The translations under genes and the position numbers were made by a program. A DNA stretch of 64,000 nucleotides from Chloroflexota bacterium (GTDB lineage Bacteria; Chloroflexota; Anaerolineae; Aggregatilineales; Phototrophicaceae), in assembly GCA_011523545.1 (NCBI GenBank), contig WTGN01000045.1, forward strand, positions 41,367-105,366, read 5' to 3'. The notes under the pieces were generated by a model. It was not told the origin of the DNA. It searched no databases and saw only the letters and a list, made by a program, of their open reading frames with translations. Shown here in pieces: positions 1 through 64,000 of this stretch (its first letter is position 1; each line of letters opens with the position of its first letter).

Positions 1-1
1 T

Positions 2-388
2 TTGACCAAGCCCTTCAATCCGCGTGAATTGGTGGCGCGCATCCGAGCGATCCTCCGCCGCGCCGACCGCGGCGAAATGCGCGACGAAGCGCCGCCGCCG
101 ATTAACATCGGCAACCTGCATATTGACGCGCAGCGCCGCCGCGTGGAAGTTGCCGGTCGCGCCGTTGACCTGCGCATGAAAGAATTCGACCTGCTGAAGA
201 CACTGGCGAACAACAAAGGCGTCGTCTACAGTCGGGACCGGCTGCTCGAAGTCGTCTGGGGTTATGATTTCGCTGGCGAGACGCGCACGGTTGATGTTCA
301 TATCGCCCATTTGCGCCACAAGCTGCGCGGCATGGACCCGACAATCGATACCATTTGGGGGGTAGGTTACAAACTTGACGACCGCTAG
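2..388 (+). CDS. OmpR/PhoB-family response regulator, C-terminal part (5' truncated by window edge)
   Basis: Only the end of the receiver domain (the TKPF segment after beta-5, then alpha-5) and the complete winged-helix DNA-binding domain are inside the window. The winged helix is recognisable from FDLLKTLANNKGVVYSRDRL, the recognition-helix region RTVDVHIAHLRHKL and the closing IWGVGYKL, typical of OmpR/PhoB effector domains. The phospho-acceptor Asp lies upstream of the window. The stop overlaps the histidine-kinase start by 14 bases, so the two form a translationally linked two-component pair. The regulated genes cannot be told from this sequence. Confidence 0.93.
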   Translation: MTKPFNPRELVARIRAILRRADRGEMRDEAPPPINIGNLHIDAQRRRVEVAGRAVDLRMKEFDLLKTLANNKGVVYSRDRLLEVVWGYDFAGETRTVDVHIAHLRHKLRGMDPTIDTIWGVGYKLDDR

Positions 389-1901
389 AAGGCCCCGTTT
401 CAGCTTCAACTTGCGCTTGCGGCTGCTGACGTCTTATCTTGTGCTGATGCTCGTGACGCTGGGCGTGATTGCGCTGGCCCTGTTCTTCTTGATCGGCAAC
501 CGCGCCGCGCCACCGCAGCCCACCTTCGAGCGCCTGGCCGCGCTGACGCAAGGCTTGAACTACATTGACGCCATCGACGATCTCGCCAGCGGCGCCAATC
601 AACGCTTTTTGCAGGATCAGGTGCACGAGCTGCTGGCCGTCTTCGCCCGAACGCGGAATGTGCGGACGCTTCATATTCTGCTCACTCAAGACCACGCGGC
701 GGTCATGTACGACAGCGCGCGGCAATATGGTCGCGGCGATCAAATCCGCTTGCAGGGAGACAGTTACCGCAGCAAACAACTGGCGAACGTCCTGTCCCTC
801 GGCAGCCGACAGTTCTTCGGCGGCTTCAATGACCCCGACGGGCGCCAGTGGCTTTATGGCGGCGTCGTCTTTGGCCAGCAGCGCTTCTTTGCCGAGCGCG
901 TGGATCATAATGACCTGTGGCTGTTGGCGGAGCCCCAACCCACTGTGAGCCTGCATGACACGCTGGCGGTATTCAGCAGCGCCCTGGCGCCGCCCTTGAT
1001 TCAAGCCGGAATTGCCGGCTTTGCCTTTGCGATACTCTTGGCGGCGTTGATCAGCCGTCACATCGCTGGGCCGCTGCAAACCGTCGCCGAAGCGGCCACA
1101 GCGGTTGCGCGCGGCGATTATTCGGCACAAGCGCCTGTAAGCGGGCCGCCGGAAGCGCGCGCGCTCGCCACCTCTTTCAATCGGATGACGGCCGAGGTGC
1201 TGGCGGCCAATACCGCTCAACGCGATTTTTTGAGCAATGTCTCGCACGACCTCAAGACGCCGCTCACATCAATTCAAGGCTATGCCCAGGCTATCATAGA
1301 CGGCGCGGCCGAAGACACCGGTCAGGCGGCGCAGATAATCTACGAAGAAGCGGGTTTGCTGAACCGGATGGTGCTCGAGTTGGCGGACCTGGAACGCCTG
1401 CAAGCGGGCAAGCTTTCGATGGCCAGCGACCCCATTGATATGGCGCAGCTCGGTGAGGCGGTGGTGCAGAGCCTGCTGGTTGTGGCGGAGCAGCGGCAAA
1501 TCAAGCTGGAATCGTCGATTGAGCCGGCGCCCGTGGTCACCGGCGATGGCGACCGGCTGGCCCAGGTGCTGATGAATTTGATCAGCAATTCGCTGAAGTA
1601 CACGCCGGCTGGCGGCGAGGTGCGGGTCGCTGTGGAGCGGGCCGGGGCGGGCGTGGCGGTCTCGATAAATGACAGCGGCATCGGCATACCGCGGGAAGAA
1701 TTGTCGCGCGTCTTTGAACGCTTCTACCAGGTAGACAAAGCGCGCGGGCCAGAGCGCGGGACCGGCCTCGGCCTGGCGATCGCGCGGGAGATTGTCGAGG
1801 CGCATGGCGGGCGCATCACGGTGACGAGCCGCGGGCGCGATCGAGGCGCGGAGTTTCGAGTTTGGCTGCCGGCGGATAATACTTTGAACGTAGCAAACTA
1901 A
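375..1901 (+). CDS. Sensor histidine kinase (HAMP, HisKA, HATPase_c)
   Basis: This is a membrane-bound sensor kinase partnering the response regulator just upstream. Residues about 15-40 form a first transmembrane helix. A sensory region of roughly 170 residues follows, then a second helix near residues 210-230 and a HAMP linker. The H-box is NVSHDLKTPLTSIQGY, which carries the phospho-accepting His. The N-box is LMNLISNSLKYTP, G1 is NDSGIGIP and G2 is GTGLGLAIA, so all catalytic boxes are intact. The extracytoplasmic domain matches no family I recognise. The TTG start at 375 lies inside the regulator gene; the next in-frame start is much later, so TTG is preferred. The gene ends just before the AT-rich darT region on the opposite strand. 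Confidence 0.93.
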   Translation: MTTARRPRFSFNLRLRLLTSYLVLMLVTLGVIALALFFLIGNRAAPPQPTFERLAALTQGLNYIDAIDDLASGANQRFLQDQVHELLAVFARTRNVRTLHILLTQDHAAVMYDSARQYGRGDQIRLQGDSYRSKQLANVLSLGSRQFFGGFNDPDGRQWLYGGVVFGQQRFFAERVDHNDLWLLAEPQPTVSLHDTLAVFSSALAPPLIQAGIAGFAFAILLAALISRHIAGPLQTVAEAATAVARGDYSAQAPVSGPPEARALATSFNRMTAEVLAANTAQRDFLSNVSHDLKTPLTSIQGYAQAIIDGAAEDTGQAAQIIYEEAGLLNRMVLELADLERLQAGKLSMASDPIDMAQLGEAVVQSLLVVAEQRQIKLESSIEPAPVVTGDGDRLAQVLMNLISNSLKYTPAGGEVRVAVERAGAGVAVSINDSGIGIPREELSRVFERFYQVDKARGPERGTGLGLAIAREIVEAHGGRITVTSRGRDRGAEFRVWLPADNTLNVAN

Positions 1902-1922
1902 GCGTTGAAGGATTTGCGCCTC

Positions 1923-2945
1923 TTAGAATGGGATCTCGTCTCCAGTGTACTTCCCGAGATAGGCTAGGATTCCGTTGATCGTAATTCTCACGGAATAGTT
2001 ACTTGAATTGAGTTTGGACACATTGAGTTCTAGATGTGGTTTGACCAACTCAGAAACTATGTCTTCGTAGTACTTCTCATAAAACGCAGTGAGCCCTGTT
2101 ATGTTATCACTTATATCGACTCTGAGGGAAAACGGACCGTAGGAACGCGACCGAGCTGGAAAATTGAATCCCACGTCGATGTGGTGTAGAGCTAAGTTGA
2201 CTTCCTTTATAAATAGCCATTCGTTGTGAAACAATTTGCGATATTTGCTTACTGCAACCTTGTTCTTCCAACGATTCCAAACCGACGGCGACAGCAGGTT
2301 GTAGAGCGTTTCATATTCGGCCTGTGAACGACAAACAATGTACTCCAAATTGTTGAGTGATACTCTGGTTGGATAAATGGCTTCCGCATGTCTCCGATTC
2401 TTAATCTCATCTTGTCTCTCAAGATTCTCGTGTCCCCAACCACTGTTGTGATAGATGTCGCGAAATGGTAGGTTCGCAAATTCATCGGCTGAATCCAAGA
2501 TTCGGTGATCATACCGCGCCAGACTACCGTCACTGAACCTTGTATCTCTGTGAGTTATGACCTTGATTAGATCGAACAAGAAGTATATTGGCACCGGGCA
2601 ATGCGCGCCTTGATATAGTTCATGCGCTGGCCTGAATCCTTCATTCATATATGAAGTTGGTGTAAGTGGCCTGAAGTAAAACCTAACGAAGTCTGTAAGT
2701 GCGCTTTCAGTGTTGCCGATAATGTGGGAGCTTGCGCTATCTTCTACAATGATGTTCTTTTTCAAGGCTTCGTGTCTCGAATACAGAAAACCCAAATTCA
2801 ACACGTTGACTGCATTCTTGATGTCAGAGAAATGAAAAAGATATTTGGACCACCAGGCTCTCGTTCCGAGCCACGGTTCACGTCTCAATTTGTTGAGGAA
2901 TACATCAAATCTGGCGGAATCGACTTTGAGGGCATCGTTGCTCAT
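1923..2945 (-). CDS. darT: DarT-like DNA ADP-ribosyltransferase toxin (DUF4433 family)
   Basis: Probable toxin of a DarTG system. Known DarT enzymes use NAD+ to ADP-ribosylate bases in single-stranded DNA. The first 200 residues carry DarT-like landmarks: LFHFSDIKNAVNVLNLGFL near residues 37-54, a FVRFYFRPLTP segment near 86-96, PIYFLFDL near 119-126, and RHAEAIYP near 185-192, where E188 would be the catalytic Glu of the R-x-A-E motif. The remaining 130 or so residues form an extra C-terminal part I do not recognise. DarT proteins are commonly nearer 200-220 residues. The ATG overlaps the darG stop by 4 bases (ATGA), so translation is coupled and the antitoxin is made first. Codon and base use are clearly AT-richer than in flanking genes, suggesting acquisition by transfer. 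The family call is by motif only. Confidence 0.82.
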   Translation of the reverse strand: MSNDALKVDSARFDVFLNKLRREPWLGTRAWWSKYLFHFSDIKNAVNVLNLGFLYSRHEALKKNIIVEDSASSHIIGNTESALTDFVRFYFRPLTPTSYMNEGFRPAHELYQGAHCPVPIYFLFDLIKVITHRDTRFSDGSLARYDHRILDSADEFANLPFRDIYHNSGWGHENLERQDEIKNRRHAEAIYPTRVSLNNLEYIVCRSQAEYETLYNLLSPSVWNRWKNKVAVSKYRKLFHNEWLFIKEVNLALHHIDVGFNFPARSRSYGPFSLRVDISDNITGLTAFYEKYYEDIVSELVKPHLELNVSKLNSSNYSVRITINGILAYLGKYTGDEIPF

Positions 2946-3853
2946 GCGGATAGTACCACATGTGATTCAGACACTGCTTCACTCGGCTGAACAGAGAGTA
3001 AAAGGCCGATATCCCATCGTTTGGCCTCCGGACTCTGCGTAAGCTGTATTGGCGACACGTACGGAAGCTCGCGCAGGAAACTCGCAACAATCATGTCGTA
3101 TGTGGATTTGTCAAACGCTAGGTCACGGATAGGAAAATATCCAGAGGGTCTGATCTGAGTCCATAAATCTTCAAAGGCGTCTTTGTGAATCTGGAACGAG
3201 CCTGAACCGTATTCAAATTGAAGAGTCTGTCTGAAGAGATCAGTCGTGACGGTAAAGCGATTGCTTTTGTCTAAGGACAGAATCTCAGTTTCTGTCGTGG
3301 CAAGGCTAACAATATCGTCCCAGAATTCGACAAAGGGCAAAAAACGCGGTTCGCTGCGAAGCCACTTCCTCATCTCACTAGTGTTGCGATGCTCTGGTAC
3401 AAACCCCGTACCGGCTCGGTAAAGATGTATGTAGATGTCGATGGGAAGTGGCCGAAGATATTCTTCCATTAGCGGCTGAACTTGTGAATCCCATTCAAGT
3501 TCGCCGTTACCGCAACCTAACATGGGAAACGAAATTGATACAATGCCCTTCGAATCGTATGTATCAACAAACTTTCGTAGTCCAGACCTGATGTATTCTG
3601 TTTTGGATTTGTTGCGCCAGTGTTTCTTGGTGGGAAAATTTAGAATCCACTTGTGCGACGTCTTGTAGATCCATAGCTTACCTACGTCAAACTGCCTGTT
3701 TTCGCAGAATCGCTGGTAAAGTCCGAACATCTCAGGATAGACACGTTTAAAATCATAGGCAATTCCTTTGCCCATAACTCCTACTGTATTCACCGTGTTA
3801 ACTAAAACTTTAGCCGGGCTAGCAAAAAGGTCACCATTGACATATGTGATCAC
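2942..3853 (-). CDS. darG: DarG-like macrodomain antitoxin
   Basis: Residues 1-150 are a macrodomain of the DarG/ADP-ribosyl-hydrolase type. Landmarks are an N-terminal VNGDLF, NTVNTVGVMGKGIAYDF (ADP-ribose binding loop), the FPTKKHWR segment that carries the key Lys in DarG-type macrodomains, and SFPMLGCGNGELEW. DarG removes ADP-ribose from DNA and also neutralises DarT directly through its C-terminal part. The 150-residue C-terminal region here fits that role by position but matches no family I recognise. The start is GTG at 3853, about 10 bases after a GGAAGGA ribosome site. A strong promoter with an inverted repeat lies just upstream. darG comes before darT here, whereas described darTG operons usually have darT first. 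Base composition is AT-rich relative to neighbours. Confidence 0.85.
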   Translation of the reverse strand: MITYVNGDLFASPAKVLVNTVNTVGVMGKGIAYDFKRVYPEMFGLYQRFCENRQFDVGKLWIYKTSHKWILNFPTKKHWRNKSKTEYIRSGLRKFVDTYDSKGIVSISFPMLGCGNGELEWDSQVQPLMEEYLRPLPIDIYIHLYRAGTGFVPEHRNTSEMRKWLRSEPRFLPFVEFWDDIVSLATTETEILSLDKSNRFTVTTDLFRQTLQFEYGSGSFQIHKDAFEDLWTQIRPSGYFPIRDLAFDKSTYDMIVASFLRELPYVSPIQLTQSPEAKRWDIGLLLSVQPSEAVSESHVVLSA

Positions 3854-3951
3854 GGTGGCACTGTCCTTCCTATGCTGCCAATCTGGGAGAATATATCAAG
3901 TGCAATTGAGATGCAAAAAGACCACGTCACTTTTACTCGAATTTCAAAAGA

Positions 3952-3987
3952 TAGAACAAATGTACCACTAGTACAAGCGTGCGTCAA
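3952..3987 (-). promoter_or_regulatory. darG-darT promoter with overlapping inverted-repeat operator
   Basis: Read on the minus strand, TTGACG (3987-3982) and TACATT (3964-3959) are separated by exactly 17 bases, a good sigma-70-type promoter. The perfect inverted repeat TGTAC-TAGTG-GTACA (3961-3975) lies across the spacer and the -10 edge. A repressor binding there would block RNA polymerase. Whether DarG, the DarG-DarT complex or an unrelated repressor binds is not shown by the sequence. Confidence 0.6.
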
Positions 3988-4001
3988 GTAACATCGTCAA
4001 A

Positions 4002-5051
4002 TCACTCCAGCACTTTGTGGCTTTCGCTGTCATAAGCCAGGGCGGGCCGCGCCAGCGACACCCAGACCCGGTCGCCGCGGCGAACATACTGATCGACGCC
4101 GGTACGCGCGATCAACTCCGTGTCATCCGCCAGCTCCAGCCCCAGCCGCTGATGATGCCCATGAAACTCGCGCCAGCGCACCACGGCCGGCCTGCCGCCC
4201 TCCTCGAAGCTGACCGCCAGCGCTTCGGGGCGGATCATCAGGTCGACGCGTCCCGTCTTGGGATGGAATAGCTTGACCTCGCCCAGGCGGCTGTCCGCGG
4301 TCATGCCATGGGCTTCAGCCGGCAAGAAGTTGGCGTCGCCGACGAACTTCGCCACGCGGGTGTTGATCGGGCGATTGTAGAGCACATGCGGCGTCGCTAC
4401 TTGAATGAGTCTGCCCTCAAAAATAATCGCGATTTCATCCGATAATGTCAGCGCTTCTTCCTGGTCGTGAGTGACGAAGACGGCGGTGGTGCCCGTTTCG
4501 AGCAAGATATGGCGGACTTCGCTGCGCACCTGGGCGCGCAAACCGGTGTCGAGGTTGGAAAATGGCTCGTCCAGCAGCAGGATATCGGGATTCGGCGCCA
4601 GCGCCCGGGCCAGCGCCACACGCTGCTGCTGCCCGCCTGACAGCTCGTGCGGCATGCGCGCGGCAAGCTCGCTCAAGCCCACCAGCGCGAGCAAGCGCTC
4701 GACCTGCTTGCTCTGCTCCTTGCGCCGCCCGCGCAGACCGAAGGCGATATTGCCCGCGACATCGACATGGGGGAACAGCGCATAATCCTGAAAAACCATG
4801 CCGACTTTGCGCTTTTCCGGCGGGATGAAGTGAGATTCGTCGGCGACAATATGATCGCCGATTTGGATGCGGCCGCTTGTTGGCTTTTCAAAACCGGCGA
4901 GCAGGCGCAAGGTTGTTGTCTTGCCACCGCCGCTAGGGCCGAGCAAGGTGAAAAACTCGCTTGGGCGCACACGCAGCGTGATATCGTTGACGGCTGGCAA
5001 CTGACCGTTGAAGACTTTGCTTAGATGATCGGCTTGTAACGAGTATTCCAT
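4002..5051 (-). CDS. fbpC: ABC transporter ATP-binding protein, Fe(III)/spermidine-type (FbpC-like)
   Basis: This is the ATPase of the adjacent iron-type ABC importer. The Walker A motif is GPSGGGKTTT (about residues 38-47), followed by the Q-loop, the signature LSGGQQQRVALARAL, Walker B ILLLDEPFSNLD and the H-loop FVTHDQEEAL. The C-terminal 110 residues form a TOBE-type domain, as in FbpC, PotA and MalK proteins. The 349-residue length is normal. It follows the permease gene by 117 bases on the same strand, so it completes an fbpA-fbpB-fbpC order. No strong ribosome site is visible before the ATG. Substrate is assigned from the binding protein, not from this subunit. Confidence 0.85.
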   Translation of the reverse strand: MEYSLQADHLSKVFNGQLPAVNDITLRVRPSEFFTLLGPSGGGKTTTLRLLAGFEKPTSGRIQIGDHIVADESHFIPPEKRKVGMVFQDYALFPHVDVAGNIAFGLRGRRKEQSKQVERLLALVGLSELAARMPHELSGGQQQRVALARALAPNPDILLLDEPFSNLDTGLRAQVRSEVRHILLETGTTAVFVTHDQEEALTLSDEIAIIFEGRLIQVATPHVLYNRPINTRVAKFVGDANFLPAEAHGMTADSRLGEVKLFHPKTGRVDLMIRPEALAVSFEEGGRPAVVRWREFHGHHQRLGLELADDTELIARTGVDQYVRRGDRVWVSLARPALAYDSESHKVLE

Positions 5052-5168
5052 CAGCGAACCGGCGGCTCGTAGGTTTTCTGCCTGGTCAAGAATAGTGCAA
5101 AAGCGAGATGTATAAAGGGAGAAATGATCTGGGGCAATTGAGGCGAGAATGTGTCTGGCTTCGACGCA

Positions 5169-6803
5169 CTAATCGACCGCCTTTTCCCGTCGGAGTATGA
5201 TCGCCAAAGCGAAGGCTGAAACCAAAATCAGCACCAGGCCGGGCAGCGCGATTGACGATAGAAAGGCCTCATCGTAAGCGCTCCAAATGCGCGTGGCGAA
5301 GGTGCGGAAGCCGATGGGGCGGAGGATCAGCGTCGTTGGCAGCTCCTTCATCACATTCAGAAAGACCAGCGCCAGGCCGGCCAGGATGCCGCCGCGGGCC
5401 AATGGCACCGTTATCCGCATGAGGGCGGCCCAGGCGGACAGGCCAAGGCTGCGCGCGGCTTCATCAAAGCGCGGGTTGATTTGCGCCAAGGCGCTTTCGG
5501 TGGCGCCAATGCTGAAGGGCAGGTAGCGGATGGCGTAGCCGATGATGAGCAGGGGCAAGGTTTGATAGAAGCTGAGAAAATGCTGCGAGGCGAACATAAC
5601 CAGCGCCAGGGCGATGACGATCCCGGGGAGGACATTGCCCGCGTAGGCCAGATGTATCAACCAGCGATTGAAACGACCGCCGCCACGCGCGGCCAGCAGC
5701 GCCAGCGGGAATGCGGCAAAGGTGACCGCCAGCGCGGAAACAGCGCTCACACCAACGGTGTTCCTCATGAGCAAGGTCAATGGCGCCTGCACGGGATCGG
5801 TGATGCGGTGGCCGGCCAGCCAGGAGAACAGCACGAGCAGCGGGATGACAACGCCAATGAATACAACGCCGGCGCAAAATATGAGCGCGGGGATTTTCCA
5901 TTTGCCCAAGGGCAGCGTTTCAAGATGACGTGATGCGCCAGTGCCGATGCGATAATGGCGACCGCGCAGTTGCAAACGCGATTGTATGAGCAGCAAGACC
6001 AGCGTTATGCCCACGAGCAGAATGGCCAGCACGGAAGCCTTGTCCATGCGAAAGGACTCGGTCTGGATAAATATCGCCCGGGTGAAGGCGTTGAAATGCA
6101 TAACGGCGACAGCGCCGAAATCGCTTAGACAGTAGAGCGCCGTCATCAGCATACCAGTCGAAAGCGCCGGGCGCATCTGGGGCAGGATGATCTGGCGAAA
6201 GACCCCCCAGCGATTCAAGCCCAGGCTTTGGCCCGCTTCCTCGAGGCTGCGGTCGCAATGCAGCAGCGCCGCGCGAACCGGAAGCACGATGTACGGGAAG
6301 GTGACGACCGTCAGCGTTAACGCCGCGCCCGGGAAGCCTTTGATGCCGGGCAGACGGTCGACGCCGAAGGGCTCAAGCAGGGATTGCAGGATGCCCTTGG
6401 GGCCAAAGGCCTCCGCGTAAGTCACCGCCGTCAAATATGAGGGGATGACCATAGCCGCCAGCCCGAGCACGAGCCAGAAGCGCCGCCCGGGCAGGTCGCT
6501 GCGGCTGGTCAGCCAGGCGAAGGGGATGGCGATCGCCGTCGCGCAGAGGGTGGCCACCGCCGTGAGGCCGATGCTGTTGCCGACGATGCGCAGCGTTCGC
6601 GCGCGCAGCAAATAGTCGACGCCTTCCTGCCCCGCGCTCACAGCGCCAATAATCAGGTAGGCCAGCGGAATCATGACTACCGCGACGACGGCCAGGCTGA
6701 TAATTTGCACCAGTTGCCTGTGGCCGACATGCCAGCGCGACAGCGCGTATTGTTGGTGGCCGTTTATTCTAAATCTTGACGGTATGACATCGCTTAGGTG
6801 CAT
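5169..6803 (-). CDS. fbpB: ABC transporter permease, fused two-domain iron type (FbpB-like)
   Basis: A 544-residue inner-membrane permease with about twelve hydrophobic segments in two homologous halves, typical of FbpB/SfuB/ThiP-type permeases where one protein supplies both membrane domains. The EAA-type loops that contact the ATPase are visible as SLEEAGQSLGLNRWGVFRQI in the first half and RFDEAARSLGLSAWAALMRI in the second. It lies between the solute-binding protein gene (67 bases upstream) and the ATPase gene. A stable hairpin sits in the gap to the binding-protein gene and probably lowers read-through into this permease. Confidence 0.88.
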   Translation of the reverse strand: MHLSDVIPSRFRINGHQQYALSRWHVGHRQLVQIISLAVVAVVMIPLAYLIIGAVSAGQEGVDYLLRARTLRIVGNSIGLTAVATLCATAIAIPFAWLTSRSDLPGRRFWLVLGLAAMVIPSYLTAVTYAEAFGPKGILQSLLEPFGVDRLPGIKGFPGAALTLTVVTFPYIVLPVRAALLHCDRSLEEAGQSLGLNRWGVFRQIILPQMRPALSTGMLMTALYCLSDFGAVAVMHFNAFTRAIFIQTESFRMDKASVLAILLVGITLVLLLIQSRLQLRGRHYRIGTGASRHLETLPLGKWKIPALIFCAGVVFIGVVIPLLVLFSWLAGHRITDPVQAPLTLLMRNTVGVSAVSALAVTFAAFPLALLAARGGGRFNRWLIHLAYAGNVLPGIVIALALVMFASQHFLSFYQTLPLLIIGYAIRYLPFSIGATESALAQINPRFDEAARSLGLSAWAALMRITVPLARGGILAGLALVFLNVMKELPTTLILRPIGFRTFATRIWSAYDEAFLSSIALPGLVLILVSAFALAIILRREKAVD

Positions 6804-6824
6804 GATTTGCTTCTGCGGTAATTT

Positions 6825-6848
6825 CGGGGCGAGGGGATACCCGCCCCG
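6825..6848 (-). terminator. Intercistronic GC-rich hairpin between fbpA-like and fbpB-like genes
   Basis: CGGGGC (6825-6830) pairs with GCCCCG (6843-6848), with extra pairing between inner GGG and CCC around a short loop. There is no long T-run on the minus-strand 3' side, so it is more likely an attenuator or an mRNA-stabilising hairpin than a full terminator. It would allow more binding protein than permease from one transcript. Confidence 0.5.
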
Positions 6849-6869
6849 TTTAGGATTGAGATTGGCCCC

Positions 6870-7883
6870 TTAATCGAGCGCGCCGCTCTCCTCGATCAAT
6901 TCCAGCGTGCCCTGCAGATCGGCCAGATCAGACAGGTCGAATTCCGGCGTTTCGATATCAGCGAGCGCCGGCAGATCGACCGACGGCTCGACCGTCGACA
7001 CCAGCGGATACTCGTAGGTGCTCTGGGCAAAGTATTCCTGCGCCGCATCGCTGAGCAGGTAATCCACCAGGGCCAAGGCGTCATAAGGCTGGTCGGTTGT
7101 TTTCAGAATTGCCGCGCCGGCTACATTGATCAGGGACCCAAGGTCGCCGCCCGGGAAGAAATGCAACGTTGCGGTGATATCCGGATCTTCAGCCAGGAAG
7201 CGGAAGAGGTAATAGTGGTTGACCAGGCCGCCGACGACTTCGCCATCGATGGTGGCTTGCACGATTGGCGTGTTCTTGGGATAGGCATTGACGCCGTTTG
7301 CGATCATGCCCGCCAGCCAGCCAGCGGTCGCTTCTTCGCCCAGCAGCACGCGCATGGCGGTGACATTGGCGACGAAGGAGGCGTTGGTAGGCGCCCAGCC
7401 CACCAGGCCGCTCCATTCCTCGCCGGTGAGATCGAGGATCGAGTTCGGCAGCTCCAGCCCTTGTTCTTCCAGCGCTTCCGGATTGTAGACGAAGACGCGC
7501 GCGCGTCCGCTCAAGCCGGCCCATACGCCAGCGGGCGAAACAAAAGCGGCGTTGGCGACGCGGGCGATAGTGGCGTCGGGCAGCTTATGCAGCATGCCAG
7601 CGTCAGCCAAGGCGCCGAGCGCGCCACCATCCTGGGCGATGAAGACATCGGCTGGGCTGTTCTCGCCCTCGGTGAGGATCTGGTTGGCGACGGCGCTCGT
7701 GCCGCCGTAAAGCACTTCGACTTCGATGCCGGTGTCCTCAGTGAACTGCGCCAGGATGGGCCCGACGAGGCTTTCGTTGCGACCGGAGTACACCGTCAGA
7801 ACATCATCGGCCAGCACCGGCGACAACATGAAGCAGGACAGCGCGAAAACCAGGACGAAATAGACATTACGATGCTTAAACAT
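6870..7883 (-). CDS. fbpA: Fe(III)-binding periplasmic-type solute-binding protein (FbpA-like)
   Basis: Extracellular solute-binding protein that would capture ferric iron for the downstream permease and ATPase. It has an N-terminal signal sequence (MFKHRNVYFVLVFALSCFML, then a predicted cleavage near VLADD) and a start of mature protein LTVYSGRNESLVGPIL typical of the FbpA/FutA group. The motif VNHYYLFRF holds the tandem Tyr pair that coordinates iron in this family. The supplied ORF begins at 7910, but the ATG at 7883 follows AAGGAG at 8 bases, so 7883 is chosen (337 residues). Other metals or thiamine-like substrates are less likely given the Tyr pair. Confidence 0.88.
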   Translation of the reverse strand: MFKHRNVYFVLVFALSCFMLSPVLADDVLTVYSGRNESLVGPILAQFTEDTGIEVEVLYGGTSAVANQILTEGENSPADVFIAQDGGALGALADAGMLHKLPDATIARVANAAFVSPAGVWAGLSGRARVFVYNPEALEEQGLELPNSILDLTGEEWSGLVGWAPTNASFVANVTAMRVLLGEEATAGWLAGMIANGVNAYPKNTPIVQATIDGEVVGGLVNHYYLFRFLAEDPDITATLHFFPGGDLGSLINVAGAAILKTTDQPYDALALVDYLLSDAAQEYFAQSTYEYPLVSTVEPSVDLPALADIETPEFDLSDLADLQGTLELIEESGALD

Positions 7884-7906
7884 ACTGCAGACTCCTTGCG
7901 TTTGGC

Positions 7907-7928
7907 GCAAATCCCGGATAGGATTTGC
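7907..7928 (-). promoter_or_regulatory. Inverted repeat upstream of the iron-binding protein gene
   Basis: GCAAATCC (7907-7914) and GGATTTGC (7921-7928) form a perfect 8-base inverted repeat around CGGATA, starting 24 bases upstream of the chosen ATG at 7883. It could be an operator for a metal-responsive repressor or a leader-RNA hairpin. It does not resemble a classic Fur box. Confidence 0.4.
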
Positions 7929-8263
7929 ATAGATACGAGGGTCAATTGGGCTTGAGAACGGATTGCGAGTCGCTTCTCTCCCGGTTGACCTTTTCGTTTT
8001 AGCAGAAGGAGCGCGCGCGCGTCCACGCTTGTGGTAAATTTCACTTTTGTCGAAAAGACACTCGTAAATTGTTCGCGCTTACTCTCTCAGCTTAATCGCC
8101 GGCGGAATGAAAATTGCAGGCGGTTAACTTTGTGGCATAGGCAGTTGCCCGGGCGCCGCGAGAGCCCCCTCGCGCTGGTGTCGACCGCCGGCCCAACGGC
8201 AGGATCGAAACAAGCCGAGTCGGCTGTACCTAGACATTGCGGGCGACAGCCAATAAAGTTAGA

Positions 8264-8291
8264 TTGATAAGACCGGTCTATTCCATAAATT
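8264..8291 (+). promoter_or_regulatory. Candidate promoter/operator of the E2-JAB-E1 cassette
   Basis: TTGATA (8264-8269) and TAAATT (8286-8291), 16 bases apart, make a plausible but weak promoter. The perfect 10-base palindrome AGACCGGTCT (8270-8279) fills the spacer and is well placed for a repressor. The predicted transcript start would be only a few bases from the E2-like start codon, so the leader would be very short. Confidence 0.3.
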
Positions 8292-8303
8292 CGGGTGGCG
8301 TTG

Positions 8304-8777
8304 ATGTCAAATTGGTGGGGTTCGCGCAAGAATGTCTCGTCCCGGCTCGTTTGGGAGGTCGAGGCGATGAAGGCGACCTTTGGCAACACCTTCAAGCTGG
8401 TCGTGCCTCCCTTCGGCGGCCTGCTCTACTGGCAGGGCACGATCGAGATCAACATGACCATACTGGATTCTCCCTACCATAGCCTGAAGCTGGTTTATCC
8501 CAAGGAGTACCCCAATCGGCCGGCGGAGGCTTATTGCATCAAGCCGCGCATTTACAGCGAAAAACATCAATATGAGGATGGGCAGCTCTGCCTGTTCAAC
8601 CCCAAAGATGGCGAACAATACGGCTGGAACCCATCCAAGTCTACGGCGGTGACCGTCGGCGGCTGGGCGGTCCAATGGCTGTACGCCTATTACACCTGGC
8701 GGTCCACGGGGAAATGGCCCGGCATTGAAGAGCGCATCAAAGCGAGCACGCCGCTGCCGCGCCGGCGGAGGCGCTAG
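8304..8777 (+). CDS. E2-like ubiquitin-conjugating (UBC-fold) protein
   Basis: First gene of an E2-JAB-E1 cassette. The N-terminal helix RLVWEVEAMKATFGNTFKL, the strand pair ending in YWQGTIEINM, the LVYPKEYPNRPAEAY segment (the YP..P turn of E2 folds) and HQYEDGQLCLFNPKDG match prokaryotic E2 proteins. Cys96 in GQLCLF is the expected catalytic Cys, with H88 eight residues before it. The eukaryotic HPN motif is absent, as is usual in bacterial E2s. The C-terminal half (VGGWAVQWLYAYYTWRSTGKWPG) resembles bacterial E2s of E1/E2/JAB operons. Start choice: ATG 8304; GTG 8295 is also possible. ATG 8367 has the best ribosome site (GGGAGG) but would cut off the first helix. It ends in RRRRR, two bases before the JAB-like gene. 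Confidence 0.82.
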   Translation: MSNWWGSRKNVSSRLVWEVEAMKATFGNTFKLVVPPFGGLLYWQGTIEINMTILDSPYHSLKLVYPKEYPNRPAEAYCIKPRIYSEKHQYEDGQLCLFNPKDGEQYGWNPSKSTAVTVGGWAVQWLYAYYTWRSTGKWPGIEERIKASTPLPRRRRR

Positions 8778-8779
8778 AG

Positions 8780-10012
8780 ATGCGGTCAACCAATGAGCCG
8801 GAATTCCTCAAGCTCATGCAGATGGAGTTCGAACACATCAGGAAGCGCTTACGGGGGATGGCGATGATTTCACGCGGAATCGTACCCAACGTGGTCTTGT
8901 CGCGGCGGGCCGTGGAGCGAATGGTCTCGGCGGCGAGCCAATACATGGCGGATGAAACCGGCGAAGCCATGGTTGGTTTCATCATTGAGGATGACACGCC
9001 GGAAGGCCTGCCGACGATATACGTGCTTGACACGATCTCGCCGGACGAGACAGCCGTCCGCCGGTCGCATACCTTCCAGCAGGGCGACGCCTTGCAAGAT
9101 GAGATCATCTGGTGGCTGCAAGAGAACTGGCATTTTCACCGGGAACGGCACCGGGGCAGCGATGCCTTGCCCGCGCGCTTTGATGTGCCGCTGCGTTACC
9201 TTGGCGATTGGCACAAACAGCCCGGTTCCATGATTCAACCCAGTCATGGCGACCACATGACCGCGCTGTCCTGGCTTGATGATGAAGAAACGGACATGGA
9301 TTTCCTGCTCGTGCCAATCGTTACGGTCGGCTACGCGCCGGTGCTTGGCGAGACGGAATTGCCGGTCAACTACATCACGCTGGCAATGGACAACGGCACC
9401 GATATGCGGGTGGACTGGTGGTATGTGCACCGGGATGTGCGCGTCTTCCAGCCGGTGCATCCCAAGGTGGCGCCGGATGAACAGCTGCCCAAGATGATGA
9501 AATACGGCTGGCACGTGGTGATGCCCGATCGCCTCACGAGTGAGACGCACGCGATGGAAGACGATGGCTTGCTCGTGCGCCGGCTGCTCTACGAATGCGA
9601 TGGTGAAGTGCCGCTGGAATTCTGTTTCTTCGCCATCCGTCAAGGCGCGTCGTCCTTCTTCCTGTTAGTGACGCAGCATGATTATCCACAAAGCGCGCCC
9701 CAAGCTTATCAAGCGCCCTTCGTTGGCGACTTGAATTTGATGGATCCGGTGGCGACTTTCCACCGGCTTTGGGAACTGAGGGAGCCACTTGAAGATCCGC
9801 CTGGCTGGCAGTGGACGGCCGATAAATATCTGGTCGATTATGTGATCGCCCTTGAAGTAGCAATGGGTTTGCGCCAACCGGAGGTGCAAAGAATCCCGGT
9901 TATTCTCGGCGAAGACGAAGCGGCGCCGGACGACGGCCGCAACGCCGCCCCCGCCGAAGGCGTATCAGAAGCAGAGGCGGCTGACGAGCAGGCTGAAGAA
10001 GAGGCGCGATAA
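8780..10012 (+). CDS. JAB/MPN-like (deubiquitinase-fold) protein with altered metal motif and E2/RWD-like C-terminus
   Basis: Second gene of the cassette. Residues 35-165 look like a JAB/MPN isopeptidase domain: ETGEAMVGF (E59 as the conserved Glu) and GDWHKQPGSMIQPSHGD, which aligns with the H-x-H-P...P-S-x-x-D zinc motif as H145, Q147, S155 and D158. The second His is Gln, so metal binding may be changed or lost. In related systems JAB proteins process the ubiquitin-like modifier or remove it from targets. Residues about 240-370 (FFLLVTQHDYPQSAPQAY, then a helix around YLVDYVIALEVAMGL) resemble an E2/RWD fold without a catalytic Cys; this is inference. The last 35 residues are acidic. ATG at 8780 follows GGAGG; the stop abuts the E1-like ATG. 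Confidence 0.72.
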   Translation: MRSTNEPEFLKLMQMEFEHIRKRLRGMAMISRGIVPNVVLSRRAVERMVSAASQYMADETGEAMVGFIIEDDTPEGLPTIYVLDTISPDETAVRRSHTFQQGDALQDEIIWWLQENWHFHRERHRGSDALPARFDVPLRYLGDWHKQPGSMIQPSHGDHMTALSWLDDEETDMDFLLVPIVTVGYAPVLGETELPVNYITLAMDNGTDMRVDWWYVHRDVRVFQPVHPKVAPDEQLPKMMKYGWHVVMPDRLTSETHAMEDDGLLVRRLLYECDGEVPLEFCFFAIRQGASSFFLLVTQHDYPQSAPQAYQAPFVGDLNLMDPVATFHRLWELREPLEDPPGWQWTADKYLVDYVIALEVAMGLRQPEVQRIPVILGEDEAAPDDGRNAAPAEGVSEAEAADEQAEEEAR

Positions 10013-10939
10013 ATGAGCGATCTTTGGGAACGGGTCGGCAGGTTGATCGGCTCGGACAATCTGGAGCGCCTGGCGGAAAAGAAAGTCGGCGTGGTTGGCT
10101 TGGGCTCCGGCGGCGGCTTCGTCGCGCTAAGCCTGGCGATGAGCGGCATCGGCAATTTCACGCTGGTGGACAATGATGTGCTGGAAGCCGGCAACGTCGC
10201 GCGTCATGTGGCGGACCTGCGTTATGTCGGGCGCAACAAGGCGGCGGCCGTCGCCGATTTGATCCGCCAGCGCAATCCGGAGGCGGCGATTGATATACGC
10301 GAAGGCCTGATCGAGGACAACTGGGATTGCCTGGATGATGTTGACATCCTCGTGGCGGCGGTTGATAACGAAGCGGTGAAATACGCCATCAATGAGCAAT
10401 GCATGAAAATGCGCCTCAGCGCCTCATACGCCGGCGTCTATGAGCGCGGCGAAGGCGGCGATCATGTTATCATCAAGCCGCTTGAAGGACCCTGTTACGC
10501 CTGCTGGTCGGAGGCGACGCGTGAAGGCGTAAAGATTTCGACTGACTCGGAGGGCGACCTGGATTATGGTTTGATCGGGGCGCAAGGCACGCTGGACGCG
10601 GAACCGGGGCTCTGGGTCAACGTCACCAAGGTGGCGGGCATCCAGACCGATCTGATCATCAACGAATTGCTGCGCGGGACCAGCGCGCATGAAGAAATGC
10701 CGGCCAATACGCTCATCGTCGCCAACAGCTATATGGAAATCATAGAAGAGCAGGAGAGCGAACCGCATACAGGCTTATGGATCCAGATCGAGCGCGATGC
10801 CGATTGTCTAGTTTGTGGCGAGCGGCTGAAGCAGGGCGTTGACAAACTGGCGCGGCCGGACCGGGGGCGCATTTCGCTGGAGGATCTGGCGGCTTCCGGC
10901 TTGACGACCGATATCGTCTTTGAAGAAGAGGAAGATTAG
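10013..10939 (+). CDS. E1-like (ThiF/MoeB-fold) ubiquitin-activating protein
   Basis: Third gene of the cassette, starting directly after the JAB-like stop. It has a ThiF-type adenylation fold: VGVVGLGSGGGFVAL (glycine-rich ATP loop, residues 25-39), VDNDVLEAGNVARHV (acidic and Asn/Arg ATP contacts), K76 in the GRNKAAAV segment and VAAVDNE around D118. Two Cys pairs, C161-x-x-C164 and C265-x-x-C268, give the usual zinc site of this fold. Such proteins adenylate the C-terminus of a ubiquitin-like protein and pass it on to an E2. No separate catalytic-Cys or E2 domain is fused here, unlike Cap2 of CBASS. Its stop overlaps the stop of a convergent gene in TTAG. Association with E2 and JAB genes argues against a role only in thiamine or molybdopterin synthesis. 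Confidence 0.85.
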   Translation: MSDLWERVGRLIGSDNLERLAEKKVGVVGLGSGGGFVALSLAMSGIGNFTLVDNDVLEAGNVARHVADLRYVGRNKAAAVADLIRQRNPEAAIDIREGLIEDNWDCLDDVDILVAAVDNEAVKYAINEQCMKMRLSASYAGVYERGEGGDHVIIKPLEGPCYACWSEATREGVKISTDSEGDLDYGLIGAQGTLDAEPGLWVNVTKVAGIQTDLIINELLRGTSAHEEMPANTLIVANSYMEIIEEQESEPHTGLWIQIERDADCLVCGERLKQGVDKLARPDRGRISLEDLAASGLTTDIVFEEEED

Positions 10940-11487
10940 CCGGCTTCAATATCCCGCCCCCATTGTTCCAATACTTTGTTGAGCGCTTGTCGATGTGTCA
11001 GGCGCTTTTTCAATTCAAAGGGCGCTCGGTATAGAAGGCGGTCTTCGTCTTCCGGAGGATGCCCATCGTCATCGTAATAGAGCCGGAAATTATTTTCGAT
11101 GGCGACGCGATATACACCGGCGTCGTAGACCGGAGCCCGATACGGCAGCTGCCGGATGCCGATGCTGATAGTGATCCGGCTTTCCTCGTAATGCGCCCAG
11201 GCGCCGAGCAAATTCAACGTCTGATAGCCGTGATAGCCGCGGTTGTGATACCAGATGACCACGCCCGACCAAGCCGGCCCATGCAGGGCCTTGGGGCCAT
11301 AACAAAGGACGCGGCCATAGCTGCGCTGCGAAAGTTCCGCGAGCGAATCAAAGGCGTTCAGGAGATTAAGAACGCGGTCGGTCGGCTTTTGCGGTGTTTC
11401 TCCTTGCGGCGGGCTTCCGAAGGGACGGCGCTTGGCGATTCTCCGCTGGATATCAGCGTAACGCTGGGCTTTGTTGTCGGCGGACAT
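10936..11487 (-). CDS. Hypothetical protein, unrecognised family
   Basis: About 183 residues from ATG 11487; a TTG at 11508 would add seven. I do not recognise the family. The first 50 residues are basic and Gln-rich, and the middle (GVVIWYHNRGYHGYQTLN) is aromatic-rich and looks like a folded beta domain. No signal peptide or membrane helix is seen. It starts 12-33 bases after the alpha/beta hydrolase stop on the same strand, so the two may be co-transcribed. It converges on the E1-like gene with overlapping stops, so a link with the conjugation cassette is only by position. Confidence 0.65.
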   Translation of the reverse strand: MSADNKAQRYADIQRRIAKRRPFGSPPQGETPQKPTDRVLNLLNAFDSLAELSQRSYGRVLCYGPKALHGPAWSGVVIWYHNRGYHGYQTLNLLGAWAHYEESRITISIGIRQLPYRAPVYDAGVYRVAIENNFRLYYDDDGHPPEDEDRLLYRAPFELKKRLTHRQALNKVLEQWGRDIEAG

Positions 11488-11520
11488 ATTGGACCAATTC
11501 GAAACCAAGATTTTCCGCGT

Positions 11521-12345
11521 CTAGCATTTGGCGAGGAAGTCGCGCAGGGCGTTTTGAAATAACGCGGGCTGCTCCATATTCGGCAGGTGGCCGGCATTCG
11601 GTATCACAAGCTTGGTGGCGTTCGGGATGCTTGCGGCCATATAATCAGCGGCCAGGCGCAGGTAGGGCAGGTCGTTCTCGCCAATCACGATCAGCGCCGG
11701 CATCAATAGCTCGCCCATGCGCTCAGCGGCTGGCACCGATGCCCCCTTGCGGACATGTCTGCCGATGCCCTTGAGCTCGTGTTCAGTGACGAGACGCGCC
11801 ATTTCGAATGCCCGCTGGCGGGCGCGGGCATCAACATCCTGCGCCGAACGGCCGACGCCATCAAACCAGATCCGCATATCCAACTCGGCGACCCGCTGGA
11901 CATCGGCGGCTTTGAACGCTGCTTCAGATTGAGCGAAGAGTTCATCGGGCCAGTCCGCTTCAAGCTCCAGCCCGGCGGGGTCGCTGCCCACAAGTATCAG
12001 CGCGGCGACCCGCTCGGGATGGCTTAGGGCAAAGTCGATAGCCAGCCCGCCGCCCATCGAACATCCTATCAGAATCATGGGGTCGGTGATGCCCAGCGAA
12101 TTGAGCAGGGCTTCACAATCATCTTGCAAATTAAACTCGCCTTCGACTGGTAGGCTGCGGCCGTAGCCGCGCATATCGAAGCGCAAGACCCGGTGACTTC
12201 TTTGGAAGACATTGAATTCGCCGTCCCACATGCGGCTGTCGGCGATGCCGGCATGAATCATCACTAAGGGCGCGCCGCCCCCGGCGAGCTCGTAATAGAG
12301 GCGGGCGCCTTTGACCTGGGCGTAGCCGGCTTTGACTTTTGGCAC
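11521..12345 (-). CDS. Alpha/beta hydrolase
   Basis: Cytoplasmic alpha/beta-hydrolase fold protein of 274 residues. Visible elements are the oxyanion-side VMIHAGIADSRMW, the nucleophile elbow GCSMGGG (Ser), the acid region VIGENDLPY and the catalytic His in NAGHLPNMEQP. This arrangement is like 3-oxoadipate enol-lactonase and related esterases, but the substrate cannot be read from the sequence. The supplied ORF starts at 12402. GTG at 12345 follows GGAG by a suitable distance and gives the expected start of the fold, so it is preferred. A tandem GNAT gene lies 76 bases upstream on the same strand. Confidence 0.88.
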   Translation of the reverse strand: MPKVKAGYAQVKGARLYYELAGGGAPLVMIHAGIADSRMWDGEFNVFQRSHRVLRFDMRGYGRSLPVEGEFNLQDDCEALLNSLGITDPMILIGCSMGGGLAIDFALSHPERVAALILVGSDPAGLELEADWPDELFAQSEAAFKAADVQRVAELDMRIWFDGVGRSAQDVDARARQRAFEMARLVTEHELKGIGRHVRKGASVPAAERMGELLMPALIVIGENDLPYLRLAADYMAASIPNATKLVIPNAGHLPNMEQPALFQNALRDFLAKC

Positions 12346-12421
12346 GCTGTTCTCCTTCAGCTTATGTTGGCATTCACCGGCGAATGGCCGCAACCGGCGC
12401 AAGGATTAACCCGGCCTTGCC

Positions 12422-13429
12422 TCACTCCAGCGCCACCTTCGCCAGCTCGACGCCGTCGCGCAGCAGCTTCTCGTAAATTGCATAGCGCCGATACACGCGC
12501 ATGCCCACGCGCTCGTATAACGCCACCGCGTTGGTCAGGCTTTCGCCGTCAACATCCAGGTTGACCCGCTTGATGCCCCGATCCCAAAACATCGCCAGAC
12601 TGTGCTTCAGCATCGCCGTCGCCAGGCCGCGCCGCCGGTAGCGCTGCCGCACGCCCACGGTATCAATATAGCCGGCCGCTGGATTGCGCGCGTCTTGGGT
12701 CAGCCCTAACAGGCAGCCGACTACTTCCCCTGTGTCTTCCGCAACCGGAAATATGACAAGATCCGGATCAAAGTGCGGGTCGTTGTCCAGCCAGTGGCGC
12801 ATCAGTTCCAGATCCTTCTCGAAGGGCTCATCAACAAAACCGAAGTGGTCGGAAAAAGACGCCCGCATGACATCGACGAGCAGGGGTAGGTCGGCGTCAT
12901 GGCGATAGAGACGCGTGCTTATGCCGTCCGGAAACGGCGGGGCAATTGGCTTTTCCGTCATTTCGATGCCCATGTCGAAGTAAGAACGGCTATTTGTGAA
13001 GCCGGCCCGTTCCAGCGCGTTTTCGGCGAAGGCATAACCTTCGTGGACGCCGCAGCGCAGGCTGACGCGCGCCTCAGGCGGGCAGCGATCGATCGCCGCG
13101 CCGCACTTCCCGTCCACCCAGGTGAAGAGCTGAGTCTCCAGCCCGCTGTCGTGGTATTGCGGGTGCAGGCCCCAGCCGAAGCCGGGACGCACAGGCGTCT
13201 GCGATGTCGCCCAGAATGTCCCGTAACCCGCGAGCCGCCCGCTGGAATCGAAAATGCCCAGGCTGGAAGTGGCGAGATCGAAACCCGGCTCTTGCCATTC
13301 CAGGGCGACGGCGCTCGTTTGAATGCGATCATCAAGGCCGAGAAAGGCGTAAATCGCGTTGCTGGTTTCGGCATAGCGCGAAGCGTCTGCCATGGATAGC
13401 GGTCGTGTTTCAAAATCTGCCGAGGTCAT
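12422..13429 (-). CDS. Tandem GNAT-family N-acetyltransferase
   Basis: A 335-residue protein built of two GNAT domains. The N-terminal copy is divergent. The C-terminal copy (from about residue 180) has a clear acetyl-CoA loop, YRRRGLATAMLKHSLAMF, preceded by AAGYIDTVGVRQ and followed by LDVDGESLTNAVALYERVGM, typical of GNAT motifs A and B. The two-domain layout recalls mycothiol-synthase-like proteins, but nothing here shows that substrate. It probably heads a short minus-strand run with the hydrolase and the hypothetical protein downstream. Confidence 0.85.
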   Translation of the reverse strand: MTSADFETRPLSMADASRYAETSNAIYAFLGLDDRIQTSAVALEWQEPGFDLATSSLGIFDSSGRLAGYGTFWATSQTPVRPGFGWGLHPQYHDSGLETQLFTWVDGKCGAAIDRCPPEARVSLRCGVHEGYAFAENALERAGFTNSRSYFDMGIEMTEKPIAPPFPDGISTRLYRHDADLPLLVDVMRASFSDHFGFVDEPFEKDLELMRHWLDNDPHFDPDLVIFPVAEDTGEVVGCLLGLTQDARNPAAGYIDTVGVRQRYRRRGLATAMLKHSLAMFWDRGIKRVNLDVDGESLTNAVALYERVGMRVYRRYAIYEKLLRDGVELAKVALE

Positions 13430-13533
13430 TGTAGGCTATTCCTTGTGTTCCTGCGCGCCCGCCGAAGCCGCTATTGCGCCGGGTCAGGCTGAGCGCGAAA
13501 ATATCCAGGCGGGCATTATAGGGAGAAAAAGTG

Positions 13534-13566
13534 TTGCTTAACAGCCTTTCCCTTTTGCTGTATGAT
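13534..13566 (+). promoter_or_regulatory. Sigma-70-type promoter for the gene at 13603
   Basis: TTAACA (13538-13543) and TATGAT (13561-13566) are separated by 17 bases, each one mismatch from consensus. Transcription would begin near 13573, about 30 bases before the ATG. Confidence 0.55.
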
Positions 13567-13602
13567 GGCGGCGTTTGGCTGGCCGCGCGGAGATTATTTT
13601 AA

Positions 13603-14718
13603 ATGGGCAAGACGACGAAAACCTTCACCTATATCATTGGGATAGTCATGACCGTTGCCATGGTGGGCAGCTTGATCCTCCCGATGCTTTCGAGCCAGGT
13701 GGGGACTGGGGACAGCTATCTTGAGACGCCGCAGCCGACGCCCTTTCCCGAGCCGACCCTGCCGCCGCCGCCCGATATCGCCACCATTGATTTTGACAGC
13801 CGCTACCTGCATCGCTCCGGCTTGTTTACGGTTGGCGTGCCCCAGGGATGGAGCCCGGCTACCGACAGCAGCACCGCCGACGAACTGCGCGCTGGCTTGA
13901 ACAATAACGACGCGCTCAGCGTCCTGGAAGTTCGCATTAGCAAGAACCACGCCGGGCTGGATGACGTGGAGGCGCTTAGCGCGTACCTCGACAATACCTG
14001 GCTGGGGCAGACCTGGAGCGGTTACACCGGCTGGGATGAAACCGGCCGCAAGACCGTGGGCGACAGCGTGCAGATCGATTTCAATCTCCGGCGCGGGCGC
14101 TCCCATCTCATCGCGCGTCAAGAGTCCTGGATCATGAACGGCGACATTTACAGCGCGCGCGCCATCACCGCTGAAAACGCGGCGCAGGAACTCAAATATC
14201 TGCTGCGCGGTGTGGCCGAGAGCGTCGAGCGCCTGCCCATTTACGCCGACGCGCCTTTTGATCAGGATGCCTATTTCGACCCGCTGGACCGGCACATGAC
14301 GCGCTTTCCTTCCCATTGGGAAGTGACTGACGCGGCCGCGGGCTTGCCGGCGACTATCGTCGGCGATACGGCCGTCCTCGTCCTCAGCACGCTGGATGTG
14401 GCGCTGGCGAATGAAGAAGAAGCGATGGACTGGATCGAGAATTGGCGCCCCGGCGTCAAGGCGCATCAGGTGGAAGCGGTGGAAGTCGCCGGCGCTCCCG
14501 GCTTCAGAGTTTCGTATCGGCTCAGAACCTTGGATGGCGCTGTGGCCAGCGGCCTGGCCGTCTTGCTGCATGGTACGGACAATCGCCTGCACGTCGCCAA
14601 TGTCCGCATGCCGGATCTGGATGAAGACCTGCTGGCTGCTGATGCGGTGGAGTATGCCTGGTTGAGCGCGGTGACGAGTTTCCGCCTTGTGCCCGATCTC
14701 GAGGCGAGCGTCCAATAA
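13603..14718 (+). CDS. Membrane-anchored secreted protein with two repeated domains, unknown function
   Basis: A 371-residue protein with an N-terminal transmembrane anchor (residues about 8-30) and then a Pro-rich spacer (PQPTPFPEPTLPPPPD), so the rest is outside the cell. Two similar extracellular domains follow, around residues 66-205 and 215-365. Each starts with a hydrophobic/aromatic segment like GLFTVGVPQGW or MTRFPSHWEV and ends in a helix plus AVTSFRL-like strand, suggesting an internal duplication. I recognise no enzyme motif. It heads a plus-strand run with the MBL, Mug-like and dut genes, and has a good promoter. Confidence 0.75.
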   Translation: MGKTTKTFTYIIGIVMTVAMVGSLILPMLSSQVGTGDSYLETPQPTPFPEPTLPPPPDIATIDFDSRYLHRSGLFTVGVPQGWSPATDSSTADELRAGLNNNDALSVLEVRISKNHAGLDDVEALSAYLDNTWLGQTWSGYTGWDETGRKTVGDSVQIDFNLRRGRSHLIARQESWIMNGDIYSARAITAENAAQELKYLLRGVAESVERLPIYADAPFDQDAYFDPLDRHMTRFPSHWEVTDAAAGLPATIVGDTAVLVLSTLDVALANEEEAMDWIENWRPGVKAHQVEAVEVAGAPGFRVSYRLRTLDGAVASGLAVLLHGTDNRLHVANVRMPDLDEDLLAADAVEYAWLSAVTSFRLVPDLEASVQ

Positions 14719-14787
14719 GACAGACATTGCCGGGCATTTGCCGCGGGCGCTGCAACGACGGGCCGGTGAATCCGCTGGGCGTGAAGG

Positions 14788-15555
14788 ATGCGGCTGCAAG
14801 AGATCATTCCCAATTTGTGGATAATTGATGCGACTTCTGCGCATGTGCAGACGCGCGCCGCGCTCGTGATGGGCGAGCAGCGAGCGGTCGTCTGGGACAG
14901 CTTGACGCGCCCTGAAGACATTGCGCCGCTGGTCGAATTGATTGGCGACAAGCCATATTTCCTGGTCTATAGCCACGCTGATTGGGATCACATCTGGGGC
15001 AGCGCCGGTTTGCCCGACGGCAGGCTGGGCGTCATTGGCCACAGCGACTGCCTGCGCAGATTTAGCGATGATGTACCGCGCACTTTGCAGCGGATGCAGC
15101 AGGCGGACTTGGGCGAGTGGTTGAGCGTCCGCCTGGTAGCGCCGAATATCACCTTTCCTTGGCGCCTGTCTCTTGATCTGGGCGGCGTCACGCTGGACTT
15201 GCATCATCTGCCCGGGCATACGGCCGACTGCATCATCGGCTGGATACCGGAATGGGGTGTTTTGCTCGGCGGCGACGCGATTGAGACGCCGCTGCCCGTC
15301 GTCAACAATGCCCGGCTATTGGGGGGCTGGCTGGCGGCGCTGGAGTCCTTGCAGGGGCTAGACCGCCTGACTCGCGCGATTCCATCACACGGCAGCCTGG
15401 CCGGGCGCGAAAGCCTCGATGGCACGGTGGCCTATCTGCGGGCCCTGGCCGGCGACCAGCAGTTCAACCTGCCGGACAAGTTGGACGACTTCTATCGGGA
15501 AACGCACCAGAAGAATCTGATTGTCGTCGATGGCGGGCTCGTCTTGCATGAGTGA
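14788..15555 (+). CDS. MBL-fold metallo-hydrolase
   Basis: A 255-residue metallo-beta-lactamase-fold enzyme. The zinc motif SHADWDHIWG (H-x-D-x-D-H with an extra Asp) is present, followed by LHHLPGHTADCIIG (third His), GDAIETPLP (bridging Asp) and IPSHGSLAGR (last His). The substrate is open: glyoxalase II, lactonase and phosphodiesterase activities all occur in this fold. Its stop overlaps the next gene start by 8 bases, which suggests co-translation with the Mug-like glycosylase and dUTPase. Confidence 0.9.
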   Translation: MRLQEIIPNLWIIDATSAHVQTRAALVMGEQRAVVWDSLTRPEDIAPLVELIGDKPYFLVYSHADWDHIWGSAGLPDGRLGVIGHSDCLRRFSDDVPRTLQRMQQADLGEWLSVRLVAPNITFPWRLSLDLGGVTLDLHHLPGHTADCIIGWIPEWGVLLGGDAIETPLPVVNNARLLGGWLAALESLQGLDRLTRAIPSHGSLAGRESLDGTVAYLRALAGDQQFNLPDKLDDFYRETHQKNLIVVDGGLVLHE

Positions 15556-16066
15556 CGTCCTGCCCGATCTGCTCGATCAAGGTCTTGTCCTGGTCTTTTG
15601 CGGCACCGCGGCGAGCGAGATCTCGGCGCGCCTCGGCGCCTATTATGCCAATCCAACAAACGCGTTCTGGCGCACCCTGCATACCGTTGGCATGACCAAG
15701 CGCTTACTGCGCCCGGACGAATTTCGCGACCTGCTCGCCCTTGGCATCGGCCTGACTGATTTGGCCAAATTCGCCTCTGGCGCCGATCGTGGGCTGAAGC
15801 GCTGCGACTTCAACCGAGCGCGCCTGCGGGAGAGCCTGCGCCGCTTCCAGCCGGAGATCGTCGCCTTCACCAGCAAAACCGCCTGGCGCGCCTGGCGCGG
15901 ATTGTCAGCGCGCGACGCCGTCAGCTACGGATGGCAGGCGGGCGCGCTCGGGTCGACGCGCTTTTATGTGCTGCCTTCGCCTTCAGGGGCGGCGCGCGGC
16001 GCGTGGGATTTGCAGCCCTGGCAGACGCTGGCCGATGCTTACCAATGCCGGATGAGCGTCGCTTGA
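15548..16066 (+). CDS. Mug/UDG-superfamily mismatch DNA glycosylase-like protein
   Basis: A 172-residue single-domain protein of the uracil-DNA glycosylase superfamily, Mug or hypoxanthine-glycosylase side. ANPTNAFWRTLHTVG and GLTDLAKFASGADRGL are characteristic. Motif I, usually G-I-N-P-G in Mug, reads FCGTAASE here, so the Asn that helps catalysis in Mug is missing. Motif II is around LPSPSGAARG, where the family has N/H-P-S. Activity on uracil or deoxyinosine therefore needs testing. The ATG at 15548 sits inside the end of the MBL gene and gives the natural N-terminus; the ORF-track start at 15521 is too early. The adjacent dut gene also serves uracil control in DNA. Confidence 0.78.
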   Translation: MSDVLPDLLDQGLVLVFCGTAASEISARLGAYYANPTNAFWRTLHTVGMTKRLLRPDEFRDLLALGIGLTDLAKFASGADRGLKRCDFNRARLRESLRRFQPEIVAFTSKTAWRAWRGLSARDAVSYGWQAGALGSTRFYVLPSPSGAARGAWDLQPWQTLADAYQCRMSVA

Positions 16067-16068
16067 GC

Positions 16069-16500
16069 ATGCGCGTTTATCGCAACAAGAAGCTGCGCGC
16101 CTTGGGTATCGAGTTTGCCGCCCCGCGCGCGGGCGACGCCGGTTATGACCTCTTCGCCGTAGAAGGATGCCGCATCGAGCCGGGCCAGCGCGCCTTGCTG
16201 GAAACGGGCTTGCATATGGAGATTCCGGCCGGCTTTGTCGGTTTGGTAAAGGACCGCTCAAGCATGGCGGCGGCGGGACTGCACACGCTGGCCGGCGTCA
16301 TTGACAGCGCCTACCGAGGCGAGCTGAAGATCCTGCTGGTCAATCTGACGGACGACACTGTTCACTTCAGCGCCGGGCAAAAGATCGCGCAGTTGCTCAT
16401 CCTGCCCGTTACCAGCCCGGCCGTCGAATATGTGGACTCGCTTGACGATCTAAGCAGCACGGAGCGCGGCGCGGGCGGCTTCGGCTCGACGGGCGAATGA
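16069..16500 (+). CDS. dut: dUTP diphosphatase (dUTPase)
   Basis: Trimeric-type dUTPase that hydrolyses dUTP to dUMP and diphosphate, keeping uracil out of DNA and feeding dTMP synthesis. All five motifs are present in order: AGDAGYDLFA, KDRSSMAAAG, GVIDSAYRGEL, QKIAQLLI and ERGAGGFGSTG. The length of 143 residues is normal. ATG 16069 follows the glycosylase stop by two bases; ATG 16045, inside that gene, is a possible alternative. The pairing with a Mug-like glycosylase makes a plausible uracil-avoidance unit. Confidence 0.96.
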   Translation: MRVYRNKKLRALGIEFAAPRAGDAGYDLFAVEGCRIEPGQRALLETGLHMEIPAGFVGLVKDRSSMAAAGLHTLAGVIDSAYRGELKILLVNLTDDTVHFSAGQKIAQLLILPVTSPAVEYVDSLDDLSSTERGAGGFGSTGE

Positions 16501-16530
16501 CGTCAGGATCGATCTCCCGCGCCATCGGCC

Positions 16531-17223
16531 TTAGCGCTGCATTGCGCTGTCGCTATCGACGACGATCACCTGGCCCGATATGGACTTGGCGGCATCGGAG
16601 CATAGGTAGAGGGCCGCGCCAGCGATACTTGATTCCGCTCCTTCAGTCGACCCGGCGGCAATGCAGTTGACTCTGATGTGATGCGGCGCCAACTCGCGGG
16701 CTGCTTGTCTGGTCATGCCGATGATCGCCGCTTTGCTGGCGATATAGCCGATGCCTTGGGGCAGGGATGCCCTGCAAGCCTCGACCGCTGACAGGTTAAT
16801 CATGCTTCCGCCGCCTTCATCGGCCATGACCCGCCCGACCAACTGAGTGCAGAAAAACGCGCCGGTGATATTCACCTCGATCTGGCGGCGCCAATTCCAT
16901 TCGTCGACCGTCAGCATCGGTTCGGGGTGAAAGATGCCGGCCGCGTTGACGAGGATGTCCAGCCCGCCGAAAGCATCACGCGCGCGCTCGATCATGTTGG
17001 CCGTCTGGAATCGATTGGATATATCGGCGCCCAACGGGACCGCGCAGCCACCGTCCGCCCGAATGGCTTCAGCGACCGCGTCGGCGCGCTCGATATTGAG
17101 ATCGTTAACCGCAAGCGATGCGCCATTGGCGGCGAGGGCCAGCGCAATCGCCCGCCCGCTGCCGGCCCCGGCGCCAGTAACCAGCGCCGCCCGCCCGCTT
17201 AAGTCAGCCTGCAAGTTGGACAC
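16531..17223 (-). CDS. Short-chain dehydrogenase/reductase (SDR)
   Basis: Classical SDR of 230 residues. The cofactor loop is TGAGAGSGRAIA, the NAG-type motif is VNAAGIF, and the catalytic Ser...Tyr-x-x-x-Lys is seen as INLSAVEA followed by YIASKAA. An Asp in NDLNIERA after beta-2 points to NAD(H) rather than NADP(H). The segment between CIAAGSTEG and SIAGAALYLCSD is shorter than in most SDRs, so the substrate lid appears trimmed. Substrate unknown. It converges on dut and is followed upstream by ssb on the same strand. Confidence 0.9.
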   Translation of the reverse strand: MSNLQADLSGRAALVTGAGAGSGRAIALALAANGASLAVNDLNIERADAVAEAIRADGGCAVPLGADISNRFQTANMIERARDAFGGLDILVNAAGIFHPEPMLTVDEWNWRRQIEVNITGAFFCTQLVGRVMADEGGGSMINLSAVEACRASLPQGIGYIASKAAIIGMTRQAARELAPHHIRVNCIAAGSTEGAESSIAGAALYLCSDAAKSISGQVIVVDSDSAMQR

Positions 17224-17259
17224 GGCAAAAGGACTAGCGCAACCGCGAAAAGCGCCCGC

Positions 17260-17727
17260 CTAAAAGGGAATGTCATCGACCGATGTCGGCGCGTCCGGAT
17301 AATTCGAAGCGCGGTCATCGCGACGTTGGCTCTGCTGACCGCCACCGCGTTGCGCGCCGCCTCCGCTCCAGCCGCCGCCTTGGTCGCCGCTGTCGCCCCG
17401 GCCGCCCAGGAAGCGCACATCACGGGCCGTCAGATCAAGCGACGCCGCCGCTTCTCCATTGTTATTGACATATCCGCGCGCCTGGACATTGCCGACCACC
17501 ATGACCTGCCGGCCGCGCGACAAGTATTGATTGCAGGTTTCACCGAGCCCGCCCCAGGCGGCCACACGATACCAGGTCGTCCGTTCACGCTGTTCATTGG
17601 TATTGCGGTCCCGCCAGCGTTCGCTCACCGCGACGCTGAAGTTACATACCGCTTGCCCACTCTGTAAGTAACGCAGGTCAGGATCGCCGCCCAGATTGCC
17701 GACAATAATCGTTTGATGCCAAGACAT
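17260..17727 (-). CDS. ssb: Single-stranded DNA-binding protein
   Basis: Bacterial SSB of 155 residues. The N-terminal OB fold is clear: NLGGDPDLRYLQSGQAVCNF, TTWYRVAAWG, YLSRGRQVMVVGNVQARGY. A Gly/Gln/Arg-rich flexible tail follows and ends in DDIPF, the acidic tip that binds partner proteins in replication and repair. The start follows an AGGAGCGG ribosome site. It lies 23 bases after gatB on the same strand, an unusual pairing. Confidence 0.97.
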   Translation of the reverse strand: MSWHQTIIVGNLGGDPDLRYLQSGQAVCNFSVAVSERWRDRNTNEQRERTTWYRVAAWGGLGETCNQYLSRGRQVMVVGNVQARGYVNNNGEAAASLDLTARDVRFLGGRGDSGDQGGGWSGGGAQRGGGQQSQRRDDRASNYPDAPTSVDDIPF

Positions 17728-17750
17728 AATGGTCCGCTCCTGATAAACAT

Positions 17751-19211
17751 TTAGCCCGGTTTCATGCGCTCAAGCTTTTCCAAGAGTACGCTGCGCAGGA
17801 CCGCCGGGTCGCCCTTGCCGCGCATCCCGCCCATGATCTTGCCGAAGAGCGCGTTCAGCACTTTGTCGTTGCCGGCGAGATAGCGCTGCGCCATGTCGTC
17901 GTTGTCAGCGAGCGCCTTGTCCACCGCCGCCGCGATGACTGCCGGGTCGGAGACTTGCGCCAGCCCCTGCTCGTCCACGATAGCGCGGGCGCTGGCCCCG
18001 GTCGACCACATCGCCGGCAGCACTTTCTTGCGCGCCGTGTTCTGATTGATGGTACCTTGCTGCACCAGGCTCAACAAGCCGGCAAAAGCCTCGGCGCCGA
18101 TGGGAATGCCGTCGATGGCTTCGCGTTCGATTTCCTTCGCATTCATCAAGCGAAAGAGATCGGTGATCAACCAGTTGGCCGCTAATTTGGGATCGACGCC
18201 GGCGTCTACTATCGCCCTAAAATACTCGGCGACAGCGCGTTCCGCTGTCAGTACGCCGGCATCATAATTGCTCAATCCCAGATCGCCGACAAATTGCTTT
18301 TGCAGCTCGTCCGGCAGCGCCGGCAATCCCGCCGCGATTTCCGCCACCATTTCGCGGCTGACCTCAACTGCGGGCAGGTCCGGCTCCGGGAAGTAGCGAT
18401 ATTCGTCGGCGCGTTCCTTGTAGCGCTGGATGGTGATCCGTTGCCCGGCCTCGTCCCAGCCGAGCGTGGCCGGCTTCACCGAATCGCCCTCGCGATAGAG
18501 TTTGATCTGCCGCTTCACTTCATAGTCGATTGCTCTTGACATGTTGCGGATGCTGTTAAGATTCTTGATTTCAGTGCGTTCGCGCAACTCGGTATCGCGC
18601 TCATGCATCACGCTGACGTTCGCCTCAAAACGGAGCACGCCCTTGGACATGTCGCCGCTATTGACGCCGAGATAGCGCAGAATCGAGCGCAATTTGCGCG
18701 CGTAGGCTTCGGCTTCCGCGGCGCTGCCGATATCGGGTTCGGAGACGATTTCCAGCAAAGGCACGCCGGCGCGATTGTAATCGACCAGGCTGCCGCCCGC
18801 GATATGTGAAAGTTTGCCGGTGTCCTCTTCCATGTGGGCGCGGCGCACGCGGATGCGCTTGCTGGCGCCGTCTTCGAGCTCAATGTTGATGTAGCCATTG
18901 ATGGCCAGCGGCCGGTCGAACTGGCTGATTTGATAGCCCTTGGGCAGGTCGGGGTAGAAGTAATTTTTGCGCGCGAACTGGTTGACCGGCGGGATCTCGC
19001 AATTGAGCGCCAAGCCAACCATGATGCCATATTCCATCGCCCGCATGTTGATGACCGGCAGCGTCCCGGGCATGCCCAGCGACAGTGCGTCGACGGCGGA
19101 GTTGGGCTTGGCTTCGACGCTGTCGACGACCGGGCAACTGCTGAACATTTTGCTCTCGGTTTCCATCTCGGCGTGGACTTCCAGGCCGATCACCGTTTTC
19201 CACTCGCTCAT
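17751..19211 (-). CDS. gatB: Aspartyl/glutamyl-tRNA amidotransferase subunit B
   Basis: GatB of the GatCAB complex, which converts Glu-tRNA(Gln) and Asp-tRNA(Asn) to the amidated forms. It begins MSEWKTVIGLEVHAEM, has the family segments SCPVVDSVEAKPNSAVDALSLG and KNYFYPDLPKGYQISQF, and ends with the YqeY/GatB tail domain (IMGGMRGKGDP). About 486 residues, full length. The track ORF runs to 19259; ATG 19211 matches the usual GatB N-terminus, with ATG 19223 also possible. gatA and gatC are not in this window. Confidence 0.95.
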   Translation of the reverse strand: MSEWKTVIGLEVHAEMETESKMFSSCPVVDSVEAKPNSAVDALSLGMPGTLPVINMRAMEYGIMVGLALNCEIPPVNQFARKNYFYPDLPKGYQISQFDRPLAINGYINIELEDGASKRIRVRRAHMEEDTGKLSHIAGGSLVDYNRAGVPLLEIVSEPDIGSAAEAEAYARKLRSILRYLGVNSGDMSKGVLRFEANVSVMHERDTELRERTEIKNLNSIRNMSRAIDYEVKRQIKLYREGDSVKPATLGWDEAGQRITIQRYKERADEYRYFPEPDLPAVEVSREMVAEIAAGLPALPDELQKQFVGDLGLSNYDAGVLTAERAVAEYFRAIVDAGVDPKLAANWLITDLFRLMNAKEIEREAIDGIPIGAEAFAGLLSLVQQGTINQNTARKKVLPAMWSTGASARAIVDEQGLAQVSDPAVIAAAVDKALADNDDMAQRYLAGNDKVLNALFGKIMGGMRGKGDPAVLRSVLLEKLERMKPG

Positions 19212-19387
19212 CGAAGCGTCCATGGCCCGCGCTCGGTACAGTGGACTAATCTGACACAAAAGCGCAGTTTTGAAAAGGTGCGTAAATCTGATTCTGGCAA
19301 TTGCCCGCCGCCACTTCTGGCGCTGACGGCAGCCTGGATGCCGGCGGTCAAGAGAAACCCCGGCGCGGGAGCCGGGCTGTGGCGCGA

Positions 19388-20584
19388 TCAGGCGGCGAAC
19401 TCGCCTGCTCTGGCTCGTTCGGTGAAGCCATGCGCCGCCAGGAAGCGCTCCAGCCGCGCGAGCGCCTCGCGAATGTTCGCTTCGCTGGTGGCGTAGCTGG
19501 CGCGGACGAACCCGCGGCCGCTTTCGCCAAAGGCGCTGCCCGGGATCAGGGCGAGCCGCTCGCTCCGCAGCAGCTCTTCGCAGAAGGTCTCGTCGTCCAT
19601 GCCCGTTGCGGCGATGCTGGGGAAGGCGTAGAAAGCGCCGCGCGGTTCAAAGCAGGTGAGGCCGAGCCGATTGAAGCCGTCGACGATAAGCCGGCGCCGC
19701 CGATCGTATTCCTGACGCATCGCTTCGACATCGCTTTCCCCATGCAGGATCGCCTGCAGCGCAGCCACCTGGCCGGTGGTCGGCGCCGACATGATCAGGT
19801 ACTGGTGTATCTTGTACATCGCTTCGGTGAAGGGCGCTGGCGCGCTGACATAGCCGATGCGCCAACCGGTCATGGCGTAGGATTTGCTCATGCCGCTCAG
19901 CACGATGGTGCGCTCATACATATTGGGCAACGATGCGAAATTGATATGCTCAATGCCGTAGACGAGCCGTTCATAGATCTCATCGGAAATGACAACCAGG
20001 TCGTGCTTCTCAGCGATATCAGCGACCTGCAGCAAGTGTTCGCGCGTCAGCGCCGCGCCGGTCGGGTTGCTGGGATAACTGATCAGGATCGCTTTGCTGC
20101 GCGGCGTGATTCTCGCTTCGAGCGCGGGCCCGGTGATCTGGAAGTCGTCTGCGGCCGATGTCGGCGCCATGACCGGCACGCCGCCGGCCGTCTCAACAAG
20201 CGCCGGATTGGCGACGAAACAAGGCTCGACAACCAGCACCTCGTCGCCGGGGTCCAGCAGGACCTTGAGCGCAAGATACAGCGCTTCGCTGACGCCGACC
20301 GTAACCAGCACCTCGGCGTCGGGCGAATACCGCAAGCCGTAGCGCCGCTCAATCTGAGCCGCGATCGCCGCCCGCAATTCGTAATTGCCCGCGTTTGAGG
20401 TATAACCAGTGAGCCCCTGGCGCAGACTTTCAACGCCCGCTTCAACAATATGCGCCGGTGTCACAAAGTCCGGCTCGCCGATGCCGAGCGTGACCACATC
20501 GTCCATGGTGGCGGCGATATCAAAGTAGCGGCGGATGCCCGACGGGCGCAACTTTTGCGCGCTTCTGGAAAGGTAGCGACTCAT
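19388..20584 (-). CDS. Class I/II PLP-dependent aminotransferase
   Basis: Fold type I aminotransferase of 398 residues. The N-terminal segment LGIGEPDFVTPAHI, the PLP phosphate-binding GVSEALYLAL, SYPSNPTGAALT, DEIYERLVYG and the Schiff-base Lys in SGMSKSYAMTGWRIGY are all present, as is the C-terminal Arg region FVRASYA. It resembles aspartate/aromatic and alanine aminotransferases; exact substrates cannot be fixed. ATG 20584 has GGAG at a good distance; the track start at 20650 is too early. Confidence 0.93.
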   Translation of the reverse strand: MSRYLSRSAQKLRPSGIRRYFDIAATMDDVVTLGIGEPDFVTPAHIVEAGVESLRQGLTGYTSNAGNYELRAAIAAQIERRYGLRYSPDAEVLVTVGVSEALYLALKVLLDPGDEVLVVEPCFVANPALVETAGGVPVMAPTSAADDFQITGPALEARITPRSKAILISYPSNPTGAALTREHLLQVADIAEKHDLVVISDEIYERLVYGIEHINFASLPNMYERTIVLSGMSKSYAMTGWRIGYVSAPAPFTEAMYKIHQYLIMSAPTTGQVAALQAILHGESDVEAMRQEYDRRRRLIVDGFNRLGLTCFEPRGAFYAFPSIAATGMDDETFCEELLRSERLALIPGSAFGESGRGFVRASYATSEANIREALARLERFLAAHGFTERARAGEFAA

Positions 20585-20836
20585 TAATGCTGTCTCCTTG
20601 AGAACGGTAGCCCCATTCTTTGTATCACAATATCGCGCGAGGAGCATCACACAGCTTTGTTCAATTGCGACGGCCGAATTTCTACAGAGTGTATGAGGTA
20701 TTCGACTTTAATCGCTTGCTTCAGCACTGAATTCGCCCATTTTGTAGGATGAGCCGGGGCGGCGCCGGCAGCGAGATTGAAATCATGTCATAAGATTTAT
20801 TAATAGGCAGTCAATTCAGCAAGGAGGCGCTTGATC

Positions 20837-21634
20837 ATGAGCTTGCCGTCATTCGCATCTCTGGCAAACTGGGAAAAGACGCGCGATAGCTTGCATCAGA
20901 TTGCGCAGGTGGTCGGGGCGATAGGCGCCGCTTGCGCCGATCCTCTGCCGAACGAGCTTCACTTCAGCCTGGATGTATCGACCCGGGCCCTTTCTACGAG
21001 GGAAATGCAATTTGGCGGTGAACTGCGTTTCGAATTCGATACGCTGCAGCTCTGTTATGTTCGTGGCGGCAATGAGGCCTTCAGGCTTGATGCGCCCGGC
21101 CACTCGCAGCTGTCGCTCATGCGCCGCCTGCTCGCCAGCTTCGACGAATGCGGATACACCGTTCAGCCGTCGATGAAACATATCAGCGCCGGGCAGGCCT
21201 TCGAAATCGACCGCGAGTTGGCGTCCGTCTTTGCCTCGGCGCTTGATGCCGTCTTCACCGCCTTGGCAAGATTCCGCGCCAAGCTGAACGGTACAATGAC
21301 GCCGCTGGTGCTTTGGCCGCATCACTTTGATCTGGCCTTCATTTGCTTTGTCACGGCCGAGGCCGATGAACACAGCGCCCCGCAAACTTCTTACGGCTTC
21401 GCTCCCTATAGCCCGGGCTTGGAGAAACCCTATTTCTACGCCTATGCCTGGTCGGCGTCGACCGGTTATCTGCGATTGCCAGTCGAGGCGCCAGCGCAGG
21501 CCCTGAATGGAGCGTACACCGGCTTGTACGCGGCCTACGATGACCTGCGCGACCGGCCGGATTTCAACGGCGTTGTTGAGAAGATGCTGTTGCGCTATCA
21601 TCAGCTGGCGGCGTCTGGCTTGTCTCAGGCCTGA
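20837..21634 (+). CDS. DUF5996 family protein
   Basis: A 265-residue protein with landmarks I associate with DUF5996: an early W-x-x-T-R-D-S/T-L-H segment (NWEKTRDSLHQIAQVVG), a LDVSTRALST strand, FEFDTLQLCYV and the later LWPHHFDLA. Function in this family is unknown. No signal peptide or membrane segment. ATG 20837 is nine bases after AAGGAGG; the TTG at 20831 is less likely. Confidence 0.72.
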   Translation: MSLPSFASLANWEKTRDSLHQIAQVVGAIGAACADPLPNELHFSLDVSTRALSTREMQFGGELRFEFDTLQLCYVRGGNEAFRLDAPGHSQLSLMRRLLASFDECGYTVQPSMKHISAGQAFEIDRELASVFASALDAVFTALARFRAKLNGTMTPLVLWPHHFDLAFICFVTAEADEHSAPQTSYGFAPYSPGLEKPYFYAYAWSASTGYLRLPVEAPAQALNGAYTGLYAAYDDLRDRPDFNGVVEKMLLRYHQLAASGLSQA

Positions 21635-21907
21635 GCGGTCCGGTGAGCGGCGCAAGCGAAACAGGGCATGCCCGAAACATGATGTTGACGAGCGTTTCCA
21701 TGACCTGCACCGACAAATTGCAGGCAAGATGAACAGACATTTGCTGGCGCGCGTAGTATAGATAGAAGCGACTGCCAATACTGGCGAATGAAAAGGAACT
21801 TGGCAAAGCCTGCCGGAATCGTCTAAACTATGTTATTGTAGTGGCAAGCGCAGAATGTACCTGGGCGCCGCGCAATTGGCCATACTGCGTCAACACAGAG
21901 GGTTGAA

Positions 21908-22165
21908 ATGAGCGAAGAGAGCAAGAATCCCAACGACAGCCTGGATGAAAACCTGAACGATACGCCGGCGGATGAAATGGGCGACCGGCTGGAGCGCCTT
22001 GGCGGTGAACCGGCGCCGGCGATCACCCCGGAAGAATTCGAGCGGCTGCAGAAGGCTGGGCAAGTCCATATCGATTCGCGCGGACGCGTTCGGACTGCGC
22101 GACGGACGGGCGCGGAAGCTGGCGTGTCACTGCGCAAACGGCGCGCCTGGTATGCAAGCGCCTGA
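21908..22165 (+). CDS. Small acidic hypothetical protein
   Basis: An 85-residue protein whose first half is strongly acidic (Asp, Glu, Asn) and probably flexible. ITPEEFERLQKAGQVHID may be a short helix-strand unit, and the tail is basic (RGRVRTARR, LRKRR). The codon pattern fits local genes and a GAGGG site precedes the ATG. No family recognised. The long opposite-strand ORF over it looks like a shadow. Confidence 0.55.
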   Translation: MSEESKNPNDSLDENLNDTPADEMGDRLERLGGEPAPAITPEEFERLQKAGQVHIDSRGRVRTARRTGAEAGVSLRKRRAWYASA

Positions 22166-22394
22166 CACCGTCCCGTCGCAGGACTGCTGAGCGCCTTCTT
22201 CACCAGCCCTTGCGCGCGCAGGCGGGCGGTTTCCCACGCTTGGCGCCGCATACAATTGCCCCTAAGGGAAATACGACACGGGATCATCGGCCGCGCTTAG
22301 CCGGACGCATGCTCTCGGCTCTTGAAACAGCGTGCCTCGCTTCAGCTTCGGATCTGTCGCATGTCACCTGGAATCATGGAGATCCGCGTTCGCG

Positions 22395-23066
22395 ATGATG
22401 GCTCGCCTGATTAACTTTGATCACGTCAGCCAGGCCCTGGCGCTGCCGGGTTTTGATACGGCGGCCGCCCGGCAAATCATGGCGCCGGCGCCACGCGGCT
22501 GGCAAAAGCGCAAAAGCCCACCAAGCCCGGCGGCCGTCCTGATTTTGATAACCGCTGCTGACGACGATCGCCTCCAGACTGTCTTGACCTTGCGCAACGC
22601 CGGCCTGCGCGGGCACAGCGGTCAAGTCAGCTTTCCCGGCGGGCGTCAGGATCCGCAAGACGAGAGCTTGCAGCAGACCGCCCTGCGCGAAACCTGCGAG
22701 GAGATTGGAATCTGTGGCGAGCAAGCGTCGATACTGGGGCAACTGCCGCAGTTTTATATTCCCGCCTCGCATCACGATGTCTATCCCATTGTCGCCGCTG
22801 GCGTCGGCATGCTTGCGCTCCGGCCTAATCCGGCGGAAGTGGCGGAAGTCTTCTGCTTCGCGCTGGAGGACCTCCTGCAGCCGCGCTTCAAATCCGTCGA
22901 GCAGCGTGTAATCCAAGGCGTCAAAGTGCGCGTGCCCTATTATGATGTTGCTGGCCACAAGGTCTGGGGCGCGACGGCTATGCTGCTCAGCGAATTGGAA
23001 GGGCGCCTGCGACATGTATTGCCGAAGCGCGTCCTGCTGGCATTGCGCGAGCGCGTTGACGACTAG
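22395..23066 (+). CDS. Nudix hydrolase, CoA-pyrophosphatase-like
   Basis: A Nudix-fold hydrolase of about 223 residues. The Nudix box GGRQDPQDESLQQTALRETC followed by EEIGI fits G-x5-E-x7-R-E-U-x-E-E-x-G-U. Just before it, LRGHSGQVSFPGG is the extra motif of the CoA-diphosphatase (NudL/YeaB) subgroup, which cleaves CoA and its derivatives. The start at 22395 is chosen because the residues before it in the track ORF look non-coding; ATG 22398 is equivalent. Confidence 0.88.
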   Translation: MMARLINFDHVSQALALPGFDTAAARQIMAPAPRGWQKRKSPPSPAAVLILITAADDDRLQTVLTLRNAGLRGHSGQVSFPGGRQDPQDESLQQTALRETCEEIGICGEQASILGQLPQFYIPASHHDVYPIVAAGVGMLALRPNPAEVAEVFCFALEDLLQPRFKSVEQRVIQGVKVRVPYYDVAGHKVWGATAMLLSELEGRLRHVLPKRVLLALRERVDD

Positions 23067-23214
23067 ATCGCGGCCCTGATCTTGACAGTCGACGATCTGG
23101 CAATCGGGACCAGGTCTTGGCGCTTGTCTACATTGGGCAGGATTGCTATGCTTAGGTCATCAGAATACGCGGGCGAAAATTGAATTCTCGGCCTTTGCCC
23201 GCCAGTAGACATTC

Positions 23215-24381
23215 ATGGATAGCATCCTCACAGGCATTCCCATATTGGCGGTAGGCCCTGCCGCTGGCGGCGCCGGCGAATGGGGCACGCTTGGCGCTTA
23301 TGTCATCATGGCCCTGGGCCTCTCCTTCCTCTGCTCCATTTGGGAAGCGGCCATGCTGTCGACGCCGGTCTCGCATATTGAATTGCTGGTCCAGCAAGGC
23401 AAAAAGTCGGGACTCATCATGCAAGGTCTGCGGCAAAATGTGGAGCACCCCATCGCCGCGATTCTGACGCTGAACACCATCGCGCATACGGTCGGGGCGG
23501 CTGGCGCCGGCGCAGAAGCCACCGCGATATTCGGCAGTCAATTCCAGGGCCTCATTTTTGCCATATTGACACTGCTGATTTTGGTGTTTTCCGAGATTAT
23601 CCCGAAGACGCTTGGCGCCGTCTATGCCAAAGCGCTCACGCCATTTACCGCTCATTCATTGCGGATTCTGCTGCAAATCTTCAAGCCCGCCGTCTTCGCC
23701 TTTGACTTCTTCACCCGCGCGATGCGGCCGAGCGAAGAGCCGCCGACCGTGACCCGCTCCGAGCTGCAAGTGATGGCGCGGATCAGCGCCGAAGAGGGCG
23801 GCATTCAAGAGCGCGAAAACCGCATCGTCGCCAACTTGCTGCAGCTTGCCGATGTGCAGGTGGAAACGATCATGACGCCGCGCACGGTCGTGGTGATGTT
23901 TCAGGAAGAACAGACCGTCGGCGAGGTCATGCGCTCCTACCGCTTTCTGCCCTTTTCGCGCATCCCCGTTTATGCCGAATCGGCTGACGACGTCCAGGGT
24001 TACGTGCTGCGTCACGAGATTTACCGGCGGGCGGCGGCCGATGAACATGACGTAAAGCTGCGGGACATCGCCCGGCGCTTGGACGTGGTGCCGGAAACCA
24101 ATTCGGTGGCGCAAGTGCTTGATGAATTCATCAGAAAGCAAGATCATATATTCCTGGTCATTGATGAATATGGCGGCACGGCTGGCTTGATCACGCTGGA
24201 GGACACCGTCGAGACCCTGCTCGGCATCGAAATCCTTGATGAATTGGACCGAGTCGCGGATCTGCGGCAGTTGGCGCAGCGCCGCTATCAAAGCCAGATC
24301 GAGCTGCTGGAACAGATGGAGCGGGTTCAAGAGACGCCGCCGGGCTCGCCCGACCCGACCGATCCGGACCGAGAGGAATGA
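23215..24381 (+). CDS. CNNM/HlyC-type membrane protein with CBS pair
   Basis: A 388-residue member of the hemolysin-C/CNNM (DUF21) family, probably linked to divalent-cation (Mg or Co) export or sensing. Three or four hydrophobic segments fill residues 20-165, including the family signatures NTIAHTVGAAGAGA and FSEIIPKTLGA. A CBS pair follows: IMTPRTVVVMFQEEQ, LPFSRIPVY, LVIDEYGGTAGLITLEDTVE. The final CorC_HlyC domain of longer relatives is absent, leaving a short acidic tail. Its stop overlaps the AlkA-like start by 4 bases (ATGA). Confidence 0.9.
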   Translation: MDSILTGIPILAVGPAAGGAGEWGTLGAYVIMALGLSFLCSIWEAAMLSTPVSHIELLVQQGKKSGLIMQGLRQNVEHPIAAILTLNTIAHTVGAAGAGAEATAIFGSQFQGLIFAILTLLILVFSEIIPKTLGAVYAKALTPFTAHSLRILLQIFKPAVFAFDFFTRAMRPSEEPPTVTRSELQVMARISAEEGGIQERENRIVANLLQLADVQVETIMTPRTVVVMFQEEQTVGEVMRSYRFLPFSRIPVYAESADDVQGYVLRHEIYRRAAADEHDVKLRDIARRLDVVPETNSVAQVLDEFIRKQDHIFLVIDEYGGTAGLITLEDTVETLLGIEILDELDRVADLRQLAQRRYQSQIELLEQMERVQETPPGSPDPTDPDREE

Positions 24382-25277
24382 GGAAGCTCCTCCTTCCTCT
24401 GCCTGCCCACAGCTACAGATTCGAATTGCTGCTGGCATTCGTCAGGCGCATTGCCCATCCGGCGCGCCTTGTCGTGCAGGATGGCGCTCTTTGGCGCTTC
24501 ACCGGCGGGCGGCTCTTGTCTTATCGTCAGGCGGGCGAGGCGATTACAGTCTGCGGCGACGGCTGGAACGCCGAAGACGCCGCGGCCATCGAGGGCAAAT
24601 CTCGACATTGCCTGGGTTTTTGCCATGATCTGACGGCGTTTTACGAATATGCCCGAGGGGATGACCGCCTGTGGCGCGTCATCGAACCTGTGTATGGCGC
24701 CCCGCTATTCTGTACCGAGACCGTCTTTGAGGCGCTTGTCACGCTGATCATCGAACAGCATATCAGCTGGAAGACCGCCATGCGCGCGCAGCAAACGCTG
24801 ATGCAAATCTATGACGATGGCGCCAAGGTCGGCCGGGCGACGGTCTACGATTTCCCCATGCCGCGGCAGTTGGCCAGCGCGGCGCCTGCGGATTTGAAGC
24901 CCCTGAAAATAACCAACCGTCGCATCGACATGATCATTGACATCGCATCGGCGGTCTCATCTGGCGAACTTGATCTGGAGTCGCTCGCCGCGTTGGATCC
25001 ACAGGCGGCTTATGAGCGCTTGCTGGCGATCAAGGGCGTCGGCCACTGGACCGCCAACAATACGCTGGGGCGGGCGCTGGGCTTGTACCCGGCCATGAGC
25101 CAGAATGATGTCGCTTTGCAAGCCGCCATCGCTCACTACTTTCACGACGACGCCCGTTTGAAGAGCGCGCAGATTGTTCTGGATACCTTGGGCGAATACG
25201 GAGAGTTTGCCGGTTTGGCCGGCCATTTTACGCTGCTGCGCTGGGTGCTTGACCGCTATCCGCCGATCTCGCATTAG
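24378..25277 (+). CDS. alkA: DNA-3-methyladenine glycosylase II-like (HhH-GPD)
   Basis: An AlkA-like base-excision glycosylase of 299 residues that would remove alkylated purines from DNA. The helix-hairpin-helix is LLAIKGVGHWTANN and the catalytic Asp is in LYPAMSQNDVALQ, the expected spacing after the hairpin. The segment FEALVTLIIEQHISWKTAM is typical of the AlkA/HhH-GPD core. The N-terminal 90 residues match the AlkA_N position. Translationally coupled to the CNNM gene, although no functional link is evident. Confidence 0.87.
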   Translation: MRKLLLPLPAHSYRFELLLAFVRRIAHPARLVVQDGALWRFTGGRLLSYRQAGEAITVCGDGWNAEDAAAIEGKSRHCLGFCHDLTAFYEYARGDDRLWRVIEPVYGAPLFCTETVFEALVTLIIEQHISWKTAMRAQQTLMQIYDDGAKVGRATVYDFPMPRQLASAAPADLKPLKITNRRIDMIIDIASAVSSGELDLESLAALDPQAAYERLLAIKGVGHWTANNTLGRALGLYPAMSQNDVALQAAIAHYFHDDARLKSAQIVLDTLGEYGEFAGLAGHFTLLRWVLDRYPPISH

Positions 25278-25294
25278 CGCGGGCTGAAGCCGCC

Positions 25295-26224
25295 CTAAGC
25301 CGAGAGCTCGTCGTAGAGCAGCTCCTGATTGAGCGATTGCAGCACGGTGTCTTCGCTCTCCAGCGTGAGTGAGGCGGCGGTCACGCCCAGGCGCATCGCC
25401 TCATCAATGGGCACATTGTTGAGGATGCCGAAAATCACCGCGCCGGAAAACGCATCACCCGCGCCGGCCGTATCGACGACCTCGGTGTGGATCGCGCGGA
25501 TGTAGCCGCCGCCGCTGCTGTCAGCATAAGCGAGGCCCCGCTCGCCGAGGGTGACGACGGCGATATTGGCGCCCATGTTGACGAGCTGCTGGGCGGTGCC
25601 GATGGCGGAATCGCGCTCGGTGGCCGGCTCGTTCAGCGAGCAGAGGGCGGCTGTTTCGCTGGCGTTCGGCACAATCAGATAGAGATTGGAGATGAAACGA
25701 CGCAGGCGGCTGGCCATCAGCGGCGATGTCGGGTCGGCGCAGACGCGGGCCCGGTGCCGCATCGCCAACTCGAACAGCGTGTCCAGCGCTTCTTCGGGAA
25801 GGGTGGCGTCGATGACAACCAGGGCTGCCGCTTCAAACAGCGACTCGTGTTCCAGCAAGTAATCTGAATCGAGCGAACCGGCTATGCTCAAGTCATCGAC
25901 GCGCGTGCAAGTGTCATCCTTGTGATACAGCAGCATTGAGGTGGCGGTATGCGCGCCGCTAACGCGCAGCACGCGGCTGCAATCAATGCCGGCGCGCGTC
26001 GAATGTGTGATGAGATGCTGGCCGATGTCATCGTCGGCGATGGCGGAGAGCAGCACGGTATTGATATCGAGCCGCGCCAAATTCTCGGCGATATTGCGGG
26101 CGACGCCGCTTACGGAAGCGTGGATATGCCCGTAGTGGCGCATGCCAGGCCGCAGCGTTTCGAACGTCCTGCCGCTGATTTCCAACACGGCCGAGCCGAC
26201 AACCAAGACATATTCGCCATCCAT
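25295..26224 (-). CDS. PfkB/ribokinase-family sugar kinase
   Basis: A 309-residue kinase of the PfkB fold. The anion-hole and base motif VVDTAGAGDAFSGAVIFG is present near residue 225, with the N-terminal GG-like substrate segment around HASVSGVARNIAENLARL and VTLGERGLAY before the active site. Substrates in this family include ribose, fructose phosphates, pseudouridine and nucleosides, and the sequence does not decide between them. The start has GAGGAG. It is 21 bases downstream of the FGE-fold gene on the same strand. Confidence 0.88.
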   Translation of the reverse strand: MDGEYVLVVGSAVLEISGRTFETLRPGMRHYGHIHASVSGVARNIAENLARLDINTVLLSAIADDDIGQHLITHSTRAGIDCSRVLRVSGAHTATSMLLYHKDDTCTRVDDLSIAGSLDSDYLLEHESLFEAAALVVIDATLPEEALDTLFELAMRHRARVCADPTSPLMASRLRRFISNLYLIVPNASETAALCSLNEPATERDSAIGTAQQLVNMGANIAVVTLGERGLAYADSSGGGYIRAIHTEVVDTAGAGDAFSGAVIFGILNNVPIDEAMRLGVTAASLTLESEDTVLQSLNQELLYDELSA

Positions 26225-26245
26225 GCCTGCGCTCCTCGCTATCCG

Positions 26246-27667
26246 CTAGCCGGCGGAATTGGATGTGCCGGTCTCATCAGTCCGATTGGCTTCCGGCGGC
26301 GGCGGCAGCGTCGGCTGCGCATCAATCGCCTCCGTGCTTGCCGGCGGGGCGGGCGGCACATCGACGCCCAAATTCGCCGGGTTCAAATTGGCCGAGCCGA
26401 TGACGTCCTCGTCAGCCGGATCTTCAGCGCAGCGGAAACCGATCCAGCGCAAGAAGTCGTCTGGCCGCGCCGATTGGCGATGCACCGTGCGGCTGAAGAA
26501 GGGCACGCCATCCCAGGAGCCGCCGCGCAGCACCTTCTCTTGCCCGATTATCGGGCCGGTCGGGTTAAGGGCGTTGCCGCCGCGCGCCTGCTCTGCATAA
26601 TGTCGCTCGCTGTAATAATCGCTGACCCACTCGGCGACGTTGCCCGCCATGTCATAGGCGCCGTAGAAGCTCGCGCCCAGCGGTATACTGCCGACCTGCA
26701 AGGAACCGGGCGGCGAATCGAGCGGACGGTTGGTCTTGGCCAGGGCGTTGTCCCAAGCATTGCCCCAGGGATAGATGCGCCCGTCATCAGCGCGGGCGGC
26801 GCGCTCCCACTCGGCTTCCGTCGGCAGGCGGCGACCGACCGCTTCGCAATATTCGCGGGCGCCGTACCAGGTCACGCCGTAGACGGGATGCTGCGCCAAG
26901 CCGGCGCCAATTGTGTAGTTCGAGCCGTCAAAGATGATCGGCGCGTCAGGGCTCTCGTTTTGCGTTTGAATGCAGGGAAAGCCGGCGCAGCGATTGATAT
27001 GGGCATCAGGCCCGCGCGCGTTGAGGAAGGCGACGTACTGGTCAAATGAGACCTCGGTTGATTCCAGGAGGAATGAATCGACGGTGACCTGGTGCGCGGG
27101 GAAGGAGTCTTGCGCATAACTCGCTTCACAGACGCCGGCATCGCGCGTCACGCATTGGCGGACGGCTTCCGTCACTTCGCCCGGCGTCGTGCCCATGACA
27201 AAGGCGCCGCCGGGGATGGTCACTGTCAGGCTGCGGATCACCCTCAGAGTTTCCGGAATCTCGCTGGTTGGCGCGAGCGTCGGCGCAGGACTGTCGGTCG
27301 GGGCGTCGGTGGGGATGGCCGTCGGCTGCACCTGCACCGATATAACTTCGCCGTCAGTGGGCGGCGCGGCTGGCGCCCTTCCTGCGTCGGCCGAAGCAGG
27401 ATCCGGCGTCGCCGTCACAACGATGAATTGCGACACCGGCGTATCCCGGGGCAAGCTCGCGTCTTCGGTGGCCGTCATCACCACATGCACAACGGTCGTA
27501 TGGACTTGCGGCTCGGCAGTTGGCAGAAAGTAAGCTGGTAGAGTGCCTTCGAGCATGATGCCGATCATGACGCTCAACCCGCAAAACAGACCGGGAATAA
27601 AGCCGATCAACGACCATTGCCAGGCGGCGCTGCGCTGACGCCGTCCGCCGATAGGTCTATAGGACAT
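26246..27667 (-). CDS. Membrane-anchored FGE/SUMF1-fold protein
   Basis: A 473-residue protein with a transmembrane anchor near residues 18-42, a Thr/Pro/Ala-rich extracellular linker (VVTATPDPASA and similar), then an FGE/SUMF1-type domain from about residue 145 to 425. The domain is plain from IPGGAFVMG, EVSFDQYVAFL, GVTWYGAREYCEAVGRRLPT, EAEWERAAR, YPWGNAWD, GNVAEWVSDYY, VLRGGSWDG and IGFRCAED. The Cys pair that binds copper in true formylglycine-generating enzymes is not seen where expected (TVHRQSARPDDF). It is therefore more likely a binding or structural member of the fold than a sulfatase activator. GGAGAG precedes the ATG. Confidence 0.9.
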   Translation of the reverse strand: MSYRPIGGRRQRSAAWQWSLIGFIPGLFCGLSVMIGIMLEGTLPAYFLPTAEPQVHTTVVHVVMTATEDASLPRDTPVSQFIVVTATPDPASADAGRAPAAPPTDGEVISVQVQPTAIPTDAPTDSPAPTLAPTSEIPETLRVIRSLTVTIPGGAFVMGTTPGEVTEAVRQCVTRDAGVCEASYAQDSFPAHQVTVDSFLLESTEVSFDQYVAFLNARGPDAHINRCAGFPCIQTQNESPDAPIIFDGSNYTIGAGLAQHPVYGVTWYGAREYCEAVGRRLPTEAEWERAARADDGRIYPWGNAWDNALAKTNRPLDSPPGSLQVGSIPLGASFYGAYDMAGNVAEWVSDYYSERHYAEQARGGNALNPTGPIIGQEKVLRGGSWDGVPFFSRTVHRQSARPDDFLRWIGFRCAEDPADEDVIGSANLNPANLGVDVPPAPPASTEAIDAQPTLPPPPEANRTDETGTSNSAG

Positions 27668-27834
27668 GCAGTCTCTCCTTCAGGTTGACCTGCTGAGCCT
27701 TGCCCGACGCTGGCGCCGGCTGGTCTCTATTAGCGTAAAGCACAATTCATCGTTCTGCAATCGTAGGTGGCTTGCGCGGCGCTCCTGAGAAGGCGATCGC
27801 AGCGGGCGGCGGCCGGCAGCGCGTCTCGCTTCGC

Positions 27835-27863
27835 TTGACAGGCGCTGGCCAAAGGTTTAGGCT
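27835..27863 (+). promoter_or_regulatory. Candidate promoter for the GNAT gene at 27896
   Basis: A consensus -35 TTGACA (27835-27840) is followed after 17 bases by TAGGCT (27858-27863), a weak -10. The position suits the GNAT start at 27896. Confidence 0.35.
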
Positions 27864-27895
27864 AGGTTGAAAATGTCATTTCGGGGCGCCTTGTC

Positions 27896-28912
27896 TTGAC
27901 CCGAATCAGCCTTCAAACTGCGGCCGCGCCTGCAACCGATGTCGATGGATTGCGCCCGGTCAATTTGCGCTCGGATTTGCGCCCGATAGCCGACCTGATC
28001 GAATTGGTTTTCGCCGATTCGATGGATAGCAGCGGTCGTTCGGCTATCCGCGAAATGCGCTATCTTAGCCATTTGGGTTATGGGCTGCATCTCATTGCGC
28101 GGATGAATGATCTGGCCCTCGGTATCAGCCTGGGTTTCGTGTACGTCTGTGACGGTAAACTGGTGGGGAATGTTTCTGTTTATCCGGCTGGTTACCCGAA
28201 ATCACTGGGCGAGACCTGGATCCTGGCCAATGTCGCCGTGCACCCGGATTATCAGCGCCGCGGCATCGCCCATGATCTGGTCGCCGCCAGCTTGGAAATG
28301 ATCCGCAAGCGAGCGGGCGCGCGCGTCATCCTCCAGGTCAACTGCGACAACATCGCCGCGCAGCGACTCTATGAAAAACTGGGCTTCATCCATGAACGCG
28401 CCTGGCGCTTGTGGCGGCGCAGCGGTTTTCTGCGTTCCCCCATCTCAGCGGATTCCGGCCTGCGCGTCTCACATCGGCGAGGCGGTGAATGGAAGGCTGA
28501 GCTTGCCCTGGCGCAGGCGGCGCGCCCCAATGCCCTGGGTGGGCTGGGCTGGCTGAAGCCGGTGCATCAAGCGGCATTCGCAGCGCCGATTTGGAAGCGG
28601 CTGTTCAACCTGCTTTCCCTGAGCGCTGTGGAACGGCTGGTCATTCGCGATGAGACTGCGCGGGAGATCCTTGCCTCATGCTGGCTGGAAAGCGCCATGA
28701 GCTTCAGCAGCGTCCGCGGCTGGCTGTTTGCGTCGCCCCAGGTTGATGCGCGCCTCTATATGGAAACCTTGATCAGCTATGTCTTGAGCCGCCACGAGCG
28801 CGCCACGATCCAATTTGAACACCCGCGGGACGACGAGATCGTGAACGATCTGCTGAAGGGTCATCAGTTCACGGTCAAGCGCGATTTGTGCCACATGCGG
28901 CTTGATCTCTGA
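27896..28912 (+). CDS. GNAT-family N-acetyltransferase with C-terminal extension
   Basis: A 338-residue protein. Residues 20-175 form a GNAT domain with the acetyl-CoA loop VAVHPDYQRRGIAHDLVAAS and the motif B region VNCDNIAAQRLYEKLGFIHE. The other half (to residue 338) is a second, divergent region with no clear acetyl-CoA loop that may be a degenerate GNAT copy. The TTG start at 27896 is weak, but the next in-frame Met (about residue 43) would remove the first strand. Substrate unknown. Confidence 0.8.
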   Translation: MTRISLQTAAAPATDVDGLRPVNLRSDLRPIADLIELVFADSMDSSGRSAIREMRYLSHLGYGLHLIARMNDLALGISLGFVYVCDGKLVGNVSVYPAGYPKSLGETWILANVAVHPDYQRRGIAHDLVAASLEMIRKRAGARVILQVNCDNIAAQRLYEKLGFIHERAWRLWRRSGFLRSPISADSGLRVSHRRGGEWKAELALAQAARPNALGGLGWLKPVHQAAFAAPIWKRLFNLLSLSAVERLVIRDETAREILASCWLESAMSFSSVRGWLFASPQVDARLYMETLISYVLSRHERATIQFEHPRDDEIVNDLLKGHQFTVKRDLCHMRLDL

Positions 28913-28935
28913 GTCAGGCGCAAACGGGCATTCGC

Positions 28936-30798
28936 TCAAGATCGATCATGATCGCGCCCTTCAGCGCGCAGTCGCTGTGGGCGGCGGTCGCTCGCTGGAT
29001 TTGAAATCCCGGCAATTGCGCTGCTTTCGCGCTGGGCGGCAGCCATGATCTTGCGCGGCAGGCGCGGCGGCCGGTTTCGATCAGGGTTGCTCGCCGCCCG
29101 TATCGTGCCCTCATTTAGAGCGGCCTCCTCCGCCGAGACAGCGCCGGCCGGGTGGCCTGCAGCGCCTGAGTTTGGCAGCGCGGCGGCAGCGTCCCCGGTC
29201 AGCGTTCCGCCCAGATATTCGTCGAGAATCTGTCGCTGTTGCCGGGCGTCGTATTTCGCGCGCCGCTCGCTCTTGTTGTGCTGCCGGCGGGAGATCTCTT
29301 GTTGAATGGCTTGCGGGTTGGGAACACGGTGAAACATCTTGGGTTCGTCGGCGCCGACCAGCGACATGCGTACATCGCCGTATTTCATTAGCGCGGCGAA
29401 GAAGCCGCTGGTCACCGATTCCACATTGTCGATCCGCTCGACCAGGATCTGGTCGCGCAAGCTTTGCAGGAAAAAAGGACGCTTGTGCACCAGCGTAATC
29501 GTGTCGTCCGAGATGATATAGAGATCGTTCCGCCAGTCCCAATCCATCCAGTAATAGGCAAGGCAGCCCGCCAGCAGGCCGACAAATGCGACGGGCAATG
29601 TAACGATGCGCATGTCCGCGCTGATGAAGGCGGCGCTGATCAGCAGGGCGGCAAGCGAAACGAGGATGACCAGGACGGGCAGGGCGGTGAGCTGGGCCCA
29701 GACGCTGACATGTTTGCGAAAGACAATGTCGCCGTTGCTCATCACGATGCGCGAGCTGAGATAACCGTTGCTGCCTGGAACCGGCCTCGGCGGGCTTTCA
29801 GCGGCGGCCGCCGTCGCTGTGGCGTCATCATCGCTGTCGCCGGCCAGCCAGCGCTGCATTTCCGCGCGCATAATCTTGTGATGTCTTTGCGCCCGCCGGC
29901 TCTCAAAGTAAGCCCGGTCTTCTATGATTAGCTTTTGAAATTGTTCCGGGTTGGGCATGAAATCCAGCTCGAGGTTGCCCTGCGCGCCGGCTGTCTTGAC
30001 GATGACCGTTCCATAACGGAAGAGCCGAGCGAAGGGATCAGACGAGGGAAACTCGAAATTGATCTCGTGCACGCTTTCCAGGCCCACTTGTGTAACCTGC
30101 CGATACAGCGCCAGGATCGTTCGGTTGATGCGGATGACGCGCTGGTCCGTCACGATGACGGAGTCGTTGCGCCATTCCAGGTAAAAGTACACCAACGCCA
30201 GGCCGGGCAACAGGAACGATAAGCCAAGCAGAATCAGGGACAGGGCTTCAATCTCGAGGCTGAAAGCGCCCAGCCACATCGCCGGCATCAGCAGCAGCGG
30301 CAGCCAGGCCGTCCGAACAAAGGACCACCAATGGCGATGCGTCTGGATGAGGATTTCTTCGTCTTCGCGCTGTTCCGCGAACTGCAGGCTGACCGGCGCC
30401 CCGCTCGCGCCGTCGAGTTGGCCGAAGGCGCTGCGCAGTGCCGGCTGTTCATTGAGCAGGCGCTGAAAGCTGGCGCGGCTGAGTTTGAGTATGGTGACGG
30501 GCTGCGCCGCGCGCAAGCTGGCGGATTGAACGGCCTCGCTGTACAGGGCTTCATGATTGATGTGCTGGCCGGCTGACAAGGTCGCCAGTGCCCGCTGCCC
30601 GCCGTCAGCCTCCGTTTGGAAAAGCAGGGCCTCGCCCGCCGCCATGATCAGCATGCCGTCGGCGGGTTGTCCTTGCAGAAAAATGTCCTCGCCAGCGCGG
30701 TAACGCTCAGTTTCTAGCGCGCCGGCGATCAAGCTCAGTTGCGCCGGGCCCAACCCGGAGAAAATTGGGATGCTCTCCAGCCAGGTGTTGTCCTGCAT
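28936..30798 (-). CDS. Cyclic-nucleotide-binding-like domain fused to two membrane PH-like domains
   Basis: A 620-residue membrane protein. Residues 8-130 form a cNMP-binding/CRP-type beta barrel (FSGLGPAQLSLIAGALETER, YRAGEDIFLQGQPADGMLIM). Two similar units follow, each with a pair of transmembrane helices and a PH-like (bPH2) domain. In the first, FLEWRND-like YFYLEWRNDSVIVTDQRVIR leads into LESVHEINF. In the second, DWRNDLYIISDDTITLVHK leads into RIDNVESVTSGF. The C-terminal 90 residues are charged and low in structure. A plausible role is a membrane scaffold responding to a small ligand, but that is inference. ATG 30798 fits the start of the barrel; the track start at 30951 adds unlikely residues. 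Confidence 0.8.
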   Translation of the reverse strand: MQDNTWLESIPIFSGLGPAQLSLIAGALETERYRAGEDIFLQGQPADGMLIMAAGEALLFQTEADGGQRALATLSAGQHINHEALYSEAVQSASLRAAQPVTILKLSRASFQRLLNEQPALRSAFGQLDGASGAPVSLQFAEQREDEEILIQTHRHWWSFVRTAWLPLLLMPAMWLGAFSLEIEALSLILLGLSFLLPGLALVYFYLEWRNDSVIVTDQRVIRINRTILALYRQVTQVGLESVHEINFEFPSSDPFARLFRYGTVIVKTAGAQGNLELDFMPNPEQFQKLIIEDRAYFESRRAQRHHKIMRAEMQRWLAGDSDDDATATAAAAESPPRPVPGSNGYLSSRIVMSNGDIVFRKHVSVWAQLTALPVLVILVSLAALLISAAFISADMRIVTLPVAFVGLLAGCLAYYWMDWDWRNDLYIISDDTITLVHKRPFFLQSLRDQILVERIDNVESVTSGFFAALMKYGDVRMSLVGADEPKMFHRVPNPQAIQQEISRRQHNKSERRAKYDARQQRQILDEYLGGTLTGDAAAALPNSGAAGHPAGAVSAEEAALNEGTIRAASNPDRNRPPRLPRKIMAAAQRESSAIAGISNPASDRRPQRLRAEGRDHDRS

Positions 30799-30985
30799 CA
30801 CTCGCCGTCCAGTCGCCGGGCTGCCTCGCGTCGAGTATAGCATGGTCAGCGTATTCCTACTTCGCGCCTCTATCGCGAAAAATGCAGCGGCTAGGCGGGC
30901 ATCAAGCGGCTTGAGACACAGGGCAATCGCATCAAACTGCAAACTCACCACAGAGGCACTGAGCGCACAGAGAAATGCGAGATTA

Positions 30986-31057
30986 TGTAGGGGTGAGCCG
31001 GTGGCTCGCCCGAAAATGTCACTAAAATCATGGGCGACTCACCGAGTCGCCCCTACA
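30986..31057. repeat. Two-armed dispersed palindromic repeat, copy 1
   Basis: TGTAGGGGTGAGCCGGTGGC... (30986-31011) and an inverted copy ending GTCGCCCCTACA (31032-31057) face each other across about 20 bases. Each arm is itself palindromic around CGGTG/CACCG. The same unit occurs at 35831-35910 (two arms) and 40345-40370 (one arm). Confidence 0.8.
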
Positions 31058-31147
31058 TTTTATTGGGTTTATGGTTGAACGGCGTCAATTGATTTCGAAG
31101 CGATTGCCCTGGCTTGAAACCGCGAACTCTCGATATTCTGGCAAAGC

Positions 31148-31156
31148 GTGTTATAA
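31148..31156 (+). promoter_or_regulatory. Extended -10 promoter element of tatA
   Basis: TGTTATAAT is a consensus TATAAT with the TG extension. No good -35 lies at 16-18 bases, which is typical for extended -10 promoters. The tatA ATG is 38 bases downstream of the hexamer. Confidence 0.5.
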
Positions 31157-31193
31157 TGATGCCGGATTCTTAGAACGAGAGCAGGGAGCTACC

Positions 31194-31376
31194 ATGCCGA
31201 ATCTGGGACCAACTGAATTGTTCATCGTGCTGATTATAGTGGTTTTGCTCTTTGGCGTGGGCCGTGTCTCGCGCATCGGCGGCGAATTGGGCTCGGCGGT
31301 TGCCAATTTCCGCAAGGGCCTGCAAGAAGGCGCCAAGGGCAAGAGCGAAGAGGCGGACCAGCCCGAAACTGTTTAG
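31194..31376 (+). CDS. tatA: Twin-arginine translocase TatA/TatE-type subunit
   Basis: A 60-residue TatA-type protein that forms the pore-like part of the Tat pathway for folded proteins. It has the short N-terminal membrane helix (LFIVLIIVVLLFGVGRVS), the hinge and amphipathic helix (IGGELGSAVANFRKGLQEG), and a charged tail. The F-G hinge motif is present as LFGVGR. ATG 31194 follows GGAG; the 41 residues added by the track ORF are not part of the family. Tat substrates exist in this window, namely the sugar-binding proteins at 62374 and 63855. Confidence 0.93.
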   Translation: MPNLGPTELFIVLIIVVLLFGVGRVSRIGGELGSAVANFRKGLQEGAKGKSEEADQPETV

Positions 31377-31386
31377 CCTTCGCGGC

Positions 31387-31866
31387 TTAGCGCAATCTTG
31401 CCGCGTCTTGAAGAGCTCGCTCAATGAGCGCTGTCGGGCGCAGGATTGCCTTATGTGGCAGGCCGGCGGGCAGCGTCAGGTTGTAATCCAGCGCCTCGCG
31501 ATTGTAACGTTCGACCTGCTCGCGGTAATCTTCAGCAAAACGATTCCATTGTGATTCGAATTCGGCCGCTAGCGCTGGCTTGCTTGCGGCTTCCGCTTTG
31601 CGCAGCCCTCGCAGGTAGCGTTGCGCTCGCTCGCTTATCAGCCGGCGCAGAGCGGTCGCCGTCGTCTCGAGCTTCGCGCCCGTCTCGATCCATTCGGGCA
31701 TGACATTGTGATCTTCCATGATTTTGAACGCCGCGCGCCATTCATTCGGCGTGCTGCCGCCGTCTTTGAGTTCCAGCTTCCGGCCAGCGCCGGGCAAATG
31801 CGATACATCGCCATCGCCGATCATGTCTGCAATTTGACTATCGACGATGCGTTTCCATTTGTCCAT
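31387..31866 (-). CDS. DUF1992 (DnaJC28-like conserved domain) protein
   Basis: A 159-residue cytoplasmic protein of the DUF1992 family. The N-terminal landmark VDSQIADMIGDGDVSHLPGAGRKLEL and the later EWRAAFKIMEDHNVMPEWI and VERYNREALDYNLTLP are typical. Function is not known; eukaryotic relatives are fused to J domains. It lies 31 bases downstream of the LysM/lamin-tail gene on the same strand, and GAGGAT precedes the ATG. It converges on tatA. Confidence 0.88.
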   Translation of the reverse strand: MDKWKRIVDSQIADMIGDGDVSHLPGAGRKLELKDGGSTPNEWRAAFKIMEDHNVMPEWIETGAKLETTATALRRLISERAQRYLRGLRKAEAASKPALAAEFESQWNRFAEDYREQVERYNREALDYNLTLPAGLPHKAILRPTALIERALQDAARLR

Positions 31867-31897
31867 CCGTCATCCTCGATCCGGCGCCAGGTCAGCG

Positions 31898-32836
31898 TTA
31901 TTCGCCACCGTTTGCCGGTATCCGCAAAGTGAGCAAGGCGCGGCCCGTTTCGTCGCTCAGGGTCAGCGCTTCGCCCGCCTCCCATATACTCGTGTCTCTG
32001 CCCCAAAAGCGGGCGTCGGCGGTGCTGGTTCCGCTGCGCGTATAAATCACGACTTCACCCTGCGGGAATAGCAAAGTCACTGGAAAGATGAAAGTGTTGC
32101 CGTCTTCATCGGACAAGCTCCAGTTGCTCATATTGACGCGCTCGCCGATATTGCGCAGGCGTATGGCTTCCGCCGTGATATCGCCCAAGCCTTCGACAGC
32201 GACAATCTCAAACTGCGCGTTTACCGGCGTGCTGGTGGCTTCAAGCGCCGGCGCTTCGGAAATTTCGGAACCGGCCGCGGGCGAACCGCTCACTTCCTCA
32301 AGACAGCCTTCCAGGGGCACAATGAGAATATCGCCGATCTGCAGGTTCACCGCTGACTCCAGCGTCAAATCATTGACATCCAGCAGCTCCTGAAAGTCGG
32401 CGCCATAGCGCAGGGCGACGCCGTAGGGCGTATCGCCGCTGAGCACAGCGTGATAGACGCAATGCTGTGGCTGGGGCGGTCCGCTCGCGCTCGACAGCGT
32501 CGGTGTGCTGAGCTCAACCCGGCGCGCGCCCAACTCAACCGGGTCAATCGTCGCAGCCGCCTCGGTCGCCGCTTCCTCCGCGATGCTGAGCGGCAACTGG
32601 ACTTGACTGCGTTGCACGTCGGCCGGGGCAGCCGTCACCAGCTTGGGCGGCAGCGGCGTCGCCGTAATGACAATCTCCACAGTAATGATTTGCGGAACAT
32701 CCAGTTCTTCACTGTCTTCGCTGAGCAATTGCAGCGCGAAGAAAGTTCCGCTGGCGGCGGCGGCGAAGGTCAGGCACAGGAAGATAATCTGTGGAATGAT
32801 GTTTCGGCGCCGCGCTGAAGCCGGACGTTCAATCAT
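31898..32836 (-). CDS. Membrane-anchored LysM and lamin-tail-domain protein
   Basis: A 312-residue extracellular protein. A transmembrane anchor occupies residues 14-40, followed by a TATPLPPK-type linker and an Ala/Glu/Thr-rich spacer. A LysM domain follows (VLSGDTPYGVALRYGADFQE to LQIGDILIVPL) that would bind peptidoglycan-type glycans. A lamin-tail-like beta domain comes next (AIRLRNIGERVNMSNWSLSD, FPQGEVVIYTRSG, WEAGEALTLSDETG). It probably acts at the cell surface, but no enzyme activity is seen. The TM-plus-TATP-linker layout matches the FGE-fold protein at 26246. Confidence 0.88.
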   Translation of the reverse strand: MIERPASARRRNIIPQIIFLCLTFAAAASGTFFALQLLSEDSEELDVPQIITVEIVITATPLPPKLVTAAPADVQRSQVQLPLSIAEEAATEAAATIDPVELGARRVELSTPTLSSASGPPQPQHCVYHAVLSGDTPYGVALRYGADFQELLDVNDLTLESAVNLQIGDILIVPLEGCLEEVSGSPAAGSEISEAPALEATSTPVNAQFEIVAVEGLGDITAEAIRLRNIGERVNMSNWSLSDEDGNTFIFPVTLLFPQGEVVIYTRSGTSTADARFWGRDTSIWEAGEALTLSDETGRALLTLRIPANGGE

Positions 32837-32920
32837 TAGCTTGGCTTTGCCACTGGTCGGTCACATTGGAATCCTAGCATAGGCGTACAAGGCTGGCAAT
32901 CAGAAGGCGCGAGTGATTGC

Positions 32921-32948
32921 TTGAAATGAGCGAATGTTCAGTTACAAT
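32921..32948 (+). promoter_or_regulatory. Promoter of glgA
   Basis: TTGAAA (32921-32926) and TACAAT (32943-32948) are 16 bases apart, a good sigma-70-type pair. The glgA ATG lies 40 bases after the -10. Confidence 0.5.
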
Positions 32949-32987
32949 CGCCGTCCGAACGAAGAGGCCGCGGCAAGACGAGGACGG

Positions 32988-34448
32988 ATGAGGGTTCTGC
33001 TGGCTAGCGCGGAGGCGGTTCCATTCGCCAAGGTCGGCGGCCTTGCCGATGTCGTCGGATCATTGCCGACGGCATTGGCTCGGCATGGCGTCGATGCTCG
33101 CGTCATCATTCCCTATTACGGTTTCATCGACCCCCTCGAATACAAGATAGAGCCTCTATTCAGCTTCGACTTTCACCATCGCATTGGCGTCAACCAAGTC
33201 ACGCTCGCCTCGTGCCAACGAGATGACATCATCTTCTATTTGCTGCAGTCAGCGCCATACTTTGGAAACGAGGGCGAAGTCTACAGTCAATGGGATTGGG
33301 ATATGGAGCGATTTATCTATCTCAATCAAGCTTTGATGGCCTGCTTGTCGCAATTGGACGAGCGGCTGGGTTGGTTTCCGCATGTCCTGCATGTAAACGA
33401 CTGGCATACCAGTCTGCTGCCCTTTCTGATTCGCGACCATGCCGAAGGCGAGCGCTGGAATGAATTGGCGACCGTCCTCAGCATTCACAATATCGCCTAC
33501 CAGGGCAAAGACGCCGGCGGCTTCTTATGGCAGGCGGGGATTCACGGGCGGCATGATCCTGACCTGCTGGAATCGGGCCTGACTGACAATCTGCTCGGCA
33601 TCGGCATCGCCTACAGCGACATGCTTTCTACCGTGAGCCCGCGTTACGCCCATGAGATTCAGTATCCCTACGCCGGTTACGAGTTGGCGCCCCTAATCGC
33701 GAGGCGGGCGGACAAGTTGCGCGGCATCCTCAACGGCCTGGATGTCGAACTGTGGGATCCGGAGATCGACCCGACGCTTGCCGCGACGTTCAGCGCCGAT
33801 AATTTTGCAGCGAGACGCCCGGACAATAAGCGGCATTTGCAATCATTCGCGCGCTTGCCCGTGCGGTCCGATGTACCGCTGGTCGGCATTGTGAGCCGGC
33901 TGGCGGCCCAAAAGGGCTTCGACCTCGCGCTGCCGGCTTTGCGGAACCTCCTGGCCTGGCGGGATATGCAATTGGTCGTCTTGGGCACCGGCGAGCCGGA
34001 TCTGGAGGTCGCATTTTGGCAGCTCGACCAGGATTTTGGCGACAAGGCAAGAGCCTTTCTCCAGTTTGACGGCGCCCTGGCACAGCAAATCTACGCCGGC
34101 TGTGATATCTTTTTGATGCCGAGCCACTTTGAACCCTGTGGCATGGGCCAGATGATGGCGCTGCGTTATGGCGCGCTGCCGCTGGTGCGGGAAACCGGCG
34201 GCCTGGCGGATACGGTTGTCAACTACGATAATGGAGAGGCCGACGCGGGAACAGGTTTCGTATTCCAATGGCAAGAGGCTGGGGCGGTTGAAGGCACGCT
34301 CAACTGGGCGCTTGATGTCTATGCGCGGCGGCCGAAAGCTTGGCGGCGGATGCAGGAACGCGGCATGCGGGTCGATTTCAGTTGGCGGAAGAGCGCGATG
34401 GGCTACATTGAACTCTATCGCGAGGCGCGCGCTAACCTGCCAGGTTGA
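32988..34448 (+). CDS. glgA: Glycogen synthase (ADP-glucose, GT5)
   Basis: GlgA-type glycosyltransferase of 486 residues that extends alpha-1,4-glucan from ADP-glucose. The N-terminal sugar-nucleotide loop [13 protein letters not shown] is diagnostic. Other family segments are [47 protein letters not shown] and the active-site [14 protein letters not shown] with a following GGLADTV. ATG 32988 gives the normal GlgA start; the track ORF extends 18 residues upstream. glgC follows 79 bases downstream, so substrate supply and polymerisation are paired. Confidence 0.96.
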
Positions 34449-34527
34449 CTGGCGAAACATTTGGGCGGTCATGCGCTGTGATTCCAGCGGCGCGCAACAA
34501 ACCGCGGAGTAATGTCGGGAGTGGACG

Positions 34528-35793
34528 GTGAAGATAAAAGCAGTGATCCTCGCGGGTGGCAAGGGGACGCGCCTGGGCGTCTTGACGTTCAAGCGCGCCA
34601 AGCCGGCTGTGCCCTTCGGCGGCAAGTACCGAATAATTGACTTCGCGCTCAGCAATTGCGTCAACTCCAACGTGTTCGATGTGCTGGTTCTGACGCAATA
34701 CCGCCCGCACAGCCTGAACGACCACATCGGAAAAGGGCGACCCTGGGATCTGGACCGGTCCTTCACCGGCGGCGTGCGCATGCTGCAGCCGTATCAGGGC
34801 CGCTTTGATACCGACTGGTACGCGGGCACGGCCGACGCAGTCGCGCAGAATCTCAATTTCGTGCGCCAGGGCCGGCCGGAGTATGTGCTCATCCTCTCCG
34901 GCGACCACATCTACCAGATGGATTATGACATGCTGGTGCAATACCATCGCGACAAAGGCGCGGCCGCCACCGTCTGCACCATTCGCGTGCCGCTGGATGA
35001 GGCGAGCCGCTTCGGCATTGTCGATACCGACAGCGATTATCGCGTCACCGGCTTCATCGAGAAACCAGCGACGCCGCCCGGCAATCTCGCGAACATGGGT
35101 GTGTACGTCTTCGATTATGAGGTGCTGGAGCGCGTCCTGCAGGCCGACCATGACGCGCCGGATTCGGATCATGACTTCGGCAAGGACATTCTGCCCAAGA
35201 TGGTCGCCGACAAAATGGACATCTTCGCCTATCCCTATGGCGGCTACTGGATCGATGTGGGAACGGTGGACGCTTATTGGGAAGCGCACATGGACCTGCT
35301 GTCCAGCCCGCCGTCTTTGAACTTGAATGATCGCACCTGGGTGATCCACACACGCAGCGAGGAACGCCCGCCGGTGCGCGTCGGCGCGGATGCCGCCATC
35401 GTCGACAGCATGATCGCCGACGGCTCGGTGATTGGCGCCGGCGCGGTCATCGAGCGCTCGATTGTGTCGCCCGGCGTATTCATTGGTCCGGGCGCGGTCG
35501 TCCGCGAGTCGGTCGTTTTGAACGACGCCTATATTGAGACCGGCGCGCGCCTGGAACGGGCGCTGGTGGACAAAATCGCCGTCATCGGCAAGAACGCCCG
35601 CGTCGGCTCCTGGCAGGATATGGGCGACCTCAAAATCACCAGCATCGGCAAGAACGCGCGCGTCCCGCCCGAATTCACGATTGGCGAGGGCACGGTCGTC
35701 GGCTCCGATTGCAGTCATCAAAGCTTCGCCCGCTTCAGCGACGGGACGGTGCCGGCCGGCAGCGATATCGAGTATCTGTCCCGCCCGGGCTGA
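34528..35793 (+). CDS. glgC: Glucose-1-phosphate adenylyltransferase
   Basis: GlgC makes ADP-glucose from glucose-1-phosphate and ATP, the controlling step of bacterial glycogen synthesis. The nucleotide loop [13 protein letters not shown], the [15 protein letters not shown] segment, [19 protein letters not shown] and the sugar-phosphate site FIEKP are present. A left-handed beta-helix C-terminal domain with hexapeptide-like repeats follows ([20 protein letters not shown]). The start is GTG with GGAG upstream. Usually allosterically regulated, but the effector cannot be read here. Confidence 0.96.
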
Positions 35794-35830
35794 CGATTTT
35801 GACCGGCCAGTGACTGCTCGCGGCGACGGT

Positions 35831-35910
35831 TGTAGGGGCGTCTCGCTGAGACGCCCTCTTTGCATACATCAGAATTATTTCTGTGGTCGTTTCAGCGAAA
35901 CGCCCCTACA
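35831..35910. repeat. Two-armed dispersed palindromic repeat, copy 2
   Basis: TGTAGGGGCGTCTCGCTGAG... (35831-35856) and an inverted copy ending AAACGCCCCTACA (to 35910) enclose about 30 bases. Compensating changes keep each arm self-complementary (GTCTCGCTGAGAC against GTTTCGCTGAAAC), so structure is conserved more than sequence. It lies between glgC and the LLM oxidoreductase gene. Confidence 0.8.
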
Positions 35911-36048
35911 GACGCCTTATGTCGCGGGTCAATTAATTGTGTTAGCCGTGTTCAGACACGCGAGAAACTGTGTCCTCTATATTCTCGCTGTACTCGGTGG
36001 TAGAATTCCGATTGCCTATATGGATTTACATGGTTGAAAGGCACGGCA

Positions 36049-36828
36049 ATGAGCAAGATAAAAGTCGGGGTGCAGTTGCATCCGCAGCGAGTCAGCTACG
36101 CAACCTATGCGCGGGCGGTCCAAGACACCGAAGCGCGCAGCGTCGATTCCATCTGGAATTGGGATCACTTCTTCCCGTTATATGGCGAAGGCGCGGGCGA
36201 GCACTATGAAGGCTGGACACTCTTGACCGCGATCGCCATGTTGACCTCCACAGTCGAAATCGGCACGCTGGTCACCTGCAACAGCTATCGCAATCCGGCG
36301 CTCTTGACGCAGATGGCCAACACCGTCGACCATATCAGCGGCGGCCGCCTGATTCTTGGCATCGGCGCTGGCTGGTTCGAGAAAGATTATGTCGAGTTCG
36401 GTTATGAATTTGGCACCGCCGGCAGCCGACTGCGGGACCTGGGCGCGGCCCTTCCCATCATCAAGGAGCGCATGAGTAAAGAGCTGCCGCCGCCGGTGCG
36501 CAATCCCATCCCCATTATGATTGGCGGCGGTGGCGAGAAAGTCACCCTCAAGCTGACCGCGATGCACGCCGACTCATGGAACGGCTTCGGACCGCCGGAG
36601 ACTTGGGCGCGAAAGAACAGAATTCTGGACGATTGGTGTACGGAAGTGGGGCGCGATCCGGCCGCCATCGAACGGACCGTTTCAATCACGCGCGAAGACG
36701 ACATTGACGACAGCCTGGACGCCTATGCCGAAGCGGGCTGCCGGCATTTCATCCTGATGTCCGCGGCGCCGCCCAATTACGACCGCGTGGAAGCGCTGGT
36801 CAACTGGCGCGACCGGGCGAACGCCTAG
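36049..36828 (+). CDS. LLM-class (F420-dependent-like) oxidoreductase
   Basis: A 259-residue luciferase-like monooxygenase-fold protein. Family segments include SIWNWDHFFPLYG, YEGWTLLTAIAM, EIGTLVTCNSYRNPALLTQM, GGRLILGIGAGWFEKDY and RNPIPIMIGGGGEK. The G-A-G-W-x-x-x-E-Y type motif is common in F420-dependent members, so F420 rather than FMN is likely, but unproven. The substrate is unknown and its place among glycogen genes is unexplained. ATG 36049 follows GAAAGG; the TTG at 36034 is rejected. Confidence 0.88.
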   Translation: MSKIKVGVQLHPQRVSYATYARAVQDTEARSVDSIWNWDHFFPLYGEGAGEHYEGWTLLTAIAMLTSTVEIGTLVTCNSYRNPALLTQMANTVDHISGGRLILGIGAGWFEKDYVEFGYEFGTAGSRLRDLGAALPIIKERMSKELPPPVRNPIPIMIGGGGEKVTLKLTAMHADSWNGFGPPETWARKNRILDDWCTEVGRDPAAIERTVSITREDDIDDSLDAYAEAGCRHFILMSAAPPNYDRVEALVNWRDRANA

Positions 36829-36846
36829 GCCAGGCGCTCGACAGGC

Positions 36847-37158
36847 TCAGGACGATTCTTCATCATAGGTTGTTACCACGCAATTGTCGCTGCCGTGTGG
36901 GTTGGGCGTGTAACTCTCGGCTTCCGCGTCGTTGATCCAGTTCTCGCCATCCACCAGGTAGCGAAATTCGTGACGACAGTTCGGTTCAAAGCGCCGCATC
37001 GCCATAAAGCGGCCGTCTTTGAGCCGCCGCATGGGATGGGCCTTGGTGTCCCAGTCATCAAAACTGCCGACCAGATGAACCGATTCGGCTTCTGGCAGCG
37101 GCTCCGTGTAGAAGCAGACTTGAACCGTGTCGTCTGTGCGTTGCGTCTTGGTGATCAT
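36847..37158 (-). CDS. Stand-alone CBM48/AMPK-beta-like glycogen-binding protein, copy B
   Basis: A 103-residue single-domain protein of the isoamylase-N/CBM48 fold. The glycan-binding pattern is seen in HLVGSFDDWDTKAHPMRRLK, FEPNCRHEFRYLVDGENWIND and PNPHGSDNCVV. It has no enzyme domain. It starts two bases after the stop of a paralogous gene, so the two are co-translated. Between glgC and glgP, a role in tethering or sensing glycogen is likely by analogy with AMPK-beta, but this is inference. Confidence 0.88.
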   Translation of the reverse strand: MITKTQRTDDTVQVCFYTEPLPEAESVHLVGSFDDWDTKAHPMRRLKDGRFMAMRRFEPNCRHEFRYLVDGENWINDAEAESYTPNPHGSDNCVVTTYDEESS

Positions 37159-37160
37159 CG

Positions 37161-37457
37161 CTAGACCTCAACAACTGAATTGTCGCCGTTGAACGGATTG
37201 GGAACATATTCGTCCGCATCCCAGTCGTTGTGCCATTCGATGTCGTTGATGAGATAACGGAATTGATAACTGCTGTCCTTAGCCAATTTGACTGTCGCCT
37301 TGAAGCGACCGTCCTTTAGCGGCGTCATCGGCGTGGCGGATTCGCTCCAGCGGTTAAAGTCGCCGACGAGCGCCGCCTTGTCCGCTTCCAGTTCTGGCGC
37401 GGTATAAAACGTGACGTTGCAGAGGTCTTTGCTTTTCAGGTATCGTTTCTTCAGCAT
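37161..37457 (-). CDS. Stand-alone CBM48/AMPK-beta-like glycogen-binding protein, copy A
   Basis: A 98-residue paralogue of the next gene, with the same CBM48 outline: AALVGDFNRWSESATPMTPLK, KDSSYQFRYLINDIEWHND and PNPFNGDNSVVEV. The aromatic residues that stack on glucan in CBM48 are present (Trp in FNRW and IEWHNDW). ATG 37457 has a GAGAGGA ribosome site; the track start at 37481 is eight codons earlier and less likely. Transcribed away from glgP, with which it shares an upstream region. Confidence 0.88.
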   Translation of the reverse strand: MLKKRYLKSKDLCNVTFYTAPELEADKAALVGDFNRWSESATPMTPLKDGRFKATVKLAKDSSYQFRYLINDIEWHNDWDADEYVPNPFNGDNSVVEV

Positions 37458-37758
37458 TTGTCCTCTCCATCTGTTGTGCAAACATTATGTGTCAAGCCGC
37501 GACTCTACAATCCTATCATACATGGCAGCCGGATTGTAAATGAATGCAGTATTTCGCCAATTTGTCCGCGCTCTTTCTTGTCAGGAACGTACAGCCTGCG
37601 ATGGCGAATTCGCCGGTCCAGTTGCGCAATGTCGCGTTTTCGCCATCAGGCGAGGCGCTTTGCGGCCAGCAAAATCGCGGTGGCATTGTACCGAAACAGC
37701 GATAGAATAGGCGACTTGTTTATCGGAACCAAGCGCCATCCGCAAGGGAGCAGGGTCA
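37458..37758. other. 301-base divergent intergenic region (CBM48 pair / glgP)
   Basis: No gene is seen. It should hold divergent promoters for the CBM48 pair and glgP. The perfect 12-base palindrome GGCGAATTCGCC (37603-37614) is a candidate operator able to serve both. An AGGGAG ribosome site precedes glgP. Confidence 0.55.
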
Positions 37759-40326
37759 ATGGTACAACCGGTCGCCCGGGTCAATGTCGCGCCCAAGCTG
37801 CCGCCTCAACTGGGGCGTTTGCATGAACTAACCTATAACCTCCGCTGGTCCTGGGATCATGAATCGATCGCCTTGTTTCGCCGCCTGGACCCCGACCTGT
37901 GGGAGGAGACGGGGCACAACCCGGAATGGATGCTGGGGCGGATGAGCCAGGAGCGCCTGAACGCCCTGGTGCACGACACCTCCTTCATGGCGCATTACGC
38001 CCGCGTCTGCCGCGCCTTTGACGAATACATGCGCGCGGGGAATACCTGGTTCGCGGCCAAATACGGCCAATTGCAGCGGCAGCCGGTCATCGCCTATTTT
38101 TCGATGGAATTCGGTTTGACTGAATGCTTGCAGAATTATTCCGGCGGCCTGGGCGTGCTGAGCGGCGATCACCTAAAGAGCGCCAGCGACCTGGGCATTC
38201 CCCTGGTCGGCGTCGGCATTCTTTATCAGGAGGGCTACTTTCAGCAATACCTCAACGCCGACGGCTTTCAGCAAGAGTCCTACCCGATCAATGACTATGT
38301 CAACCAGCCGGTGAAATTGCAGACCGATGCCGCCGGCCGGCCCATCAAGATCTCGGTGCCCATGCCCGGGCGCGAGCTCTTCGCGCGGATCTGGAAGGTG
38401 CAAGTCGGGCGCGTCTCCATTTATCTGCTCGATACCAATATCGATGACAACGCGCTGGAGGAAGATCGCAACCTGACCGATCGGCTATACGGGGGCGACC
38501 GGCGCACGCGCATTCGGCAGGAAATACTCATGGGCGTTGGCGGCGTGCGGCTGCTGCGCGCCCTCGGCATCGGCGCTGATATCTTTCACATGAACGAGGG
38601 GCACTCCGCCTTCCTGCTCCTGGAGCGCATCCGCAATTATATGCGCGATTATGGGCTTTCATTCGAGCAAGCCAAAGCCATGACCGCGGCCAGCAGCGTC
38701 TTCACCGTGCACACGCCGGTGCCGGCCGGGCAGGAGCGATTTGGCTTTGACCTCATCGACGAGCATTTCACCGATCTGATGCATGACTTGGGCTTGTCGC
38801 GCGACCAGTTCATCGATTTGGGGCGCGAGAATATGGGGCATTACGAGCTCTTTTCCATGTCCGTCATGGCCTTGAATTTGTCATCGGGCACCAATGGCGT
38901 GGCTCAGCTCCATGGTGAAGTCTCGCGCGATATGTGGAATTGGGTCTTCCCAAACGTGCCGGTGCATGAAGTGCCCATCCGCGCCATCACCAACGGCGTG
39001 CATGTGCAGACCTGGGTCAGCCAGGAGATGGCGCAGCTCTTCGATCGCTACCTGGACCCGGGCTGGCGCTCGGAAGAATCGAGGCCCGAAGTCTGGGAAG
39101 GCGTGGCCACCATCCCCGACGCCGAGCTCTGGCGGACGCATGTGCGGCGGCGCGAGCGTCTGGTCGCTTTCGCGCGCGACCGCCTGCGTGAGCAGCTGCA
39201 GCGCCGCGGCGTCTCGCAAACCGAGATCGAAGAGGCGGACGAAGTGCTGAACCCCGACGCGCTCACGATCGGCTTCGGCAGGCGCTTCGCCACTTACAAA
39301 CGGGCGACTTTAATCTTCCGCGATTTGGGGCGCCTGCGCAAGCTGGTGACGGACGCCGACCGCCCGGTCCAGTTCATCTTCGCCGGCAAAGCCCATCCGC
39401 ATGACAACGAAGGCAAGGAATTGATCCGCACCATCGTGAATGTGGCGCGCGACCTCGACTTCCGCAATTCAATTGTCTTCCTGGAAAACTACGATATGAA
39501 TGTCGCCCGTTACATGGTGCAGGGCGTCGATGTCTGGCTGAACAATCCGCGCCGCCCGAAAGAAGCCAGCGGCACCAGCGGCATGAAAGTCATCTACAAC
39601 GGCGGCCTGAATTGCAGCATCCCCGATGGCTGGTGGGCGGAGGCTTATCGTGGCGATATCGGCTGGTCAATCGGCCATGGCGAAGAATACCGCGAAGACG
39701 AATGGGCGCACCAGGACTACGTTGAGAGCCAGGCGCTCTACAATCTCTTGGAACAAGACATCGTGCCTTTGTTTTATCGCCAAGCGCGCGATGGGCTGCC
39801 GCGTGAATGGATCCGCCGCGTCAAACGCAGCATGAAGGCCTTGGCGCCGCGCTTCAACACCCATCGCATGGTGCAGCAATACACCGAAGAATTTTACATG
39901 CCGCGCTATCAGGTGAGCCGAGCGATGTCTCGCGCCAACTTCGCGGGCACGGCCGCCTTTGTCGAATGGCGGCGCCAACTCGATCATGTCTGGCATGAGG
40001 TGGCTGTGATGGATGTCGATATTCGCGATGGCGATGTCGAGATCGGCAGCAGCGCGACGATTCACAGCCGCGTGGCCCTGGGGCAGTTGTGCCCGCGCGA
40101 CGTCAAGGTACAGCTCTACTACGGCATGCTGGACAGCGCCGGCAACATCCGCGAGGGCCAGGCCGTCGATATGCGCATGAATTCAGGAAACGGCAACGGC
40201 GCCTACACTTATGCCGCGGACCATATCTTTCACAAGACCGGCAATATCGGCTTTTCGGTGCGCGTCTTGCCCTATCACGAATACCTGCATACCTCGATCC
40301 TGCCGCGCAAGATCGTCTGGGCTTAG
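37759..40326 (+). CDS. glgP: Alpha-glucan phosphorylase (GT35, TIGR02094-like)
   Basis: An 855-residue glycogen/maltodextrin phosphorylase of the form with an N-terminal DUF3417-like region, common in actinobacteria, archaea and Chloroflexota. It releases glucose-1-phosphate from alpha-glucan with PLP. Landmarks are FSMEFGLTECLQNYSGGLGVLSGDHLKSASDLG, NEGHSAFL, TVHTPVPAGQERF, the ITNGVHVQTW segment, FGRRFATYKRA and the PLP region KEASGTSGMKVIYNGG with DGWWAEAY. The C-terminal part carries a beta domain that may bind glucan. It completes a synthesis and breakdown set with glgA and glgC; a branching enzyme is not in the window. Confidence 0.95.
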   Translation: MVQPVARVNVAPKLPPQLGRLHELTYNLRWSWDHESIALFRRLDPDLWEETGHNPEWMLGRMSQERLNALVHDTSFMAHYARVCRAFDEYMRAGNTWFAAKYGQLQRQPVIAYFSMEFGLTECLQNYSGGLGVLSGDHLKSASDLGIPLVGVGILYQEGYFQQYLNADGFQQESYPINDYVNQPVKLQTDAAGRPIKISVPMPGRELFARIWKVQVGRVSIYLLDTNIDDNALEEDRNLTDRLYGGDRRTRIRQEILMGVGGVRLLRALGIGADIFHMNEGHSAFLLLERIRNYMRDYGLSFEQAKAMTAASSVFTVHTPVPAGQERFGFDLIDEHFTDLMHDLGLSRDQFIDLGRENMGHYELFSMSVMALNLSSGTNGVAQLHGEVSRDMWNWVFPNVPVHEVPIRAITNGVHVQTWVSQEMAQLFDRYLDPGWRSEESRPEVWEGVATIPDAELWRTHVRRRERLVAFARDRLREQLQRRGVSQTEIEEADEVLNPDALTIGFGRRFATYKRATLIFRDLGRLRKLVTDADRPVQFIFAGKAHPHDNEGKELIRTIVNVARDLDFRNSIVFLENYDMNVARYMVQGVDVWLNNPRRPKEASGTSGMKVIYNGGLNCSIPDGWWAEAYRGDIGWSIGHGEEYREDEWAHQDYVESQALYNLLEQDIVPLFYRQARDGLPREWIRRVKRSMKALAPRFNTHRMVQQYTEEFYMPRYQVSRAMSRANFAGTAAFVEWRRQLDHVWHEVAVMDVDIRDGDVEIGSSATIHSRVALGQLCPRDVKVQLYYGMLDSAGNIREGQAVDMRMNSGNGNGAYTYAADHIFHKTGNIGFSVRVLPYHEYLHTSILPRKIVWA

Positions 40327-40344
40327 GCTGCGCAGAGGGGAATT

Positions 40345-40370
40345 TGTAGGGGCGACTCGGTGAGTCGCCC
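40345..40370. repeat. Single-arm dispersed palindromic repeat, copy 3
   Basis: TGTAGGGGCGACTCGGTGAG... through GTCGCCC is nearly identical to one arm of the 30986-31057 element, with the GACTCGGTGAGTC palindrome intact. No inverted partner follows. It lies 19 bases after the glgP stop and could act as its transcript end. Confidence 0.8.
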
Positions 40371-40429
40371 AAAAACGCCAAACTATGTCTGGTTTATCGC
40401 GGCAGGCCTAACCGCCATCTCCCCCTAGA

Positions 40430-40516
40430 AGTTGGTGCTGGCGGGCGGGTATACAAAGGGCTCGCCCCGGCGTCGCTTCCCTCCATTGCAATGGGGGGAC
40501 CGAGGGGGAGACCTAG
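40430..40516. repeat. GC-rich inverted-repeat element before miaB
   Basis: Outer arms CTCCCCCT and AGGGGGAG enclose about 75 bases with an inner palindrome CCATTGCAATGG. A related but different element, with outer CTCCCCCT and inner CCCGCCAT-ATGGCGGG, lies near 48776-48838. Probably a non-coding mobile or structural repeat. Confidence 0.5.
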
Positions 40517-40522
40517 CGAGAA

Positions 40523-40551
40523 TTGACCCGCCCGCCACCATCGACTAGAAT
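40523..40551 (+). promoter_or_regulatory. Sigma-70-type promoter of miaB
   Basis: TTGACC (40523-40528) and TAGAAT (40546-40551) are 17 bases apart, each one mismatch from consensus. Transcription would start near 40558, about 30 bases before the miaB ATG. Confidence 0.6.
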
Positions 40552-40587
40552 ACGCCCGTAAGCGCCAAAAAGGTAAAGACAGATCCC

Positions 40588-41955
40588 ATGCAATATCACA
40601 TCTGGACCCACGGCTGTCAGATGAACGTGGCCGATTCGCAACTGCTGGCCTCCGAGCTGGAGAAACTGGGCCATAGCGCCGCCGCCGACGGCGATGACGC
40701 GGACATTATGATTGTGAACACCTGTGTCGTGCGGCAGAGCGCCGAGGACAAGGGGCTGGGGCGCTTGCAGCTTCTGGGCAAAATCAAAGAAGCGCAGCCG
40801 GACAAAGTGATCGGCGTCATGGGCTGCATGGTCGGCGTGCGTGATCCGCTCTGGATGCGCCAGCGCCTGCCCTACGTCGATATCTTCATGCCGCCGTCGG
40901 ATCCGGCGCCGATGGTCAATTTCCTCAAGGAGCGCCGCGCCGAAGCCGACGCGCTCGAGATGGAGGCGGAAGCGCGGACGCAGCGAGACGCGCTGCAAGA
41001 CGGCGAGCTCCTGCTGCCATTGCGCGAAAGGGGACAACTGGTCAGCGCCCATGTGCCCGTTGTCTACGGCTGTTCCCACGCTTGCACCTTCTGCATTATC
41101 CCCTTCCGCCGTGGCGTAGAGCGCAGCCGGCGGGTGGGCGAAATTGTAGCGCATGTGCGCAGCCTGGCGGCTCAGGGTGTGAAAGAAGTGACGCTGCTCG
41201 GGCAAATCGTCGACCGCTACGGGGTCGATATCCCCGACGGCCCGGACCTGGCCGATCTGCTGCGCCTCGTGCACGACGTCCCCGGCATTGAGCGCATTCG
41301 ATTTCTCACCAGCCATCCCAATTGGATGACGGAGAAACTCTTGCGAACGGTCGCCGAATTGCCGCGCGTGATGCCGCATATCGAAGTGCCGATCCAAGCT
41401 GGCGACGACGACGTTTTGGCGCGGATGCGGCGCGGCTACACCGCCGGTCAGTACCGCCGGCTCGTGAGCAAGATTCGGCATATTATCCCGCAAGTCGCGA
41501 TTCACACCGATATCATCGTAGGTTTCCCCGGCGAAACGCGCGCCCAATTCATGAAGACATACGAGATTTTGCAAGAGCTTAAGCTCGACAAAGCCCATCT
41601 GGCGCGCTACAGCCCGCGGCCGCAGACGGTCAGCCAGCGGCGTATGGAAGACGATGTGCCGGATGCGGAAAAGCGCGAGCGCCTTCGAATGCTGGAAGAC
41701 TTGCAAGCCCGCGTCGTCGCCGAGATCAACGCGCGGCAGCTCGGTCAAATTGTGACTGTCCTAGTTGAAGCGGAACACAAGGGCCGCTGGCGCGCGCGAA
41801 CGCCGCAGAACAAGCTGGTCTTCTTTGAAGCCGAGGGCGAATGGAAGGGCAGGCTGGCCCAAGTTGAAATCACCTGGACCGGCCCGTGGAGCATGCAAGC
41901 GCGCCTGCCCGTGAAGCGGACGGAGGCACATCCGCCGCTCATCCTCGCCGGTTGA
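40588..41955 (+). CDS. miaB: tRNA-2-methylthio-N6-dimethylallyladenosine synthase
   Basis: A radical-SAM methylthiotransferase of 455 residues that adds the methylthio group to i6A37 of tRNAs. It has the N-terminal UPF0004 domain with its own cluster Cys residues (THGCQMNVADS, VNTCVVRQSAE, GVMGCMVG), the radical-SAM cluster motif YGCSHACTFCIIP (C-x3-C-x2-C), the methylthiotransferase core (THPNW-like LTSHPNWMTEKL) and a C-terminal TRAM domain. The stop overlaps the next ATG by one base. Confidence 0.94.
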   Translation: MQYHIWTHGCQMNVADSQLLASELEKLGHSAAADGDDADIMIVNTCVVRQSAEDKGLGRLQLLGKIKEAQPDKVIGVMGCMVGVRDPLWMRQRLPYVDIFMPPSDPAPMVNFLKERRAEADALEMEAEARTQRDALQDGELLLPLRERGQLVSAHVPVVYGCSHACTFCIIPFRRGVERSRRVGEIVAHVRSLAAQGVKEVTLLGQIVDRYGVDIPDGPDLADLLRLVHDVPGIERIRFLTSHPNWMTEKLLRTVAELPRVMPHIEVPIQAGDDDVLARMRRGYTAGQYRRLVSKIRHIIPQVAIHTDIIVGFPGETRAQFMKTYEILQELKLDKAHLARYSPRPQTVSQRRMEDDVPDAEKRERLRMLEDLQARVVAEINARQLGQIVTVLVEAEHKGRWRARTPQNKLVFFEAEGEWKGRLAQVEITWTGPWSMQARLPVKRTEAHPPLILAG

Positions 41956-42686
41956 TGAAAGCGCCTTTCCGCCGAGTCGCGATACAACTGGCCTGGCGTT
42001 TGCTTTGGGGCGGCATTTGCCTGAGCGCGGCTGCCTGCAATCTTCAAGGGCGCGCAGCCGACTCCGCTCAAAACGAACCAACCAATACCCCGGCCGGACC
42101 GCCCACAATACGCATTGAATCGCCCAATGAAGGCGCTGAATACGTCATCGGCGAAGAAATCCTCGTATCGGTGCTGGCCGCGGACAGCATCGGCGTCAAC
42201 AGCGTTCAGCTTTACGTAGATGACCAGATCGTCCGAACCGTTTCCTCCGAGTCCTTGCAGGGCGACCTGACATTGCAGGCAATCCTCAATTATGTGCCCC
42301 AACGCGCCGATATTGGCGTCGTCAGTTTACACGCCGTCGCCTACCGCGGCCCTGTCGTCAGCGAGCCAGATGAGATCACCGTAGTCGTGCGCGAATCGCA
42401 TTCGCAGGTAATCGCCACGCCCGTGCGACAATCCAACGTGCCCTTCATACCCAATGACGGCGTCTGCCGCGCCTTGGTCAATGTCAATCTGAACTTCCGC
42501 ACCGGGCCAGGCACCCGCTTCCAGATCATCACCGTGCTCGGCAGCGGCACCCTGGCGCCGATCACCGGCCGCAACAGCGCCCATAGCTGGTGGCGGCTGG
42601 ATGTTGACAATCGCGTCGGCTGGGTCAGCGGCGATTTCACTTCGGAGTACGGCGATTGCAGCCGGGCGCCGGTGGTCGCCGGTTGA
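41955..42686 (+). CDS. Lipoprotein-like protein with Ig-like and SH3b domains
   Basis: A 243-residue exported protein. The N-terminus has a hydrophobic segment ending LSAAACNLQG, a possible lipobox. A beta-rich Ig-like domain follows (IRIESPNEGAEYVIGEEILV to ITVVVRES). The C-terminal part is an SH3b domain (VNLNFRTGPGTRFQIITVLGSG, WWRLDVDNRVGWVSGDF), which usually binds cell-wall glycans or peptides. The ATG overlaps the miaB stop (TGATG), so it is probably expressed with miaB despite an unrelated role. Confidence 0.85.
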   Translation: MKAPFRRVAIQLAWRLLWGGICLSAAACNLQGRAADSAQNEPTNTPAGPPTIRIESPNEGAEYVIGEEILVSVLAADSIGVNSVQLYVDDQIVRTVSSESLQGDLTLQAILNYVPQRADIGVVSLHAVAYRGPVVSEPDEITVVVRESHSQVIATPVRQSNVPFIPNDGVCRALVNVNLNFRTGPGTRFQIITVLGSGTLAPITGRNSAHSWWRLDVDNRVGWVSGDFTSEYGDCSRAPVVAG

Positions 42687-42788
42687 CCGACAATCCATCG
42701 AACCAGCGGCGCTGCCAAAGACGCGAGGACGGCGATGGAGAAAACTGCGCGAGAAGCGCGCCGTTTGGTCGCCGCTCTCAAGCGATTG

Positions 42789-42797
42789 TGCTAAAAT
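42789..42797 (+). promoter_or_regulatory. Candidate extended -10 element for the gene at 42837
   Basis: TGCTAAAAT fits TG-n-TATAAT with one change. The ATG is 40 bases beyond it. No clear -35 hexamer. Confidence 0.3.
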
Positions 42798-42836
42798 CGT
42801 GACTATCGTTCCTCGAGTAACACGCGAGCAAGCGCA

Positions 42837-44786
42837 ATGTCCATGGCCATCAAGCGGATCATGCTGGTCACGCGCAATGTGGCATTTGCCATCGATGTCA
42901 AGCGCGCCTTGGAAGCGCTTGGCGAATACAGCGTGACTGCCGTCGCCGATGTCCGCAATGCCATCGAAAGCCTGCGCGATCATCCGCAGCATCTGCTGCT
43001 GCTTGATACAGCAAACTTGTCCATTTCACCGGAAATCATGATCGAGATGGTCCGCTCGCGGCGGGAGCGGCTGGCGATTGTTCTCGCGCCCGATTCGCCG
43101 GATACGCAGGAGCTCGCCCGTCGATATCGCTTGAGCGGCGTCGTCGACATACCGGTGATGGCGCGCAGGCTGATGCCGATCCTGGATGCCGCTCTGCAAG
43201 AATCCGCCGAAGCCCTGACGGATACGAAGCAAACGCCCACAATCGATGTCGGTGAGGACACGATATACATCGAGTCCCTGGTTGATGACCTGGTTGAAGA
43301 AGAGTTGGCGCTAAATTATACGCGGCGTCGGCTGCAAGCCTCGTATGAACTCTTGCACCCGCGCGGCGCGGACGAGGCGGCGCCGGGAGCGAAACCCACG
43401 CTCGAAGTCCTGGTCGAGCCCGACGAAGAAGGCGATACCATCCGATATCAATTCGTCCGGGACGATGATGCGCTCGCGTCCACGACGACGCAGCTTGCGA
43501 GCGCCGAACTCGATGAAACGCCGATCGCGACGGGCAGCGCCAATGATACTGTACGTGACTTGGCGAATTCTATCGCAAGCGATCGCCCGGCTGGGCCGGC
43601 GGCTCTTGATGTCAGCCCGCCAGGCGCCGCCGAAGACGCGAACCTTGAAGACAGCGCGGCATTTCAAGATATGCTTGGCGCCCTTTTGGACGAGAGCACG
43701 GCCCTCGAAAACTTGACGCTGGAATCACTCTTTGACACCACGCGCGAGTTGCCCGGCGCGCTCGGCGCCGGCGTCGTGCCCGCCTGGCTGCGCGAGACCG
43801 AAAAATTCATTGATGAACCGAGCTTCCTGTCTGAGATCGCGGAAATGGCGGAGGAGCTGGATATACCTGAGAGCGTTGGCGAGACGACTTCGCCCGCCGT
43901 GGTGGATGAGCCGGCTGATGCGGAAGCTGAAACGGAACCTGCTCCCGCGCCTGCTGAAGAGACGGATGCAGCAACCGGCCAGCCCGACGCCGAGCGTGCA
44001 AGCGAGCCAGCGCGCACGCCGATTTGGAGCCGCAATGAAGATCCCGCGCTCGCCCAGCTTGCCGTCACGATGACGCAGATGATGACCGATTTGACCGCTG
44101 ATGCGACCGTCTTGACGCGCGGGGATCAGATCGTCGCCTTCTCCGGCGAGTTGCCGCTCGATGAATTCCGCGCTCTGCGCCGCGCCGTTGGCGACGATTG
44201 GACCGCCGAAAGCAGCACATCCCGCATTCGCTTCATCACGCCGCCTGCGGCCGGGCGGGATTACATGCTCTACTCGCGCGGATCGGTGGCCGGCTACTCC
44301 TTGACCCTTGTTTTCAGCGGCGGGCGCCAGCTTCGCGAGATCCGGCGGCAGGGCGACCGCATGCTGCGGGCATTGGACAGCGCCCCGGTCGAAGAGAGGC
44401 CGGCGGAGGCCGCCCCGCCTGAGGCAGCCCAGTCGCGGCAGCCTTTCGCCTTCGTCTGGATGGTGAATGATCCATCTCGTCTCTTGCGTAAGCAGGTGGC
44501 CGAGCAATTGGTGTTCTGGCTGGAAGTCCAACTCAACAGCCTGAACTGGAAGATTCATCGGCTGGATGTGCACCATGACTTCATATATTTGAGCGCCGAT
44601 GTGCCCGGGCGCGTCTCGCCGGACGCCCTAGTGCGCACAGTGATGGACCGCGCGCGCGCAATCGCCTGCTCGGAAGACAAAGCCCTGCCCCAAGAGCTCT
44701 GGGCGGATGCCTACCTCGTGCTGCAACCGGGGCGCGGCATGAGCGAACGGGAGCTGCAGCGCTTCCTGCATTTCGCCCGCGCCTGA
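42837..44786 (+). CDS. Receiver-like, roadblock-like protein with a transposase-like (Y1-fold) C-terminal domain
   Basis: A 649-residue protein of unknown role. Residues 1-125 resemble a receiver domain (KRIMLVTRNVAFAIDVKRAL, LLLLDTANLS, AIVLAPDSPDTQEL); the phospho-acceptor position looks like D58 in LLDT, but the set of acidic residues is incomplete. Residues about 125-400 are acidic and low-complexity. Residues about 400-510 resemble a roadblock/LC7 domain (TVLTRGDQIVAFSG...GYSLTLVFSGG). Residues 533-649 follow the outline of IS200-type Y1 transposases (FAFVWMVNDPSRLL; VHHDFIYLSADVPGRVSPDALV; LWADAYLVLQPGRGMSERELQRFL), but the HUH metal motif reads D-F-I and the Tyr position is Phe, so no nuclease activity is expected. 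The domain calls beyond REC are inference. Confidence 0.6.
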   Translation: MSMAIKRIMLVTRNVAFAIDVKRALEALGEYSVTAVADVRNAIESLRDHPQHLLLLDTANLSISPEIMIEMVRSRRERLAIVLAPDSPDTQELARRYRLSGVVDIPVMARRLMPILDAALQESAEALTDTKQTPTIDVGEDTIYIESLVDDLVEEELALNYTRRRLQASYELLHPRGADEAAPGAKPTLEVLVEPDEEGDTIRYQFVRDDDALASTTTQLASAELDETPIATGSANDTVRDLANSIASDRPAGPAALDVSPPGAAEDANLEDSAAFQDMLGALLDESTALENLTLESLFDTTRELPGALGAGVVPAWLRETEKFIDEPSFLSEIAEMAEELDIPESVGETTSPAVVDEPADAEAETEPAPAPAEETDAATGQPDAERASEPARTPIWSRNEDPALAQLAVTMTQMMTDLTADATVLTRGDQIVAFSGELPLDEFRALRRAVGDDWTAESSTSRIRFITPPAAGRDYMLYSRGSVAGYSLTLVFSGGRQLREIRRQGDRMLRALDSAPVEERPAEAAPPEAAQSRQPFAFVWMVNDPSRLLRKQVAEQLVFWLEVQLNSLNWKIHRLDVHHDFIYLSADVPGRVSPDALVRTVMDRARAIACSEDKALPQELWADAYLVLQPGRGMSERELQRFLHFARA

Positions 44787-44882
44787 CCGGGCCATTTTGA
44801 TCCGCCAGATTCGCCTGTAACATCACCGCGCCATCGGCTATACTCGCCTCACGGTTCATCCTATTTTCACCGAGTCTCGATC

Positions 44883-47675
44883 ATGGCCTCTCGCCCCGTG
44901 CTCTATCTCATCGACGGCCACGCCCTGGCCTACCGCTGGTATTATGCGTTGCAACGCGCAGACCTTTCTACGTCATGGGGTGAAAGCACTAGTGCCGTCA
45001 CCGGTTTTTTTACTAGGTTGCTTGATGTTTATGAGAATCGGCAAGCCGATTATATTGCAGTTACGTTTGACGATGGATTGAGTGGTCGCGAGGAGATCTA
45101 TCCCGATTACAAGGCAAACCGATCGGAGATGCCGTCGGATTTGGCGAGCCAATTCGAAAGGATCCGTGAACTAGTAGATGCCTTCAACATCCCGCAGTTA
45201 ACGATGTCCAATATGGAAGCGGACGATGTCTTAGGGACCATTAGTCGACAGGCAGTTGATCAAGGTTGGGACGTGATTATTGACACGGGGGATCGCGATA
45301 TTCTTCAGTTGGTTGGACCTCACATTCGAGTACAGCTTCCAGGAAAGCGCGGCAACGTAAAGATATACGATGTTGAAGCTGTCAAAAAAGAGTACGCGCT
45401 TGAGCCAGAGCAGCTTATTGATCTTAAGGCACTTGTTGGCGACTCTTCAGATAACTTCAAGGGAGTTCCTGGCATTGGTGCAAAGACGGCACCTGCCCTT
45501 TTACTGGAGTATGGAGACTTAGACGGAATATACAAGAATGTTGATAGCATCAGTGCGCGGATACGGAACAAATTGGTCGCGAACAAAGAGTTAGCGTATC
45601 TTTGCCGAGAGCTAGCAACAATCAAGAGAAACTTGGATATTCGGCTTGATTTGGATTCAAGCAGTTTGCAATTTGAATTGAAGAATGTAGAAGATGTCAT
45701 AACCAAGTTGGAGTTCGGCGGCACGAGACGCCAGCGGTTGATTAAAGTTTACGAAGATCAGCATAGTGACTTGGCTGAGAGCCGTCTTGTAAATGCACAT
45801 GATGTCATCGAAACCGCAATTGTGCGCACACACAGCCAGCTTAGGTCTCTGGTACACGAATTGAATTCGGCAAAGCTGATCGCATTCGACACCGAGACGA
45901 CAGGCATTGACCAAATGTCTGCGAAACTTGTAGGCATTTCGTTGGCTGTCGAGGAGAACATTGGATATTACGTGCCAGTGGGACACGGTAGAGTTTATGA
46001 CAAAGCGCAGATAGAAATGTTTGAGCACTCCGCAGGCGACCAGTTACCGTTGGATGCGGTCATCGAAGCCTTACGAGATCCAATGGAAAATCAAAACATA
46101 CCCAAAACTGCCCATAATGCCGTCTACGATTGCATGATACTTCGACGATACGGGATTAACGTGGCGCCGATCGTATTTGATACGATGTTAGCCGAGTGGA
46201 TTAGCAACCCGACCAGCAGATTTCTTGGTCTTAAGGCCTTGGTAGCTGAACGGCTAGAAATACAAATGACGGAAATCGCAGAGTTGCTGGGTAAAGGTCA
46301 GCAACAAACGACGATGGACAAGATTGAAATTGACAAGGCGGCTCCGTACGCTGCCGCCGACGCGACGATGACGTTTAGACTGGTTCAACCGCTGCGAAGC
46401 GAATTGCAGGAAGCAGAACTATATAGGTTGTACAAGTCACTGGAACTGCCGCTTATCCCAATCGTCGCCAACATGCAATATCGTGGCGTGTCGCTGGATG
46501 TAGATCAGCTGAATCAGTTGAGTGCCGGCTTGACAGCAGATATCGCGCCCTTAAGAGACTCAATATTCGATGAAGGCGGCGTCGGCGAATTTAATTTGAA
46601 TAGTCCGAGGCAACTTAGCAAAGTGTTGTTTGATGACTTACGATTGCCGACGCAGGGCTTGGATAAGACCGGGAGTGGCTATTATTCGACCGACGTCACT
46701 ACCTTGAATGCCTTACGCGGTGAACACCCAATAATTGATTTGCTTGTTATGTATCGAGAGTTATTCAAGCTAAAGACGGCGTACGCCGACGCGTTGCCCA
46801 AGTTGGTGAATTCTCATACTGGCCGACTCCACACCAAGTATAACCAAGCGGGACCGCCGACTGGTCGCTTTAGCAGCAGCGATCCCAACCTGCAACAGAT
46901 TCCAATCCAGACTGAACGCGGGCTCGAAGTGCGGCGGGCCTTTGTGGCGCCGCCCGGCTACGTCTTGCTGGCCGTCGATTACAACCAGATCGAACTGCGC
47001 GTGATGGCGCATATCAGCGAGGACGCCACATTGATTGACGCTTTCCATCGAGGGCAGGATATCCACCAGGCGACGGCGGCGGCGGTCAGCGGCATTGAGC
47101 CGGACGACGTTACCTACGAGCAGCGCAATTTCGCCAAGCGGGTCAATTTTGGCTTGATGTATGGCATGGGCGCTTTCCGCCTGGCGCGCGACAGTGACTT
47201 GACGCTGCCGGAAGCGGAAGAATTCATCGCCACATACTTTGAGCGCATGCCCGGCGTCAAGGAGTATATCGATCGCACGAAAGCCTTCGTCTGGGAGAAC
47301 GGTTTTACCGAGACGCTCTACGGGCGCCGCCGGATCTATCCAGCGATCAAGGCGAATGGCAACCGGCGCAGCACCGCTGCCGAAGAACGCGCCGCCATCA
47401 ATATGCCGATCCAGGGCACAGCCGCCGATATTCTGAAACAGTCGATGATCAATCTCTCTGAGCGCCTCAAGCGCGAGCGCTATGACGCGGCGATGATCCT
47501 GCAGGTGCATGATGAGCTCGTCCTGGAAGTGAAAGAAGACGAGCTCGGCCCGGTCAAGGCGCTTGTCGTCGAGACGATGGAGTCCGCCTTTCCCGATGGC
47601 CGGCCTCTGCGCGTGCCGCTGCGCGCGAACGCCAGCTGCGGCGTCAACTGGCGCGATATGGAGGACATCGTTTAA
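44883..47675 (+). CDS. polA: DNA polymerase I (with 5' nuclease and 3'-5' exonuclease domains), mosaic base composition
   Basis: Full-length Pol I of 930 residues. The N-terminal 5'-nuclease/FEN domain (IDGHALAYRWYYAL, VTFDDGLSGREEIYPDYKANR, GDSSDNFKGVPGIGAKTA) is complete. The proofreading domain keeps its motifs: FDTETTGID (Exo I), AHNAVYDCMIL (Exo II) and PYAAADATMT (Exo III), so it looks active. The polymerase domain has motif A VDYNQIELRVMAHIS, motif B RNFAKRVNFGLMYGMG and motif C QVHDELVLEV. The first 80 bases and everything after about 46900 are GC-rich like the rest of the window, while roughly 44960-46890 is AT-rich with different codon choice. The switch points fall in conserved coding segments and the frame is intact, which suggests allele exchange by homologous recombination. 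Confidence 0.95.
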   Translation: MASRPVLYLIDGHALAYRWYYALQRADLSTSWGESTSAVTGFFTRLLDVYENRQADYIAVTFDDGLSGREEIYPDYKANRSEMPSDLASQFERIRELVDAFNIPQLTMSNMEADDVLGTISRQAVDQGWDVIIDTGDRDILQLVGPHIRVQLPGKRGNVKIYDVEAVKKEYALEPEQLIDLKALVGDSSDNFKGVPGIGAKTAPALLLEYGDLDGIYKNVDSISARIRNKLVANKELAYLCRELATIKRNLDIRLDLDSSSLQFELKNVEDVITKLEFGGTRRQRLIKVYEDQHSDLAESRLVNAHDVIETAIVRTHSQLRSLVHELNSAKLIAFDTETTGIDQMSAKLVGISLAVEENIGYYVPVGHGRVYDKAQIEMFEHSAGDQLPLDAVIEALRDPMENQNIPKTAHNAVYDCMILRRYGINVAPIVFDTMLAEWISNPTSRFLGLKALVAERLEIQMTEIAELLGKGQQQTTMDKIEIDKAAPYAAADATMTFRLVQPLRSELQEAELYRLYKSLELPLIPIVANMQYRGVSLDVDQLNQLSAGLTADIAPLRDSIFDEGGVGEFNLNSPRQLSKVLFDDLRLPTQGLDKTGSGYYSTDVTTLNALRGEHPIIDLLVMYRELFKLKTAYADALPKLVNSHTGRLHTKYNQAGPPTGRFSSSDPNLQQIPIQTERGLEVRRAFVAPPGYVLLAVDYNQIELRVMAHISEDATLIDAFHRGQDIHQATAAAVSGIEPDDVTYEQRNFAKRVNFGLMYGMGAFRLARDSDLTLPEAEEFIATYFERMPGVKEYIDRTKAFVWENGFTETLYGRRRIYPAIKANGNRRSTAAEERAAINMPIQGTAADILKQSMINLSERLKRERYDAAMILQVHDELVLEVKEDELGPVKALVVETMESAFPDGRPLRVPLRANASCGVNWRDMEDIV

Positions 47676-47691
47676 GCGACTGGCGGACCTG

Positions 47692-47700
47692 TGTTATACT
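47692..47700 (+). promoter_or_regulatory. Extended -10 promoter element of argF
   Basis: TGTTATACT matches TG-n-TATAAT with one change and lies 49 bases before the argF ATG. The -35 region (TTAAGC at 17 bases) is weak. Confidence 0.4.
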
Positions 47701-47749
47701 GCTGGTTCTCGCATTTTGAGATCTCGAATTTGAAAGACAGTGCCCTCAC

Positions 47750-48667
47750 ATGAAACATTTTCTGGAACTGGCCAGCTTCTCGACCGCTGAACTGCACGCG
47801 CTATTGGAGTCGGCGCTGCGTTTGAAAGCGAAGTGGCAGGCGGGCGGCAACGAACCGGTGCTGCGGGGCAAGACCCTCGGCATGATTTTCCAGAAGCCGT
47901 CCTTGCGCACGCGCGTCTCTTTTGAAATGGCGATGAAGCATCTGGGCGGCGACGCCATCATGCTGGGCCCGCAGGAGATCGGCCTGGGCGTGCGCGAAAG
48001 CATACCCGATGTCGCGCGCGTACTCTCCAGCTATGTGGATGGCATCATGGCGCGGGTTTACGATCATGCCGACGTTGTCGAGTTGGCGGCGCACTCAAGC
48101 GTGCCCGTCATCAACGGCTTGAGCGACGGCTACCATCCCTGCCAGGCTTTGGGCGACATGCTGACGATTCATGAGCATTTTGGCGCGCTGGATGGTTTGC
48201 GCCTGGCCTTCGTCGGCGATGGCAACAACGTGGCCGCCTCCGTTGCCTTGGCCTGTGCTCACTTTGGCGTCAGCTTCAGCATCGCGACGCCGGAAGGCTA
48301 TGAGATGCAGCGGCCGGTGCGTGAGCAGGCCTTTGGCATCGCCGGTCGCAATGGTTCTGTGCTGGAAATGTGCACGCGTCCGCAACTGGCTGTGGCCGGG
48401 GCTGATGTCGTCTATACCGATACCTGGGTCAGCATGGGGCAGGAAGCCGAAGCGGCCGAGCGCGCCAGCGAGTTTGACGCCTATCAGGTCAACCAAGAAT
48501 TGTTAGGCGCCGCCAAACCGAAGGCGATTGTGATGCACTGCTTGCCGGCCCACCGCGGCGATGAGATAACGGACGCGGTCATGGATGGTCCCCAGTCGAA
48601 AATCTTCGAGCAGGCGGAAAACCGCCTCCACGCCCAGAAGGCGATACTGGCGCGCCTGCTGAAATAG
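47750..48667 (+). CDS. argF: Ornithine carbamoyltransferase
   Basis: OTCase of 305 residues that makes citrulline from ornithine and carbamoyl phosphate in arginine synthesis. The carbamoyl-phosphate loop KPSLRTRVSFEMAM, the NGLSDGYHPCQALGDMLT segment, FVGDGNNVAASVA, the ornithine loop DTWVSMGQE and HCLPAHRGDEITDAVMDG are all present. No other arginine gene lies nearby, so it is probably transcribed alone from the promoter just upstream. Confidence 0.96.
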   Translation: MKHFLELASFSTAELHALLESALRLKAKWQAGGNEPVLRGKTLGMIFQKPSLRTRVSFEMAMKHLGGDAIMLGPQEIGLGVRESIPDVARVLSSYVDGIMARVYDHADVVELAAHSSVPVINGLSDGYHPCQALGDMLTIHEHFGALDGLRLAFVGDGNNVAASVALACAHFGVSFSIATPEGYEMQRPVREQAFGIAGRNGSVLEMCTRPQLAVAGADVVYTDTWVSMGQEAEAAERASEFDAYQVNQELLGAAKPKAIVMHCLPAHRGDEITDAVMDGPQSKIFEQAENRLHAQKAILARLLK

Positions 48668-49034
48668 CGCCCTCTCCCCGCGACACCCCTGTCTAATTCA
48701 AAGAACGCGACGGTTGTAGACACATGCGCGACGATGCCGCTGCCCATGCATACAACCTTGCATTGCGCCGTCTAGCTCCCCCTCCCTGACTCGTCGGATG
48801 CCCGCCATAGAGATGGCGGGAGGGGGCCGGAGGGTGGGGTGCGCTGACGACCATTACTTCGCGCGCGCCGGCAGGCACATCGCGCCGCTGCAAGTGACTG
48901 GTGATTCGTCGGCGCAGGCCTGTATTAGGTGTTACAGTGTGATAACCAAGACAGCATCAGCGAGTTTATACAAGTACATAAACAATCGGCCGGCTGAACC
49001 TGCCTGCCGATTTGCTTGAGGCGGAAGGTCTGCG
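48668..49034. other. 367-base intergenic region between argF and cdaA with a GC-rich inverted-repeat element
   Basis: No gene is seen. The stretch includes CTCCCCCTCCCT (from about 48776), a perfect hairpin CCCGCCAT-AGAG-ATGGCGGG (48801-48820) and a G-rich tail (AGGGGGCCGGAGGGTGGGG), like the element before miaB. The promoter for cdaA should lie in the last 150 bases, but I do not see a strong match. Confidence 0.6.
48801..48820. repeat. Perfect hairpin within GC-rich repeat element
   Basis: CCCGCCAT pairs with ATGGCGGG around AGAG. The flanks (CTCCCCCTCCC before, GGGAGGGGG after) extend the inverted character, giving a longer imperfect cruciform. It could also act as the argF transcript end. 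Confidence 0.55.
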
Positions 49035-49910
49035 GTGGAACAGATTCTCCTCATTTTGGGAAGCGTGCAATGGCGCGATGTCGTTGATATCGCCATCGTG
49101 ACGACCCTCTTTTACAGCATCACATTTATGTTTCGCGGCACGCAGGCGGTCGCGCTATTTCGTGGCATCGCATTGGTGGTGATCGGCTTGATTTCAGTGG
49201 CGGCGCTCTTCCGCCTGGAAGCTTTAAGCTGGCTGCTGGCCAACAGCTTGACCGCGCTGGTCATTGCCATCCCGGTGATCTTCCAGCCGGAGATTCGGCG
49301 TGTGCTGGAACGCTTGGGGCGCGGGGCGTTTCTGGGCACGCGCCTGGCGCCTCAGGCGGTGCGTGATTCGGTGATTGACGAGATCTGCGCCGCCGCGGAC
49401 AAGCTGTCGGACCGGCGGCACGGCGCGCTCATTGTTATGCAGCGCAACAGCAGCTTGCAAGAATTCATTCGCACCGGCATTCCATTGGACAGCGTCGTGA
49501 CGGCTGACTTGCTGGTCACGCTCTTTTGGCCGCGCACCGAACTGCATGATGGCGCCGTCATCATCGACAATGCCGGGCGAATCGCATCCGCTTCCAGCGT
49601 CTTGCCTATCACCGCCAGCCGCAACCTGCCCAACCCCAACCTGGGCACAAGGCACCGGGCGGCGGTCGGCATAAGCGAAGTCGGCGATTCGCTCTGTGTG
49701 ATCGTTTCGGAAGAGACCGGCAAAATATCCGTCACCAACGCCGGGCGCATGATTCTCGATTTGGACGCGCAGCGGCTCAGGCTCATACTCAGCGCCTATT
49801 ACGGTCCAGCTGAACAGACAGTCGTATCCTTTCGTGGCCGACTGCGCGAGATGCTGGACGACTTGCGGCTGCGCGTTCAGACGCGCGGCAATCAGCGGGC
49901 ACAGACATGA
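49035..49910 (+). CDS. cdaA: Diadenylate cyclase CdaA (c-di-AMP synthase)
   Basis: A membrane-bound diadenylate cyclase of 291 residues that makes c-di-AMP from two ATP. Three hydrophobic segments (residues about 15-80) precede the DAC domain, which has the conserved ELHDGAVIIDNAGRI (DGA motif) and LGTRHRAAVGISE (RHR motif). The start is GTG, preceded by GGCGGAAGG. Its last bases overlap the YbbR-domain gene by 4 bases. c-di-AMP usually controls potassium and osmolyte balance and cell-wall state. Confidence 0.95.
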   Translation: MEQILLILGSVQWRDVVDIAIVTTLFYSITFMFRGTQAVALFRGIALVVIGLISVAALFRLEALSWLLANSLTALVIAIPVIFQPEIRRVLERLGRGAFLGTRLAPQAVRDSVIDEICAAADKLSDRRHGALIVMQRNSSLQEFIRTGIPLDSVVTADLLVTLFWPRTELHDGAVIIDNAGRIASASSVLPITASRNLPNPNLGTRHRAAVGISEVGDSLCVIVSEETGKISVTNAGRMILDLDAQRLRLILSAYYGPAEQTVVSFRGRLREMLDDLRLRVQTRGNQRAQT

Positions 49911-51211
49911 TCGTGAGGCTATCAAAGTCGGACATGGCCGGCAACTTGCTCTGGCTGGCGGTATCGCTTCTCCTGGCGTCGGGCGTCTGGTACATCGCGG
50001 TGACATCGGCGGACCCCATCGGCAAGAGGAGCTTCCGCAGCATACCGGTGCAGATTGTGCCAAGCAAAACGGCGGAGATGACCAACAGCCGTACGCGCAC
50101 CGCGACCGTTACGATTCAGGGCTTGCAAACCACGATATCCGCTCGGCGCGCCGAAGACATCGTGGTGCGCGCCGACCTTTCGCGCCTGGGGCCGGGAACG
50201 CACACTGTTCCGCTCGAAGTGAGCGTGGCGCAGCCGGATGCCGATTCCGCGCGCCGGTTGGTTGCGCTTGTGCAGCCATCGCAAATCATCGTTGAACTGG
50301 AACCGCTGGAATCGCACGAAAAGAAGATTGTCATCGAGCTGCTGCGGGCGCCGCCCATCGGCTTCAGGCATGACGACCCGCTGCCGAATATTACTGAGGT
50401 CCTCGTGAGCGGCGCGGCGAGCCGGGTTGGGCAGGTTGTGGCCGCGCGCGGCGAGCTTGATCTATCCGCCAGCCGCAATCCGATTGAAGCTGACCTGCGT
50501 CTGTACGCGGTTGACGCGGACGGGGGCCGTATCGCCGATGTTGAGTTGGATCCGCAGACGGTCACAGTTTCGGTCAATATCGCGCGGCGCGATGATATCC
50601 GTCAGATCGCTGTCCGGCCTAATGTCTTGCTGGATACGCTGCCGGCCGGCTTCACATTGAAGAACCAGAGTTACGACCCCGAATCGATCTTCGTCAGCGG
50701 CGCGCCCGAGCAGTTGGGCAACATTTCCGATACGCTCTTCACCGAGCCGATCAGCCTGGTCGATCGCCAAGAGGGCTTTGACATCACCGTGCCCGTGCGC
50801 TTGCCAGGCGATGATCTATTTGTCATGAGTGGAGACAATAATGTAACCGTCTCAATCGAAATCATTCCGATCATCGATTCGCGACAGATCGACAATATCG
50901 AGGTCGCGCATATCGGCTTGGAAGGCGATTATTCGGTGTCAATCGTGCCGAAGGCTGTATCAGCTATCGTCACTGGTCCGGTGGTGATGGTCGATGTTCT
51001 GACAGTGGAGCACATTCAGGTCGTGGTCGATCTCAACGGGCTATCGCCGGGCGTATACGACCGCGAACCGTCAATCTCCATCAACCAGGGTGAACTTGGC
51101 GGGGAAAATGTCTCCCTGTTGCCCGATGTGGTCAATGTGGAAATCGCGCTGCCCGAAGAGGAATCGCAAGAGGCGGACGGGGCGGCAACGCCGTCATCGG
51201 TCAACGGCTAG
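49907..51211 (+). CDS. cdaR: YbbR-domain protein, CdaR-like regulator of CdaA
   Basis: A 434-residue protein with one N-terminal membrane helix (LLWLAVSLLLASGVWYIAV) and an extracellular part made of YbbR-type repeats, seen as recurring units such as VPLEVSVAQPD, PSQIIVELEPLESHEKKIVI and PQTVTVSVNIARRDD. In Firmicutes the adjacent CdaR regulates CdaA, and the coupled ATGA overlap supports the same pairing here. Ends in a short Glu-rich tail. Confidence 0.9.
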   Translation: MIVRLSKSDMAGNLLWLAVSLLLASGVWYIAVTSADPIGKRSFRSIPVQIVPSKTAEMTNSRTRTATVTIQGLQTTISARRAEDIVVRADLSRLGPGTHTVPLEVSVAQPDADSARRLVALVQPSQIIVELEPLESHEKKIVIELLRAPPIGFRHDDPLPNITEVLVSGAASRVGQVVAARGELDLSASRNPIEADLRLYAVDADGGRIADVELDPQTVTVSVNIARRDDIRQIAVRPNVLLDTLPAGFTLKNQSYDPESIFVSGAPEQLGNISDTLFTEPISLVDRQEGFDITVPVRLPGDDLFVMSGDNNVTVSIEIIPIIDSRQIDNIEVAHIGLEGDYSVSIVPKAVSAIVTGPVVMVDVLTVEHIQVVVDLNGLSPGVYDREPSISINQGELGGENVSLLPDVVNVEIALPEEESQEADGAATPSSVNG

Positions 51212-51364
51212 ACGCCCGCTACCTACCGCGCCGGAATCGGTCCAGTTTACCAATGGCTGATGGCGCGGCCGGCGGCCATCCGCGCCTTATCCCTATCTAA
51301 TCCGACAGCTGCCGACTACAATGCTGCGGCATTCTCTCTATAGGCGGCGGGGCCAATTTGAACC

Positions 51365-52765
51365 GTGTCTCGTAAACCAATTGTCGCCCTCGTTGGGCGC
51401 CCGAACGTCGGCAAAAGCACGCTCTTTAACCGGCTCGTGGGTGAGCGGCTTGCCGTCACGCATGAGATTCCCGGCACAACGCGGGATCGATTGCATGGCG
51501 AATCCTTCTGGAACGGCGTCACTTTTCAGGTGGTCGACACCGGTGGCATTGAGGTCTACCAGCCCCGCGGTTCGCGCGATGAATCGCCCTTGGCCGAGGG
51601 CAGCAGAGACTTTGTCAAGGAGATCATTGAACAGGCGCTGATCGCCATCGCCGACGCCGATGCCATCATTCTGCTGGTCGACGCGCAAACCGGCGTGACG
51701 GCCGCGGATGAAGCGATCGCCGAGATTCTGCGCCGCTCCGCCAAGCCGGTTCTGGTCGCCGCCAACAAGATTGACGACAAGGCGCATGAAGCCGAAGCCT
51801 TCGATTTTTACGCGCTCGGCTTAAATGTCATCGGCATCAGCGCCATTCACGGCTTGGGCGTGGGTGATCTGCTGGATGCACTGGTGCAGGCCTTTGGCAG
51901 CTTGCCGCCCGAACCCGGGGACGACGAAGCGGACGATCATTTGAAGATTGCCATCGTGGGACGCCCCAACGCCGGCAAGAGCACGCTGCTGAACAAACTC
52001 ATCGGCGAGGACCGCGCCATCGTGAGCGATGTCGCCGGCACCACGCGCGACGCCATCGACACCGAAATCAGTTATTTCGCTGAGAAGGTGACATTGATCG
52101 ACACGGCTGGCATACGCCGCCGCGGGCGCATAGAAGCGGGCGTGGAGCGATACAGCGTCATCCGCGCGATGAAAGCGATCGAACGCGCCGATGTCGCCCT
52201 GCTGGTCATCGACGCCAATCTGGGCGTGACCGAGCAAGATGAACACATCGCCGGTTTCGTCATTGAAGCGTACAAGAGCCTGGTCATCGTCGTGAACAAA
52301 TGGGACGCGGTTGTCAAGGACGCCTTCACCATGAGCGCCTTTACCGACAATATCCGCGACCGGCTGCACTTCGTGCGTTACGCGCCCATCATCTATATCA
52401 GCGCCTTGGGCGGGCAGCGCATTCATCAGGTGCTGGAGGCGGCTTACCGCGTCTGGGAGGCGCGTTTTCTACGTATGCCCACATCCGATGTCAATCGACT
52501 GCTGCGTGAAGCGGTCGAGCGGCACCCGCCCCATGCCAAGGGCACAAAACGGCTGAAATTCTTGTACGCGTCGCAGGTGCGCACCGATCCGCCGCTGATC
52601 CTCTTTCATGTTAACGATCCGACCCAGGTGCATTTCACCTACAAACGCTACCTGGAGAATCAGTTCCGCGCCGCTTACGAATTTGAAGGCACGCCGATAC
52701 GCATGAGTTTCCGCGCCAGAGAGAGCAGGCGCATGCCCGCCGTTGAGCAGCCGGGCGGCGAATGA
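51365..52765 (+). CDS. der: GTPase Der (double Era-like, ribosome assembly)
   Basis: A 466-residue GTPase with two G domains and a KH-like C-terminal domain. First domain: GRPNVGKSTLFN, PGTTRD, DTGG and NKID. Second domain: GRPNAGKSTLLN, AGTTRD, DTAGIRRRGR and NKWD. The KH-like part begins near residue 350 and includes LKFLYASQVRTDPPLILFHVN. Der assists maturation of the large ribosomal subunit. The start is GTG at 51365. Confidence 0.96.
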   Translation: MSRKPIVALVGRPNVGKSTLFNRLVGERLAVTHEIPGTTRDRLHGESFWNGVTFQVVDTGGIEVYQPRGSRDESPLAEGSRDFVKEIIEQALIAIADADAIILLVDAQTGVTAADEAIAEILRRSAKPVLVAANKIDDKAHEAEAFDFYALGLNVIGISAIHGLGVGDLLDALVQAFGSLPPEPGDDEADDHLKIAIVGRPNAGKSTLLNKLIGEDRAIVSDVAGTTRDAIDTEISYFAEKVTLIDTAGIRRRGRIEAGVERYSVIRAMKAIERADVALLVIDANLGVTEQDEHIAGFVIEAYKSLVIVVNKWDAVVKDAFTMSAFTDNIRDRLHFVRYAPIIYISALGGQRIHQVLEAAYRVWEARFLRMPTSDVNRLLREAVERHPPHAKGTKRLKFLYASQVRTDPPLILFHVNDPTQVHFTYKRYLENQFRAAYEFEGTPIRMSFRARESRRMPAVEQPGGE

Positions 52766-52925
52766 GCCGGCCAGTGATTTCATCGGATTGAACGCCGGCA
52801 AGGGCCGATTTCATGCGAGCGCAGACTCTATTGCGCTGACTTCGGCGTGACCTTATAATTTGCCCTGCTGCCAGGTTAGGCGCCCGCGGGGCGCGACGCT
52901 AGCGGACGACGCGGGAGGAGACGGG

Positions 52926-53498
52926 ATGTTTAGCAGTCACACAGGTGAATTGCCGCGGCCAAAGCTGAGGACACCGGGTCTGCTGCTGGAGATCGTCAGC
53001 ACCTTGCTCTTCATCGTCGCCGTTACCGCGCTCTTCGACTTGGCGATACCGCGGTCGCTGGTCGATGGGCACAGCATGGAACCGACATTTTTTGGCAATG
53101 ATCGCCTGGTCGTCAGCCGGGTACACTATCTGCTGGGGCAGCCGCAGCGGGGAGACATTCTTGTCTTCAACTCGCTGAACCAGCGGGAGTTGGAACGCGG
53201 CGTTATGCTGATCAAACGCGTCATCGGCGCCCCTGGCGACACCGTAGAATTCCGCGATCAGAAAATCCATATCAATGGCGAAGCGCTCGATGAGCCCTAC
53301 ATCATGGATGAAGACTGCCGCAGACGTTGCCAAGACCGGGCTTGGCAGCTCGCGGAGGATGAGTACTTCATGATGGGCGACAACCGCAACAACAGCAACG
53401 ACTCGCGCGCATTTGGCCCCGTGCCGTTGACGAGCATCGTTGGCAGGGTTATTCTGCGCTATTGGCCCGTCAATTCGATCGGAATGATACCGAGTTAG
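52926..53498 (+). CDS. lepB: Signal peptidase I
   Basis: A type I signal peptidase of 190 residues with one N-terminal membrane helix (LLLEIVSTLLFIVAVTALFDL). The catalytic Ser is in DGHSMEPTF and the Lys in LIKRVIGAPGDTVE; the later boxes GDNRNNSNDSR and GRVILRYWP are also present. ATG 52926 follows GGAGGAG; the track start at 52860 has no such site. A four-Cys/His-like insertion is not seen, only a short CRRRC segment between conserved boxes. Confidence 0.95.
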   Translation: MFSSHTGELPRPKLRTPGLLLEIVSTLLFIVAVTALFDLAIPRSLVDGHSMEPTFFGNDRLVVSRVHYLLGQPQRGDILVFNSLNQRELERGVMLIKRVIGAPGDTVEFRDQKIHINGEALDEPYIMDEDCRRRCQDRAWQLAEDEYFMMGDNRNNSNDSRAFGPVPLTSIVGRVILRYWPVNSIGMIPS

Positions 53499-53507
53499 GG
53501 CGGCGCG

Positions 53508-53783
53508 ATGAAGGACGCCAAATCGAAGGGTTACGCCTGCCCGCGCTGCACTGTCGGACGCTGCACGCCGCAGACGACCACAGTCGCCGATGTCTACCAC
53601 GGCCACCTGCTGAGCCTGCCCAATGTCAAAGCCTACCGATGCGATGTTTGCCAATTTGCTGAATTCGAGAGTGAAACGCTGGAGGCGCTGTGGCAAGAAC
53701 TCTATGGTGAAGGGCCGGCGGATGAATATCAGTCCATCGCGGGCCAGAAACGCAGCTCGACTTACGGCGGCGGCTCAACCTGA
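53508..53783 (+). CDS. Small zinc-ribbon protein (YgiT-type-like)
   Basis: A 91-residue protein with two Cys pairs (CPRC and CDVC about 33 residues apart) likely to hold one zinc, plus extra Cys at VGRCT. The central part (VADVYHGHLLSLPNVKAYRC) fits YgiT-like zinc fingers, some of which are parts of toxin-antitoxin pairs, but no toxin gene is adjacent. It starts nine bases after lepB. The Gly/Ser-rich tail is probably flexible. Confidence 0.75.
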   Translation: MKDAKSKGYACPRCTVGRCTPQTTTVADVYHGHLLSLPNVKAYRCDVCQFAEFESETLEALWQELYGEGPADEYQSIAGQKRSSTYGGGST

Positions 53784-53880
53784 GGGATGGCGCTCTCGCT
53801 TGCCCAGGCAGGAAACGCGAAACTTGGCGAAACAAATCTTGACTTGGCCTGCCAAGCGGTGTATCCTGCCGGCGTTGCAT

Positions 53881-53953
53881 GGCCCCTTCGTCTAGCGGCC
53901 TAGGATGCCACCCTTTCAAGGTGGAGACACGGGTTCGAGTCCCGTAGGGGCTA
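53881..53953 (+). tRNA. tRNA-Glu (anticodon UUC)
   Basis: A 73-base cloverleaf. The acceptor stem GGCCCCT pairs with AGGGGCT (first pair G-U). The anticodon stem CCACC/GGTGG carries loop CTTTCAA with anticodon TTC, and the T arm contains GGTTCGAGTCC. The discriminator base is A, and the 3' CCA is not encoded (CAA follows). Confidence 0.96.
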
Positions 53954-53974
53954 CAACTGGCGCAATCCATACTC

Positions 53975-54003
53975 AACCCTTCACAATGACGCGAAGGGTT
54001 TTT
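53975..54003 (+). terminator. Rho-independent terminator-like hairpin after tRNA-Glu
   Basis: AACCCTTC (53975-53982) pairs with GAAGGGTT (53993-54000) around a 10-base loop and runs into TTTTT, 22 bases beyond the tRNA end. This is a standard intrinsic terminator shape. Confidence 0.75.
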
Positions 54004-54148
54004 GCATTGAAGGGGTCGTTGCGCTACTATTTAGCCGACCGACCAATGACCAATTATTCCCGAATGGAGGCGCCATTAGCAGATCGAGAGCACAATCTGA
54101 AGCAATGCCGAATTGTTGGCGAAAACTGAGGAAGAGAGGGAATTTGAA

Positions 54149-55468
54149 ATGCTTAGCAAACGTTTGATTCTGCTGGTTTCGCTTGCCTTGCTTGCCACTT
54201 TGGCGGCCGGGGCGGCATCGGCGCAGGACAATAAAGTCACGCTCTGGGCGGCCGACAGCGATACGGGCAGCTGCTGGGCGCGGCTGCTGGTGGATACCTT
54301 CCCGCGCGAAGACATTGAGCTTGATGTCGTGCTTCAGCCGGGCAGCAGCCTGGTTGACGCGCAGCGCACGGCTCTGCAAGGCGGCGCCGGCCCCGATATC
54401 ACCTTCTCGCATGGCCCGTCGTTCATGCTGGAATTGGCCAATGCCGGTCTGCTGCTTTCCCTGGATCACTATGCCGACGAGTATGGCTGGGGCGATCGCT
54501 TCGCGCCCTGGGCGCTGGATCTCGGGCGCGTCGAAGGTTCGCTGTACAGCTTGTCCGAAGAGCTTGAGACGGTGATTCTGTATTACAACAAGACCGTCTT
54601 TGAAGAACATGGTTGGGAGATCCCAACGACCATGGATGGCCTGTACGCCTTGGCGGACGCCATACGCGAAGCGGGCTTGGTTGTGATGGGCCCGGCCTTC
54701 GGTGAATGCGCGCCTTGCTTCGAATGGGCGGTGAGCGTCTTCTTCACTCACCACGCGGGCCCCGAAAAGACATACGAGGCCTTGACGGGACAGCGCCCCT
54801 GGACCGACCCAGCCTTCGTCGAGGCGATAACGGCCCTGAAAGACATCGTGCAAGACGGATGGTACATGGGCGGCCTTGACCTTTTCTTCTCCGATACCTT
54901 CCAGCAGGCGCATTCGCTCTTCGGCGCCGGCGAGATCGCCATGAGCTTTGAAGGCACCTGGATGCTCGACAATTATCAGCGCGACTACTTCGGCGAGCCC
55001 GGCGGCAACGAGAATGAGTGGGATTGGTTCGCCTTCCCGACGACCTTCTCTGAAGAGCCGCACTTCGTCATCGGGGTCGGCTCGAGCTGGGGCATCAGCC
55101 AATGGGCGCAAAATCCGGACGCGGCGGCCGCCGTGCTCGACTTCTATTACAGCACGAGCTACCAGGCCGAATCGCATAGCGTCTGCGGCAATGCGCCAGC
55201 GCCCCTGCTTTACGAGGGCGATGTCTTCGCCAATGCCGACCCGCGTGAAGCGCGCCTGTACCAGGTATTCGGCGAGGCTTCGGCCGCCGGCAACTATGGT
55301 TATACCAGTTGGAGCTTCTGGCCGGCGCGGACCAACGTCTGGCTCTGGGAGCAGATTACGCGCGTCTACGATGATCAGATCTCGGTGGAAGATTATCTGG
55401 CCGGCATGCAGAAGGAATTCGAAGAGGAATTCGCTGAGGGGCTGATACCGCCGATTCCACCACGTTAG
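54149..55468 (+). CDS. Sugar ABC transporter substrate-binding protein
   Basis: A 439-residue extracellular solute-binding protein (family 1-like, MalE class). The Sec signal peptide MLSKRLILLVSLALLATLAAGAASA ends with an A-S-A cleavage site. The mature part has typical segments, FSHGPSFMLELANAGLLLSLD, YYNKTVFEEHGWEIPTT and GEIAMSFEGTWMLDNY. ATG 54149 follows GAGAGGG. It heads an operon with two permeases; the ATPase is not in this window and may be a shared MsmX-like subunit. Confidence 0.9.
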   Translation: MLSKRLILLVSLALLATLAAGAASAQDNKVTLWAADSDTGSCWARLLVDTFPREDIELDVVLQPGSSLVDAQRTALQGGAGPDITFSHGPSFMLELANAGLLLSLDHYADEYGWGDRFAPWALDLGRVEGSLYSLSEELETVILYYNKTVFEEHGWEIPTTMDGLYALADAIREAGLVVMGPAFGECAPCFEWAVSVFFTHHAGPEKTYEALTGQRPWTDPAFVEAITALKDIVQDGWYMGGLDLFFSDTFQQAHSLFGAGEIAMSFEGTWMLDNYQRDYFGEPGGNENEWDWFAFPTTFSEEPHFVIGVGSSWGISQWAQNPDAAAAVLDFYYSTSYQAESHSVCGNAPAPLLYEGDVFANADPREARLYQVFGEASAAGNYGYTSWSFWPARTNVWLWEQITRVYDDQISVEDYLAGMQKEFEEEFAEGLIPPIPPR

Positions 55469-55480
55469 CTTGATTTCAGT

Positions 55481-55515
55481 CCGGTGTTCCAGCGCCAATC
55501 CGCCTGGAACACCGG
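55481..55515 (+). terminator. Intercistronic hairpin between binding protein and first permease
   Basis: CCGGTGTTCCAG (55481-55492) pairs perfectly with CTGGAACACCGG (55504-55515) around an 11-base loop, 13 bases after the binding-protein stop. No T-run follows, so it probably protects the upstream mRNA or attenuates read-through, raising the ratio of binding protein to permease. Confidence 0.6.
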
Positions 55516-55607
55516 CTGTTCTCGCGATCGCCTCGCCGGGCTTGCATTCTGTACGGCAGCTTCCATCACTGAGTTTACAGACACCGGCACTATTGAGGTA
55601 AATCTTT

Positions 55608-56561
55608 ATGGCGCGGGATATGTCCATGCCCGAAGACAGCCATTATGCAAAGCCGCCTGGCCCGCTGAGCGGAAAGTCAAAGCGGGGCGGGGGTTGGACG
55701 CGCTATCGTCTGATGCGCTATTACATTGTGCCCTGGCTCTTTCTCATTCCGATTCTCGCTTTGCACGCCTTTGTCGTTGTATTTCCGGCGATTCAGGGCG
55801 TCTATTATTCCTTCACCGATTGGTCCGGCATCGGCGAGGCCAAATTCATCGGCTTGCGAAATTTCGAAGAGATGTTCTTCGAAGATCAGAGTTATATCGA
55901 TGCGCTATCGAGAAACGTACAGTGGATGATTTTCCGCATGATCGTTCCCTTTACCTTCGCCCTTTTTGGCGCCAGCCTGCTGGCAAAGGTCAAGCGCGGG
56001 GCGATGATATATCGGACGGCGCTATTCATGCCCTTTATCCTGCCCAGCATCGTAACAGCGACGATTTGGCGTTATCTGTATAATCCGCGCTTCGGCTTGC
56101 CTTCGCTGGTCGGATATGACAAAGCCTTGCTCGGCCAGTCGGATACGGCGTTATGGGCGATCGCCTTCGCCGACAATTGGCAGTTCTGGGGATTCCTAAT
56201 GGTGCTCTTCCTGACCGCCATGCAGGGAATTGACCCGGTGCTTTATGACGCGGCGAAGGTTGATGGCGCGAATCGCTGGCAGGAATTCTGGCATGTAACC
56301 TTGCCAGGCATCAGGCCCGTGGTGCTATTTATGATGATGATGGTGATGATCTGGGCATTCCTCGTATTTGATTACGTCTTTATTTTGACGGGGGGCGGTC
56401 CCGCGGGCGCCACCGAGGTGATCGCAATTGACATCTACAAAAACGCCTTCCAACGATTTGAAGCCGGATACGCCGCCGCCCAGGGCATGACGATTTGTCT
56501 CTTCGCGAGTTTGGTCGTTAGCGGCTTTGCCTTTCTGCGCAAGAGAGGGTGGGATATATGA
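55608..56561 (+). CDS. Sugar ABC transporter permease (MalF/UgpA-like)
   Basis: A 317-residue inner-membrane permease with six predicted helices. The EAA loop is DAAKVDGANRWQEFWHVTLP, the contact with the ATPase. The first helix is preceded by a polar N-terminal tail of about 40 residues. The ATG follows GAGGT. The stop overlaps the next gene by 4 bases. Confidence 0.93.
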   Translation: MARDMSMPEDSHYAKPPGPLSGKSKRGGGWTRYRLMRYYIVPWLFLIPILALHAFVVVFPAIQGVYYSFTDWSGIGEAKFIGLRNFEEMFFEDQSYIDALSRNVQWMIFRMIVPFTFALFGASLLAKVKRGAMIYRTALFMPFILPSIVTATIWRYLYNPRFGLPSLVGYDKALLGQSDTALWAIAFADNWQFWGFLMVLFLTAMQGIDPVLYDAAKVDGANRWQEFWHVTLPGIRPVVLFMMMMVMIWAFLVFDYVFILTGGGPAGATEVIAIDIYKNAFQRFEAGYAAAQGMTICLFASLVVSGFAFLRKRGWDI

Positions 56562-57412
56562 TTGCCAGGCGTGAGCTGTTCATCTTCCAAAAACAGCGCG
56601 AGAGCACGGTCTTCAATCACATTTTCTTGTCCCTCCTGGTCTTATTTTCGCTGGGTCCGGTGGTTTTGCTCGGCGTCAACTCATTCAAGTCCAATGCGGA
56701 AATGGGCTTGAATCCGCTGGGTCTGCCGCGAGAGTGGCGTTTGGAGAATTTCGGCCGCGCCTGGGAACAGGGCGAATTTGAGCGCACCTTCAAAAATAGT
56801 GTCATATATGTGGTTGGCACAGTTTCTTTGGCGCTGGTTTTCTGTGGCTTGGCTGCTTACAGCCTGGCGCGCAAGAATCCGCCGGGCGCCAATTTCGTCA
56901 TGATTTATTTGCTGGTGGCTTCCACAGTGCCGATCTGGCTCTATCTTGTGCCGCTATTCTTCTTATGGCGGCAACTTGGATTCTTGAATACCTATCACGG
57001 ACTCATTCTTATCTATACGGCCTTCAACGCGCCCTTCTCAATTTTTCTCTTGCGCTCCTATTTGATTGGCCTCCCGGTTGAACTCGAAGACGCCGCTCGC
57101 GTTGACGGCGCCAACGAGCTGCAGGTGCTGCTGCGGATCATCGTGCCGCTGGCCTGGCCCGGCTTCCTCACTGTCGGCTTGGTAGTAGGCTTGGGCGTCT
57201 GGAGCGAATTTCAGGTGGCGGTGATCTTCACGCACAACCCGGAGATGTTCCCGGTCACGACAAGTTATTTCAAATTCACCGACCGCTTCGGGCGCGATTG
57301 GGCGCTGACAAACGCGGGCGCTTTTATGATGGTCGCGCCGGTTCTGGTGCTATTCCTGGCTTTGCAGCGCCGCTTCGTCGAAGGCTTGACCCAAGGCGGC
57401 GTCAAGTTCTAA
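56558..57412 (+). CDS. Sugar ABC transporter permease (MalG/UgpE-like)
   Basis: A 284-residue partner permease with six predicted helices and the EAA loop EDAARVDGANELQVLLRIIV. ATG 56558 overlaps the previous stop (ATGA), showing translational coupling; the GTG at 56549 in the track is not needed. With the upstream binding protein and permease it forms a full carbohydrate importer except for the ATPase. Confidence 0.93.
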   Translation: MIARRELFIFQKQRESTVFNHIFLSLLVLFSLGPVVLLGVNSFKSNAEMGLNPLGLPREWRLENFGRAWEQGEFERTFKNSVIYVVGTVSLALVFCGLAAYSLARKNPPGANFVMIYLLVASTVPIWLYLVPLFFLWRQLGFLNTYHGLILIYTAFNAPFSIFLLRSYLIGLPVELEDAARVDGANELQVLLRIIVPLAWPGFLTVGLVVGLGVWSEFQVAVIFTHNPEMFPVTTSYFKFTDRFGRDWALTNAGAFMMVAPVLVLFLALQRRFVEGLTQGGVKF

Positions 57413-57420
57413 GCCATTCC

Positions 57421-58479
57421 TTATTGGCGCAAATCGACCGCGAACTTGATGAGCTCGTCAGGCGCTTCGATGATGTGCTGGAAGACCCCGGTCGCGTCGT
57501 CCAGCCCTTCGTAGACGCGGTTGATGACGCCGCGCGCCTTCAGCCGGTCCTGGCGCATCATGGACAAGATGGTGTCGCCGACGCGCCGGTTGTTCCAATG
57601 GGGATAACCCCGCGTCTCATGCCAGCCGCCGCAGCCATTCGGCACGATCATCGTCAGATTGTTCATGTGCCATTCCCGGCCCAGGAAGAGGGAGTGCGCC
57701 TCGCCCTGATAGAAGCCGGCCGAGCAGATTGTCCCATTGAATCGCGCGCTGGCAATAGCGGTGCTCAAGCCCGGGTAGACGCCGGTCAACTCGATGCAGA
57801 CATCGACGCCCATGCCCCCGGTCAAATCGCGGATGGCCAAGGCGGCATCGCCGTCGCCTGGGTCGAGACTATGGTCAGCGCCAAACTCCTCGGCCAGCGC
57901 CCGCCGCTTGGGCAGGAAATCGACGGCGATCAGAGTCTCCGCGCCCGCCGCCTTGGCGATGCTCACCGCCAGCAGACCCAAGGCGCCCAGCCCGATAACT
58001 GCGACGCGGTCGCCATAGCGAATGTTGGAATCGCGGACGCAATGGATGGACACTTGGGCCGGCTCCATGCAAAGCGCGATCAAGGGGTCAAGCTCGCCGG
58101 GGTCCCAGAGCCAGTCTTCATGCACAACATTGGTTTCGCGGATATCCATCAGCCCGACCACGCGATCGCCGACTGCGACGCGACTCACACCCGCGCCAAC
58201 CGCTTCGACCAAGCCATAGCCGCTGGTGCCTGTCCCCCAAGGGTTTTCTGGTGTGGGGCGCCGCCCCCAGCCATCGTCATCGGAGTCAATGAATAGCCTG
58301 CGTTCGCTGTCATAGCGCTTGCCTTCGAAGTTGCGTCCATCAAACATGGCGAAGGTCGTGCCGTGCTTGCCGGAGGCGATCTCCGTGCGCACCAGCACAT
58401 CGTTGTTGCCCAAGGCGCCATCCTCATATTCAAGCACGCTGGCCTCGTGCATCCCTGTGACCGCGAGTCGACGTGGCAT
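57421..58479 (-). CDS. Zinc-type alcohol dehydrogenase/threonine dehydrogenase-like (MDR family)
   Basis: A 352-residue medium-chain dehydrogenase. The nucleotide loop VIGLGALGLLAVSIAKAAGAE, the GTGTSGYGLVEAVGAGVSRVAVGDRVV segment and VCIELTGVYPGLSTAI are typical. The usual catalytic-zinc Cys/His residues are not obvious (GKHGTTFAM at the expected site), and the four-Cys structural zinc lobe is missing, so the metal role is uncertain. It probably oxidises a sugar or polyol given the neighbours. ATG 58479 follows AGAGGA; it converges on the permease operon. Confidence 0.85.
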   Translation of the reverse strand: MPRRLAVTGMHEASVLEYEDGALGNNDVLVRTEIASGKHGTTFAMFDGRNFEGKRYDSERRLFIDSDDDGWGRRPTPENPWGTGTSGYGLVEAVGAGVSRVAVGDRVVGLMDIRETNVVHEDWLWDPGELDPLIALCMEPAQVSIHCVRDSNIRYGDRVAVIGLGALGLLAVSIAKAAGAETLIAVDFLPKRRALAEEFGADHSLDPGDGDAALAIRDLTGGMGVDVCIELTGVYPGLSTAIASARFNGTICSAGFYQGEAHSLFLGREWHMNNLTMIVPNGCGGWHETRGYPHWNNRRVGDTILSMMRQDRLKARGVINRVYEGLDDATGVFQHIIEAPDELIKFAVDLRQ

Positions 58480-58555
58480 GTTAGTCCTCTTTCTCCCAAT
58501 ATCACAAACTTTGCGCGCGATTATAAACGCGAGCCAGAGAAATGACAAAAAACTG

Positions 58556-60154
58556 TCAGCAGATGTCGCCGGGCGCGATGTCAAGCCCCACCAGGTGCGC
58601 CGTGTCGGCGACATCGCCCCAATTACTGTAATCCACCAGGTATATGCTCCCGTCCTCACGCTGTATCCAGGAGCTGTATCCGTGGTCGGGCCAGGGCAAT
58701 TGCGCCGGATGGTTGCCGTGCATCTGGATCAGTCGCTCGCGCTGATATTGATCAGGATACCCGCCCCCGTCGGCGCGCCAGTCCCAGGCGAAATCGTCAA
58801 GAGTCGGATTGTCCAGGCGATATGAGACGCGCCGCCAATGACTGCTGCCGCTCTCGCCCCAGCTCCCGAATTGCGTTCGCCGCATGGGGTCGCCGCCGTG
58901 GAAGTCGTTCGCCGGCTTCTCCTCGCGGAAGACGCAGCTATGCAAGATGGTTTCGCCATCCAGTTTGACCTGCAGCCAGCCGCGCCGATGGTGAAGCCCG
59001 ACCCGGTGAAAACGCGTCATATCGACCGCGCAGCGAGCATCATGTCTCCCGCGCTGGATAGCCACATGCCCCGGCGCGATTTTGACAAGTTGGCCCAGCC
59101 GAGATATCGACATGAAGGCGACCGCGGCCCGCCCGGCCGACGCGTCAACCCGGAGCTCGGCTTCAAAGTCGACTGCGCTGAAGGTTGATTCGGGCGGCAG
59201 CAGGCTGTAGCGGCATTCATGCTCCAGCCGGTTTTGAATGACCAGCGCGCCCCCGCTGAGCTTCGCTTCATATTTGCGGCGCGGACCGCCGACGGCATAT
59301 TGGCCGGCTGCTTCCGCCAAATCGCCGACCCAGGCATATGTGCCCAGCCCGCCGTTGACATTTCGCCCGGTCACCATGACGCGGCCATCCTGCAGCTGCT
59401 TGGCATAGGGCCGATGAAAAGCGAAGGGCAGCATCTGCGGCGGCGTCCACTTATGCCCGCAGTCGTCGGAAAAGGCGACAAATGAGGGGATGCCGCCGGA
59501 ATGATTCTCGCGCATGACGCAAGCCAGCCGACGCCCGCCGTCCAGCAGCGCGATGGCGCCTTCGCAAAAGCGATGATAGCCGTCGTGGGCGATCGTGCTG
59601 CGCTCGCTCCAGCTGCGGCCGCCATCGCCGGATGTCCACAAGACCTGGGCGAATTCCTGGCTCGCGCCCCGCATCAAATGGGAGGTGACGCCCAGCGCGC
59701 CGTCCGGCAGGTCGAGGATGCGATCGGGCTCGAAACCGCCGATGCCACTCTCCGTCTGCGCTGCCGACCAAGTGTCTCCAAGATCTTCGCTCCAGTATAG
59801 CCAGTCGCCCATTGCTTGCTCTTCGTGAAAATGACCGTCGTCATCGTGGTCGACGATAATGACAAGGCGGCCGTCATTCAGCAAGCTGAGACGCGGCGTG
59901 ACCAGGCGCTCGTCGCCGGCGCTCAGATCGGCTCGATCGATTTCGCGATATTTATACCATGAAGCGCCGCCATCGTCGCTGGCGAGCAGGATTAGAACTT
60001 GATCCTGCAGCGACCAGTGCGCGTCCACGTCGCTGTAAATCAGTAGGTAGCGCCCGGTCGGCAGGGAGACGATATCGGGATTCTTTGTGAAGCGGCCCGG
60101 GCTGCGCCAGATCTCGCGGACCTTGTGAGATAGCGAACGGCTGTGCATGTACAT
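58556..60154 (-). CDS. BNR/Asp-box sialidase-like protein with C-terminal beta domain
   Basis: A 532-residue protein whose first 300 residues form a six-bladed sialidase-type propeller. Asp boxes (S-x-D-x-G-x-x-W) are visible as ASDDGGASWYKY, SEDLGDTWSAA, SGDGGRSWSE and SDDCGHKWTPP. The later 200 residues resemble a laminin-G/concanavalin-like beta sandwich (LVIQNRLEHECRYSLLPP, AELRVDASAGRAAVAFMS). No signal peptide is seen, so it may be cytoplasmic. Whether it cleaves a sialic acid or another sugar is not decided by these motifs. The ATG follows AGAGGAT. Confidence 0.82.
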   Translation of the reverse strand: MYMHSRSLSHKVREIWRSPGRFTKNPDIVSLPTGRYLLIYSDVDAHWSLQDQVLILLASDDGGASWYKYREIDRADLSAGDERLVTPRLSLLNDGRLVIIVDHDDDGHFHEEQAMGDWLYWSEDLGDTWSAAQTESGIGGFEPDRILDLPDGALGVTSHLMRGASQEFAQVLWTSGDGGRSWSERSTIAHDGYHRFCEGAIALLDGGRRLACVMRENHSGGIPSFVAFSDDCGHKWTPPQMLPFAFHRPYAKQLQDGRVMVTGRNVNGGLGTYAWVGDLAEAAGQYAVGGPRRKYEAKLSGGALVIQNRLEHECRYSLLPPESTFSAVDFEAELRVDASAGRAAVAFMSISRLGQLVKIAPGHVAIQRGRHDARCAVDMTRFHRVGLHHRRGWLQVKLDGETILHSCVFREEKPANDFHGGDPMRRTQFGSWGESGSSHWRRVSYRLDNPTLDDFAWDWRADGGGYPDQYQRERLIQMHGNHPAQLPWPDHGYSSWIQREDGSIYLVDYSNWGDVADTAHLVGLDIAPGDIC

Positions 60155-60194
60155 CGGATGATCCTCTGACGGTAGAACGCCGTGTCATATTATT

Positions 60195-60223
60195 TTGCAT
60201 GATGGCGGAGTTTCGGATATAGT
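60195..60223 (+). promoter_or_regulatory. Candidate promoter of the GH127-like gene
   Basis: TTGCAT (60195-60200) and TATAGT (60218-60223) are 17 bases apart. The -10 is good, the -35 weak. It lies in the 190-base divergent region between the BNR protein and the GH127-like gene. Confidence 0.4.
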
Positions 60224-60344
60224 ATTTGCGGCTGAAATTATGGCTAGTCGTTGCCCCGGTAGAGGCTGGATGGTAGTGGACGACTGGAACGATTGAGGCC
60301 GTTGAAGCGCGCGCCCGCGCTTTTGCCATTTGTAGGAGATTGCC

Positions 60345-62300
60345 ATGACTAGCGAATTTGTCACAGGTAAGGCGCCCGTGCCGCTCAAGCAGGTGAAGAT
60401 CACGAGCGGTTTCTGGGGCGAGCGCCAGCGCGTAAACCGCGAGGTGACCATCCCGGCCATCTATCAAAAGTTGGAAGAGACAGGGCGCGTGGCTTCCTGG
60501 GCGATGGAGGGCCCGGCGGATCCTCCGCCGTCACACGAGCGGATAGGCGTGCGCGTGTTTTGGGATTCGGATTCGGGCAAGTGGCTGGAAGCGGCCGCCT
60601 ACAGCCTCGCCGCACATCCCGACGAAGAACTCGAAGCGACCGCCGATGCGCTGATTGACGCCATTGCCAGCGCCCAGTTTGATGATGGCTACCTCAATAC
60701 CTATTTTCCGGTGCATTTCCCCGAAGGGCAGTGGGCCAACCTGCGCGACAATCACGAGATGTACAATGCCGGACATCTGATGGAAGCGGCCGTGGCCTAT
60801 CATCAGGCCACCGGAAAACGCAAGCTGCTTGATGTGCTCGCGCGTTTTTCCGATCATATCGCCGCGACATTCGGGACGGAAGACGGCAAACGGCGCGGTT
60901 ATCCGGGCCACCCCGAGATCGAGCTGGCGCTGGTCAAGATGTACCGTGAGACCGGCGAGCAACGATTCCTGGATTTGGCGTCATACCTGGTAGACGAGCG
61001 CGGACAAGCGCCGCATTATTACGATCAAGAGGCGTATGATCGCGGCGAAGGCCCGGAGAGTTACTGGGCGCGGACTTACCGTTATTGTCAGGCGCATTTG
61101 CCCCTGCGGAAGCACACCGAGGCCAACGGCCACTCAGTGCGCGCGTGTTATCTTTACGCCGGCATCGCCGATATCGCATTGGAAACCGGCGACGAAAGCC
61201 TGCTGAAATTGTCGCGCCTGCTCTGGGACGACCTGACGCACCATCAGATGTATGTGCATGGCGGGGTGGGGCCATCGCATCATAACGAGGGCTTCACTTT
61301 CGCCTACGATATGCCGACCGAGACCGCCTACTGCGAGACCTGCGCCGCCATCGCATTGGCTTTTTGGGCGCATCGCATGTTCCACCTCGATCCCGACAGC
61401 CGCTACATTGATGTCATGGAGCTGGCCATATACAACTCGTCGCTTAGCGGGCTTTCCCATTCCGGCGACGAATTCTTTTACGCCAATCCGCTGGCGGCTT
61501 ATCCCGGCGTCAACCCGCAGGGCCGCTGGCACGATGAGATGGAAAACGGGCATCATCGGCGCACGCCCTGGTTTCACTGCCCTTGCTGCCCGCCGAACAT
61601 TTCGCGTTTAATCGCGAGCATAGGCGAATACGCTTACTCGCAGGCGGGCGATCGCGTCTATGTGCAGATGTATCACGACAACTCGGTGACGCTGGATCTT
61701 GGTGGCGGAGAGATTCAGCTTGTGAATGAGACGCAATATCCCTGGGATGGCGCAGTGCGCATCACTGTAAATTCGGCGCAATCGGTAGCCTTTGAGCTGG
61801 CGCTGCGCATTCCCGACTGGTGCTACGATTGTGAGCTGTCTATCAACGGCGTGGCGCAGACGGCGGCGACAGAGCGCGGCTACGTCATCCTGTCGCGCGA
61901 TTGGTCCGATGGCGACACGGTGGAGCTGACGCTGGCGATGCCGGTCGAGCGCGTCATGCCGCATCCGAGCATCCGGCAGACTGCCGGTCAGATCGCGCTG
62001 CAGCGCGGACCCCTGGTGTACTGTCTCGAAGAAATCGACAACGGTTCGCGCCTGGCGAATGTTTGCATCCCGGCGAGTTCCGACCTGGACGTTAGTTTTG
62101 ACGACGAAATGTTGGGTGGCATCTCGGTGATTACGGGAAGCGCGCTTAGGATCGAACCGGCGGATGAGAGCCCAGTTCTCTATCGTCATCACAGCCAAAC
62201 GGGCTACAATGAGGCGGCCTTCACCTTCAAGGCGATTCCCTATTATCTTTGGGCAAATCGTGAGCCGGGCGAGATGCGCGTTTGGATTCGCTCAAGCTAG
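60345..62300 (+). CDS. Beta-L-arabinofuranosidase-like glycoside hydrolase (GH127/DUF1680)
   Basis: A 651-residue protein of the GH127 (formerly DUF1680) family. Known members release terminal beta-L-arabinofuranose from plant glycans with a zinc-bound Cys nucleophile. The motif HCPCCPPNISRLIASIGEYA holds the Cys cluster expected at the active site, and the (alpha/alpha)6 barrel segments NAGHLMEAAVAYHQATGK and ETCAAIALAFWAHRM are clear. No signal peptide, so the sugar would be imported first. GGAG precedes the ATG. Neighbouring sugar-binding proteins support a plant-polysaccharide diet. Confidence 0.92.
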   Translation: MTSEFVTGKAPVPLKQVKITSGFWGERQRVNREVTIPAIYQKLEETGRVASWAMEGPADPPPSHERIGVRVFWDSDSGKWLEAAAYSLAAHPDEELEATADALIDAIASAQFDDGYLNTYFPVHFPEGQWANLRDNHEMYNAGHLMEAAVAYHQATGKRKLLDVLARFSDHIAATFGTEDGKRRGYPGHPEIELALVKMYRETGEQRFLDLASYLVDERGQAPHYYDQEAYDRGEGPESYWARTYRYCQAHLPLRKHTEANGHSVRACYLYAGIADIALETGDESLLKLSRLLWDDLTHHQMYVHGGVGPSHHNEGFTFAYDMPTETAYCETCAAIALAFWAHRMFHLDPDSRYIDVMELAIYNSSLSGLSHSGDEFFYANPLAAYPGVNPQGRWHDEMENGHHRRTPWFHCPCCPPNISRLIASIGEYAYSQAGDRVYVQMYHDNSVTLDLGGGEIQLVNETQYPWDGAVRITVNSAQSVAFELALRIPDWCYDCELSINGVAQTAATERGYVILSRDWSDGDTVELTLAMPVERVMPHPSIRQTAGQIALQRGPLVYCLEEIDNGSRLANVCIPASSDLDVSFDDEMLGGISVITGSALRIEPADESPVLYRHHSQTGYNEAAFTFKAIPYYLWANREPGEMRVWIRSS

Positions 62301-62373
62301 ATTGGTGTAGCCTGGGTCTGGCAGCCCGGATGGAAACGCAATTGTTGGCACGTGTTCATAAAGGAGCAGAGTC

Positions 62374-63750
62374 ATGAGCATCTCACGTAGAGAATTCTTG
62401 AAGTTGACCGGCGGGTCGGCTACGGCGGCGGCGATGCTGGCGCAGCTTGGCTATCTGCCGCCGGCGCTGGCCCAGGATGTGACCAATATCACTTTCGGCG
62501 GTTGGGGCGGCGTCGCCGAAGACGAAGGTGTTCTGGCTGCCATTGAAGTCTTTGAAGCCGAGAACACCGATCTCACAGTCGAGTGGCAGCATACGCCATC
62601 GGCCAGCGACTACTCGCGCGTTACCTTGACCAATATCGCGGCGGGCACTGCGCCGGACACCTCCTTCATTCGCTCCGACGACTACGAAACTTTTGCCACC
62701 AGCGGCGTCCTCATGGACATTACCGACCTCGTAAAGAATGACCCGCTCCTCGGCGCGCCTAACTATTTTATCGAGCCGCAAGAATCGACGCGCTGCGAGG
62801 TCAACGGTCGCTGGTACGGCATCGGCTCCACCTGGGTTGCCCATCACATCTATTACAACGCCGAAATATTCGATGAAGCAGGCATCGCGCCGCCCGGCTT
62901 CCAGGATGACGAAATCTGGGAATGGGATGACTTCCTCGCCATTTGCAACCAGCTCACCAAGGACAGCGGCGGCCGCCATCCCGATGACGCCGGCTTCGAC
63001 CGCGAGGATATTGTCCAATGGGCGGTGGATTGGTCGACATCGTGGTGGATGCCGCTAGCGGCCGCCGTGCACGCCAATGGCGGCGAGTTCATAGGTGAGG
63101 ACGGTCTCTGCGCACTAGATTCGCCCGAAGCGCTGGAAGCGATGCAGCGCGTCGCCGATCTGGTGCACATTCACCATGTCGCCCCACGCACCGCCTCTAT
63201 CGAGAGCCTCGGCATGAACAACACCCAGATGATCAATTCTGGCCGTTTGGCTATGGGCGTCGATGGCTCTTGGGCGCTATCGTGGATGAATCCGTCCCTG
63301 CTTGATGTGGCGATGGGCACGGGCGCGCTGCCGAAAATGGCGAAGCCCGCCAGCGTCATGCAAGCGCATTTCCACTCCGTGCTCGCTTCCACCGAGCATC
63401 CGGAACAAGCTTGGCGCTGGGTGCGCTTCCTGGCGACGCCTTTCTATCAAGAGCACTTCGCCAAGATCGGCTTGTGGATCCCCAACCAGAGCGCCATGCT
63501 CACGGAAGAGGGCTTGAAGGGCTGGGTTACCGAGGGCATCCATCCGACCAACTATTCGCAGTTCGCCACCGATTATCTGCCCAGGCATGGCGTCGCCGCA
63601 CATCTGCCGCCGGGTTGGATTGAAGCGCGCAACGATTACATCACACCGGCTTTCGAAGCGCTTACCAATGGTGAACAAGCGGAAGCTGTCTTCCCCGATG
63701 CCGTGCGACAAGCTAACGAAGTCTTGATGCTTGCGCGCGAGGGCATGTAG
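62374..63750 (+). CDS. Tat-exported sugar ABC transporter substrate-binding protein
   Basis: A 458-residue extracellular solute-binding protein. The signal MSISRREFLKLTGGSATAAA contains the twin-arginine motif S-R-R-E-F-L-K, and cleavage is likely after ALA-QD, so export is by Tat in folded form. The mature part has family-1 binding-protein features such as ALDSPEALEAMQRVADLVH and GRLAMGVDGSWALSWM. AAAGGAG precedes the ATG. A second, near-identical start follows 105 bases after the stop. Confidence 0.93.
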   Translation: MSISRREFLKLTGGSATAAAMLAQLGYLPPALAQDVTNITFGGWGGVAEDEGVLAAIEVFEAENTDLTVEWQHTPSASDYSRVTLTNIAAGTAPDTSFIRSDDYETFATSGVLMDITDLVKNDPLLGAPNYFIEPQESTRCEVNGRWYGIGSTWVAHHIYYNAEIFDEAGIAPPGFQDDEIWEWDDFLAICNQLTKDSGGRHPDDAGFDREDIVQWAVDWSTSWWMPLAAAVHANGGEFIGEDGLCALDSPEALEAMQRVADLVHIHHVAPRTASIESLGMNNTQMINSGRLAMGVDGSWALSWMNPSLLDVAMGTGALPKMAKPASVMQAHFHSVLASTEHPEQAWRWVRFLATPFYQEHFAKIGLWIPNQSAMLTEEGLKGWVTEGIHPTNYSQFATDYLPRHGVAAHLPPGWIEARNDYITPAFEALTNGEQAEAVFPDAVRQANEVLMLAREGM

Positions 63751-63854
63751 CGCTGTGCAAGTTCCTTGTTGAGATAGAGCGCCTAGGGCGACGCTGGAGC
63801 TCGTGGTCAAAGGCGAAACGTATTGCTGATCGTGAAAACAGAGGAGGAATCCAA

Positions 63855-64000
63855 ATGAGTATCTCACGTAGAGAGTTCTTGAAGTTGACCGGCGGGTCTG
63901 CGACTGCCGCGGCGGTGCTGGCGCAGCTTGGCTATCTGCCGCCGGCGCTGGCGCAGGATGTGACCAACATCACCTTCGGCGGTTGGGGCGGCGTCGCCGA
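63855..64000 (+). CDS. Second Tat-exported sugar-binding protein (3' truncated by window edge)
   Basis: Only the first 48 codons are inside the window, so the gene is missing from the ORF track. MSISRREFLKLTGGSATAAA and the following QDVTNITFGGWGGVA are almost identical to the preceding gene, with Met-to-Val as the visible change near residue 21. GAGGAGG precedes the ATG. This looks like a recent tandem duplication of the binding protein. Confidence 0.9.
   Translation, partial: MSISRREFLKLTGGSATAAAVLAQLGYLPPALAQDVTNITFGGWGGVA

Follow-up and report, generated by a model that had tools for sequence, protein, structure and literature searches.

A mosaic polA gene in a Chloroflexota bacterium with an AT-rich core that very probably stems from a diverged allele

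The polA locus and its product

In this paper we describe a polA gene within a 64-kb stretch of DNA from a Chloroflexota bacterium. We refer to the whole stretch as the window and give all positions relative to it. The genome it belongs to is a draft of 4.54 Mb in 105 contigs with an estimated contamination of 4.4%. Its nearest named relatives are Chloroflexota/Anaerolineae MAGs, and the RHO, APA, COS and SB bin names of these relatives suggest that the bacterium probably lives in sponges. The closest sampled relative is G011, a Chloroflexota MAG (contig JAPPEU010000010.1, RHO1_bin_14) that is collinear with nearly the whole window at about 90% nucleotide identity. The gene, its parts and its flanks are the following.

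37759..44882, + strand: native upstream flank (glgP, a miaB-like gene and a 649-aa protein), collinear with G011 at 83-94% identity per 500 bp
44883..47675, + strand: polA, DNA polymerase I of 930 aa, an open frame with 5' nuclease, 3'-5' exonuclease and polymerase
44883..44936, + strand: native 5' end of polA, codons 1-18, ending at LIDGHALAYR; GC3 0.75 (codons 1-28) and a close match to G011 up to the edge
44937..46925, + strand: AT-rich tract, very probably imported, about codons 19-681; nucleotide identity to G011 is 65.3% in the tract and 90.0% beyond it, pS 0.78 and 0.20
46926..47675, + strand: remaining 3' stretch of the polymerase domain, native (VDYNQIELR, KRVNFGLMYG, VHDE); 92% nucleotide and 93% amino acid identity to G011
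47676..52765, + strand: native downstream flank (argF, cdaA-like, ybbR-like and der), collinear with G011 at 86-94% identity per 500 bp

The polA product combines the three domains of a DNA polymerase I (5' nuclease, 3'-5' exonuclease and polymerase A) in a single chain, with PF02739, PF01367, PF01612 and PF00476 all scoring over their cut-offs. In an alignment of 11 sequences the acidic residues D11, D114, D115, D137, D139, D187 and D190 are invariant, as are D336, E338, D416 and D493, and also D699, K752, Y760 and D877 of the polymerase part. We take these residues to be catalytic in all three activities. The 5' nuclease and polymerase motifs furthermore align with those of Taq. An earlier note on this DNA had held that the frame and all nuclease, proofreading and polymerase motifs are intact, and the open 930-aa ORF with all its domains and conserved catalytic residues bears this out. 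A second family A polymerase gene was not found in the 4.54 Mb draft, and polA is apparently the sole copy. Because the genome holds no further polA that we could find, the mosaic protein most likely serves as the cell's functional DNA polymerase I.

Composition step and edges of the tract

Measured in 200-bp windows, the GC content drops from about 0.60-0.69 to a level of 0.40-0.52 in the stretch from ~44950 to ~46900, and then recovers to 0.57-0.63. Taken as a whole, the tract has a GC of ~0.48 and a GC3 of ~0.52, compared with ~0.60 and ~0.77 in its surroundings. Along polA itself, GC3 starts at 0.75 (codons 1-28), drops to 0.46-0.58 (codons 29-655) and rises again to 0.76-0.82 (codons 673-930). 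The core is lower than that of G011 at all three codon positions, with GC1/GC2/GC3 of 0.564/0.370/0.527 against 0.633/0.400/0.738.

We fitted the edges of the tract with a two-edge maximum-likelihood model of the comparison with G011, and give 2-lnL ranges. The 5' edge lies at 44937 (44926-44942) and the 3' edge at 46925 (46919-46931). The model gains 238 lnL units and fixes each edge within about 8 bp. The resulting tract of ~1,989 bp makes up about two thirds of polA. It spans the 3'-5' exonuclease completely, together with almost the entire 5' nuclease and the first section of the polymerase domain. Both edges are found next to conserved motifs, the 5' edge after LIDGHALAYR and the 3' edge 15-20 codons after GRFSSSDPNLQQIP.

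These results largely agree with the earlier note, which had described a core of ~1.9 kb with its own codon style, switches at conserved motifs, and native ends of ~80 and ~780 bases. Sliding-window GC and GC3 confirm the drop, and the fitted edges lie close to the switches described there, next to or shortly behind the motifs. The native ends are also present, but their fitted sizes are smaller, at ~54 and ~750 bp.

Identity to G011 per 500 bp is 0.61-0.69 within the tract and mostly 0.83-0.95 around it; over most of the window it is about 0.88-0.94. Composition and identity shift together at the two edges, native sequence lies on either side, and it is this joint and sharp change that marks the gene as a mosaic allele. 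The phylogeny appears to change there as well. Compared with G011, the 3' part of polA has a dS of 0.23 and a dN of 0.026; in the core the silent sites are saturated (pS 0.78) and dN is 0.265. Since dS and dN jump together between the two parts, all kinds of site shift jointly. The core is far from G011 and the 3' part and flanks are near to it, and therefore the replacement would postdate the split from G011. When it took place, the two alleles already differed by about one third.

Other stretches of the window also differ from G011. Windows 9001-10000 and 62341-63729 have only ~75-78% identity in surroundings of ~90%, with a normal GC. The first sits in a gene for a 410-aa protein (8780-10012) and the second in a gene for a 458-aa, substrate-binding-protein-like product (62374-63750). 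They possibly reflect recombination with closer donors, or fast genes. In addition, a DarT/DarG-like toxin-antitoxin pair is found at 1923-3853 on the - strand (PADLOC, DarT E 2.3e-13 and DarG E 5e-61), on an AT-rich stretch (~2000-4000, GC 0.42-0.48) that is without a counterpart in G011.

Phylogeny of the polA parts

The earlier note had proposed separate phylogenies of the gene's parts as a check, and we built trees for the 3' part (codons 673-930) and the core (codons 31-650). The two parts appear to give different answers. The 3' part is sister to G011 (support 99/97), with 93% amino acid identity, and the core has at most 66% amino acid identity to anything. In the core tree the branch of our sequence has a length of 0.74 and is placed beside a ten-member clade that contains G011 (95/82). 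AU tests disfavour a core placed outside the whole genus (p-AU 0.028). They reject neither a core outside the genus when G128, the deepest member, is left out of it (p-AU 0.141), nor a single clade of the core and G011 (p-AU 0.246).

The core allele has evolved faster than any sampled member of the genus. Its mean identity to the outgroup, 0.496, is the lowest, compared with 0.529-0.563 for 31 genus members. The core also breaks 10 of the 144 columns that are invariant across the order, by eight substitutions and two insertions; by the same comparison, seven relatives break between none and three. Judged from these trees, the core appears to sit on a long and fast branch that arises inside this genus or immediately next to it.

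Search for the donor

An order-wide search with the core returned a best match of 66% amino acid identity, from the same genus. Among full-length matches, other genera of the order reach at most 52%. The sampled genomes of the class gave no closer match, and the best value stays at 66%. In IMG/VR the core by itself had no match, and the best hit of a genus profile had 42%. Homologues from phages and plasmids are ~34% and ~35% identical to the core, respectively. The donor allele is thus absent from all collections searched (order, sampled class, phages, plasmids and IMG/VR), and because of this the import is something we infer.

Several candidate donors can be set aside on these results. A donor simply outside the genus is disfavoured by the AU test given above. 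Any sampled genome is too distant, with an order-wide best of only 66%, and no viral or plasmid sequence is close. A paralogue from the same genome can be discounted, as no other family A polymerase gene was found in the draft. G128 has an AT-rich polA but just 58% amino acid identity to the core. This genome (L147, an 8.5 Mb assembly) is the deepest genus member in the trees, and its polA GC3 is ~0.35 against ~0.7 elsewhere, so that base composition varies widely within the genus. For another genus member, G012 (93% complete), none of the searches gave a polA match, which is probably due to a gap in the draft.

A second mosaic and the rarity of such tracts

A new result of our analysis is a second AT-rich replacement in polA, in another species of the same genus (G001; L022 / G001:C98). 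Between edges at codons ~498 and ~833, GC3 is ~0.53 as opposed to 0.76 outside, and identity to the relatives of G001 is ~0.65 as opposed to 0.83-0.85. A common donor for the two tracts was rejected, since they are not sisters on their overlap. They are therefore probably separate events, and on the sequence comparison the replacement in G001 was probably independent of the one in the window.

To see how common such steps are, we applied a GC3 segment scan with a log-likelihood ratio (LLR) score to the 74 polA genes of the order. The polA of the window scores 30.2 and that of G001 24.3, while the remaining 72 reach at most 8.8. As only two of the 74 genes score high, the step is beyond chance. 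In seven neighbour genes, compared across up to 24 species of the genus, we saw isolated low windows and no extended AT-rich, diverged tract. Local conservation at the four edges of both tracts lies at percentiles 0.95, 0.78, 0.68 and 0.98; for the last of these the value was taken at codon 840, although the fitted G001 edge is at ~833. That the edges lie in or near conserved stretches agrees with anchoring in short stretches of matching sequence, though four edges are little proof.

We also scanned 907 long ORFs, from 1.46 Mb of the host genome, for GC3 steps. Here polA ranks tenth by raw score. In most of the ORFs above it, which run from stop to stop, the low-GC3 segment is terminal, and most of these higher scores were rejected as mosaics because the segment is mainly sequence upstream of the true start. 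Among those inspected, an Eco57I-like methylase is the sole gene above polA with a clear long coding mosaic, and a DUF1156 protein with a long GC3 mosaic is nearly equal in score. These two candidate mosaics are found at L257:1142-3583 and L273:2-2992 (contigs C7 and C23). In this 1.46 Mb sample, the clear mosaics among the inspected high scorers include no housekeeping gene apart from polA.

Origin of the tract

We consider it very probable that ~1.99 kb of polA was exchanged, in frame, for the corresponding stretch of a distant allele. The earlier note had already read the gene as a product of recombination with a distant allele, and the switch of composition, identity and apparently also phylogeny at both edges speaks for this. 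Our analysis refines this reading in that it places the donor in or beside the same genus rather than far away.

The starting gene would have been a native polA collinear with that of G011. After the divergence from G011, codons ~19-681 would have been swapped in frame for a polA allele ~35% different in DNA. The donor would have been a lineage with more AT and a faster rate of evolution, one that belongs to the genus or borders on it and is absent from the sampled genomes. The ComEC and DprA families are present in the genome, and with them uptake of donor DNA would be the simplest first step. Homeologous recombination, anchored in conserved codons at each edge, could then have brought the tract into the gene. 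Loss of mismatch repair was rejected as the cause of so distant an import, given that the MutS and MutL families are both present.

There is also evidence against an import. The divergence of ~35% is above the limits of 23% (tested, PMC6382021) and 30% (quoted, PMC3139442) for recombination, MutS-like and MutL-like genes are present, the topology permits a native core (the query and G011 clade has a p-AU of 0.246), and the draft is in 105 contigs.

It is unlikely, though worth considering, that the tract came from a phage or plasmid copy of polA which was taken from the genus long ago, evolved fast and AT-rich, and recombined back. Such a reservoir would also account for G001, as the same gene is affected in two species, with both tracts near a GC3 of 0.52 and both on long branches. 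The broken invariant columns, including the two insertions, point the same way. Against this, no near viral or plasmid homologue was found (at most 42% in IMG/VR, ~34% in phages and ~35% in plasmids), and the two tracts are not sisters on their overlap. The lack of a viral homologue is weak evidence because the viruses of uncultured symbionts are poorly sampled. A broader idea, which we offer as speculation and think improbable, is that the polA of this genus is replaced time and again from a hidden reservoir of AT-rich, fast-evolving copies, possibly borne by phages or other mobile elements of these bacteria, at divergences beyond those thought recombinable.

An assembly chimera, in which the polA of another organism was joined into the contig, is very unlikely. 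A metagenome-style draft in 105 contigs with 4.4% estimated contamination invites the question, but a chimera needs two false joins at homologous positions, in frame, between sequences ~35% different, and collinear native sequence extends for tens of kb to each side. A like tract is moreover seen in a separate assembly, that of G001.

Finally, a native core that changed very fast in place can be nearly discarded: the core tree puts the tract near its own clade (95/82) and a grouping with G011 is not rejected, but silent divergence would have to rise from a dS of 0.23 to saturation and replacement sites about tenfold, together with composition and between edges sharp to ~8 bp, and we know of no process that causes such joint change across 2 kb of one gene.

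Relation to known mosaic genes

In-frame replacement by a diverged allele, our preferred reading, makes the polA mosaic a known kind of event that is extreme in its divergence and recurrent in polA. The mosaic penicillin-binding protein genes of Neisseria and Streptococcus likewise carry diverged blocks inside an essential gene. Those mosaics are driven by drug selection and are ~20-25% diverged, whereas the polA tract is ~35% diverged. The mosaic housekeeping alleles of Campylobacter jejuni and C. coli share with polA an in-frame, homologous replacement of part of a housekeeping gene, a native remainder and a conserved function. Their donor is known and ~15% from the recipient (PMC3139442), unlike the ~2 kb polA tract, which is ~35% diverged and whose donor was not found in the collections searched. 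RecA-mediated import is quoted for up to 30% divergence (PMC3139442). In Bacillus subtilis, transformation was tested with DNA up to ~23% diverged, and homology-facilitated illegitimate recombination was invoked beyond 15% (PMC6382021). This route would admit diverged DNA through short matching stretches; the polA case, a 2-kb tract at 35%, lies beyond what was shown there.

Mosaic alleles are well known, usually between lineages ~15-30% apart, and polA is found here at ~35%. The surprise is that the tract exceeds both cited limits despite the MutS-like and MutL-like genes in the genome. A core gene such as polA would then be open to patching from unusually distant DNA. The gene is a natural case for testing the reach of homologous replacement, and for learning which parts of PolI still cooperate after an exchange. 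For this group, it also advises against relying on polA as the only marker gene.
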